Positions 1 through 43,999 of a DNA stretch of 43,999 nt are shown here, one piece after another (position 1 is the stretch's first letter; each line of letters opens with the position of its first letter). Made by a program: the position numbers and the translations under genes. The stretch is taken from positions 1 to 43,999 of IMG/VR virus record IMGVR_UViG_3300027782_002738; one strand, written 5' to 3'. This DNA is from a virus. The notes under the pieces are model-generated. The model was not told where the DNA came from. It worked only from the letters and a program-made list of their open reading frames with translations, and did no database searches.

Positions 1-3000
1 CCCGTCGACTCTAACAACACGATTTTTCAGTCCTTTAGTCACGTTCAGTAAGTGTTCGTAGTTCTCGTCAGCTCCGGTTTCACCGTTACTTAGGAAGACT
101 ATATCCAGCGGCTTTGACTGTCCTATCTTTGTTGCTTTAGCAATGTATGGATAATCATACAATTCTTTTTCAACATAATCGTTAGCTTCTTTGGGTACAA
201 CAATACGTGTGCCTCCCATATTTGTAATCAATATGTTCTTAGATTCTTTAGACCACATACTGATGGGTTCATCATTGATATCTGGTGCGATCAAATTATC
301 ACTTGTAGTAAAAACAGCATAAGGGAAGTTATAAGTATGCTTTTTGAAATTCAAATGTGTGTCTGCATCAGTCACAAAACTAGGGGCAGGTAAACGTTTT
401 ACTTTCTGATGCTGGTTGAAATTGATTTTTTCAATACTTTCTAACTTATCTAAATCTTCTACAAGAATACGTAGCTTGTTTACATTAATAAAGAATGTAT
501 CTCCAAACTTCTGTTTATCACTAGGGAATACATGTAATTGCTCTAATGAGAACGGGTCGCATATATAAGTGAAGTCAAAGTTAGTATAATCACAAATAGA
601 ACTACATACCCAGATATAATGGTCTTTTTTAATGCCCAACTCATAAAGCATGTTCTTCATTGTGGTCAAGTAGTCATTTTCATATTTTATTGTATAAACG
701 TTTTCACGTTTAGTTTTACTTTCAATTAATGATACAATATCATTAACTCCGTCATTACCATAATCAATTAAGTATACATCATATAAGCAATTGCTAGCGA
801 TAGCACGTTTTGTTTTTACAAAGTTCAAGTTACTTAAGTGTTCAATAATTTTAACATACTTTGTATCTTTGTCAAAGGTTTCTTTATTAACCATAAACGT
901 GCTACCCCAATGACTCCATTGAGTTCCAAACACATGAACCATTGTCATCTGCCATGGATTAGGATAATAATTAAAATCAAAATTAGTATAATCTAATTCA
1001 CTATTCAATATCCAACACAGTTCAGTTGTAGATTTATTAATACAGCGATTGATAGTATCAACCCAACTGTTTAGATAACGTGTTTTTTGTAATGTAGGGA
1101 ACTGTAGTTTAAGTTGTTCGTATCTATTAGCTGATTCTTTATTACCTTTATCTACAAAGAACATATCAGGTTTTTTAAATAAATTAGCTAATGTATAAGC
1201 ATCAAGTTTCTCATCTTTAACCCAGTTAATTTCTCTATGACCTTTTGCCCACATATTAGCATTAACAAAATACGTTTGTGTAGTTTCACTTTCGCTTGAA
1301 CCAAATGCATGTATATATTGCGCCTGTTGAATATCCGGTCTCCAATTGAAATCAAATTTACCATAGTCAATTTTGTTGTTTAGTGCCCAGAATATTTCAT
1401 CTTTATGTTGATTTACTAATGCTTCTAGTGTTGTTTCAATATAGTATTTAGGATAGTCAACAAATATATCTTTTTTAACTTGTTCTAAGTTAACAACTTC
1501 AGTTGCACCTTCTACTATATAACGTGGACCATTATTAGGATCTGCGATAGTACCAAATTGATAGATATAAGCCGGGCTGGTAGCGTCGGGGTGCCAACTA
1601 AAATCAAAATCAGTCTCATCAAATCCTGCAGGTATAATCCAGTTAGTTTTATTAGGCAAATGTTTTGCTTTAATGATATCTATATACTTGATAGGGGTCG
1701 TTTCGTTACATAATGGTGCTGTGAAAACAGGCCCATTTGTTTTTTGCCATTGTGTTCCAAATTGATATACATAGGGTTTGTCTTCAATATCAGGATGCCA
1801 ACTAAAATCAAACTCACTAGTATCTAACCCTTCAGGTATAAACCAATGAGTCATATCTTGTTTGACTTTTGCTATAGGATAGTCTAAGTATTTTGTTTCT
1901 GTAGCACCTTCTACAGTAAATTTAGGTCCACCTGTTTTACTCCATGTGCTAGGGAATTGATAGACGTACGGTGGCTCGGTATCATCAGGATGCCAGCTAA
2001 AATCAAATGATGATTGTTCTACATTTCTTGGAATAAGCCAATTAGTAAATCTCCATGCCACTACTTGTGCTTTAACAGAGTCAATGTATTTTAATTCAGT
2101 TGCACCGGGTACTATATAGCGAGGACCACCTGTCTTTTGATGTACGGTACCAAATTGATATATGTATGGTGGATCATGTGGATTAGGTTCCCAACTAAAA
2201 TCAAAACTATTCTGTATGACATAAGGAGGTATTTTCCAATTATCCATGCATAGTTTACGTGTAGCACGTTCTTCCATGTATTTGTACTCAGTTGCTCCTG
2301 CAACAACATATTGAATAGATATTTTATCTTCAGGTTTATTCCATTGATTTCCCCAAGCATATATGTATGGGGGATCCCACGGGTCGGGGTGCCAAGAATA
2401 ATCTATTCCATCAGAATTTTCTAAATGTTCAAATCTAGTACTGTTGGGTAAAAACTTTGCCCTCATTGATATATCTTCAATGAATTTATATTCTGTTGCC
2501 CCCGGAACATGATATTCAACTGTTGGCATAATTTCGGCTATATATTGAGTATTACCAAATACATAAATAAATGCAGGTTCACGTGGATCAGGTCTCCAAC
2601 TAAAATCAAAACTGGTTTTATCTATTTCGTAGTTTATTTTCCATTTATCCCATTCAGGTAATAACTCAACAGTATCACCCATATACTTACGTTCAGTGGC
2701 ATCTTTACAATGATATTCTAGTGTGGGTTTTAATTCTGCTGGTATAAATTTATTTCCCCATGTATAGATATAAGGAGGACTAGATGGATCTGGGTGCCAA
2801 CTAAAATCAAATTTATTTTCATCTACTAGGTCTAATAATACCCAATTATTATTTTTTAAGTTTTTTCTATATATAGGTTCAACATCAGCACGATATATAA
2901 TTATCTCACTATCTTGTTTTGAACATAACCAAGTGCCACTATCTTTTTGATATGGACTAGGCCATACATTGTTATGTTCACCTGTCCAAACTTCTTCATC

Positions 3001-3174
3001 GGGTAAGAAATCAAAATCCCAATCCCAATCAAAATTAGAATAATTGCAGTATTCATTAATTATCCAAAAATGTTCGGTGGTACATTGCTGTCTAGCATCA
3101 GCTAAATCAATTGCGTGTTTTTCTCTGGGGTGAGCGTTGGGTTTACTACCGTAATAAAATACATCTCTAAGCAT
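1..3174 (-). CDS. Partial large repeat protein (FDFSWHPDP repeats) with start of a GT-A-like domain; 3' end off the left edge
   Basis: The frame is open from an ATG at 3174 through base 1, giving 1,058 codons with no stop, so the C-terminus lies outside the window. The start is fixed by an upstream in-frame gap of 8 bases after the carbamoyltransferase stop. The protein is built from eleven copies of a repeat centred on F-D-F-S-W-x-P-D-P, at about residues 55, 121, 191, 260, 323, 390, 455, 524, 606, 732 and 865. Typical copies continue PPYIYQFG...KTGGP...GATE.KYID. The last residues visible (LDIVFLSNGE...RVVRVDG) resemble the N-terminus of the GT-A-like protein at 17938-18891, so a sugar-transfer-type domain probably follows. 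There is no signal peptide or membrane segment in the visible part. Function is unknown; similar repeat motifs occur, as far as I recall, in uncultured marine phages. The repeats are aromatic and acidic, which would suit carbohydrate or protein binding, but that is inference. Confidence 0.85.
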   Translation of the reverse strand, partial: MLRDVFYYGSKPNAHPREKHAIDLADARQQCTTEHFWIINEYCNYSNFDWDWDFDFLPDEEVWTGEHNNVWPSPYQKDSGTWLCSKQDSEIIIYRADVEPIYRKNLKNNNWVLLDLVDENKFDFSWHPDPSSPPYIYTWGNKFIPAELKPTLEYHCKDATERKYMGDTVELLPEWDKWKINYEIDKTSFDFSWRPDPREPAFIYVFGNTQYIAEIMPTVEYHVPGATEYKFIEDISMRAKFLPNSTRFEHLENSDGIDYSWHPDPWDPPYIYAWGNQWNKPEDKISIQYVVAGATEYKYMEERATRKLCMDNWKIPPYVIQNSFDFSWEPNPHDPPYIYQFGTVHQKTGGPRYIVPGATELKYIDSVKAQVVAWRFTNWLIPRNVEQSSFDFSWHPDDTEPPYVYQFPSTWSKTGGPKFTVEGATETKYLDYPIAKVKQDMTHWFIPEGLDTSEFDFSWHPDIEDKPYVYQFGTQWQKTNGPVFTAPLCNETTPIKYIDIIKAKHLPNKTNWIIPAGFDETDFDFSWHPDATSPAYIYQFGTIADPNNGPRYIVEGATEVVNLEQVKKDIFVDYPKYYIETTLEALVNQHKDEIFWALNNKIDYGKFDFNWRPDIQQAQYIHAFGSSESETTQTYFVNANMWAKGHREINWVKDEKLDAYTLANLFKKPDMFFVDKGNKESANRYEQLKLQFPTLQKTRYLNSWVDTINRCINKSTTELCWILNSELDYTNFDFNYYPNPWQMTMVHVFGTQWSHWGSTFMVNKETFDKDTKYVKIIEHLSNLNFVKTKRAIASNCLYDVYLIDYGNDGVNDIVSLIESKTKRENVYTIKYENDYLTTMKNMLYELGIKKDHYIWVCSSICDYTNFDFTYICDPFSLEQLHVFPSDKQKFGDTFFINVNKLRILVEDLDKLESIEKINFNQHQKVKRLPAPSFVTDADTHLNFKKHTYNFPYAVFTTSDNLIAPDINDEPISMWSKESKNILITNMGGTRIVVPKEANDYVEKELYDYPYIAKATKIGQSKPLDIVFLSNGETGADENYEHLLNVTKGLKNRVVRVDG
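490..3030 (-). repeat. Eleven protein-level tandem repeats, period about 65-70 residues
   Basis: The repeat core F-D-F-S-W-x-P-D appears on the plus strand as variants of aaaatcaaa. The spacing is 195-210 bases for the eight upstream copies, lengthening to about 250, 380 and 400 bases for the last three. Two subtypes are visible: subtype I ends in PPYIYQFGT...GGP.Y.V.GATE.KYID, and subtype II in HVFG or HVFPS...TFFINV. Copy 5' of all (SNFDWDWDFDF) and copy 4 (IDYSWHPDP) are divergent. Confidence 0.85.
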
Positions 3175-3182
3175 TCATATAC

Positions 3183-4670
3183 TTATGAAATTACAGGAAC
3201 ATTGTAAAGTTTTTCAAATCTATCAGCATCCTTTCTATCATTAACCATTGGTTCACCTCGTATGTTTAATGATGTGTTTAACAACATTGGGCAACCTGTC
3301 AATATATACCATTTCTCTAATAGTTCTCTAATACCCGATCCGTCTTTTGGTACAGTTTGCACACGACTGGTATTATCATAGTGAACAATAGCCGGAAATA
3401 ATTCAGGTAATCTACATCTACTGATAACTTGCATATATCTACTATTACTAAAACCTTTAGGCATATCAAAATAAGTATCAGCATATTCCTCTAATATAAC
3501 AGGGGCAAATGGTCTAAACTTTTGTCTACGTTTAATTTCATTTACTTTATCTTTTATTTCACTTCCTCTTGGGTCTGCAAGTAAACTTCTATGTCCAAGG
3601 GCTCTAGGACCGAACTCAGCACGACCGCTAGCCACACCAACAATGCCAGTGGTATTAAGATGATCCAATAACTTATTAACAGGGTACAGACCAGGGATAT
3701 TATGACCAAGATAAGCATCAGTCCAATTAAGCTGTTTACCGTAACCCAAAGCAGCGGCTCCAAGACTAGAACCAGCATCGCCAGGATTAGGAATAATCCA
3801 AATGTTGTCATAATATTCTCCTAACAATCTATTTGCTAAACAATTTAATGCCACGCCACCGCCATACACTAAGTTCTTACTAGTCCCTAGCATTCGTGCT
3901 TTACTAATTACTGACATTATCATTTGTTCAACTATTAATTGTGCGCTATGGGCAATATCCATATCATCTGCACCTTTGATAAAATCATCAGGTACACCTA
4001 TATGTAGATTTTCTTTAAATGCCACATCACTAAATGATTCTATTAGAGTATTAGACATTTCTCGTAAAGGTCTAGTATTACCATATGCTGCCATACCCAT
4101 CAGTATATATTCTTCATCTAATGGTTTTAGGCCAGCCCGTTTAGTCATTGCTGAGTAAAACAACCCAATACTATCTGGATAATGTCGTCCCCATAGTTTT
4201 TTATATTTTGCTATCCCATTCTCATACCATGCATTATAAATGCTTATAGTGTCAAACTCACCTATAGCATCAATTACGACTACGGTAGCATCATTGTAGG
4301 GACTTGTTTGAAAGCCTGCAGCCGCATGACTTAAATGATGATTATGAGTATGAACTTTACCACTGTCAGTTATTTTATTCAATAACTCTTTACCTATAAG
4401 TTGTTTAGCTGAAATGTGTGCGAATGAGGGTTTTTCTCCGCTATATAGTTGTCGTAAATATTTTATTAACGGACGCTCATAGTAATGAACTTCAATATCA
4501 CGTGAGGTGGCATATGCTAACGCATCTGTTACTATATCTATACTTAAATGTTTATCGTGTTTATGTTTAGTATAGCGTTCACTATGTCCAGCAAACAATA
4601 TATTGCCGGTACTATCTATCAGACTTATAGCAGAGTCATGAAAGCCCGCAGATATCCCTAAATAATTCAT
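3183..4670 (-). CDS. Carbamoyltransferase, NodU/CmcH/TobZ family
   Basis: The protein has 495 residues and matches the O-carbamoyltransferase family, which transfers a carbamoyl group from carbamoyl phosphate, via carbamoyl-adenylate, to a hydroxyl of a sugar or natural product. The N-terminal Kae1-like ASKHA domain opens with NYLGISAGFHDSA (His11). It carries the H111-H-L-S-H115 metal site, D134-A-I-G, GMAAYG (192-197) and YGGGVALNC (269-277). The YrdC-like carbamoyl half contains GVASGRAEFGPRALGHRSLL (345-364), K384-F-R-P-F-A-P390 and NTSLNIRGEP (465-474). Length is slightly shorter than the usual 550-600 residues, mostly at the C-terminus. Start is the ATG 1 base after the stop of the 32-aa gene, so the two are probably translationally coupled. 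In this context a carbamoylated sugar is the most likely product. Related genes occur in cyanophages. The family call is firm; the acceptor is unknown. Confidence 0.93.
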   Translation of the reverse strand: MNYLGISAGFHDSAISLIDSTGNILFAGHSERYTKHKHDKHLSIDIVTDALAYATSRDIEVHYYERPLIKYLRQLYSGEKPSFAHISAKQLIGKELLNKITDSGKVHTHNHHLSHAAAGFQTSPYNDATVVVIDAIGEFDTISIYNAWYENGIAKYKKLWGRHYPDSIGLFYSAMTKRAGLKPLDEEYILMGMAAYGNTRPLREMSNTLIESFSDVAFKENLHIGVPDDFIKGADDMDIAHSAQLIVEQMIMSVISKARMLGTSKNLVYGGGVALNCLANRLLGEYYDNIWIIPNPGDAGSSLGAAALGYGKQLNWTDAYLGHNIPGLYPVNKLLDHLNTTGIVGVASGRAEFGPRALGHRSLLADPRGSEIKDKVNEIKRRQKFRPFAPVILEEYADTYFDMPKGFSNSRYMQVISRCRLPELFPAIVHYDNTSRVQTVPKDGSGIRELLEKWYILTGCPMLLNTSLNIRGEPMVNDRKDADRFEKLYNVPVIS

Positions 4671-4671
4671 A

Positions 4672-4770
4672 TCAATATATAAAAGGATCTCGTTTTTTTA
4701 ATTCTTTTAAACGTTTGCGATATTTTATGTACTCACGTAATTTTCTAAACCAGCCAAATATATTCATCAT
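4672..4770 (-). CDS. 32-aa basic peptide upstream of the carbamoyltransferase
   Basis: A short frame runs from ATG 4770 to a TGA at 4672-4674, encoding 32 residues beginning MMNIFGWFRKLREY and ending KELKKRDPFIY. Composition is amphipathic: a hydrophobic, aromatic N-terminus (IFGWF) followed by a run of Lys/Arg-rich helix, with no cysteine. The stop sits 1 base before the carbamoyltransferase ATG. A GGAT weakly resembling a Shine-Dalgarno lies just upstream, and an ACTAAATA octamer ends 20 bases before the start. A second ATG follows immediately (4767). The pattern suggests a real small gene rather than a spacer; I recall short Lys-rich peptides ending in RDPFIY from other marine phages, which cannot be verified here. 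Possible roles are a membrane-associated peptide or a leader. Function is unknown. Confidence 0.6.
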   Translation of the reverse strand: MMNIFGWFRKLREYIKYRKRLKELKKRDPFIY

Positions 4771-4780
4771 TTTAATCCAT

Positions 4781-4788
4781 CATAAATA
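4781..4788 (+). promoter_or_regulatory. Candidate T4-like late promoter CATAAATA
   Basis: The octamer CATAAATA matches the T4 late consensus TATAAATA at seven of eight positions and lies 37 bases upstream of the GTG start at 4826. It faces a minus-strand candidate 2 bases away, so the two cassettes may fire divergently. The call rests on resemblance and position only; AT-rich DNA yields chance matches. Confidence 0.4.
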
Positions 4789-4790
4789 TC

Positions 4791-4798
4791 TATTTAGT
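4791..4798 (-). promoter_or_regulatory. Candidate late-promoter-like octamer ACTAAATA
   Basis: On the minus strand ACTAAATA ends 20 bases before the ATG of the 32-aa gene. It shares CTAAATA with the octamer in front of the minus-strand operon at 21055, and differs from the T4 late consensus mainly at the second and third positions. Confidence 0.35.
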
Positions 4799-4813
4799 AA
4801 ATCAAAATATCAC

Positions 4814-4817
4814 AGGA
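4814..4817 (+). promoter_or_regulatory. Shine-Dalgarno AGGA that sets a GTG start at 4826
   Basis: AGGA is followed after 8 bases by GTG. No comparable site precedes the in-frame TTG at 4715, and the 37 codons it would add overlap the candidate divergent promoters and the opposite-strand 32-aa gene. Confidence 0.6.
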
Positions 4818-4825
4818 ACTTAATA

Positions 4826-5884
4826 GTGGATAACGTAAATTATGAATTTACCCCGGGCAAACCAATACGCACATACGGGGCAAACGGAACATGGAGAGAT
4901 TGGAGCACTGATGAACTAGTAGGTGCTAAATTAAATTATCTTGAGGGTTGGAAATGCGGTGCCGGAGTTGATAGCTTATTCATTGATATGGATGGGGGTG
5001 TATGGACTGCTAGCTGTCGTGTAGGTGGTAAATTGGGTAGCGTTTGGGATGATTTTATTGTCCCTGAAGATTGGATTGATTGTACTAAAAACGTATGCAG
5101 TTGTGGTGCTGACTTATTCATACCCAAAACTAGCATCATAGAATTTAAACCGATACTAAGAAAAGGTCAGGGATTACCTGCTCAACCTGAATTACGTAAT
5201 GATAACTTAACAGAATATGTTGGTATGGAACGTACTCATGCTAGCACACAAAAACAAATATATTGGGAAATAGGTCGTAGATGTAACTATGACTGTAGCT
5301 ATTGCTGGCCATGGATTCATAATAACACAGATCCTCATAAGTCATTAGAAGAACTAATGAAAGCCACACACTTGATTGAGAAAAAATTCACTAAAGGCGA
5401 TAGCGTTAACTTCATTATCAGTGGAGGAGAACCCACTGTTAACAAAGATTTCCTAGATTGGTTACGTTACTTAAATGCATGTGGGCATCATGTTAGTTTA
5501 CATAGCAACGGAAGTCGTTTACCTGACTATTACAAAGAAGTTATACATTACGGTGACTTGAATTTAAGTGTTCATTATGAGTTCTATGACAGAAAAAAGT
5601 TTGTTAAAGTAGTTGAAGCTATTGCCAAAGAGAAAGCAGAACATGGAGATTGCGGCCATTTAGAAGTTAAATTTATGATGGCTCCTCACAACCGTGATGA
5701 AACATTAAGTTTAGAAACTGAGTTAAAGTCATTGCCGCACTTTAGTGATTATTGTACATGGGCTATTGTTCCTATTCGCGGAGATTTGAATAACAAAACT
5801 AGTATGCCAAATACGGGATCAGGTAGTGAAGTAATGGAAGGCTATACTAAAGAAGATTATATATTATTTGGGGATAGAAAATGA
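4826..5884 (+). CDS. Radical SAM enzyme with N-terminal (permuted) SPASM-like auxiliary-cluster domain
   Basis: The predicted protein is 352 residues from the GTG start chosen on Shine-Dalgarno grounds. The radical SAM core holds the cluster motif C153-x3-C157-x2-C160, followed by SGGEPT (199-204) and LHSNGS (225-230), which are typical SAM-binding and strand motifs. Unusually, the auxiliary cysteine-rich domain precedes the core: C44, C64, C86, C91 and C93, with WKCGAG, CRVGGKLG and CSCG. The same five-cysteine domain with identical spacing sits at the C-terminus of the enzyme at 16994-17938, so the two are circular permutations. It presumably binds a second iron-sulfur cluster used in substrate positioning or electron transfer. 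Its stop overlaps the next start by four bases (ATGA). The reaction is not predictable; in this family peptide and sugar substrates are both known. Confidence 0.88.
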   Translation: MDNVNYEFTPGKPIRTYGANGTWRDWSTDELVGAKLNYLEGWKCGAGVDSLFIDMDGGVWTASCRVGGKLGSVWDDFIVPEDWIDCTKNVCSCGADLFIPKTSIIEFKPILRKGQGLPAQPELRNDNLTEYVGMERTHASTQKQIYWEIGRRCNYDCSYCWPWIHNNTDPHKSLEELMKATHLIEKKFTKGDSVNFIISGGEPTVNKDFLDWLRYLNACGHHVSLHSNGSRLPDYYKEVIHYGDLNLSVHYEFYDRKKFVKVVEAIAKEKAEHGDCGHLEVKFMMAPHNRDETLSLETELKSLPHFSDYCTWAIVPIRGDLNNKTSMPNTGSGSEVMEGYTKEDYILFGDRK

Positions 5885-6546
5885 AAAAAACTCAAATATT
5901 TGATGGGTTCTTAACAAATGATGAGATATTTGAATTAGAAACTAATTTTAGAAAGTATGTGGACATGGACTTGTGGCCTGCACCATATGACGGCAATAAA
6001 TGTCAAGCATTATATGTGTATCCGGGTCCGACAAATAAAGATTTGGTGTGTGACTTTTTAACAACCAAAATTAACAATCTATTAAAAGAGGAACATTTTT
6101 GTGACAGTTGGCATATATTAAATTCATATCTACCATACGGTATACATACAGATGCATATGATGATAGTGACCCGAATGCATATTTGCACAGTAAGAAAGA
6201 AGGATTTGAGTTAGGTTACACCTTTCTTATCCCCTTATCAGATTATAATAGTAATACAGTAGTGTTTAATGAACGTGCTGAATATACTAAAAATTGGCAT
6301 AATTGGAGAGATAAAGAAAACATAACACCTTGTAATTTTATTGAAACAGATACATATAATAGATATTTGACACATGAAAGTCAAGCACAAATTAGTTATT
6401 TTTCTATAGATACAATTTATCCATGGAAAAAAGGAAATTTATTAGTGATGCCGCGTGAAGCATTTCATTGTAGCGATAATTTTTTAAAAAATAATATTTT
6501 TGAAAAAAGAGCATTAGTTGGATGGTCGTATATAAAAAATGATTAA
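5881..6546 (+). CDS. 2-oxoglutarate/Fe(II)-dependent oxygenase-like protein
   Basis: This 221-residue protein has the facial-triad pattern of the 2OG-Fe(II) superfamily. H89-T-D91 lies in PYGIHTDAY, the distal His196 in REAFHCSDNF, and the 2OG-anchoring Arg210 in KRALVGWSY. The strand YTFLIPLSDYNSNTVVFN before the second half fits the double-stranded beta-helix core. Length is close to phage and bacterial prolyl-hydroxylase-like members. Such enzymes hydroxylate proteins, sugars or small molecules. It overlaps radical SAM genes on both sides (4 and 8 bases), so it is co-translated with them and probably acts on the same substrate. A hydroxyl it created could be a site for the carbamoyl or sulfo groups, but that is inference. 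Confidence 0.82.
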   Translation: MKKTQIFDGFLTNDEIFELETNFRKYVDMDLWPAPYDGNKCQALYVYPGPTNKDLVCDFLTTKINNLLKEEHFCDSWHILNSYLPYGIHTDAYDDSDPNAYLHSKKEGFELGYTFLIPLSDYNSNTVVFNERAEYTKNWHNWRDKENITPCNFIETDTYNRYLTHESQAQISYFSIDTIYPWKKGNLLVMPREAFHCSDNFLKNNIFEKRALVGWSYIKND

Positions 6547-7768
6547 AAATGTTTTGTGTACTGCTCCAATAGCATCAGTACTAATTGATACACATAAGGG
6601 TGTTAGACCATGTTGTTACTTTCAAGGTAAATTTATGGGCAACATAAAAGAACAGTCGTTATCTGAAATCATTAAGAGTGAACGATGGACTGAATTAAAA
6701 CGTAAAATGTACGATAAAGAATGGCCAAGTGAGTGTTTAGATTGTAAAGCTATTGAAGATTCTAGTGGATTTAGTCTTCGCAAAGCATACACTAATGGTA
6801 CAATTGATGTTGAAGGTTGGGAAAATAACAATCTAACTTATATTGAATTTAATGGTAGTAATATTTGTAATCTGTCTTGCCTTCATTGCCATGCCGGGTT
6901 CAGTAGCAAGTGGGTTATTGACAGTAAAAAAGCAAGAGACTTAGCAGAATCATATTCAGATGATAAAAAAGAAAGAATATATAATTTCCGTTCAATCGTT
7001 GAATTTACCGACAATACTAGATATCAAACTACAAGAATGCATTTACCAAATCCTAAACTAGTAGTAGAAAATTTGAAACAGCTTGATTTGTCAAATATTC
7101 GTACTATTAGCTTTAAAGGTGGCGAACCTTGTTTAAATTCTGAAACAGTTGCAGTATTAAAATACATGGACGAGCAAGGGTTATTGAAAAATATAAACAT
7201 TTATATTGTCACTAATGGAACGTATATCACAGACGAAATAATTAACTTATTAAGCAAATGCAAACATGTAGAATTTTTGATATCTGTAGACGGAGTCGGG
7301 GAGTTATTTAATTATATTAGATACGGGGACGCTAAATTTGATGATATAGAACCAGTAATTGCTAAGGTTAATGTCCTTAACAATGTCAGTATACGTACTA
7401 GTGCTTCGGCCATGAATTATAACGCATTCAGTCTTGTTGAAATACGTGATTGGAGGAATGAATTAGCTAAGAAATATGATAAGATAGTTACTGAAACAGG
7501 GTTTCAAAACGTTGTACAACAACCAGCATATCTATCCATGAACACTTTATCTGATAGTACTCGCCAATATTTAATAGAATACTATACAACCCATAACATT
7601 AATAAAGAGTTTGATGTTGTTATTAATACATTAAATAGTATATATCTCGGAGATGAGATACATAGACAGTGGGTAGAATACACTGAGCTTATGGAAACTA
7701 TCAGGAAGAACAATATTTTAAATATTGTTCCAGAATTACAACATGAGATAAAAAGAAATGCTAGATAA
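6539..7768 (+). CDS. Twitch-domain radical SAM protein (copy 1)
   Basis: The 409-residue protein has an N-terminal twitch/SPASM-like cysteine motif, C7, C25-C26, C66 and C69, with the family phrase VRPCCYFQGKFMGNI and SLSEIIKSERW. The radical SAM core follows with C110-x3-C114-x2-C117 (ICNLSCLHC) and KGGEP (193-197). A C-terminal VVQQPAYLSMNTLSD matches the P..LS..LP motif of four minus-strand relatives. The architecture is that of the twitch domain-containing radical SAM family, often found in bacterial polysaccharide and surface-modification loci; substrates are largely uncharacterised. Its start overlaps the oxygenase by 8 bases and its end overlaps the next gene by 11. It is the most divergent of the five copies and the only one on the plus strand. 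Confidence 0.9.
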   Translation: MIKNVLCTAPIASVLIDTHKGVRPCCYFQGKFMGNIKEQSLSEIIKSERWTELKRKMYDKEWPSECLDCKAIEDSSGFSLRKAYTNGTIDVEGWENNNLTYIEFNGSNICNLSCLHCHAGFSSKWVIDSKKARDLAESYSDDKKERIYNFRSIVEFTDNTRYQTTRMHLPNPKLVVENLKQLDLSNIRTISFKGGEPCLNSETVAVLKYMDEQGLLKNINIYIVTNGTYITDEIINLLSKCKHVEFLISVDGVGELFNYIRYGDAKFDDIEPVIAKVNVLNNVSIRTSASAMNYNAFSLVEIRDWRNELAKKYDKIVTETGFQNVVQQPAYLSMNTLSDSTRQYLIEYYTTHNINKEFDVVINTLNSIYLGDEIHRQWVEYTELMETIRKNNILNIVPELQHEIKRNAR

Positions 7769-10328
7769 AGATACCTGGATTGCTCAAAATTTAATACCAA
7801 AAAACACAGATATAGAAAAAATAAGAAAGCCCAGACTTAACGTAAAATCTGTAGATGTTAACACATATACTAGAAAGACTAAATTTACTATATGCGTATT
7901 AGGTAGCTGGGCAATTTATATGCCCCCTTATAATATTGCTAGACTGTCTAGTTTGATAAGAGAGGCAGGCTATAAAACATCAGTATATGATTTTAATGTA
8001 GATTCGCATTATGCTCTTAAAGATGCAAATTCTGATTTAGCAGACGCCTGGAACGGGGCAAACTATTGGTGGTGGCAAGATCCAGAATATTACATACGCA
8101 TCCATCCCACATATGAACCAATATTAAGAGAATACCTAGAAACATTATTAGCAACAGACTTGGACATATTAGGCTTTAGCACATACTATACAAATGTATT
8201 ACCTACTAGGTGGATGATTAAAGAAATCAGGAAAAGACGTCCGGATATTACAATCGTTATGGGAGGACCTGAATGCCATGAACACTATTATAAAAAACCA
8301 GATGAGGTAGATTACTATTTCATCGGGGAAAGTGAACAAAACATATTAGATTTTTTAGAGAATTGGGAAAATGGTATCAAACCATTACAACCTGCAATAG
8401 GAAGTTTATATAGTGATACACGTATAGACATTGATAGTTTGCCGTATCCTGATTATAGTGATTTTGACCTAACTAAGTATTGGGGGAGGAACAGTATATG
8501 CGCTGAGATTAGCAGGGGATGTATTGCTAAATGTAGCTATTGCACTGAAGTATATTACTGGAAATTTAGAGACAGGGGTGCTAATAACGTAGTAGATGAA
8601 TTAGAATTTCAAGTTAAAAAATATGGTATAAATTTTGTTTCATTTGTTGACAGTTTAATGAATGGTAACTTAAAAGAATTTAGAAATTTCTGTGAAGAAT
8701 TAAAAAGAAGAAAGCTTGGTTTTACTTGGTGGGGTTATGCTAGAGCAGATGGCAGGATGGATCTAGCCTTTTATCAGGCCATGGCTGATGCAGGGTGTCA
8801 GGGCTTTAATTATGGAATTGAGACCGGAAGTGATAAAGTTCTTAAAGCTATTAATAAAAAGAATACAGTAGCAGAAATAAATCAAAACTTAATTGACTCA
8901 GAAAAAGTAGGAATGAAGGTTTCTGCTTGTTGGGTTATAGGTGCACCCGGTGAAGATATTGAGGCTTTTACACATAGCTTTAATATGCTTTGGAATCATA
9001 GAAGTAGAATCATGGCAGTCAGCCCTGGACCAGGCCTAGGTGATAATATGGGTTCAGCATATGACGATAGAGAAAAATATAACTTAAACCCCAGACATAC
9101 ATCTTGGCTAGGAGGATGGTATACGTTAGATTTAACTAATACAAAATTACATAGATTTATTAGAATTAAATTAATGCATATGTGGTTATATATTTGTAAA
9201 GAATACGGTGGTACCTTGACTAATGTACATAAAGTAGGTAATATTACCGATCATTTTACTGTTACTTTTGATAGCGAATATATTAACAATTCAGTTGAAT
9301 ACGAGAACTTTGATTTTAATATTATTAAGTCAGAGCACGGTGAATTTGCTGATAGTGTAATGAATGAGGTATTTGGCTTCTTACGTATGTTATGGAGAGT
9401 GCGTGGCGGGTATGAAATTTCAATTAAATTTAATAATTACCTAGATCATAAAGATTTTATTTTTGCTATAGTACCGTCTACTATGAAATATGAAGCAGAT
9501 ATTTGGTTTAAAATTAATGATGAGGGAAATTATGAAGTAAAAAATCACTATAGATTTATAAATAATTTCAAGGATATTATAGACACTAATGGGTTTGAGC
9601 ATACCTATGAATCTACAGGAGTATGGACTTCTGGTACCAAAGTAAAAGCTAATAAAGTTTTTTATATCAAATCAGAAGATAATGTTTTTACTAACAAATT
9701 AACATTAGGAGGGTGCTTCTCATCATTAGGTATACAAGATAGGTTACTATTAAATAATATTGCTAGACGACTCCCTGCTAATAGCATAGCAGTAGATACA
9801 TCTTCAAATATGGGCGGCAGAGTATCTATACTTAATGATTCACCATCCATAGTAGAAATACATGCTTTTAATGAGTTTAACAATGAAAATATTAAAAAAG
9901 AGTTTGGATATATAAGGCCATGGGTAGAACGTCAATTAATAGATATATGCATAGAATCAAACATAAATGAAGCAGACGGTGCAGTGTATCTTCAAACTTT
10001 AGAAAGAGCATTAGAAGATGACCCTTCTGGTATATTATTCCATCAACATATTACTGGTCGTACTAATAAATTAATACTACATGATAGTGACTTGGATGTT
10101 ATAGATAAACCTATAGATTTGTGTATTATATCTAAATTTGATATACAATCATTGACAGCACTGGTGTCTAAATGGAAATCAATTATAAAACAAAATGGTT
10201 ATATTATTGTTCATCCATATAATGAGAAAGAATCAAAAGATGTATATGATACCTATAATTCAGTACTGGCTGAAGAGTTTGATTTTGTGAGTACTCGGGA
10301 ATCTATCGGGGTTTTTAAAAAGCTATGA
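7758..10328 (+). CDS. Cobalamin-binding radical SAM protein fused to a methyltransferase-like C-terminal domain
   Basis: The 856-residue protein begins, after a short linker, with a B12-binding Rossmann-like domain (about 42-205): FTICVLG, PPYNIARLSSLIREAGY, DILGFS, IVMGGPE, YFIGESE. No clear DxHxxG base-off motif is visible, which is common in this class. The radical SAM core (about 245-420) has C255-x3-C259-x2-C262, GIETGS (353-358) and VIGAPGED (393-400). Residues about 430-630 are an unassigned middle region. Residues about 640-856 resemble a class I methyltransferase-like fold: GGCFSSLGIQDRLLLNN, MGGRVSIL, DLCIISK, IIKQNGYIIVHPY, though the SAM motif is degenerate. Members of the class methylate unactivated carbons or rearrange rings. 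It overlaps the previous gene by 11 bases and its 3' end overlaps the convergent hydrolase gene by 6. Confidence 0.88.
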   Translation: MLDKDTWIAQNLIPKNTDIEKIRKPRLNVKSVDVNTYTRKTKFTICVLGSWAIYMPPYNIARLSSLIREAGYKTSVYDFNVDSHYALKDANSDLADAWNGANYWWWQDPEYYIRIHPTYEPILREYLETLLATDLDILGFSTYYTNVLPTRWMIKEIRKRRPDITIVMGGPECHEHYYKKPDEVDYYFIGESEQNILDFLENWENGIKPLQPAIGSLYSDTRIDIDSLPYPDYSDFDLTKYWGRNSICAEISRGCIAKCSYCTEVYYWKFRDRGANNVVDELEFQVKKYGINFVSFVDSLMNGNLKEFRNFCEELKRRKLGFTWWGYARADGRMDLAFYQAMADAGCQGFNYGIETGSDKVLKAINKKNTVAEINQNLIDSEKVGMKVSACWVIGAPGEDIEAFTHSFNMLWNHRSRIMAVSPGPGLGDNMGSAYDDREKYNLNPRHTSWLGGWYTLDLTNTKLHRFIRIKLMHMWLYICKEYGGTLTNVHKVGNITDHFTVTFDSEYINNSVEYENFDFNIIKSEHGEFADSVMNEVFGFLRMLWRVRGGYEISIKFNNYLDHKDFIFAIVPSTMKYEADIWFKINDEGNYEVKNHYRFINNFKDIIDTNGFEHTYESTGVWTSGTKVKANKVFYIKSEDNVFTNKLTLGGCFSSLGIQDRLLLNNIARRLPANSIAVDTSSNMGGRVSILNDSPSIVEIHAFNEFNNENIKKEFGYIRPWVERQLIDICIESNINEADGAVYLQTLERALEDDPSGILFHQHITGRTNKLILHDSDLDVIDKPIDLCIISKFDIQSLTALVSKWKSIIKQNGYIIVHPYNEKESKDVYDTYNSVLAEEFDFVSTRESIGVFKKL

Positions 10329-10332
10329 TAGC
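10317..10332 (-). terminator. Possible short intrinsic terminator at the convergent junction
   Basis: On the minus strand GCTA-TCA-TAGC is followed directly by TTTTT. The TAG stop of the SGNH gene lies inside the hairpin. The stem is only four base pairs, so it would be weak. It is the only hairpin-plus-T-run I see where two transcripts meet. Confidence 0.3.
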
Positions 10333-11222
10333 AAATTATTGTTTAATATGTGATTTTTTATGATGTCTACTAACATTTTAGTAGCCTGTAAATTGGGGTG
10401 ACGATTATCTTTTTTAATATACCATTGCCATTGAAATGTTTTTATCATATATTGTGTCCAAGAATCTGAAGCAATGGAAGCATGCTGGTCATTTTGGGGA
10501 TCACCAAAAGTTAACCAATTATTACTATCAATAACTGTCGGTAAGAGATTGTTTAATCTTATATGATTTCCAATAACTCCCTTCAAATTTACCTTAAACA
10601 TATCTTTAATACCTGCATGATTATGGTCATAAAAATCATCAATTGATCCTAAACTTCTGTAAAAGGTATATGAAATATTCTGTGTTTTTAAAAAGCTTTC
10701 TAATAATATAACATTTTTAAAATAATTTAGATACCAATCATTGTCTGTATCTTCTACAATGTTTCCTATTATTCGGTTTTTTAACTGATTCCACTTTGGT
10801 GAAGTTTTTTCAACATGATTAACATGAATGTTTTCCCAAGTACTACCAGAAATAAACAATAGCTTTCTTTCTCTAACTGTCCACCCAACAATAATATGGT
10901 AATTATGTCTATTTTCCTTATGTATGCTTAAAACCTGATTAATGGTAGTCATACATATGTTATCATTAGAATTACCATCTTCGGATAAATCAATGATTTC
11001 TGTATTTAATTTATTAGCAAGCATCCCGCGTTGATTAAACATTGGCCTATATGATTTTCTATATTCATCTAATAAAACCCCAAAGTTTGAACTTGAGTTA
11101 CTAGTAATATTCCATCCATATGCCGGGTCGTTTTTATCCAATCCCTTGTGATTTAAAAATTGTTCCCATACTATTTCGTCCCCGGCAATCCAGCTACAAC
11201 CATTTAAAATAATTTTTTTCAT
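10323..11222 (-). CDS. SGNH/GDSL-type hydrolase-like protein
   Basis: The 299-residue protein starts MKKIILNGCSWIAGDE, where Ser10 fits the block I nucleophile of phage SGNH-like proteins (NGCSxxxG). Gly83 and Asn86, in DLSEDGNSNDNI, fit the oxyanion-hole blocks. D272-N-R-H275-P near the C-terminus fits the block V Asp-x2-His pair. Family members remove or transfer acyl groups such as O-acetyl esters on sugars. It is the last gene of the twelve-gene minus-strand operon and overlaps its upstream neighbour by ATGA. Its 3' end overlaps the convergent plus-strand gene by 6 bases. Catalytic assignment is by motif only. The middle of the protein (about 100-260) shows no recognisable family. Confidence 0.72.
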   Translation of the reverse strand: MKKIILNGCSWIAGDEIVWEQFLNHKGLDKNDPAYGWNITSNSSSNFGVLLDEYRKSYRPMFNQRGMLANKLNTEIIDLSEDGNSNDNICMTTINQVLSIHKENRHNYHIIVGWTVRERKLLFISGSTWENIHVNHVEKTSPKWNQLKNRIIGNIVEDTDNDWYLNYFKNVILLESFLKTQNISYTFYRSLGSIDDFYDHNHAGIKDMFKVNLKGVIGNHIRLNNLLPTVIDSNNWLTFGDPQNDQHASIASDSWTQYMIKTFQWQWYIKKDNRHPNLQATKMLVDIIKNHILNNNLLS

Positions 11223-12367
11223 ATAGGTTTAATTTTTATTATTTTTTTATTTATTTCCTGTTCTCTTGCTAACTGTTTAGTATACCAGTTTGCTATCTGT
11301 TTATGTACAAAATGATTTAACTTCTCCCAATTACCGTGTGCTACATGGTTTGAATTATTATTTGGTTTAAGTTCTTCTACTAATGGCTCCAAAGTCTGTA
11401 ACATAACACTTATATCTTTACTTGGTAATTTCCAAATGCTTAAATGCTCAGGATGATGTATGGTATTATACCACAAATGAACTTCATTATCTGTTGTAAA
11501 TTTTACAAAATTTGGCATCTCCCACCAATTGTTATTCATAGGATTAACCATCACACTTAGTCCACGATTATTGTCATGGCAATATTTTCTAAACGTCTGA
11601 AAGTTTTCCATCAAATCATCAAAGTTTCCGTTAATCCGTATTGATTCATAGTTATCTTTATCTAAACTATCAATGCTAATATTCAAATGAATGTTACACT
11701 TTGTTAGTATTTCCCTAACTTGCTTATTATATACAGTACCATTAGTAGCTATATTTATACGTAATGATGGGTTTATTTTTGCTACTAACATACAAATATC
11801 ATATACAATTTTTTGTGCGAAGGGTTCGCCACCGTTAAAACGTAGTTCTTCTAAATGAGGAATAAACTCTTTTAATTGTTCTACAAAGCTATCATCATAT
11901 ACCACTGGCATGGGGGGTAGTTTATCCCTGTTTTTTCTAATACCAGAACTTAATCTACCTTCACACATTACACATTCTAAATTACATTGATTGCTTAATT
12001 CTAACTCTAATAAGGTTGGATATTCTTTTACACTAAAGTTATCATATGCCAAAGCCAACGGCCACGTATCTGCTTCTATCTTTTGTTTACATACTCTGCA
12101 TTCACTATTAAAGATACCTTCTTTAAGATTATTTCTATACTCATTAAACTTTTCCCCAAACCATATGTCTTTAATACTACGATCAGGTCGCCATGTATCT
12201 AAGTATCCTACTAATAGCCAGCAAGGTGCAACACGACCTTCAGTAGTAAAGTACATATTGTTATAAGGTGCAACACACGGACTAATTGTGTTTATTTCTC
12301 TACTTTGGTCAAACTCTTTACGTTTAACATTATATGAAGCAATCTGTTCTTGTGTAAGTTTATTCAT
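11219..12367 (-). CDS. Twitch-domain radical SAM protein (copy 5)
   Basis: This 382-residue protein has twitch cysteines C31, C49, C90 and C93; unlike the others it has a single Cys at the second site (VAPCW, not CC). The radical SAM motif is C128-x3-C132-x2-C135 (QCNLECVMC), followed by NGGEP (178-182), ATNGT and SIDSLD. The C-terminal motif is IHHPEHLSIWKLP. It ends in a lysine/isoleucine-rich tail (KKIIKIKPI). It overlaps the previous gene by 8 bases and the SGNH gene by ATGA. The loss of one of the paired cysteines may change the ligation of its auxiliary cluster. Substrate is unknown. Confidence 0.9.
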   Translation of the reverse strand: MNKLTQEQIASYNVKRKEFDQSREINTISPCVAPYNNMYFTTEGRVAPCWLLVGYLDTWRPDRSIKDIWFGEKFNEYRNNLKEGIFNSECRVCKQKIEADTWPLALAYDNFSVKEYPTLLELELSNQCNLECVMCEGRLSSGIRKNRDKLPPMPVVYDDSFVEQLKEFIPHLEELRFNGGEPFAQKIVYDICMLVAKINPSLRINIATNGTVYNKQVREILTKCNIHLNISIDSLDKDNYESIRINGNFDDLMENFQTFRKYCHDNNRGLSVMVNPMNNNWWEMPNFVKFTTDNEVHLWYNTIHHPEHLSIWKLPSKDISVMLQTLEPLVEELKPNNNSNHVAHGNWEKLNHFVHKQIANWYTKQLAREQEINKKIIKIKPI

Positions 12368-13535
12368 CTTTGTATTCCATAATTAATTTGCCCCATTCTC
12401 CAAATGTAGTTTTAAAATCTTGCTGTCTAAATTTATCTAATTCTTCGTTCTTATCAATAAATTCGTTAATTAGTGTATCATTATCTCTAGTTAAATGCAA
12501 GAAGTTTTTAACAATATCAAATTCCTTAGCTGTTAAACGGACTGATACTAATTCTTTTAATCTGTCGGGTAGGTTCTTTATGCTATGACTAGGAGGATAG
12601 TGCAGTATATTATAATAAGTGAAAATCTCTAATGTATTGGCCCATTCTAAGTAATCTGTTAAATAATATACATTAAATAAACTAACAGTAGGACATAATG
12701 TTAACGATAAATTACTGTTAGATTTTCTTAATTCTATAAATTTAGAAATGTTTTCTTGTATAGTATTCCACTCAGTAGGATAACGTTCATACTCTAGGCG
12801 AGGGCCTAAATCATCAACAGATATACACATTGTTATTTGTTTAAATTGAAGAATATGGTCTAAGAATTTCTTATTATACAATGTACCATTCGTATTCAAC
12901 AAGATAGTGATATTCTTTGCCTTGCCTGATTTAATCAACAAATCTAGCACTTTAATATTTTCAGGACTAGCCATTGGTTCACCGCCGGTGATTTCTAAAT
13001 GAACTAAATCTTCTGCCCACGCATTAATAACTTCTTCATTTGCAGTACCTAATATCTTATTACTAATCCAATAATCGCTACCTTGAACTGTGATATTTAA
13101 CCGTTCTTGGAATTCTTTTAAAAAGGTTGAACTTGCTTGCGGGCCGCATATTCTACACTTTAGATTACACACATTGTTTAGTTTTAAATCCATTGCACGA
13201 GGTCCACTATCGGCTATGGGTTTGAATACCATATTAGTAGTATCTACTTTTTTATCTATTGCCCATTGAACTCTAAAACTAGGAATGCCGGCAGCTTCTT
13301 CATCCCAGCAACTTTGACATTCTTTAGGCTTTTTACCATCAAGAAATGATTGTCTTAATGTTTGAAATCGTATATCATTCCATAACACATCTAATCTACC
13401 CTCTTTCATATTAGGCAATTGATATTCATTAGAAGGATTAGGTTGTGCAAATTTACAGCACGGGCGTAACGACCCGTTAACATCAGTTGATATGTTAATC
13501 CAGGGCAATGCACAGAATGTATTAGGTAAACTCAT
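12360..13535 (-). CDS. Twitch-domain radical SAM protein (copy 4)
   Basis: The 391-residue protein opens MSLPNTFCALPWINIS with twitch cysteines C8, C26-C27, C73 and C76. The core motif is C123-x3-C127-x2-C130 (VCNLKCRIC), with TGGEP, LNTNGT and ISVDDLG. It is closely similar along its whole length to the neighbouring 13532-14914 product, for example DLKLxNxCNLKCRIC and YNILHYPPSHSIKNLP against FNMVHYPHHFSLVNLP. The pair therefore looks like a tandem duplication that has since diverged. It overlaps both neighbours (8 and 4 bases). It lacks the 55-residue N-terminal extension of its sister. Confidence 0.92.
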   Translation of the reverse strand: MSLPNTFCALPWINISTDVNGSLRPCCKFAQPNPSNEYQLPNMKEGRLDVLWNDIRFQTLRQSFLDGKKPKECQSCWDEEAAGIPSFRVQWAIDKKVDTTNMVFKPIADSGPRAMDLKLNNVCNLKCRICGPQASSTFLKEFQERLNITVQGSDYWISNKILGTANEEVINAWAEDLVHLEITGGEPMASPENIKVLDLLIKSGKAKNITILLNTNGTLYNKKFLDHILQFKQITMCISVDDLGPRLEYERYPTEWNTIQENISKFIELRKSNSNLSLTLCPTVSLFNVYYLTDYLEWANTLEIFTYYNILHYPPSHSIKNLPDRLKELVSVRLTAKEFDIVKNFLHLTRDNDTLINEFIDKNEELDKFRQQDFKTTFGEWGKLIMEYKDE

Positions 13536-14914
13536 ATATACTCTTTTAGAAAATTATATAATTCAGGAAAGGTATTTTCAAAAGATTCTTTTCTATAAAT
13601 ATCATGTACTTTAGTTGATTCCCAAAATTTACTAAATTCATTAGGATCATATGTTCTATCATTCATATATCGTATTAAATTATCAATATTAGGACTCCAA
13701 TTTAAAAATCTAATACCAGTAGCATCAATAGATTGAAGTATATTTTCTATAGTAGGTTTAACTAAATCCGGCAAGTTTACTAAACTAAAATGATGCGGGT
13801 AGTGTACCATATTGAATACTACAGGCAAGTCAAACTTTTTTAATTCTTCTAGTATTTCTTGTAGATAAAATACATTATATATACCCACTGTAATATACAG
13901 TTGAAGTTGTAAATTTACTCCATATTGCGTTTTATATTTTTTAAATAGGGCAATATTGTTTTGAACTTCTTCCCATTTGGCATTTTTACGTTGATATTCA
14001 AATCTATCTCCTATATCATCTATACTTAAACTAATAGTAACCTCTTTAAAGTTTTTCCAAATTTTAAAGAATTTTTCTTCACAAATCGTGCCGTTTGTAT
14101 TGTAGAATAATTCTGTTATATTAGGTCTACCATGTTGATAGATGATATCCAATACTCTATCGTGTTCTTGTTGTAGTAACGGTTCTCCACCATAAAATTC
14201 TAAATGATTTATATCTCTTGCCCATTCGGTTAATATTTCAAAATTCTCTATATTTTCAGACAATTTTTCTTTAGAATTACTTGTGTATATTTTTAATGAG
14301 TTGGCATCTGATATATTTAAATCTTTATGTTCTTTAATCCACTGACTACTTAAAAACGGAGTACATATTCTACATTTCAAGTTACAAATATTGCTAAGTT
14401 TTAAATCTAAATTTTTAGGGCTTTTTCTAGGTATATGCGAGAAAAAGGTAGCTTCTGGATGAGAATGACCACCATTCTCATATAGTTTTCTCATACTAAT
14501 AATACCTGCTTCTTCTTCATCCCAGCATGCCTTACATCCGCTAGGTTTTTCATTTCTTAAAAATTGACTTCTTAATTCTTGCAACTCAGGTTGATGCCAT
14601 ATCTCAGATATATTCACATCAGGTAGTTTAGGTACATCTTGTTGCCAAGATGCATCTCCTACTTTATATTTACAACAAGGTCTTCCTCTACCATCAGGAT
14701 CAATATTTAAATGAATAAAAGGATATAAACAAAAATTCTTGGGTACAGCATTTTTTATATCAACATCAGCAGGTGATTTGATGTTCAAATCATAGTGCTG
14801 ATTTAATACCTCTACTATTATTTTTTTATTCTGAATTGATAACTTATTTGTATTGCCATTATCTGTTAATGTCTCTTTACCTACCAATGATTGAAATATT
14901 CTCTTGTCCATCAT
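13532..14914 (-). CDS. Twitch-domain radical SAM protein (copy 3) with N-terminal extension
   Basis: The 460-residue protein carries about 55 extra N-terminal residues before the twitch domain (C62, C80-C81, C127, C130; PKNFCLYPFIHLN). The core motif is C177-x3-C181-x2-C184 (ICNLKCRIC), then YGGEP and YNTNGT, then SIDDIGDRFEYQR. The C-terminal motif is VHYPHHFSLVNLP. Two ATGs stand in a row at 14914 and 14911; the AAGGG upstream fits the second slightly better, which would shorten the protein by one residue. Sister of the 12360-13535 product. It overlaps neighbours by four bases on each side. Substrate is unknown. Confidence 0.92.
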   Translation of the reverse strand: MMDKRIFQSLVGKETLTDNGNTNKLSIQNKKIIVEVLNQHYDLNIKSPADVDIKNAVPKNFCLYPFIHLNIDPDGRGRPCCKYKVGDASWQQDVPKLPDVNISEIWHQPELQELRSQFLRNEKPSGCKACWDEEEAGIISMRKLYENGGHSHPEATFFSHIPRKSPKNLDLKLSNICNLKCRICTPFLSSQWIKEHKDLNISDANSLKIYTSNSKEKLSENIENFEILTEWARDINHLEFYGGEPLLQQEHDRVLDIIYQHGRPNITELFYNTNGTICEEKFFKIWKNFKEVTISLSIDDIGDRFEYQRKNAKWEEVQNNIALFKKYKTQYGVNLQLQLYITVGIYNVFYLQEILEELKKFDLPVVFNMVHYPHHFSLVNLPDLVKPTIENILQSIDATGIRFLNWSPNIDNLIRYMNDRTYDPNEFSKFWESTKVHDIYRKESFENTFPELYNFLKEYI

Positions 14915-16302
14915 AGACCCTTACACATATTGTAAAAATCAGCATATTCCGGAAACGTTTCAAGTAAATTCATTTTTCTACGATTATCAAAATCATTAAA
15001 CCAATTGACAAAATGTTTACGATCCTTTGTTCGGTCCATTGTGTTATTTTTTAAACTTTCACTTAACGGTTTAATAAACTCTACAAATGAATCCCAACGT
15101 CCAAAATGATCGGGTACTGCAGGCATTTCAGGAATCTTTGGTTCCATATATTCAATACATTCATCAACATATCTTGCAAAGTCAGGTGTCAAAATGAAGG
15201 GGCTTTGCTGACTAGGGAAGTTAACTATGCTTTGTTTAATTGCAACAGGACGACCATATTTATGATATAAACTCTCAGCAAACATCACAAAGTCTTTAAG
15301 TGAAGATATACTTAGTGCGTTAATTGCTGGCATAAAACCAAAGTTAAAATTAACATCTTTACGTGATAATAATGTATCTAAGTTAGTTGTAAACTTGTTC
15401 CAATCTACCCCATTACGAATATATTCAGCCCTAGTTCCTACACTTTCCATACTGACTAATATTTCAACATTAAATGTTTCTGATAACTTAGGCAAATACT
15501 GTAAAAACTTTTCTAAATAATTTTTAGGGGTATTTAAATTAGTTACTATCCACAAACTAGTATCACGTTTAATAGGTGAGTTTTGTTTTGCTTCTATTAA
15601 CTTATCTACAAATGTGTAAAATTCAGGCATAATCAACGGTTCACCACCGATGATACCTATTCTATTTGAATGTTTAACCCCAACTTCATTAAACCATTCC
15701 CAAAATTTCTCATTAAAAATTTCAGGAGCTTTGGGGAATTCTCTATCATATTGTTCTTGTGATATACGTCCCAATTTAATTTCTTCAGTAGCCCATTGTG
15801 TACTATAATGATGATTACAATACATACATTTCATATCACATGTATTACCTAAACTAATCTCTAACATATAAGGGGTGTCAGATTTTAATCTAGGATCATT
15901 TATATTTTTGATTGTTCCTAAAACAGTTTCTAATCGGTCATCACTATATTGAATCTTTTGTGGTAAGTGATTATTAACCTTCATATGATACCAAAAATGT
16001 TTTTCTCCTTGTCGCGGGCCAGGCATTCCACTATCTTCAATTTGCCAACATGTTCTACAGTCTGCATTTTTTATTCCACTAGCCAAATCTAAACGACTTT
16101 GTTTCATTTTGGGACTATTAAGAAATGCATCTATTCCGTGTTCTTTTAGTTCTTCTTCAGTTACTTTATTACCGGGGGTTCGGCAACAACTACGGAACTC
16201 ACCTCTATCCATATTAAAAATAGGATAGTTCCATTTTAAATCACATATAGTGTCTAATGGACTAACTTTGTCTACCGCATTTGTTATTGGTATTGTTTTC
16301 AT
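14911..16302 (-). CDS. Twitch-domain radical SAM protein (copy 2)
   Basis: The 463-residue protein has twitch cysteines C20, C39-C40, C82 and C85 (FRSCCRTPGNKV, CRTCWQIEDSG). The core motif is C155-x3-C159-x2-C162 (TCDMKCMYC), with IIGGEPL and VTNLN. The C-terminal motif is a variant, VNFPSQQSPFILTPDF. Two inserts set it apart: one between the twitch domain and the core, about 98-145, and one after the core motif, about 168-200. It overlaps the sulfotransferase-like gene upstream and the next radical SAM gene downstream by four bases each. Same family as its neighbours, but clearly diverged in substrate-facing parts. Confidence 0.9.
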   Translation of the reverse strand: MKTIPITNAVDKVSPLDTICDLKWNYPIFNMDRGEFRSCCRTPGNKVTEEELKEHGIDAFLNSPKMKQSRLDLASGIKNADCRTCWQIEDSGMPGPRQGEKHFWYHMKVNNHLPQKIQYSDDRLETVLGTIKNINDPRLKSDTPYMLEISLGNTCDMKCMYCNHHYSTQWATEEIKLGRISQEQYDREFPKAPEIFNEKFWEWFNEVGVKHSNRIGIIGGEPLIMPEFYTFVDKLIEAKQNSPIKRDTSLWIVTNLNTPKNYLEKFLQYLPKLSETFNVEILVSMESVGTRAEYIRNGVDWNKFTTNLDTLLSRKDVNFNFGFMPAINALSISSLKDFVMFAESLYHKYGRPVAIKQSIVNFPSQQSPFILTPDFARYVDECIEYMEPKIPEMPAVPDHFGRWDSFVEFIKPLSESLKNNTMDRTKDRKHFVNWFNDFDNRRKMNLLETFPEYADFYNMCKGL

Positions 16303-16997
16303 GTTATTAACTTTTTTATAAAATCTTTTACTTTTTCTGGCTCTTTTATTATATCATAAGGATTATTGGGTAATTGCTTTTTAAGGCGAATATTTGAATT
16401 AATTGGTCTTTGTAGGTATGTTGTTAAATCTTCTATACAATTCTCATATCTGATAATGTCAGCATCAATTCCATATTCTTCAATAACTTTATGAAATTTT
16501 AAAATATCCTTATATAAAAATTCTACATTGGTTAAATTATAGGTAGATAGGTCTATCAGATCCTTATGTATTCCATCATCAGTTGACCATTTGTTAGTAG
16601 CCTCAGCAACTATCCAACTTAATAAATGATGTTCTATATTTTCTCTTTCTATAATTACAAATTTAAACCCTAATTGCTTCAACGTATCTAGTATTTCTTG
16701 TAAGAATGAAAAAATTTTATTTGTAAAAAATACTTTTAAAACCAATGATTGTTGTTGATTGCTATTTTTTAATAGGGCAAGAACATAATCAATTTGTTGT
16801 TGGTGAGAATTAAACTTTGGAAATATTGATGATACATATAAAAAGTTGTTTTTTTGAATTATATTATACTTATGACAATGTGTAAATGGTTCTGCTAAAT
16901 TTTGCATATTACCTGCAATATTTGAATTAATTATACCTGAAATATACTGACTGCCACATCTGGGTAATCCCAATAGACAATATCTATGTACACTCAT
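16299..16997 (-). CDS. Sulfotransferase-family protein
   Basis: The 232-residue protein begins MSVHRYCLLGLPRCGSQYIS. The LPRCGSQYI stretch (11-19) is the 5'-PSB/P-loop that binds PAPS in sulfotransferases. Further along, LKVFFTN..FSFLQEIL and FKVIIERENIEHHLLSWIVA match the PAPS 3'-phosphate-site region (RENI..HLLSW) of the bacterial family. The length is typical of small phage and bacterial members. It would move a sulfuryl group from PAPS to a hydroxyl or amine of a sugar or lipid. It lies between radical SAM genes with four-base overlaps on both sides, which ties it to the same pathway. Activity is inferred from the fold motif. Confidence 0.78.
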   Translation of the reverse strand: MSVHRYCLLGLPRCGSQYISGIINSNIAGNMQNLAEPFTHCHKYNIIQKNNFLYVSSIFPKFNSHQQQIDYVLALLKNSNQQQSLVLKVFFTNKIFSFLQEILDTLKQLGFKFVIIERENIEHHLLSWIVAEATNKWSTDDGIHKDLIDLSTYNLTNVEFLYKDILKFHKVIEEYGIDADIIRYENCIEDLTTYLQRPINSNIRLKKQLPNNPYDIIKEPEKVKDFIKKLIT

Positions 16998-17938
16998 AGT
17001 TCTTTCGTACTCATTATGTCAAAATTACAATGACACATTGTTTTATTACATACTACTGGCGTTTTAGGTACTTCGAAATTCTCAAAGATATTACCAATCT
17101 TTCCGCCAACTCTACACCAACCTCGGTATATGTTACCGCCCAAATCTACAATAATTTGCTCCACACCAGCATAACATTTCCACCCACTCCAATCATTAGT
17201 TTTTTGACTAATAAATCTATGTGCGCTTGAAACAACTTCCGTACTATCTTCTTTAATCATCTTCATTGCGCCGCGATAATAATCAAACGACTTGGTATAC
17301 TTGATATGCTTAACAATCAACTCATGTTGTTTATCAAAAATCTTCTTTTGAAATTCATCATAATCATACAATGTATCACCAAAATCATGTATCAATGGTT
17401 GCAATGCCATACTAATATTACCAATACCCTTAACTTTATTAGCTACAGCATAACAAAAGTCAAATTTATCCGGACTCATCATAATGTTTACATGAGTACG
17501 TACATCATCATGTAATACTTTTACTACCTGGACAAAATGGTCGGCATCAGCAAACTCGGGATGAAAGCTTAAACATACATGGTCAAAGTATTGTTTGTTA
17601 TCTTCCCACCAACGTAATGTTCTGCTGCCATTGCTAATCAATCCTACTTTAGCACCCAATTCAGTACAATGCTTACATATCTCTACAAAATGTTTGTATA
17701 GCGTTACTTCTCCACCGGTTAATTCAAAGTAAACTTTGCGTGGCGCAACTTGTTCTACTACACGTGTAATGAATTCTTTAACTTTATCTAATTCAGGCCA
17801 TTTAATGTCGCCTGAATGAAGATTCTCTGGACAATAACTACATTCAAAGTTACACGTATTACCCATACACCAATTAACGACAAACCATTCTTCATGTGTA
17901 GGGTTACTGTGTGCTAACTTAATATAATTGTGTTCCAT
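16994..17938 (-). CDS. Radical SAM enzyme with C-terminal SPASM-like auxiliary-cluster domain
   Basis: The 314-residue protein (from ATG 17938; two residues longer from ATG 17944) has the radical SAM core at its N-terminus: C29-x3-C33-x2-C36 (TCNFECSYC), then LTGGEVT and LISNGS. The C-terminal domain carries C255, C275, C297, C302 and C304, in GWKCYAG, CRVGGKIG and CHCN. The spacing between these five cysteines is the same as in the N-terminal domain of the plus-strand enzyme at 4826-5884. The start at 17938 is preferred because AGAAGGA sits 5 bases before it. It overlaps the sulfotransferase-like gene by four bases and the upstream stop by TAATG. It presumably binds two iron-sulfur clusters. 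Substrate is unknown. Confidence 0.9.
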   Translation of the reverse strand: MEHNYIKLAHSNPTHEEWFVVNWCMGNTCNFECSYCPENLHSGDIKWPELDKVKEFITRVVEQVAPRKVYFELTGGEVTLYKHFVEICKHCTELGAKVGLISNGSRTLRWWEDNKQYFDHVCLSFHPEFADADHFVQVVKVLHDDVRTHVNIMMSPDKFDFCYAVANKVKGIGNISMALQPLIHDFGDTLYDYDEFQKKIFDKQHELIVKHIKYTKSFDYYRGAMKMIKEDSTEVVSSAHRFISQKTNDWSGWKCYAGVEQIIVDLGGNIYRGWCRVGGKIGNIFENFEVPKTPVVCNKTMCHCNFDIMSTKEL

Positions 17939-18891
17939 TACCATCCTTCTATTTTTCTAATAACATCCATCTCTTTTACTAGCGGCCCGAGATTATATTT
18001 ATCGGCACTATAATGACGTTTGAAGAACTTGCTTTGTCCTCCATCAAAATTATGCATTGGTAGTCCCAATTTGTTATTCAATGCGGCTCCGAGCAACGCT
18101 GATTCACGATCAGGATCTCTATGTGAATGTTCTTCCCATAATACTGTATAGTTATCAAACCATTGAACGTTAGCAGGATCCCATTCAGTAAGCATAGTCA
18201 TATATGTACCGAGACGTGCTCCATAGATAGCCCACTCCCCGTTTTCTACATCACGTCCTATATTATGCCAAATGGTTAAATTGTTTAAGTTGCGGCTTGC
18301 AACTGTTTCTTTTAATGCATCTACTGTGGGTTTTGCTCCACGGTCAAGAACCATTTTTACTCCTTCTCTGAATCCAGCTCGCCACGCTTGAAACGGAGTA
18401 TGATTAGGATAAGTAGTAGAGTAGCAATCATACATTGTCCAGTATAAGTTATCTTTGCTGTCTAAACAAAAGTCAGCTATCCGTGAAACATCACCTTCAG
18501 TCTGATGCTCATGTGTTTTCATTTCACGCACATAAGTTTTTGTCCAAGAACTCATTCCGCCATTACCATAGCGTAGTCCATTAATGTTGTTAATCGCTTT
18601 CCAACGATATTGCGCTATCTTATAGTTAGGATCTTTGTCTGTGAAATCTAATTGTAAGTTGAAGAAACTTTCTTCTGGCATATTATCGCCGTCAATTAGG
18701 ATGAAACGTTCAGTGTCACTTGCTTCACCTGCGGCTTTGTGTGCGGCATCACTGCCTTTAACACTATCGACACGTTTTGCCCAGGGCACCATGTTCTTAA
18801 TCTTTAACCAAAATTCTTCTTTTTGTGGCTCATCATAGCTGAGATAGACACAATCTAAATCAGCTACATCAATAATATCTTCAGAGTTCAT
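17938..18891 (-). CDS. GT-A-like glycosyltransferase domain protein
   Basis: The 317-residue protein starts, after ten residues, with DLDCVYLSYDE and PWAKRVDSVKGSDAAHKAAG, leading to FILIDGDN (63-70), a D-x-D in the place used for the nucleotide-sugar metal in GT-A enzymes. The second half (about 120-300) has PFQAWRAGFREGVKM, TIWHNIGRDVENGEWAIYGARLG and HNFDGGQSKFFKRHY, and belongs to no family I can name. The opening is similar to the visible C-terminal end of the left-edge repeat protein. Probably transfers a sugar in the cytoplasm; donor and acceptor are unknown. It overlaps the radical SAM gene downstream by TAATG and the 108-aa gene upstream by 11 bases. Confidence 0.7.
   Translation of the reverse strand: MNSEDIIDVADLDCVYLSYDEPQKEEFWLKIKNMVPWAKRVDSVKGSDAAHKAAGEASDTERFILIDGDNMPEESFFNLQLDFTDKDPNYKIAQYRWKAINNINGLRYGNGGMSSWTKTYVREMKTHEHQTEGDVSRIADFCLDSKDNLYWTMYDCYSTTYPNHTPFQAWRAGFREGVKMVLDRGAKPTVDALKETVASRNLNNLTIWHNIGRDVENGEWAIYGARLGTYMTMLTEWDPANVQWFDNYTVLWEEHSHRDPDRESALLGAALNNKLGLPMHNFDGGQSKFFKRHYSADKYNLGPLVKEMDVIRKIEGW
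17944..17950 (-). promoter_or_regulatory. Shine-Dalgarno AGAAGGA favouring the ATG at 17938
   Basis: The minus-strand AGAAGGA ends directly at the in-frame ATG at 17944 but leaves a 5-base spacer to the ATG at 17938, which also reads TAATG with the upstream stop. Confidence 0.55.
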
Positions 18892-19207
18892 ATGTTTTTA
18901 ATTTCCATTTAATTATGTTATCATAAGAACTATCTACTACAATACTTAAATCTTCACTGGCACAAGTTGTACCCTCACCATCATTCACTAATTTAGATAC
19001 GATTGATCCGGCAATTTGCCCTGCTACTTTACCGTCTACTACTTTAATATCAGGCCGTCCTTGAGCAAATGTGCTAGCATCTATAACGACATAATTACCC
19101 TCAGGCTTTTCACATGTATAAAATAATACATTACCTCGCTCATCATAATATAATCTGAACTCGGGTTTAATGATGGGAGGTGCTTCCCAAATTACAAATT
19201 CTTCCAT
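18881..19207 (-). CDS. 108-aa protein of unknown function
   Basis: The protein of 108 residues begins MEEFVIWEAPPIIKPEFRLY and contains YYDERGNVLFYTCE, then NYVVIDASTF, then DIKVVDGKVAG. It is acidic, with two cysteines (Cys52 and Cys82) and no transmembrane segment. Strand-rich sequence with alternating hydrophobics suggests a small beta-domain. It sits between two GT-A-like genes, overlapping by 11 bases downstream and by 1 base (TAATG) upstream, so it is very likely expressed with them. I recall similar small proteins in marine myophages but no function. Confidence 0.75.
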   Translation of the reverse strand: MEEFVIWEAPPIIKPEFRLYYDERGNVLFYTCEKPEGNYVVIDASTFAQGRPDIKVVDGKVAGQIAGSIVSKLVNDGEGTTCASEDLSIVVDSSYDNIIKWKLKTYEL

Positions 19208-19953
19208 TAATAACTTTCTAATATTTTATCACTAAACGACTTAATATGATAGTGGAACGGGTACAATTGTGGATAAGTATTCACTCTAATAGTTTCCGGT
19301 AATATTTCATACACTAGTGTTTTAGTCCAATCTTCACTAGGGATACCATTAACATATTGTTTCATATGAATCATACCCATCTCATTAAAGTTTGGTAAAG
19401 TAGTCTTTTCTACTCCCACAATGTGACAAGCTATTGCATATACCCAATCAGTTGATACTTCTTCATTTGGATTACATTTCAGTATAGCTTTATACTCTTG
19501 CCAATTCTCAAAAATATCTTTTACTACTGTATAAAATAACTTAGCTGTTTCTGATTTTTTAAAGTATGTTATGCTATTATAAGTATCCGGTAACATATTC
19601 TCATCAATAAACTTTCTATATACTCTACAGTCAGACAGTTCACCTTTAAAGTTTCTAATAGTAGTTGATACTACTACATCATTAACATTTAATATGTCCC
19701 ACCAATGTTCAATATTACGTGGAATAATCATATCTGCTTCTAGTTTGATTGTTTCATCGTATGGGCTTGCTTCATATACTTGCCAATCATTTGTATAACC
19801 ACCTGTATCACCATGTGGTAACATATCACTAGTTATGATGGTTACATTAGCATTGGGCATTGCCTTTTTGATACTTAACTCTAATGCTTTAGCACATTTA
19901 GTATAACTGACTTTTTTAGTATCCTGTGCCATAATTACAAAACCTCTAGTCAT
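19207..19953 (-). CDS. GT-A-like glycosyltransferase family protein (paralogue 1)
   Basis: The 248-residue protein opens TRGFVIMAQDTKKVSYTKCA, with a Rossmann-like strand VTIITSD (37-43). The signature ASPYDETIKLEADMIIP (62-78) has E72-A-D74 in the D-x-D position. The neighbouring paralogue reads FSPYDETILLDTDYMV there, so the two are related in the donor-binding half and differ in the acceptor half (NSITYFKKS, HYHIKSFSD). It has one acidic substitution at the first D-x-D position, which may change the metal use. Four-base overlap with the upstream paralogue and 1-base overlap downstream. Likely transfers a sugar in the same pathway. Confidence 0.68.
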   Translation of the reverse strand: MTRGFVIMAQDTKKVSYTKCAKALELSIKKAMPNANVTIITSDMLPHGDTGGYTNDWQVYEASPYDETIKLEADMIIPRNIEHWWDILNVNDVVVSTTIRNFKGELSDCRVYRKFIDENMLPDTYNSITYFKKSETAKLFYTVVKDIFENWQEYKAILKCNPNEEVSTDWVYAIACHIVGVEKTTLPNFNEMGMIHMKQYVNGIPSEDWTKTLVYEILPETIRVNTYPQLYPFHYHIKSFSDKILESY

Positions 19954-20753
19954 GCTATTAGCTCCATAAAGTTTTCTTTATTCATAACATGAAAATCCAT
20001 ATCTTTAATTGTTATATATTCTTTGCGTATTTTGCCACGTTGCCAATTGTCATACATAACAGTATATTCTGTATTGAACTCATTCTCGGCGTCTCTATAT
20101 ATTGTTGTGTTTTTACCAACATGTACTAAGTTCCATGGTATTATATCACGTGGACTATCACTATGTCCATTTGCTATACGCAAGGCAAGTGTTAATCCAT
20201 AATCATTACGATATACTCCACCAACAAAACTATGAATATCACAATAATGGTCATAGTTCTTTTGTACCATTTCTAAACATTCAAATATTTGTTTGGACCG
20301 ATTAGATTTTTTAAATGTAACTACTGTAGCCCATAATGTTTTAAAACTATATGAACTTAGTACCTCTTGCGCCACACCCGGTTGCATTAAGTAACTAGTA
20401 GTATCATGGCAACAAAAGTCATCATATAAATTAAACGTTCTTAACAGTTTATCTGAGTTAACCATATAATCTGTGTCTAGCAGAATAGTTTCATCATATG
20501 GGCTAAAAGCATATGCTTGATAGCGTCCCTTATTGATCCAAATACTATGTTCACGTATGTTATTTTTATCAGCATTAGTGACTATAACTTTGTCAAAAGT
20601 ATATGATTGTATTGATGGTAATGATTCTTCATCTGTAACTAGAGTTACTGGAAGATTTAAAAAATGATTAATGCGTTTAGCAGTAGCAACTGCCATGTCA
20701 TAGTAATTGAACTTGGGGGAATTAAACGCAAATAATATTGCACCTTTGCTCAT
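19950..20753 (-). CDS. GT-A-like glycosyltransferase family protein (paralogue 2)
   Basis: The 267-residue protein has the order expected for a small GT-A enzyme: N-terminal strand GAILFAFNSPKFNYYDMAVA, LPVTLVTDE (34-42), and FSPYDETILLDTDYMVN (83-99) with D93-T-D95. Downstream come YSFKTLWATVVTFKKS and HSFVGGVYRNDYGLTLALR, followed by the C-terminal MDFHVMNKENFMELI. HVMNK is a His that could complete the metal site. It overlaps the next gene by four bases. Probably a cytoplasmic glycosyltransferase with unknown sugar and acceptor; related to 19207-19953, suggesting duplication. Confidence 0.72.
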   Translation of the reverse strand: MSKGAILFAFNSPKFNYYDMAVATAKRINHFLNLPVTLVTDEESLPSIQSYTFDKVIVTNADKNNIREHSIWINKGRYQAYAFSPYDETILLDTDYMVNSDKLLRTFNLYDDFCCHDTTSYLMQPGVAQEVLSSYSFKTLWATVVTFKKSNRSKQIFECLEMVQKNYDHYCDIHSFVGGVYRNDYGLTLALRIANGHSDSPRDIIPWNLVHVGKNTTIYRDAENEFNTEYTVMYDNWQRGKIRKEYITIKDMDFHVMNKENFMELIA

Positions 20754-21055
20754 CGTACAGTCTCAACTTCTTTCCATTCTTTATACCATTCAAGCATAAC
20801 TTTACTGTATGTATCTTTTAACACAGCTAGTAATTGGTCACGGTTAACTTGCACTGGGTTATTGAAGTTGTCGATTAGTATTACAAAGTTATCATCTAAC
20901 GCATTTAAAAATGCGATAAGTTCTGGGCTAGCTTTCCATAGTCCGCCCTGTTCGGCAATAATAAATTTGCCATCGTATTTGTCTTTTAGTTGCGCTTTTG
21001 CGCTATTATGATTGAAGCGGGCCTTAGCCTCGCTAATTAAAAGTTTGGTATCCAT
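20750..21055 (-). CDS. Small conserved-looking phage protein, first gene of the tailoring operon
   Basis: The 101-residue protein starts MDTKLLISEAKARFNHNSAK, with YDGKFIIAEQGGLWKASPEL and NFVILIDNFNNPVQVNRDQLL. It is alpha/beta in composition, has no cysteine, signal or membrane segment, and ends in a charged helix (EWYKEWKEVETVR). AGGAGT at 21061-21066 precedes its ATG by 5 bases, the strongest ribosome site in the minus-strand operon, and a TCTAAATA octamer lies just upstream. It overlaps the GT gene downstream by ATGA. Similar proteins sit beside structural genes in T4-like marine phages as far as I recall. Function is unknown. Confidence 0.8.
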   Translation of the reverse strand: MDTKLLISEAKARFNHNSAKAQLKDKYDGKFIIAEQGGLWKASPELIAFLNALDDNFVILIDNFNNPVQVNRDQLLAVLKDTYSKVMLEWYKEWKEVETVR

Positions 21056-21071
21056 TAAACACTCCTAGAAG

Positions 21072-21079
21072 TATTTAGA
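21072..21079 (-). promoter_or_regulatory. Candidate late-promoter-like octamer TCTAAATA
   Basis: It lies in the 48-base gap between the fibre gene and the twelve-gene operon, ending 16 bases before the ATG at 21055. The gap otherwise holds a T-run after the fibre stop, without a hairpin. This is the only place the operon could have its own promoter near its first gene. Confidence 0.4.
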
Positions 21080-21103
21080 TGAATGATGTGCTATTGAAAA
21101 AAA

Positions 21104-22054
21104 TTAAGTGCCTGTTACTGTACCACCGACAGTTGGTGTTCCCCAAGTGTTAGCAATATATGTAGTTTCGGGTGGACGTATTGTTACCGTTGTAGCAGAT
21201 CCGGTCGACACGGTTAACCCGTTTGGAATTTCATCCCAAACTGTGTATATAGTAACAATACTACCTGTATCACCATTACTACCCTGAGTACCATTTGTTT
21301 TAACAAAAATATTAATGTTTGTAGATAGGTATCCGACAGGTCCTGTACTAGCAGTTTGATAAAACACATTTGCGTTAGCGGTTGTCCAATTATAATAACC
21401 ACTGTTAGTTGATATAGTAGGAGTAGAACCTCCCCCTCCTACTTTAGTAACACCGTTATAAGAAGTACCTGCAATACTAGCAGCACCTGTTATCGGTGAA
21501 CTTAATACAACTGTACCAACATTACTTGCTAGATTATTCAATAACAAATTAATACCAGTACCAACTGGATGAGCGCACGTGATAGCTAATTGTCCACCTG
21601 AATTAAAGAAATAGCGGGCGGCATCACCGTTAGCAAAACTAACCGTATGAGTAAATGTTATTGCATTTAACCACGTAGAAGCGTATGTTGCAGTATTTGA
21701 ACTGGTTGCACTTTGTGACACTGCATTTCGTCTGTTTGTATAAATTGTTTGTAAATTTGTAACAACATTTGCATTATATGTAATTGTATTTCCGGCCGAC
21801 GGTGCTGTTACACTAGTAATACTTGAGCTTTGATGAGCGGCTGAGTTTGATGTTTTAGTAATTAAATTAGCCCATTTTGTAGCGGTTACTGTATCTCCTA
21901 CTGCTACATTTGCTTCAGCAGTTTGTCCATATCCTGCACCCGAACTGCCAGTAGCCCATACTGTATTTAATACATTAGCTGTTCCGCCAGGATTAGCACC
22001 TACTAAAGCGTTATAATCATCGGCTTGAATTGTTCCAAATTGTGCGTAACTCAT
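21104..22054 (-). CDS. Fibre-like virion protein
   Basis: The 316-residue protein is rich in Thr, Ser, Ala, Asn and Gly with few charged residues, typical of tail fibre or decoration proteins. The N-terminus reads SYAQFGTIQADDYNALVG with GYGQTAEANVAVGDTVTATKWANLI, a pattern I associate with short fibres of marine myophages. The middle contains an ITFTHTVSFANGDAARYFFNSGGQL segment and the C-terminus GGTVTGT. AAAGGA at 22061-22066 is its ribosome site. It lies 3 bases after the next fibre gene. Probably at the baseplate or tail tip and contacting the host; the receptor cannot be told. Confidence 0.7.
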   Translation of the reverse strand: MSYAQFGTIQADDYNALVGANPGGTANVLNTVWATGSSGAGYGQTAEANVAVGDTVTATKWANLITKTSNSAAHQSSSITSVTAPSAGNTITYNANVVTNLQTIYTNRRNAVSQSATSSNTATYASTWLNAITFTHTVSFANGDAARYFFNSGGQLAITCAHPVGTGINLLLNNLASNVGTVVLSSPITGAASIAGTSYNGVTKVGGGGSTPTISTNSGYYNWTTANANVFYQTASTGPVGYLSTNINIFVKTNGTQGSNGDTGSIVTIYTVWDEIPNGLTVSTGSATTVTIRPPETTYIANTWGTPTVGGTVTGT

Positions 22055-22057
22055 CTT

Positions 22058-23266
22058 TTATCCTTTAATTGAAACAAATGCTTCTACTGTACCAACACCA
22101 TCAGTAGTTTTATTAGCTAAAGCACGACCAATTACATTGAATGATGTTGCTTCTCCCGGTGTTGCTGACCGAGCAATGCCGTTGCCTGCGCTTACCAGTC
22201 TATCACCTTTACAAACTTTACCAGTGACTTTAACATGTATTCGACCACCCACAGCAACTGCGGGGTGAGTATCATCATTACCTGCTCCGGCGTTCATCAG
22301 ATAGGCCGCAGTATTTGATACAACACCAAATACATCTTCACTTAATTCATGTACCACTGCTGTAATTTCTGCGTCACCACCTAATTCTACTACAGTACCA
22401 GCATCATATGGACTATCTGATTCAAAGCGTTCTGCCAAGTCAGCATATGTTGCATTTAACCTTGCGCCTGAACCCAATGTCCAAACACCAAAAATTGTTC
22501 CACCGCCTGCAATATTACTTGTAGTAATTTTAGTAGGGGCAATATTACCTGTAAATTGTGCTACTGAATTTGAACCAGTCAAATAGTCAAACACGTTAGC
22601 ATTATTATATGTACCTGATGGATTGAATGGATCACCATTAGCGTAATAGTAACCGTTTGCTTTAATACCGTTAAGAGCATTAATAACACCACCGGTAACT
22701 ATGAAGGCATTTGAAGTGCCACCGGAACCTCCTGTAAGAGTCCAAGTACCAACCATAGATCCAGTTGTTCCTGCTGCACCTGTTGTTATATTTGATGTGT
22801 TTAATGTAATAATATTACCAGTTGTGACATTAGCTGTTGTGATGGAAGCTGTAGCACTAACGGATAACAATCTAGTAAATATTGAGTCAGCATTTGAGAT
22901 GTTTAACGCTTGAATATTATTTGCTTGTAAATTGCCAGTAACGGTAACTGAACCAAATGTAGTTGTGCCTGCACCGCCCGACTGTGCTAGGGTAATCCAA
23001 GAACTTGCTGTAACTGTTCCATCAGCAGGGCATACGCACAATGTACTAGCATTTGTATTATACCATAATTGACCACGTAGTGGATTTGCAGGAGGAGTTG
23101 AATCTGCAAAGTTTTCCATTGCATGAACAAAGTTGGTATCAAGTGATTGACCGTAACCAGCATAATTTCTGCCCGGTAAACCCAATGATGTACTAGTTGT
23201 GTTTATAGTACCGTCGGCAATGGTCGTTAGTACTGTACCATCACTTTTTACAATCGTATATGCCAT
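22058..23266 (-). CDS. Tail fibre-like protein with C-terminal YADLAERF domain
   Basis: The 402-residue protein starts MAYTIVKSDGTVLTTIADGT. Its first 85 residues have LDTNFVHAMENFADSTPPANP and RGQLWYNTNASTL, which recur in marine phage fibre proteins. Residues about 90-270 are a Thr/Asn/Gly-rich beta shaft. Residues 274-402 form a compact C-terminal domain, with YADLAERFESDSPYDAGTVV, FGVVSNTAAYLMN, GRIHVKVTGKVCKGDRLV and IGRALANK; this resembles the chaperone-like or receptor-side domain of other phage fibres but I see no autocleavage residues I can name. It is probably trimeric. The gene follows a candidate late promoter at 23290-23297. Confidence 0.78.
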   Translation of the reverse strand: MAYTIVKSDGTVLTTIADGTINTTSTSLGLPGRNYAGYGQSLDTNFVHAMENFADSTPPANPLRGQLWYNTNASTLCVCPADGTVTASSWITLAQSGGAGTTTFGSVTVTGNLQANNIQALNISNADSIFTRLLSVSATASITTANVTTGNIITLNTSNITTGAAGTTGSMVGTWTLTGGSGGTSNAFIVTGGVINALNGIKANGYYYANGDPFNPSGTYNNANVFDYLTGSNSVAQFTGNIAPTKITTSNIAGGGTIFGVWTLGSGARLNATYADLAERFESDSPYDAGTVVELGGDAEITAVVHELSEDVFGVVSNTAAYLMNAGAGNDDTHPAVAVGGRIHVKVTGKVCKGDRLVSAGNGIARSATPGEATSFNVIGRALANKTTDGVGTVEAFVSIKG

Positions 23267-23289
23267 ATTAAATTATCCCGATATTCTGT

Positions 23290-23297
23290 TATTTATC
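23290..23297 (-). promoter_or_regulatory. Candidate T4-like late promoter GATAAATA
   Basis: GATAAATA follows the stop of the 206-aa gene directly (TAAGATAAATA) and ends 23 bases before the ATG of the fibre gene at 23266. It matches the NATAAATA core of T4-like late promoters. Confidence 0.45.
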
Positions 23298-23918
23298 TTA
23301 AATTGTCACTAGATTTGTCAAACTTTGAATTCTGACTGTGTAATCTATTTGAATTTGTCTATTCAAACTCTTTTGTACTGGGTGAAAAATCACATGAGTT
23401 AATAATCTTGTGATAACATTTCCATCATTATCTGTTCCGTAATTTGCTAATAAGCCCAATTCATCAAATACATAAGCTGAATCTGTTTGAGTACTATTGT
23501 CAAACGCATTTTGTCCTGCAGGCTCACCGTAATCTAACAAACATTGTACTAAAATATCAGTGTAAACACGACCAGTAGTATGTGAAACTGTCATTTTATT
23601 ACGTGTAGGATCTAAGTTAAAAACACTAGTGTCATCTACAATTTTAGCGTAAGTTTGATTATATAGGGCTGCATTTTGACCAGTTGTATTTGGGGGTAGA
23701 TATGTGATTACACCTGTTTCATCTACGCTTGCACCACCGTTCCCAAATGCCATCTGATAAATTTCACCGTAACCACGACTGCTTAATGTATCAGCAATGG
23801 CCTCACTCATGTTTTCGTAGTTAATAGCATTATGCTTATCTACTAAAACTTCTCCGCTATTAGGGTCATAAATCTTTAAAAACCCCTCTACTTTATATGA
23901 TAGTGTTATTACTGACAT
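23298..23918 (-). CDS. Virion-associated protein of unknown function (LKIYDPNSGEVLV motif)
   Basis: The 206-residue protein starts MSVITLSYKVEGFLKIYDPN, then EVLVDKHNAINYENMSEAIA, LSSRGYGEIYQMAFGNGG, and ends with VIFHPVQKSLNRQIQIDYTV. This reads as a compact beta-rich virion protein. The position between the giant tail protein and the fibres suggests a fibre connector or tail-tip component. Its N-terminal LKIYDPNSGEVLV is also present, as LKITDPNTKEVLV, in the 50-aa product upstream, so a shared element may be a binding motif. It starts within the stop of that gene (TAATG). Confidence 0.7.
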   Translation of the reverse strand: MSVITLSYKVEGFLKIYDPNSGEVLVDKHNAINYENMSEAIADTLSSRGYGEIYQMAFGNGGASVDETGVITYLPPNTTGQNAALYNQTYAKIVDDTSVFNLDPTRNKMTVSHTTGRVYTDILVQCLLDYGEPAGQNAFDNSTQTDSAYVFDELGLLANYGTDNDGNVITRLLTHVIFHPVQKSLNRQIQIDYTVRIQSLTNLVTI

Positions 23919-24070
23919 TAGTTATCGCCTCTTGTTTGAACCAAAACTTCTTTGGTGTTTGGATCAGTTATTTTTAAATGAGATGAGAAGTAAAACCCAC
24001 CGTGTTCGTCGGGTTTAGGCCCATATTCCTGTACAGGTTTAGCTTTATCTTCTTGTTTATTATCACTCAT
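23918..24070 (-). CDS. 50-aa protein sharing the LKI-DPN-EVLV motif with its neighbour
   Basis: The frame ATG 24070 to TAA 23918-23920 encodes 50 residues: a charged N-terminus (SDNKQEDKAKPVQEYG), then GGFYFSSHLKITDPNTKEVL and a short QTRGDN end. The LKI.DPN..EVLV stretch (32-44) is the same as residues 14-26 of the next gene, apart from four substitutions. It sits 15 bases after the giant gene's stop and overlaps the next start by one base. No clear Shine-Dalgarno; the AT-rich spacer holds GATAAATA. The coding case rests on this motif and on the tight spacing. Confidence 0.75.
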   Translation of the reverse strand: MSDNKQEDKAKPVQEYGPKPDEHGGFYFSSHLKITDPNTKEVLVQTRGDN

Positions 24071-24075
24071 ATATT

Positions 24076-24083
24076 TATTTATC
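24076..24083 (-). promoter_or_regulatory. Candidate T4-like late octamer GATAAATA
   Basis: It sits in the 15-base gap after the giant gene's stop, with 5 bases to the ATG of the 50-aa gene. A start from here would give a leaderless or nearly leaderless 50-aa message, so it may serve the 206-aa gene or be a chance match. Confidence 0.3.
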
Positions 24084-24085
24084 AT

Positions 24086-27000
24086 TTAAGACACCCCCAG
24101 ATTTAAGAAATATGCCGCATTTGTTTCGCTAATCTGTAACGGGTCTCCATCAGTTACATTGTAAATATTGCTATTCCAAGTCAAATTGTAATTTACGCTA
24201 GGTAATAAATTATTGGACAATATTCCAAATACTTCAGAATATTTTGGTATATAGTCTAATATTCCTGTACCATTTGACCCACGCTGTAGCCCAGTTATTG
24301 AGTTATTGTCTAGGTCTACTGCGGTAAATCTAATTTGTTCGCCGTTAATGTATATTAAATTGCCTTCAATTGTAGTTATGACTAAACTATTTCCCGCAAC
24401 AACACCGCTAGTTAACTGTAAAATTGGAGCTAAATCAATAATTACTATGGAATAATTGCTAGATGCGACATAACTACTTGTGGTAGTATTGTACACTATT
24501 AGCTGAGAAATAGTATTTTTATCAGCATCTAATCCTATACTTATAATACCATCTACTGCTGCCGGAGCGACAACATTTTGTACTAAGGTATCTGTAATTC
24601 TAGTCACATCAGATACATATATTGTCTCATCAGTGTAGTATAATGGATTAACTAACCAAGTTCTAGTATCAGTATTGGCTCTATATACAGTTCCGGCACC
24701 GTTCTTATTAACATTCTGTAAATATACCAATTGATTTGGTGTAGCACTAGATATCATACTAGTAATAGTAATTTTATCACCTGACACTATTGATACCAAA
24801 ATACTTAAATTATTATTAGCATTCAAATATAGTGATGATGACGGTACACGATATCCGTTAACAGTGACCCATAATCTATCAACATTACTTTGTTCCCACA
24901 CACTATCAACTATAAATGTTTCATCTACCCACATATAACCACCTGATGTATATGAAGATATACTTGTTACTGGATCATTAACGCCACTTATACCAGACAA
25001 GTACGGTGTATTATACAAATCAACTTCTGTATCATTAATAACATGTACATAATAAGTATTGTTGTTTAATTGTACTGAGCCCAAAGTACCATCTATTCTA
25101 ATTAATTGATCACTTGCTGTCGGTGAAGCTAATCCATGCGGGCTGCCAGTAGTGACACGCACTGCAGGTTGTCCACCTACATATGTTATCATATTACCAC
25201 TACCACTACCTGGATTAAATGTAGAACCACCTAAGGTTTGTGAGATGGTGAACGTACCATCATACGGTAGTGTAACAGATTTAACATAGTAAACAGTACC
25301 ATTAGTTAGTACATTGCCTACTGAAATACCCTTAAATATAATTGTTTGATCTACAATGAATCCACTAGTATCAGGACATGTTAATAAATTACCAGTGCTA
25401 GACACTACAGTTACGTTTGTAGTTACAATAGGAGATGTAATTTCATTATTAATATTAATAATATTTGAAACTGTAGCTCCGGTTATATCATACTGTGTAT
25501 TAAAATCTTGACGTTCTGTTAGATTATAGCTTGTAACTGCAACAACATCGTTTACTGTTGCTCCGGTAGTCAATGTTAATACGTTAGTTGATGAATTAAT
25601 AGTATAGTCCGTAGTTAATGGGTTTGTTGTAAATGTTAAACGTACGCCATTTATTTCTACTATAGCATTAGTTGGATTATCTCCACCTACATAATTTGTT
25701 AAATTAAAGTTAGTTTGTCCCGCTGTTGCAATAAAAGTTTTAAGTTCGGGAATAGTATAACCATATTGATCCGGATAAGTTTCACCAAACACAGTATAAG
25801 TTAGATAATCGGTTGTGTCAACATATTGTGCCGCAAATATTATTTTTGCTGAAATTCCATTATTTGCTATGCCAAATGCATAGTCATTAGTAATTCCAAT
25901 TGCACCACCAGCATCATCAGTCAATGCTAATACAGGACCTCCCAATGTGTCAGAAATAGTAAATTCATTAGCATCAATAATTGATTCAATATAATATACT
26001 GTTTGTGGAGATATCACACTACCAAACATAGTATCACTAAAGACAATTGGTTCACCTACTTCCATACCATCAGTAGTATTACATGTAATAGAATTAGTTG
26101 AACTGGATGTTTGTGTAATTCTATTAGTATGTCCTAATATAAGTTTAGTACCATTGTGATAGACTATTGGATCTGTCCAAGGGGCACCACTTCCAGTTTG
26201 TATTACAATATCCATTGAACCTGTATCACTAGTTAATACAAATGTAGGACCTGCTACTCCGCCTGGATTAGTTTCTGATATTGTAATTTTATTTGTTACA
26301 TTACTTACTGTTTTAACATAATAATGAGTATCTGCTACTATACCACCAAATACATCTCCATAAAATGTGATTTGATCGTTTATCGTAAAGTATCTTACAT
26401 CGTCACATAATATAGAATTTTCTGTACTATCTGTCTCCGATGCAATCACATTAACCGGTGATGTTCCGGGTATAATAACTCCTGATCCAGAGGTGCGAGT
26501 TGCGCTATAGTTACAGTTTAGATTTATTTCATTAAATCCAGTGTCTTCGTTGAGCCTAATTGGATCAGTTTGACTATTAGATTTTTCTAATTGATCACCG
26601 TTACCAACTTCATATACTTCTATCATTATCAAATCACCTGCAGGCAATGAACTTGATAACGTAATTGTTTTTATTATCCAATCTATTGTAAATGAATCAT
26701 TATCATATAATCGTGTGGCTAAACCAGTTGTGCCATCAATTTGGAATACTGATAACTGTGCCGGTATCAAAACTAATCTATCAAAACTAAAGATTACTTG
26801 ACCACTAAGTGGAGTTATAGTGGTAGCTACAACATTATATCCAACATGTTGATAAGTTGCTACAGGCCAATCTGTTCCCGGACGAGTTGTGACTATCATT
26901 GTTAGATTATCAGATACTACTCCCGGTACTAATTCTTCAGGACCATAGCCTGAAGTAAATGCATCTCCTTGAACGTCATATATAGTAGGATCAGTAATAA

Positions 27001-30000
27001 ATATGTTACTAATTGTCCAATCAGTTCCATTTGTACTATTAAGTATAACATTGTTATTGCCTGTTGCAATAAATTCACTTAAATCATTATTCCATATAAC
27101 GCTATTTAAGTTTTCAGTAGTACCTGATATTTCTACGGACCATGTACTACCATCAGATGTTACAATACGTCCTCCTTCTCCAACAATAACAAATAATCCT
27201 AGACTATCAGAATAAGTAATATCTCTTAAGTTATCAGTACCGGTACTAATATCATTCCAGTTACTACCGTTAATACTTGTAAAGATTGCTCCATTATTTC
27301 CAACAACTACAATAGTGTTATTACCACTAGATACACCATATAGATTTTCATATGATGCCGAAGGTGTTATATTTGTCCATGTTATTCCGTCTAAGCTTTT
27401 TAATATAACACTTTTGGTTATTGTAGGGATAACACTATAATCAGGGCCAACTCCTACAGCAACAAAGCCATCAAAATTATTAATAGATATTGCCGATACT
27501 CCATATAAAATCATATCAGCGACTCGATATGTTTCTAACCATGTATAAGCGTCAAGACTAGATACAATATTATCACCAACTGCAACATACGTGCCATTAA
27601 AATAAGTAACACTATTCAAACTTGTATTACCTATTGAAACTGTTCCATTTTCTAATCCTGTAGTAGTCCAAACAATTCCGTCAGAACTTACTACTATAGG
27701 AGTTGCATTATTTTGTGAACTTATAACATATTTTGTATCAGCATATACAATATCAGATAAACCAATTGGTTGACTTGTTAATTTATTAGACAGCCATGTA
27801 GTGCCATTTGTACTATTAGTAATATCTGAATATGTTGGTGTATTAGAAGGTGCAAAATATTTAATACCGTCCCAGACAATAGAAGTAACATCTACTTCAG
27901 TCGGACTAAACAATTGATCCTGTAAGATAGTATCTAATGTGTATTCCTCTGATGGAGGGAATGCATTATCTTTATATGTACTATTTGGATAAATAATGCC
28001 ATCAACTAATTGTGTCAAATCTACACCAGGCATATTAATAGTTGGTTGATAGTAACCCATAATTCTATCTAGGGCATTTAATTTTCTACTATCACTACGC
28101 AACTCTTCCCATTTACCAAATATAAACTCTGTGTCGTTATTACTAATAATACATTGATAAACTCTATTATTGTACTTGACAATACTTTGATTAAAGTAGA
28201 ATGGTTCTGGTAATAATGCATAATCACCTGCAGTAAACGGGAAATTAATTCCACTTACTGGGATTTGTAACAATGAATCACTATATACTTCACATTCTGT
28301 TGTTGATATTACTTTTAAGTAATATTGTTCAACTATTTCAGGAGGAGTGCCTGAATTGATTAATGATGTTACTTGACCATTTGATCCAATAGTATTAACT
28401 GTCATTACTAAGTTATTTGCAGGAGTTGCACCATTTAAATTAGCACCTAATACTGTAAATGTATTATTGATGGCGTAACCTCCGCCCCCACTAATAATAA
28501 CAACGCTATATCCACCTAATACCCAATTTACATTAACTGTTAGACTTGATGTTGGATATTGTGTTAATGTTGTAGTTGATGAGGCATTTGATAATGGGAG
28601 AACCCCTCCACCTAAAGTGGCTGATACTTTAATATAAGATGAACCAGTTGCAGTCATTGACCCGGTACCTGCAGATAGAGCAAGTTCTGCACCACCAGAT
28701 GAGTCTGAAATAGTAAAATCAGTTCCATTAATATCTAATGTTTTGACAAAATATAACGTATTTTCAATAGTTCCACCTAAGGTAGATCCAGTGAAAGTTA
28801 TCGGCATATTAACATAGAATCCAGCTGTACCAGTACCAGTAGAAATTAATACATTTGCTGACGTAGTTTCAATTACTTCAGTAGTTACTGTACCGGTGTT
28901 GACTACCCAATAAGTTGTTCCTGTACTTAATCCACCATATGACGCGGACAATCTAATTGGCATATTTACATAAATGTTTGTAATACCACCAGTTTCAGAT
29001 TCTAGTGCAAGATAATCGCCGTCTGCTAATGCATTTTTAATAGTGCGAGTAATTAAATTACCTTGAGTATATGCAGGATTAGTTACAGTAGAAGTTGAAG
29101 TTGGATAGAATGTAAACTGTTGACCAGTAACTTGACCAGGACTTACTGGCAATCCAACATTACATGTCATTGTACCTGTAGCGGTAGTTAATTGTACTAT
29201 ATCTTTTTGATCTGTTCCTGTACATCCTGTACCTGTACCTGCTGCCTGATCAGCTAAGCCAAATGTTCCACCATTTTGTACACTAGAAATTTGGAAATTA
29301 GTATCATTAATTATAGCACTTACATAATAAATAGTACCATCTACTATATTACCAAACGTTGCTACAGCAGATCCACTGACACTCATGGTATTAAATATAA
29401 TAGGATCATTAAATGATAGTCCGGTTGTATCGTCACATGTTATGTAGTCTGTGCTGGCTGCAGTACTATACACGCTAACCATTACTGGATCTTCTGCTGT
29501 AGACATAGTAAATCTTTGATTGTCTATTACAGTAGTAACATAATATCTTTCATTTTCAATAACACCACCAAATACATTGCCTACAAAGAATAACGGTAAA
29601 TTTGTATAGAACCCGTTAGTTCCTCCTAAACCACTGCCAGTTAACGGTACTGTTATTGCATTAGTTGTACTTGTAGTTGCTGTAGCAGTTAATATTCCTG
29701 GATAGAATATAGTAACTACTGCTGTATTAGTTACTTCACCTACGTAGGCAGTTAATCCGGCTGCGCCTAAAGATGTTCCAACCATTGAGACAACTGTACC
29801 TGGCACACCACCTGATATACTAGCAGATATAGTAAACTTGTCTCCGTCGACTAATGATTTAATATAGTATGTAGTTTCTACTGTTATGTTACCGGTAACC
29901 GCTCCTATAAATTGAATTGGCATGCCAATATAAAAACCTATTGTTGGGTTAGTTATTGTATCACTATTGATTAGTGATGCACCACCATCAGAGGCAGTTA

Positions 30001-33000
30001 TTGTTATTGTGTTAGTACCAGAATTAATAGCCGATACTAGTCTTGTACGTGAACTCCAATCGATTACCTCAACATTTGTAACGTTTTCAATCTCAAAAAC
30101 TGCGCCTGCGGCACTGGACAAGATAGTATCAATGTCCGGTGCAGTAGACTGTAATCCAATACTTGAACTAGAAATTCTTTCTGAATTATTATACAATCCA
30201 GCATAGAAACTTCCATAAAATGCTCCACCTTCCCATTCAGTTAATTCTGAATTGTAAGTTGTTCTATCAAATCGCAATGTGATTTGATTTTCTCGTATTG
30301 GTAAAGAAGTTGATACACAACTTGCTCTAGCACTAACGTTTAATGCATTATTAATACCTGAGCCAGTATCAAACAATACTACACGGTCACTATCGTTAAT
30401 TGCATCTCTGTAGGTAGTGTATAAAGCAATAACAAATGTTGGGGTAGATTCTAGAACATTTACATAGTAATATTGGTCAACATCTAAACCACCTACAGCA
30501 GTTGTATTTGTGCCTATAGTATATTTTATCAAGTCTCCTGTTTGTAGCAACGGTGAGGGCAATGATATTGTATTTGATAATAAATTAACATCATCCGAAG
30601 TGAATGAGACTGACACAGATGGATCAATTATAATTTGAGGTAATACTGCATATCCATCACCTGGATCAATTACATCTACACGTAATATTGCATCTAAGTT
30701 CATTACTACTTGCAATACTGCCGCACGTCTTGGTGCTGGATATATAGTAGTATCAATATATGCAACTACTCTAGGAGGTTCGGTATAACCACGACCGCTG
30801 TTTAATACTAATATAGCAGGTAAATTTATTGTAATTATTTCACCCGGTATATGTGCCGTTATTGGTGTACCGTCAACACCGCGTGTTAGCCCACTTAGGG
30901 TGTTAGTTGAACGGTCAACATTAGAATATCCTATCAATTCATCTCCAATTAATATTGTGCCATTAATTGGGAATCCATATGCATTATCTACAGCCATAGC
31001 CGGAGAATTTAATGAAACATATGATGCTAATACAGTTATTTGATAATTATCAACTCCGGTAATACCTAAACCATAATTATTAAACCACTCAGAATACGGG
31101 GCAGTTTGCCATATAGGATCTGTTGGTAAATATTGGTTAGTTTCACTTGGATTACTATATACTAATTCAGGAGTAATAAACTGTTGAACTCCAGTATTAT
31201 ATTGTGCGGGTAAATCAAAATCAGTTATAGTTCCTGCATATAAATCAGAACCTGTATACTTAAATAAGAACTCTTTAATAACCACGTGGTATGGTTTAAC
31301 TTCATTGATATACCCAGCTAAGAAATCTTGATTATCTGATTGGAATACTTCTAACGGTAATAATTCACGTATGGTATGTCCAACATCAATAAATGATGTT
31401 TTATTTAACCACGGTAAATAATTCTGTGATTCAATTGATTCACTTTGGATGAATTCAAATAATAGAATTAAACTTTTATTTCTATAAATCAATAACTCAT
31501 TAGTATAAATTTCTTCATTCAATGCTCTAACTATACTTCGTGTTTCTTGTGATGGATATGTATCATACGGAGTAGTGTCAAAGAAATTATCCCCAAAGCC
31601 TAATCTGGCTGTAGCATAATCCCATAGATTACTACTAAACTCAATAGTACCGTCTTGTAAACCAATACGTTCCCATGTATTCAAATTAGTATATACATAT
31701 GTTTCTGATTTTCCATCTCCGTTTGCTGCAACAGTAACAATTAAACCAGCAGTCGCACCTATTGTTGCTAAGTCGGCATATATAGCTACCTGTAATGCTG
31801 ATTTAGTATTATCATCATACCCTGTTGCCCACCAATTAATATAATACCAATAATCGGTAGTACTATAGAATGGTAATACACTACCATTCCAATTAGGATT
31901 ATCCACTGTTGATGGGTTTGTTGTACCCTCAGTATATAAGAATAATGACCTGCGTGTTTCACTTATAGGATACTGTGCTAATATTTCATTAGCATATGTT
32001 AAATAATTTTTCAATGCAAGTAATCTACTGACAAAGAAACTTTGTCTTGGTCTTGCATATATACCATATTGCACTGGTTTAGGTAAAAATGGATCAGGTA
32101 CTACTGCCCCGGATTCATCTACGCCGCATAAACTATCTAACATTCTATCATATAATGATTCTGGAACATCAGATCCATTAGTAGTAGGTAATCCGGGTAA
32201 GAAATCATCAGCATAATTAGTACGAATTAAATTGTGCAAACTATGTGATACATCATCGTTTGTTCCAGTAGAATAACCAATATGTAATACTGTATCGTTA
32301 GCATTAATATTATCTCCACAATTGTATAAAGCAAATATATCTTGTTCCAAAGGAGCAAAATAACTAATACCAGAATTAATCGGTGATGCAATATATGATT
32401 GAATAATACTATCTGCTAATGTTTTACCACGTTTAGTGAATATAATATTAGTATTTCTTACCCAATAGAAGTATATGGGAGTTAATATACCAGTTGCATT
32501 TAAGGTATATTCAATTGCATAATTACCAATATTATATGGTGTCCCTGGACCCGCATATGATATTGGAGGTACGTTACTTGTTATCCAACTATAAACAGTT
32601 ACATCACTACCCGGGAATATTTGTCCCCACCATTTGCTATTATATACAATACTATTTTGATGATAGTTTACAAATCGGGTCGTACTCGTATTAAACCATA
32701 TTTGTCCAACTTGAGCGGATCCCCATACCATTGAACCGTTAGTATTTTCAGGACTATTATATCCAGCTGGATCAACATTAGATACTACATCAATATTTTG
32801 TCTTACTGATCCTAATATTTTACCCTGTAATGGGTCGATATAATCCAAATTGTCTAATGTAGCATTAGTAATTGCGCTATACAATTGTATGTTTTGAATT
32901 CTATTGATATCAACTACCGGACTTGAACTTCTATATACACTCCAATCAGGTGTTCCTGTAGAATTAAAATATGTTACAATTTGTCCTGCAACAGAATCTG

Positions 33001-36000
33001 GTTTAAAGTTTGGAGTACCAATAACTACACGTGATGCGCTAAAATCTATAGAATGACCATACATTGGTTGACTACCAAATGTTTCATTAATATCATTTGT
33101 ACTTTGTGCATATACAAAATTACCGCAATTTGCCAATGATTCATTGTATACTGATAAGTAATCAAACATATACACCGCACCTGCATTTTGATAAGTGTCT
33201 ACCCATTGTGTAGCATTGTTATCAAATAATGTATCATTATCATAATCTTCATCATCTGTGGAATCAAAAGTAGTTGCTTCATAACGTGTAGCTGTTGGCG
33301 CACTTACGACAAACGAATTAAATTCATTAAACTTAACTACATTACCAAATTGAGTTGTACCTTGTACATGAGGATCATTGATCACCTGTGTTAGTGTATA
33401 TGTGGTAATTCCCAATTCTGCCCATGTATCTGAATCTAATACTGTAACATTAAGTTTATTATTGGGTGATGCTAACGAATTATCTAACAAACTAATAATT
33501 AACTTACCATCAACTGCGGTAGCTTGTACATTAGTAATATTTGCCTGATTAATTGCAGTAGCAACTACTGTTGCATTACCTGCAGTCAATGTTACCATGT
33601 AACCATTAACTAAAATTGTTCTAGTAGTTGTGATGTTAGTATCAGTAGTACCAATAATTATACCGTACTTTCCGCCACCGTTTGTATAACGATATACAGC
33701 ACCTTCTTGATTTGTACTGTTTAATTCAAACGGTGCACCAATTAATATTTCTGTAGCATAAGTGTTTGTATCTACACTTTTACCAAATTGTACACCAATT
33801 CTAGGTGTGCTCTCCGCTATGATACGCTGGCACGATGCAAGTTTACTACCACTCACCGTAATAATATCCCCGGCTGTCAAACTCTGAATAACATTGAATG
33901 TTGAATCTACATAGAAATAATTTGAGTCAGCAATCAAAGTTCCGTTAACTGATACAAATAACGGAACATCTTGTGGTACTGCGGTCATTGAACCACTACC
34001 GTTGTTTAGTTGTAATACAGGGCCATTACGAGTAGTAGATACAGAGAAATGGTAAAGGTCAGGTGCGCTTAATATATAGTAAACGGTGTTCGTTGCTACT
34101 CCGCCAAATACAGTCCCTGTAAATACGACTGGATCACCTAACACAAAATCGCTGCCGGATGAAGTAAAGAGGTCTGTAGTAGAATCACTGCTAGTAATAT
34201 CATAAAATACTGGGTTTGCGACTGATGGTTCCCATGCTAAGGTAAACTGTTGGAGTACTAAAGGTATACTTGTATATTGTACTTCAAAATTTTGTACAGC
34301 TCTGTTATACACATCTGCCAATCCAAAATTAGTAATAGTGCTACCAAAGTTAGGATACGAATAATTAGGAGATGCAAGTACTACCTTATCACCATAGTAA
34401 TTAGTTGCAATTGACATTTCAAATGCATTATTATTAGTTAATCCTAAAGAGGAGCCACTATTAGTGAGTACATACGTTTCGGTAACTGGCGAAAATTGAT
34501 ACATAAGCATGTTGCCGGTGTATAATGTAGGAATAATAGTTGTATGAATGTTTGATACATATAACCAATTACCGTCTCCAGAAAATGCCATTGAACTACC
34601 AAAATTTATAATATCAGCAGGTGCAGTAATAGTTTGTAATAGTTGCAATTCATCAACTGTTGTATTGACAACCAAACGATATACTTTAATTTTTCTATCA
34701 GATAATGTAGCCCCGGTGGGCTGTGAAATTGCAAATATATCATTAGCATATGCAATAGTTGTACCAAATGATGTACTACCGGTTAGAGTTTGCATTAAAT
34801 CATATCTATCAAACAACACATTATATGAATACCGATACGCTACACCAGCATCTGCATCACCTATCAAGTATCCCAATGTGTTGGTATATGCGACAGCACT
34901 TCCAAATGTTTCTGAACCGTCTTTAACTAATTCTGAATCATATGCATAGTTTATACTCTTACGATAGACTGCCCAATCACCATCATTATTAGTATCTACC
35001 CAAACTTTAGTTTTAACAAATTCAGTATTCAATAAAGGCAAATCAATGATATCGCTAGGATTAGCCACACGTTGTGATTGGAATCTAAATCCAATACCTT
35101 GGCCAGTTATAGTAGTAATTGACGGAGCTAATGTTACATTAACTAATACACTATTTAGGTCAATTACAGTATTAACTATATAGTAACCATTCAAACTGTC
35201 GTTAAAGTTTACAATTGCAAATGGTTTATATTTTGTCAATCCATGTGGATTATTAAATGTTATTGTTGCTGTACCATTTAGATTGTTTTTTGCAAATACT
35301 ACAGCACCCAAACTTACTGGTGTCATAACTTGCCAAGTACCTTGATAATCAGCTAGCCAAACATATTGTCCTACATATAATTCTGATAGTGGTGTTAATA
35401 TACCTCGAGGTGATGTACTGTTTGCTAAATTATAATAATAATATGCCGCAATACGCATATCATTAAAGTTAGCATAGCCTGCAGTTGGGAATAATGTTGA
35501 CGGTGTATCTGTTGGTAATAACGGCAATACATTTGTACTAGTTACTGGCCGACCGTAATTATATAAACTATATAGCGGAACTTCTTGCTGTACTCCGTCG
35601 GTAGCTATGCCATTAGTCAATCCAACAATGCTAGGATTACCGGTTAATAAGTTTTGATTTAATTTAAAGTCAATAAAATTACTGTTGAGTACGCCACCAA
35701 ACTCTCCTGCCTTAATACCCCAATTTTCATAGATATCATAATCAATACCACCTTGAGGTAAGTTAGCACCTTTGAAAGCACTGGCTGCGTTCAATGTACC
35801 TTTATTCTTAATAAAGTTTTTATAAACATTAATTTGTGTAATATCAGTTAAGTCAACTAATGCTAAATAATCACGGGGACGATACCCAATTAAACTAAAA
35901 CTTAATAAATCTGCATCATTCTCTAAGTTAGCACGATTCACATCATAATATATTGTGCTTTCATATGAACGGGTACTTGTGTTAGGTAGTAACCCTTTTT

Positions 36001-39000
36001 GTATTTCGTTATAATCTGTTTGTTTCCACTCACGTTCTTCAAATACTTCTTTTGCTTGAATAATAGTAAGTGCAATCCAATATTTGTTTTTATACTTAAC
36101 TATGCTACCGGTTGTATATTTTACTGTCTTATTCCAGTCAAGTATGTTATCTTGATTTAAGATAAAGCCCTGAGCATCAATTGTTCCATTCCATTCAGCA
36201 GTTTTGGCGCCACGAACGGTAATACGATTTTGTCGTAGACCAGTAATCAAGTTATAAATTACGTCATCAAATAATGTAACATTATCAAATACAATACCAT
36301 GTTCGAAATTACTAATATTGAATTGACCGTAGGCAACAGTGTCACCCTGATTTAAAGGTTGTGCTGTGAATAATGTTCCATCACGAACTATACTTAAATC
36401 TGTACTTTGTATTGGATATAAATTTTGATTTAATACAAAATTCTGTCTTTGCAATGTTAATGGTTGTACAATGTAACTATCTTTATTAATAGAAATTAAG
36501 TTGGATGCAGGATTAATATTAACAATACTTCCTACTTCCCACCCTGATTGTGCCCAATATAAATACTCGGCTACCATTTGTCTCCAACTGACTGTTAATC
36601 CAGATTCAATTTGCTCAAACAATACACCTTGACTTGCCAAATATCTTCCATAACCGTCTAGAAATTGTGATACTTGTTGTACTGTTATAAACTCAGTACC
36701 ATATGCTACTACCTCAGGTGTGTCATAATAATCTCTAGCTAATTGTACACTCAATCCCTGAACAGAAATTCTTTCATTATTGCCATTAATTTTAGGTGCT
36801 AATATTTTAAAATAAGCATTAGTTTGACTGTTGCCATATACTTTGTAACCAGTGGTTGTTAATTGTACAACTACACCACTATAAACAATTTTATCAAACG
36901 GTTGATTATCATATAACAATACTTGATAGCTTTCGTCCGGTATCAATAAACTACTGTTATTGCTATTAGCTGTTGATTTTTCAACATAAAATTTTAATAA
37001 ATTTTTATCACTAAAACCTGCAAGCCTGTATACCAATCTAACATCAATATTGTCTAGCAAATCAATAATATTAGTAGTTGCGTCAATACCTACTTGTTTT
37101 TCAAAGTCAACTATCCAATTTATATAACTTGTTTTAGCTGTGCCATTACCATAAATATCTACATCACTTATAACTAAATGACTACGATTGTTAACTAGAT
37201 ATTGTCCAAATTCTTCATTATATTTGTAGTTGTCAATATCAACCCCTAAGTTAAAAAACTCAGCTGGCTTAGTTAACGCTAATATACGCATTAAGTCAAA
37301 TGGCCATGAACTACTTCTACGATATGAGAACTCTGCTGGACCTACATCTCCTACTACCCAATCACGGTTGAATGATGTATTACTATAGTTACCTACAATA
37401 GAAACAAAAGGTGAAACTAAGTTACCTTGACTATCTACTGGCAATACCTGTAATAATTGCGGACGGATGGCTGACGTAATGACAACGGGGTTACCGTTAT
37501 TCCAGTCAATACCCTCTGCTAAATCATTCCATAATACTAAGTTGTCACTGGTATACGGCGCCGGACCGTATCGTGTTTCCCACCATGTGGGTTTATCAGT
37601 AAAGCCAAGCATGGCCCATGGCATAGTATCTGGATTACTAGTGTCATAGAAATATTCATATATACCTCTCCAGTACCCCTGTGGAATCACTTCTCTGTTT
37701 ATTTTATTACCACTTTGATTATAGTTGTATGTAAATTCGTTGTCGGAACTATAAAATTGAGTTTTATAATTAATTCTATTTTGACCAACCCAATCTAAAA
37801 AACTAGTTGTGTAAATTTGTAATATTTCATCATAACTATAATCAGTATTTCTAAAGAAGCCCGGTAATATTTCATATTCTTGTATAGGAATAACATTACT
37901 TAATTTTAAATTATTATATATACGTTTTTCAAACTCAAGTAATACCTGATCTCTAAAATCAATTAATACTCCGTCAATGTAATCACCATACAATTTATTG
38001 TATGAACCATCATGCCCCACAATGAAATATGCTGGCTGATAATATGCTGTATCTAATATAACAGTAGGAATAGTTGAAGGATATAATCCTAATTTAGTAG
38101 GAGTATTTGGAACATAACTACCGTATGTTTGATTATATTCTTTAACAGTAATTTGATCACCTGGTGCTAAAGCCAGTGTAACTGTTAAGGACGGACTATT
38201 GGAACTTATAGTGTAATCAACCCCATTAATCAATTGAGTAATTATTCCTGATGTATTAGTTAAATAAACCAATACTCCGTTATAATTAGCTGTAGCAAAA
38301 TTATATATTTTACTTAATGGATATATACTTATATCTAATGCATTTGCAAAACTGTAGGTGTTAGTAATATATGCCGCTTTCGATGGCAACATATCGCTCC
38401 AAAAGAAACTATTACTATCTGTTTTAGCGTTAGTAATTTTGTCTAATGCATTATCTAGCATATTTGCCGGAGATATACGTTGACTAAAATCTGTTGTATT
38501 AATTGTGTCAACTAATAATGTTTTAAATGTAATATATTCTCTACTGTTGTACATTAACGCATTGAATAGATTATGATTTTGTTTACGTAAAAAGGCCCCA
38601 GGTAATAATAAACTTGCGCTATTTTGAATTATTCTATTACTATACGGAACCATGTTACCTAAATCACGGTAATTATTTGCACCAAATACGTCGCCGGTAG
38701 TGTTTGGATTATTATAGAAACTACTTTGATATTGGCCACGTATATCACCTACATTAACTGTAGTAACATCTTCATTTAGTGGGTTATTATTTAAATTAAC
38801 AGGTATACCATAATAAGCTGTTTCACTTACCTGATCACTTAATAATAATATTTCAATTACCGTATCTACTTCTGGATTAGGAACGGTAAAGGTTACTATT
38901 GTTTGTGTACCAGTTGTCTCTACTGTATAAGCACTTGAATATTGTATTTTATTATTTACAAAAAGCTGTATAGTAGGCCATGCACTATCTGTGTCAACTA

Positions 39001-41851
39001 GTTTAGCAATATCACATGTGAATGTGGTAGTTGGGCTAGCGGCATAGTAATCAAACTCAAATATTTGATATTGTACACTAGGGCCGATTGCAGTTTGCCA
39101 ACCTAATTGTTTTACTGCGGTTGTTAAATCACTATAATTGTAAACATATCCTGTATTAACTTTTTGTGTAATAGGGGTAGTTCCACTCACATAGTTAAAT
39201 GAAGTAGAGTTTAATGATACATCAAAACTTATGTCACCTATGTTATCAACAGAACTATATGTTAATGGGAACCCCAGCACCGGATCATCAATTCCTGAAC
39301 CTATACCATATGCAAATAATTTATTACCGGCAAATGATGTACCAACATATATAGTACGATCACCAAAACTAATTCCATTAATATCAAACACATCAAACAA
39401 CGGTGGCTGATTTACTGTTGTTTTTTGTTGACTTTCTTGCCAATTGGCGCCGTCAAAGTGAAAATCCATACCTTGATAGTTATAGCCCCTAAATGTAAAT
39501 GTTTGCTCATCTGCTAAAGCTAGGCCATCTTCTGCTTCTGTTAATGTAATTACAGGAGTGTCACCAAATACTAATGTAGAAAATCTAACTACATATATTT
39601 TATTTCTGACATTTAAATTAGCGTCGGCTGCAAATACAATACGTGCTCCGTCAAATACAGAATAACTATCGTTTTGTATATCGTTGGCTATTAATGAGGC
39701 GTTACCACCGGCTAATACGGTTTGTGAACCAGACCAAGTTACAGTTAATTCAATGTATATAATACCATCAATTGTACTACTCTCATTGATAGCAGTAATT
39801 TGACTATTTCTTGGTAATACATTAGTAGAATCATTTACATATTGATCAATTTGAAATGTGCCAGTAATGTCACTCGCAAGAATAACTACTTGAGTAGCAG
39901 TAAGTTGCTGAATTGCAGTGCCGGTTCCAGAACCTAATCCAGTTGCAGTAAATGTTAGTCCAACTGTATTAGAGGTAGCACCAATTAAAGTAAAATTAGT
40001 AGTACCAATAGAAACTATTTTATATACATTTCCAATGTTAAATGTGCCTGCAGTAAATGTAGTAGACCCTACAATTTCTGCGGTATACGCTGTATATACT
40101 TCTACGTCAGGATAATAATTTTCTTGTCCAGCAACACCAGTAGTATCATTGAATGCATCTGTTGTTCTAAAGTCAATAAAGTCGATTGGGGGTTTGCCCA
40201 CAACGCCTGTATCAAACAAACGCAGATTAGGGTAAAATTCAATAATTGGACGATTGGCTTTATTTTCTGGAGTAGCATATATTGTGGCTAACGCCGGATT
40301 ATTAGTGTAAGTAGCGGTGGCATTAATTACATCAATATGAAACCATCTATTACTTCTTGACCAGGGGTTTTTATCAATACTATTTCTAGCAATAGTAATA
40401 TAATCTTGTGTAACAGGAATATATAAATTAACATCAAAATTTCCAATATCATATGGTGTTGTGTCAAAAGGTATATATGTACCCTGAGTGAACGGTTCCG
40501 GAGCTACAAAATCAGTTACCGGAATCAACTGTATGGCTGTACCCACACCCTCAACATAAAATCTAATATTCTCATAGCTAACAGGATATATTTCACCAGA
40601 GAATATTATTTTTAATCCATTAGTAAACACTACACCATTCGGAGATGTATAGTTTGCTTGACCTATAACATCAGTAAGCACATCAATACGATTAGTTGTG
40701 TTACTAGATATTAATCTAATTTGACCTACTTTATTACTTGAAATACCGTCTTGGTAATATAATGTATCTAGTAATGCACTTAAGTACGGTATTAATGTGA
40801 TTACATCACCGGTAGTTCTATAAAATGTTCTACCAATATACTCTGTACCAAAATTAGCAGTAATGTTTTCTTCTATTGGAATAGTATTCCCTGTAACTAA
40901 TGTTAGTGTGGGGTTTGTTATATCACCGGTATATGTAATGGTATAAAATGTTGTTTCATCTTCATCATTATAAAACATTAAAGTAAGACCGTTAATTGAG
41001 GTAATACCGTCTATTCCATTTGTTAAACTACTAAGTAACACTCCGTCTACTTCGGCGTATAATAAAGTAGTTACTAAATCAACACGATTATTACCAGGAA
41101 ATTCATATTCATCCTGTGCAGTTTTAAAAGGAACAGTAAATGTTACTATACCAACTTCTGCCCCGTTATTGTCAACACCCAATATATCACGTGTTTGCAC
41201 GTTTGGTTGATTAGGGTCATACCCAGTAATACCCGGCATTCCTTGAATCCAAAATTCACTAGCTTGATTAACATTAAAAGTATAGGTACCACCACGTAAT
41301 AATGTAAGTGTTGGATTTGTAGAGCCTTGTGATTGACCGGTTGCAGTTATTAAATATCCGTTAGGAGTACTTGTAATAATATAATCAGTAGCGTTGTACA
41401 CTGTTTCTGTACTAACTATTACGGCTTCCGGGCCTTCAGGAATCCAATAATATTGATTAAAGTTAATAATTTTATCTAAATCAGTAAAACTATCCCATGA
41501 GTAAAACTCACTAGTAAATAATCTGTTATTATCGCCGGTCAATCCACCTTCTAATTTTAAACCATCAATTATACCCGGATAACTTATAAAATCTTGTGCA
41601 GTACTTGTGTCTTTTTTTAGAAATACTACGCCTGGCTCAAGTTGATAATCTGTTCTAGTTTTTGTTGGTTCTGTTACGTAATAATTTTTAGCATTAACAC
41701 CATAACCAAATCTACTACCAATATAACCCTGAATTCGTTTAGTATTTGGTTGGTCTACTATTTGATCTAGCGTTGCATTTAAAAATTGACTATTGGTAGT
41801 TGTTTTAAATATTTCTGGTAGAAAATTTAATGTTCTAATTCTTGTTGCCAT
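24086..41851 (-). CDS. Giant virion (tail) protein, 5,921 residues, with two predicted beta-propellers
   Basis: One uninterrupted 17.8-kb frame encodes 5,921 residues. The N-terminus (TLNFLPEIFKTTTNSQFLNA, then RIQGYIGSRFGYGV, DYQLEPGVVF, INFNQYYWIPEGPEAV) matches the conserved start of giant structural proteins of marine myophages. Another conserved block, about 1045-1130, has YYGIPVNLNNNPLNED, NNYRDLGNMVPY and MYNSREYITFK; a later one near 4580 has INMPGVDL and DGIIYPNSTYKDNAFP. Between them are FG-GAP-like repeats (about 2310-2965), Asp-box-like repeats (about 4650-4950) and about nine F.G...GG....YYV units in residues 2575-5560. It has no signal or membrane segment. It is flanked by a baseplate-like gene and fibre-region genes, so it is most likely a tail or baseplate fibre. 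AGAGAG precedes the ATG. Confidence 0.9.
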   Translation of the reverse strand: MATRIRTLNFLPEIFKTTTNSQFLNATLDQIVDQPNTKRIQGYIGSRFGYGVNAKNYYVTEPTKTRTDYQLEPGVVFLKKDTSTAQDFISYPGIIDGLKLEGGLTGDNNRLFTSEFYSWDSFTDLDKIINFNQYYWIPEGPEAVIVSTETVYNATDYIITSTPNGYLITATGQSQGSTNPTLTLLRGGTYTFNVNQASEFWIQGMPGITGYDPNQPNVQTRDILGVDNNGAEVGIVTFTVPFKTAQDEYEFPGNNRVDLVTTLLYAEVDGVLLSSLTNGIDGITSINGLTLMFYNDEDETTFYTITYTGDITNPTLTLVTGNTIPIEENITANFGTEYIGRTFYRTTGDVITLIPYLSALLDTLYYQDGISSNKVGQIRLISSNTTNRIDVLTDVIGQANYTSPNGVVFTNGLKIIFSGEIYPVSYENIRFYVEGVGTAIQLIPVTDFVAPEPFTQGTYIPFDTTPYDIGNFDVNLYIPVTQDYITIARNSIDKNPWSRSNRWFHIDVINATATYTNNPALATIYATPENKANRPIIEFYPNLRLFDTGVVGKPPIDFIDFRTTDAFNDTTGVAGQENYYPDVEVYTAYTAEIVGSTTFTAGTFNIGNVYKIVSIGTTNFTLIGATSNTVGLTFTATGLGSGTGTAIQQLTATQVVILASDITGTFQIDQYVNDSTNVLPRNSQITAINESSTIDGIIYIELTVTWSGSQTVLAGGNASLIANDIQNDSYSVFDGARIVFAADANLNVRNKIYVVRFSTLVFGDTPVITLTEAEDGLALADEQTFTFRGYNYQGMDFHFDGANWQESQQKTTVNQPPLFDVFDINGISFGDRTIYVGTSFAGNKLFAYGIGSGIDDPVLGFPLTYSSVDNIGDISFDVSLNSTSFNYVSGTTPITQKVNTGYVYNYSDLTTAVKQLGWQTAIGPSVQYQIFEFDYYAASPTTTFTCDIAKLVDTDSAWPTIQLFVNNKIQYSSAYTVETTGTQTIVTFTVPNPEVDTVIEILLLSDQVSETAYYGIPVNLNNNPLNEDVTTVNVGDIRGQYQSSFYNNPNTTGDVFGANNYRDLGNMVPYSNRIIQNSASLLLPGAFLRKQNHNLFNALMYNSREYITFKTLLVDTINTTDFSQRISPANMLDNALDKITNAKTDSNSFFWSDMLPSKAAYITNTYSFANALDISIYPLSKIYNFATANYNGVLVYLTNTSGIITQLINGVDYTISSNSPSLTVTLALAPGDQITVKEYNQTYGSYVPNTPTKLGLYPSTIPTVILDTAYYQPAYFIVGHDGSYNKLYGDYIDGVLIDFRDQVLLEFEKRIYNNLKLSNVIPIQEYEILPGFFRNTDYSYDEILQIYTTSFLDWVGQNRINYKTQFYSSDNEFTYNYNQSGNKINREVIPQGYWRGIYEYFYDTSNPDTMPWAMLGFTDKPTWWETRYGPAPYTSDNLVLWNDLAEGIDWNNGNPVVITSAIRPQLLQVLPVDSQGNLVSPFVSIVGNYSNTSFNRDWVVGDVGPAEFSYRRSSSWPFDLMRILALTKPAEFFNLGVDIDNYKYNEEFGQYLVNNRSHLVISDVDIYGNGTAKTSYINWIVDFEKQVGIDATTNIIDLLDNIDVRLVYRLAGFSDKNLLKFYVEKSTANSNNSSLLIPDESYQVLLYDNQPFDKIVYSGVVVQLTTTGYKVYGNSQTNAYFKILAPKINGNNERISVQGLSVQLARDYYDTPEVVAYGTEFITVQQVSQFLDGYGRYLASQGVLFEQIESGLTVSWRQMVAEYLYWAQSGWEVGSIVNINPASNLISINKDSYIVQPLTLQRQNFVLNQNLYPIQSTDLSIVRDGTLFTAQPLNQGDTVAYGQFNISNFEHGIVFDNVTLFDDVIYNLITGLRQNRITVRGAKTAEWNGTIDAQGFILNQDNILDWNKTVKYTTGSIVKYKNKYWIALTIIQAKEVFEEREWKQTDYNEIQKGLLPNTSTRSYESTIYYDVNRANLENDADLLSFSLIGYRPRDYLALVDLTDITQINVYKNFIKNKGTLNAASAFKGANLPQGGIDYDIYENWGIKAGEFGGVLNSNFIDFKLNQNLLTGNPSIVGLTNGIATDGVQQEVPLYSLYNYGRPVTSTNVLPLLPTDTPSTLFPTAGYANFNDMRIAAYYYYNLANSTSPRGILTPLSELYVGQYVWLADYQGTWQVMTPVSLGAVVFAKNNLNGTATITFNNPHGLTKYKPFAIVNFNDSLNGYYIVNTVIDLNSVLVNVTLAPSITTITGQGIGFRFQSQRVANPSDIIDLPLLNTEFVKTKVWVDTNNDGDWAVYRKSINYAYDSELVKDGSETFGSAVAYTNTLGYLIGDADAGVAYRYSYNVLFDRYDLMQTLTGSTSFGTTIAYANDIFAISQPTGATLSDRKIKVYRLVVNTTVDELQLLQTITAPADIINFGSSMAFSGDGNWLYVSNIHTTIIPTLYTGNMLMYQFSPVTETYVLTNSGSSLGLTNNNAFEMSIATNYYGDKVVLASPNYSYPNFGSTITNFGLADVYNRAVQNFEVQYTSIPLVLQQFTLAWEPSVANPVFYDITSSDSTTDLFTSSGSDFVLGDPVVFTGTVFGGVATNTVYYILSAPDLYHFSVSTTRNGPVLQLNNGSGSMTAVPQDVPLFVSVNGTLIADSNYFYVDSTFNVIQSLTAGDIITVSGSKLASCQRIIAESTPRIGVQFGKSVDTNTYATEILIGAPFELNSTNQEGAVYRYTNGGGKYGIIIGTTDTNITTTRTILVNGYMVTLTAGNATVVATAINQANITNVQATAVDGKLIISLLDNSLASPNNKLNVTVLDSDTWAELGITTYTLTQVINDPHVQGTTQFGNVVKFNEFNSFVVSAPTATRYEATTFDSTDDEDYDNDTLFDNNATQWVDTYQNAGAVYMFDYLSVYNESLANCGNFVYAQSTNDINETFGSQPMYGHSIDFSASRVVIGTPNFKPDSVAGQIVTYFNSTGTPDWSVYRSSSPVVDINRIQNIQLYSAITNATLDNLDYIDPLQGKILGSVRQNIDVVSNVDPAGYNSPENTNGSMVWGSAQVGQIWFNTSTTRFVNYHQNSIVYNSKWWGQIFPGSDVTVYSWITSNVPPISYAGPGTPYNIGNYAIEYTLNATGILTPIYFYWVRNTNIIFTKRGKTLADSIIQSYIASPINSGISYFAPLEQDIFALYNCGDNINANDTVLHIGYSTGTNDDVSHSLHNLIRTNYADDFLPGLPTTNGSDVPESLYDRMLDSLCGVDESGAVVPDPFLPKPVQYGIYARPRQSFFVSRLLALKNYLTYANEILAQYPISETRRSLFLYTEGTTNPSTVDNPNWNGSVLPFYSTTDYWYYINWWATGYDDNTKSALQVAIYADLATIGATAGLIVTVAANGDGKSETYVYTNLNTWERIGLQDGTIEFSSNLWDYATARLGFGDNFFDTTPYDTYPSQETRSIVRALNEEIYTNELLIYRNKSLILLFEFIQSESIESQNYLPWLNKTSFIDVGHTIRELLPLEVFQSDNQDFLAGYINEVKPYHVVIKEFLFKYTGSDLYAGTITDFDLPAQYNTGVQQFITPELVYSNPSETNQYLPTDPIWQTAPYSEWFNNYGLGITGVDNYQITVLASYVSLNSPAMAVDNAYGFPINGTILIGDELIGYSNVDRSTNTLSGLTRGVDGTPITAHIPGEIITINLPAILVLNSGRGYTEPPRVVAYIDTTIYPAPRRAAVLQVVMNLDAILRVDVIDPGDGYAVLPQIIIDPSVSVSFTSDDVNLLSNTISLPSPLLQTGDLIKYTIGTNTTAVGGLDVDQYYYVNVLESTPTFVIALYTTYRDAINDSDRVVLFDTGSGINNALNVSARASCVSTSLPIRENQITLRFDRTTYNSELTEWEGGAFYGSFYAGLYNNSERISSSSIGLQSTAPDIDTILSSAAGAVFEIENVTNVEVIDWSSRTRLVSAINSGTNTITITASDGGASLINSDTITNPTIGFYIGMPIQFIGAVTGNITVETTYYIKSLVDGDKFTISASISGGVPGTVVSMVGTSLGAAGLTAYVGEVTNTAVVTIFYPGILTATATTSTTNAITVPLTGSGLGGTNGFYTNLPLFFVGNVFGGVIENERYYVTTVIDNQRFTMSTAEDPVMVSVYSTAASTDYITCDDTTGLSFNDPIIFNTMSVSGSAVATFGNIVDGTIYYVSAIINDTNFQISSVQNGGTFGLADQAAGTGTGCTGTDQKDIVQLTTATGTMTCNVGLPVSPGQVTGQQFTFYPTSTSTVTNPAYTQGNLITRTIKNALADGDYLALESETGGITNIYVNMPIRLSASYGGLSTGTTYWVVNTGTVTTEVIETTSANVLISTGTGTAGFYVNMPITFTGSTLGGTIENTLYFVKTLDINGTDFTISDSSGGAELALSAGTGSMTATGSSYIKVSATLGGGVLPLSNASSTTTLTQYPTSSLTVNVNWVLGGYSVVIISGGGGYAINNTFTVLGANLNGATPANNLVMTVNTIGSNGQVTSLINSGTPPEIVEQYYLKVISTTECEVYSDSLLQIPVSGINFPFTAGDYALLPEPFYFNQSIVKYNNRVYQCIISNNDTEFIFGKWEELRSDSRKLNALDRIMGYYQPTINMPGVDLTQLVDGIIYPNSTYKDNAFPPSEEYTLDTILQDQLFSPTEVDVTSIVWDGIKYFAPSNTPTYSDITNSTNGTTWLSNKLTSQPIGLSDIVYADTKYVISSQNNATPIVVSSDGIVWTTTGLENGTVSIGNTSLNSVTYFNGTYVAVGDNIVSSLDAYTWLETYRVADMILYGVSAISINNFDGFVAVGVGPDYSVIPTITKSVILKSLDGITWTNITPSASYENLYGVSSGNNTIVVVGNNGAIFTSINGSNWNDISTGTDNLRDITYSDSLGLFVIVGEGGRIVTSDGSTWSVEISGTTENLNSVIWNNDLSEFIATGNNNVILNSTNGTDWTISNIFITDPTIYDVQGDAFTSGYGPEELVPGVVSDNLTMIVTTRPGTDWPVATYQHVGYNVVATTITPLSGQVIFSFDRLVLIPAQLSVFQIDGTTGLATRLYDNDSFTIDWIIKTITLSSSLPAGDLIMIEVYEVGNGDQLEKSNSQTDPIRLNEDTGFNEINLNCNYSATRTSGSGVIIPGTSPVNVIASETDSTENSILCDDVRYFTINDQITFYGDVFGGIVADTHYYVKTVSNVTNKITISETNPGGVAGPTFVLTSDTGSMDIVIQTGSGAPWTDPIVYHNGTKLILGHTNRITQTSSSTNSITCNTTDGMEVGEPIVFSDTMFGSVISPQTVYYIESIIDANEFTISDTLGGPVLALTDDAGGAIGITNDYAFGIANNGISAKIIFAAQYVDTTDYLTYTVFGETYPDQYGYTIPELKTFIATAGQTNFNLTNYVGGDNPTNAIVEINGVRLTFTTNPLTTDYTINSSTNVLTLTTGATVNDVVAVTSYNLTERQDFNTQYDITGATVSNIININNEITSPIVTTNVTVVSSTGNLLTCPDTSGFIVDQTIIFKGISVGNVLTNGTVYYVKSVTLPYDGTFTISQTLGGSTFNPGSGSGNMITYVGGQPAVRVTTGSPHGLASPTASDQLIRIDGTLGSVQLNNNTYYVHVINDTEVDLYNTPYLSGISGVNDPVTSISSYTSGGYMWVDETFIVDSVWEQSNVDRLWVTVNGYRVPSSSLYLNANNNLSILVSIVSGDKITITSMISSATPNQLVYLQNVNKNGAGTVYRANTDTRTWLVNPLYYTDETIYVSDVTRITDTLVQNVVAPAAVDGIISIGLDADKNTISQLIVYNTTTSSYVASSNYSIVIIDLAPILQLTSGVVAGNSLVITTIEGNLIYINGEQIRFTAVDLDNNSITGLQRGSNGTGILDYIPKYSEVFGILSNNLLPSVNYNLTWNSNIYNVTDGDPLQISETNAAYFLNLGVS
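25190..26500 (-). repeat. Three F-x-G..GG..YYV..FTIS..GG repeats in the giant protein
   Basis: Units start near 26400 (FYGDVFGGIVADTHYYV), 26050 (FSDTMFGSVISPQTVYYI) and 25340 (FKGISVGNVLTNGTVYYV). Each is followed by a FTIS or ITIS strand and a short Gly/Ser turn (GSM, GGA or GNM). Confidence 0.75.
27015..27900 (-). repeat. Seven Asp-box-like S-x-D/N-G-x-x-W repeats, predicted beta-propeller
   Basis: Seven copies in residues about 4680-4940 read STNGTTW, SSDGIVW, SLDAYTW, SLDGITW, SINGSNW, TSDGSTW and STNGTDW, spaced on average about 43 residues. Intervening strands such as YVAVGD, FVAVGVG, IVVVGNNG, FVIVGEGG and FIATGNNN are typical of BNR/photosystem-assembly-like blades. Seven copies fit a closed seven-bladed propeller. 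Confidence 0.75.
28620..29960 (-). repeat. Five F-x-G..GG..YY/YW/YF repeats in the giant protein
   Basis: Units start near 29905 (FIGAVTGNITVETTYYI), 29590 (FFVGNVFGGVIENERYYV), 29400 (IIFNTMSVSGSAVATFG), 28955 (LSASYGGLSTGTTYWV) and 28805 (FTGSTLGGTIENTLYFV). The same unit occurs alone near 34130 (FTGTVFGGVATNTVYYI), inside the first propeller. Confidence 0.75.
32955..34920 (-). repeat. Seven FG-GAP-like repeats, predicted first beta-propeller with inserts
   Basis: Repeats begin at ETFGSAVAY, TSFGTTIAY, INFGSSMAF, NAFEMSIAT, VQFGKSVDT, TQFGNVVKF and PMYGHSIDF, each followed by a strand like VVLASP, ILIGAP, FVVSAP or VVIGTP and a G.V/A..Y strand. Extra sequence sits between repeats 4 and 5, including an F-x-G unit, and between 5 and 6. 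Seven copies fit an integrin-like seven-bladed propeller. Confidence 0.65.
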
Positions 41852-41877
41852 TATTTCTCTCTATGATTATATATTAC

Positions 41878-43999
41878 TTATCTTATTTGTAACTGTGCTG
41901 GTGTAAGTGCCGCAATCACAAGAACATCATTTGCTGTTGCTCCATTGGCAAATATTTCGTATGGTGCTGATTTAATTTCATATAAATCTCCAAAACTCAT
42001 CGTAGGATCATTTGGTACTAATACAGCAGAACTAATTAAATCTCCCACTTCAGAATGTAAGTATGCACTTAATTCACTAAAGTAAAAAGTGTCACCAAAA
42101 TTCCAATTATTGATATTAAAATATGTGTTCATTGCCGAAAGCACCGCACTACGTATTTCACTATCACTTGCATTTGTGTTGCTTGCTCTAATAACCTTAA
42201 CTGTTGCTCTCAATTGAGTTGGGGCTTTGGGGCCAAATAATGGTAAAAATACCACACTATTTAAAATAACACTATCACTTAACATTTTGTAATCATTTAA
42301 TGATCCATATGCTTGTGTTAATTCATTAATTGTGGGCATTTCTGGCATTGGTACGGTATTAGTGACATCTTGTAACCAATTTTGATAAGCAGTATAATAA
42401 GATTGTGTTACTACATACAAATCAATAATGTTAGTAGTTGCCGGATCAATACGTGTTGTGTTGTTACTATTATGACGATATTGGAATTGCAATCCCTGAC
42501 GTCCTGGTTTCATAATATATTGTGGCTGTTCAGTTACAATATAAAATGGTGTGTTAACTGTTTGGTCTTGAATTGTTGTGTAAAATAAATTGTCTGTATA
42601 TGCATAGAACAATTGCCCTTCTGGGTATTCGTACTTAACTACTTCAACTTGTGTTTTAGTTGAATAGATATATACCACATCACTTGACGCTATTAATTGA
42701 TAACGTGAAAGATTAACAGCATCCTGTAATAATACAAAGAACGTGTAAATGCCTATATTAGTATTACCATTTACATATCCGGTTACTTCCGTGAAGAAAT
42801 CCGGGTTACTTACAATGGTTCTATCATTAACATCTATACTTGCTATTTCAACTTCAAAATCATTTACATATCCATCACTTTCAACAGTCTGACCAATAAT
42901 ACTTGTTGTTACCGGCATAGCTAATGGGTAATTACTGCTAGGTTGGGTGTTAGTTGCTAATACTTTAACAAAATCTTGCAATATTTTTCCACTAAACGGA
43001 TCATATACTAATTTACCATTTTCAAATGTGAAACGTATGTCAGCTACACTACCAAAATAATATGCTAATGCACGATATGTTATGCTATAACGGTTATTAC
43101 CTAAACTTAAAAAGTTTACAAAATAATTACTAGCATCATATGTACCAATACTCCACCGATCTTGTGCAATAGTTAAACTGTTATCAAATATTAAACTGAA
43201 ACTTTGATTAAGTTCCATTCTAACAATACATTCTTGTATTACTATATTCGGCAATGAATTATCAAATGCAGGTAATATAGTAGTTACAATTGCACCTTGT
43301 GGTACATAACCATTTAATGTTACCGGACCTAATCCATTACTGAATGCACCTTCACCATTATTATAACCATCACCTACTACATTTAATACCGTAGTCCATA
43401 TATAAGTTTTATTTGACGGGCTAGCAATGCCGGCTATTAATCTATTTGTATCACTAAAATAATATCCAGCTGGTGCAATAAATTTCATCATTGCTCCTTT
43501 GGTAGTGTACTTCATATTATAAGTAGAATATGTTCCTACTGGGATAGGAGTATTATCACTACCATTAACGGTATAAAAGTAACCAGTTAAACTACTAGCA
43601 TCAACTGTTTGTTCTTGCCAAAATACAGTACCATCACCTGATGCAGTGTTAACATTATATCTTGTGTAATCTTGTATATAATATTGTCTAGCACGATTAT
43701 CTGCTAATAATGCACCTAATGTATCTGTTAAGAATGTGATAATATCACCAGATGTATTAATAGTTAATAATATATTACCATCAGTATCATTTTGATATAT
43801 ACCGCCATCTGATGCAAATGAATTCGTGCTGGAGTATTTTCCGGTTGGATCTAACAGGTCTAAGTTTTTTGATACACCAACAGAACTACGGTTAATAGCC
43901 TTGCTTTTAATAATAGAACTGTATAATGTATATGGGAAATTGTTGTAATCTTCACCATTAACCATTCTATTCTGTGTGTAGTAGCGGGAAGGGGCACGT
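41878..43999 (-). CDS. Partial baseplate-wedge-like protein; 5' end off the right edge
   Basis: The frame stays open from the TAA at 41878-41880 to the window edge. The Met at 43965 is internal: the codons before it read RAPSRYYTQNR, joining NR-MVNGEDYNNFPYTLYSSII without a break. It therefore has at least 706 visible codons and an N-terminus outside. Conserved stretches are INRSSVGVSKNLDLLDPTGK, NNRYSITYRALAYYFG and, near the C-terminus, RATVKVIRASNTNASDSEIR followed by YLHSEVGDLISSAVLV and YEIKSAPYEIFANG. The C-terminal order (a repeated differential index domain, then a GD...EI.S.P.EIF end) resembles T4 gp6/baseplate-J-like proteins. The gene lies 26 bases upstream of the giant gene. Confidence 0.75.
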   Translation of the reverse strand, partial: RAPSRYYTQNRMVNGEDYNNFPYTLYSSIIKSKAINRSSVGVSKNLDLLDPTGKYSSTNSFASDGGIYQNDTDGNILLTINTSGDIITFLTDTLGALLADNRARQYYIQDYTRYNVNTASGDGTVFWQEQTVDASSLTGYFYTVNGSDNTPIPVGTYSTYNMKYTTKGAMMKFIAPAGYYFSDTNRLIAGIASPSNKTYIWTTVLNVVGDGYNNGEGAFSNGLGPVTLNGYVPQGAIVTTILPAFDNSLPNIVIQECIVRMELNQSFSLIFDNSLTIAQDRWSIGTYDASNYFVNFLSLGNNRYSITYRALAYYFGSVADIRFTFENGKLVYDPFSGKILQDFVKVLATNTQPSSNYPLAMPVTTSIIGQTVESDGYVNDFEVEIASIDVNDRTIVSNPDFFTEVTGYVNGNTNIGIYTFFVLLQDAVNLSRYQLIASSDVVYIYSTKTQVEVVKYEYPEGQLFYAYTDNLFYTTIQDQTVNTPFYIVTEQPQYIMKPGRQGLQFQYRHNSNNTTRIDPATTNIIDLYVVTQSYYTAYQNWLQDVTNTVPMPEMPTINELTQAYGSLNDYKMLSDSVILNSVVFLPLFGPKAPTQLRATVKVIRASNTNASDSEIRSAVLSAMNTYFNINNWNFGDTFYFSELSAYLHSEVGDLISSAVLVPNDPTMSFGDLYEIKSAPYEIFANGATANDVLVIAALTPAQLQIR

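Follow-up and report, generated by a model that had tools for sequence, protein, structure and literature searches.

The window analyzed here is a 43,999-nucleotide stretch of viral DNA, a fragment of a virus record (IMGVR_UViG_3300027782_002738), and its left edge is occupied by a gene for a repeat protein. In the open reading frame listing, this gene extends from 3174 to 1 on the minus strand and encodes 1,058 amino acids with no stop codon before the edge, as a sequence-only reading of the window had reported; the C-terminus of the protein lies beyond. Immediately upstream, after a gap of 8 bp, is a gene for a NodU-like carbamoyltransferase (3183..4670, minus strand; Pfam PF16861, E 3e-46, and PF02543, E 6e-35). 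A gene for a stand-alone protein of 317 amino acids, hereafter the DGD protein, is located at 17938..18891 on the minus strand. This protein is a predicted GT-A glycosyltransferase and shares homology with the C-terminal domain of the repeat protein. The island between the two genes encodes radical-SAM, B12-dependent radical-SAM, and DUF6071 proteins, and in a relative it also includes a DegT-type aminotransferase. The island comes after a baseplate-wedge gene (a homolog of phrog_10646) and other putative virion genes, all of which are on the same strand as the repeat gene. Within the window, seven radical-SAM genes and a B12-binding radical-SAM gene are packed into 13 kb (4715-17944), and several of these overlap by a few bases.

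Of 55 testable relatives, 40 have the carbamoyltransferase gene as the immediate upstream neighbor of the repeat gene, and the gap is mostly 7-11 bp; in the other 15 loci the two genes are not adjacent. The DGD protein is encoded in 38 of 40 contigs that carry the repeat gene; in the remaining two, the match comes solely from the repeat protein's own C-terminal domain. When the search is reversed, the repeat gene is found in 19 of 40 contigs with a DGD gene, although most of the others end within 5-28 kb, such that absence and truncation are indistinguishable. Where both genes are seen, they are 5-28 kb apart.

Eleven copies of the repeat had been counted from the sequence, and this number is borne out by a search with a profile of the window's own units together with profile-profile comparison. 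The copies comprise a degenerate N-terminal copy, seven units of 60-68 residues, and three longer copies. The unit profile recovers seven full units (residues 110-175, 177-242, 246-310, 312-375, 378-441, 443-509, and 511-570) with domain E values of 1e-30 to 1e-34, and weaker copies at residues 596-635 (E 1e-9) and 721-765 (E 2e-7). The copies at residues 37-54 and 855-890 do not rise above noise in this search and were joined to the others by profile-profile comparison. Successive copies are spaced by 67, 68, 67, 66, 65, 68, 84, and 125 residues, which agrees with the lengthening toward the C-terminus that had been noted. The spacing of the last three copies is longer because these are nearly complete domains of ∼130 residues (the first of them of intermediate length), not merely stretched repeats. 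Two subtypes of short unit had also been described and are indeed present: units 1-3 carry ‘..WGN/FGN...’ and three extra residues, and units 4-7 carry ‘QFGTxW.KTGGP’. The phrase F-D-F-S-W-x-P-D-P, said to be near-invariant, is found in its strict form in only two units of the window protein. The invariant positions lie in the core of the motif, (F)D(F)SW-x-P: among 400 sampled family units, the tryptophan and the proline are each present in 400 and the aspartate in 397.

The modules follow one another along the minus strand. A degenerate GT-A-like module forms the N-terminus (residues 1-109; 2848..3174); it bears the motif FWIINEYCNYSNFDWDW, is linked to module M8 by profile-profile comparison (94.7%, E 6e-8), and is conserved in 76 family members. 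Next are short units 1 (residues 110-176; 2647..2847; domain E 3e-30), 2 (residues 177-244; 2443..2646; E 2e-30), and 3 (residues 245-311; 2242..2442; E 2e-30). Units 4 (residues 312-377; 2044..2241; E 9e-34), 5 (residues 378-442; 1849..2043; E 4e-33), 6 (residues 443-510; 1645..1848; E 1e-30), and 7 (residues 511-572; 1459..1644; E 1e-30) are also covered by a fold model. Module M8, of intermediate length (residues 575-666; 1177..1452), has profile-profile links both to the short units and to M9. Modules M9 (residues 667-798; 781..1176) and M10 (residues 799-934; 373..780) are each predicted to form a complete GT-A fold. A linker module (residues 935-1022; 109..372), which is conserved in complete relatives and has a dN/dS of 0.09-0.14, separates M10 from a C-terminal GT-A-like domain. 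Only the first 36 residues of this domain (LDIVFLSNGETGADENYEHLL...RVDG; 1..108) precede the window edge that cuts it, and homologous domains are present in relatives L002 and L073. A GT-like domain had been expected beyond the edge, and the relatives do have one. The protein of L002, which is 83% identical in the best segment, runs ∼185 residues past the window's end point, and these residues complete the conserved C-terminal domain.

Relatives of the whole repeat protein are encoded in at least 115 viral stretches of IMG/VR, and relatives of the C-terminal domain in at least 283. The family is carried by more than 100 uncultivated phage contigs, which belong to a large and widespread group of freshwater phages, a family of large phages from lake water. 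Complete members have 1,039 to 3,070 residues and contain 6 to 34 units if the longer copies are included, or 5 to ∼31 by the strict short-unit set. The description of the family as undescribed holds for the curated sequence libraries: neither Pfam, NCBIfam, nor PHROGs yields a match to the repeat protein above the curated cut-off, and the best scores are noise. There is no match among the sequences of solved structures (PDB) and none in named phages apart from two chance matches at E 5; homologs of the DGD protein in named phages were likewise not found. However, two proteins of uncultured Caudovirales phages in BFVD/UniProt, A0A6J5L5L5 and A0A6J5LK21, are full-length structural matches (35% and 30% identity; E 4e-98 and 3e-80). 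Both are members of the family, and both were deposited as ‘Uncharacterized protein’ without annotation. Solo repeats in host or phage proteins, which the sequence-only reading had proposed to look for, did not emerge. A scan of 84,980 species genomes gave pattern matches but no confirmed cellular relative, and solo units in small open reading frames of related loci are only fragments of truncated members. The alignment of a single unit is too variable for a scan of the collection.

Profile-profile comparisons tie the internal modules to each other. The short unit matches M8 (98.9%, E 3e-17) and M9 (96.6%), M8 matches M9 (99.7%, E 3e-25), and M9 matches M10 (98.4%, E 6e-15). The short unit aligns only to columns 54-109 of M9. 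By this alignment, the short units retain the DxD-equivalent strand together with the sheet on the acceptor side, whereas the nucleotide-binding half is missing altogether.

Predicted structures point to the origin of these modules. The AlphaFold model of a short complete member, L073, has glycosyltransferases as its whole-model Foldseek matches, and its C-terminal domain resembles GT-A enzymes, with a Z score of 12 to B4GALNT1 and of 10 to SunS/SpsA. A model of window residues 309-934 (units 4-7 and M8-M10) has a mean pLDDT of 86. Foldseek searches with this model gave no match at E ≤ 0.001, the best being human LH3 at 5e-3, and it was a second comparison, with VIA-align, that assigned M9 and M10 to GT-A. 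In that comparison, M9 aligns to GT-A/nucleotidyltransferase chains with Z 9.8-10.2 over 122-131 residues, and M10 with Z 9.7-10.1 over 130-136 residues. A Rossmann-like nucleotide-binding half and a mixed sheet within one globular domain, as found in GT-A enzymes, are predicted for each of M9, M10, and the C-terminal domain. The sequence tie between the internal modules and the C-terminal domain is the weakest link and leans on the predicted folds: short units match this domain at 86% over 21 columns only, and M9 matches it at 5%. With sequence profiles and models taken together, the view that the repeats are degenerate pieces of a GT-A glycosyltransferase fold is well supported.

The C-terminal domain and the DGD protein are clearly homologous (hmmsearch E 2e-13; HH probability 100%, E 1.3e-40) and have a WRxxFRE helix in common. 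The DGD motif, an instance of the DxD motif of GT-A glycosyltransferases, is invariant in 66 of 66 sequences of the stand-alone paralog, which is predicted to be an active transferase. In the C-terminal domain, [A/G]-K-L takes the place of DGD in 88 of 89 sequences, and the lysine is therefore nearly invariant; the lone exception, in contig G011, is probably a DGD protein of two domains. That contig, from which L020 comes, carries, far from the main island, an open reading frame of 550 residues (C1:299228-300790) in which two relatives of the DGD protein (43% and 32% identical to it) stand in tandem. At the equivalent position, the N-terminal module has N-E-x, the short units mostly proline, M9 N-S-E (in 87-88 of 88 sequences), and M10 S-S-I/V; N-x-x is also recorded among the modules. 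The DxD motif, which binds metal and donor, is thus absent from every module of the repeat protein. Homology to a glycosyltransferase paralog combined with motif loss is the pattern of a pseudo-glycosyltransferase, with the activity of the paralog being predicted.

Copy number varies, in frame, by complete units and by blocks of units. Compared with the window's 7 units, its close relatives have 6, 8, and 9. The blocks are seen in large members: in L013, units 5-8 are duplicated as a block to give units 9-12, and a period of four units in both L013 and L035 reveals higher-order block duplications. In L027, the distance between best-matching units varies and includes three and ten units. For the N-terminus, units 3-7, M8-M10, and the linker, comparison of the window with its relatives yields dN/dS values of 0.08-0.23. 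All tested parts of the protein are under purifying selection, and the modules without DxD are therefore maintained rather than decaying. We also considered whether the length or unit number of the protein tracks the distance to the DGD gene, and hence the size of the tailoring island. The raw Spearman correlation is 0.64 (n = 64), but it mostly reflects shared ancestry, since it is weak with independent contrasts (r = 0.28, p = 0.04) and not significant with log values.

The sequence-only reading had offered a scaffold, a glycan-binding protein, or a glycosyltransferase array as possible roles. The last proposal is correct with regard to ancestry, given the GT-A-derived repeats and the GT-A-like C-terminal domain. 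However, the evidence does not bear out a simple array of active transferases, because no module has DxD and the short units are without the nucleotide-binding half. Since all copies lack the usual metal-binding catalytic site, the protein is probably not a standard enzyme but one that holds a substrate, or brings it into position, for sugar-modifying enzymes encoded nearby. We favor, with a probability of about 0.5, a pseudo-glycosyltransferase array whose role is to bind an acceptor, either a glycan or a virion protein, and to position it for the DGD enzyme and the tailoring enzymes. The structural part of this proposal is well supported, and the functional part is what we infer. As sequence and prediction show, the modules are tandem copies derived from a GT-A fold, at least one of which is related to the DGD-bearing GT-A-type protein of the same island. 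The array itself would not carry out the usual metal-dependent transfer of sugar. Its repeated acceptor-side halves, in which invariant aromatic residues abound, may bind a repetitive acceptor, for which a growing glycan and a late-made tail or surface protein of the phage are candidates. The C-terminal GT-A-like domain could dock or stabilize the DGD transferase, and the acceptor would thereby be presented to this transferase, the carbamoyltransferase, and the radical-SAM tailoring enzymes.

A more specific version of this proposal, which we regard as doubtful, is that the protein serves as a ruler or scaffold of variable length. The number of units would then determine how many acceptor sites along a repetitive glycan or tail protein are kept aligned for catalysis by a separate subunit. 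If this were true, then a glycosyltransferase would have been turned into a string of minimal acceptor-binding half-domains, forming a noncatalytic class of GT-A-derived repeats without known precedent; this we hold equally in doubt.

The absence of DxD is no proof that catalysis has been lost, because some GT-A enzymes, namely GT14 and the bacterial GT6 enzymes, also are without the motif and are metal independent (PMC3961637), and because A-K-L has a lysine that is almost never replaced. For the latter reason, the main rival is that the C-terminal domain, M9, or both are active metal-independent glycosyltransferases for which the short units form a substrate-binding arm. A conserved lysine would then replace the metal ion. 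The replacement of DxD in GT6 (NXN) and GT14 resembles that in M9 (N-S-E, itself nearly fixed) and in the C-terminal domain, although the likeness is one of motif position and not of sequence relation, and the repeat protein differs from these enzymes in having tandem repeats. The WRxxFRE helix held in common with the DGD paralog also fits an enzyme. However, a separate DGD paralog is already present in the same island, and the three domains each show a different substitution, a pattern that looks like loosened constraint on catalysis. We consider both metal-independent activity and the substitution of lysine for metal possible but unlikely.

Variable numbers of aromatic-rich repeats that expand in frame are reminiscent of adhesins, and the gene is on the strand of the baseplate-wedge and other putative virion genes. 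These features could indicate a lectin-like array displayed on the tail or capsid, whose repeats bind glycans of the host surface. We judge this to be improbable, given that the neighboring genes encode modification enzymes, that no tail-fiber domain or virion family was matched, and that the island encodes an enzyme-like homolog of the C-terminal domain. A role in the hypermodification of phage DNA bases by the carbamoyltransferase and glycosyltransferases of the island, with the repeat protein serving that pathway, is highly improbable. A phage NodU-type carbamoyltransferase is known to make 5-carbamoyloxymethylcytosine, but this pathway accompanies a thymidylate-synthase homolog with Asp177, a dCMP hydroxymethylase (PMC8670742). 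One thymidylate synthase each is encoded in 14 of 15 large contigs, and the three that were read all have the canonical LGLPFN motif, whose asparagine makes DNA carbamoylation unlikely. No hydroxymethylase-type thymidylate synthase was found in these 14 contigs, as far as the three sequences read can tell.

Catalytically inactive GT-A proteins have been recognized before, one example being CHPF of the CHSY3-CHPF chondroitin synthase. Both LH3 and CHSY3-CHPF are among the fold matches of the repeat-protein models. COSMC (GT31) is a catalytically dead GT-A protein that acts as a scaffold or chaperone of T-synthase (PMC7185993), and the dead accessory domain of LH3 has been suggested to recognize its collagen substrate (PMC6082870). 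Like the repeat protein, all three have a GT-A fold without the catalytic motif. In contrast to their one or two domains, the phage protein is a long array of truncated copies in variable number. The predicted folds of M9, M10, and the C-terminal domain resemble those of active GT-A glycosyltransferases such as E. coli K4 chondroitin polymerase (2z87), SunS, WrtF, and B4GALNT1. The repeat protein differs from these enzymes in the absence of DxD, in its up to ∼31 half-size units without the nucleotide-binding half, and in matching no Pfam or NCBIfam family. While inactive GT-A domains are already known, neither this repeat nor a variable-number array of truncated GT-A halves is described in the literature searched. 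Here, in widespread uncultivated freshwater phages, a catalytic fold has been cut down to a short half-domain that can be duplicated, and has been put to new use as a tandem array. If the units bind glycans, then they represent a new type of carbohydrate-binding repeat, one that gains and loses copies as whole units. The protein also provides a handle on modification islands with radical-SAM, aminotransferase, carbamoyltransferase, and glycosyltransferase genes beside phage tail genes.

Several other genes near the repeat gene or its relatives were observed. In the window, a 232-residue protein (16299-16997) has a P-loop-like GLPRCGSQYISG at its start and appears sulfotransferase-like by eye, with no Pfam match above noise. 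Adjacent proteins of 248 and 267 amino acids (19207-20753) include DxD-like stretches (EADM and DTDY) and are possibly further glycosyltransferases, although they match no Pfam glycosyltransferase family. A single open reading frame of 5,921 residues (24086-41851, minus strand), with no Pfam match in either half, is next to the baseplate-wedge homolog (phrog_10646). Downstream from the repeat gene in L031 (14280-16267) are genes for a Gram-negative porin (PF13609, E 4e-19) and a periplasmic binding protein resembling phosphate-binding proteins (PF12849, E 2e-38), and open reading frames of similar sizes (about 293-300 and 331-336 amino acids) recur in several loci. The porin sequence permits a guess that the host belongs to the Burkholderiales. 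In L004 (14078-15895) and L012 (7986-9812), the repeat gene is followed by a gene for a secreted-looking protein of 606-609 residues that has no Pfam match and has a long proline-rich and Ser/Thr-rich center.
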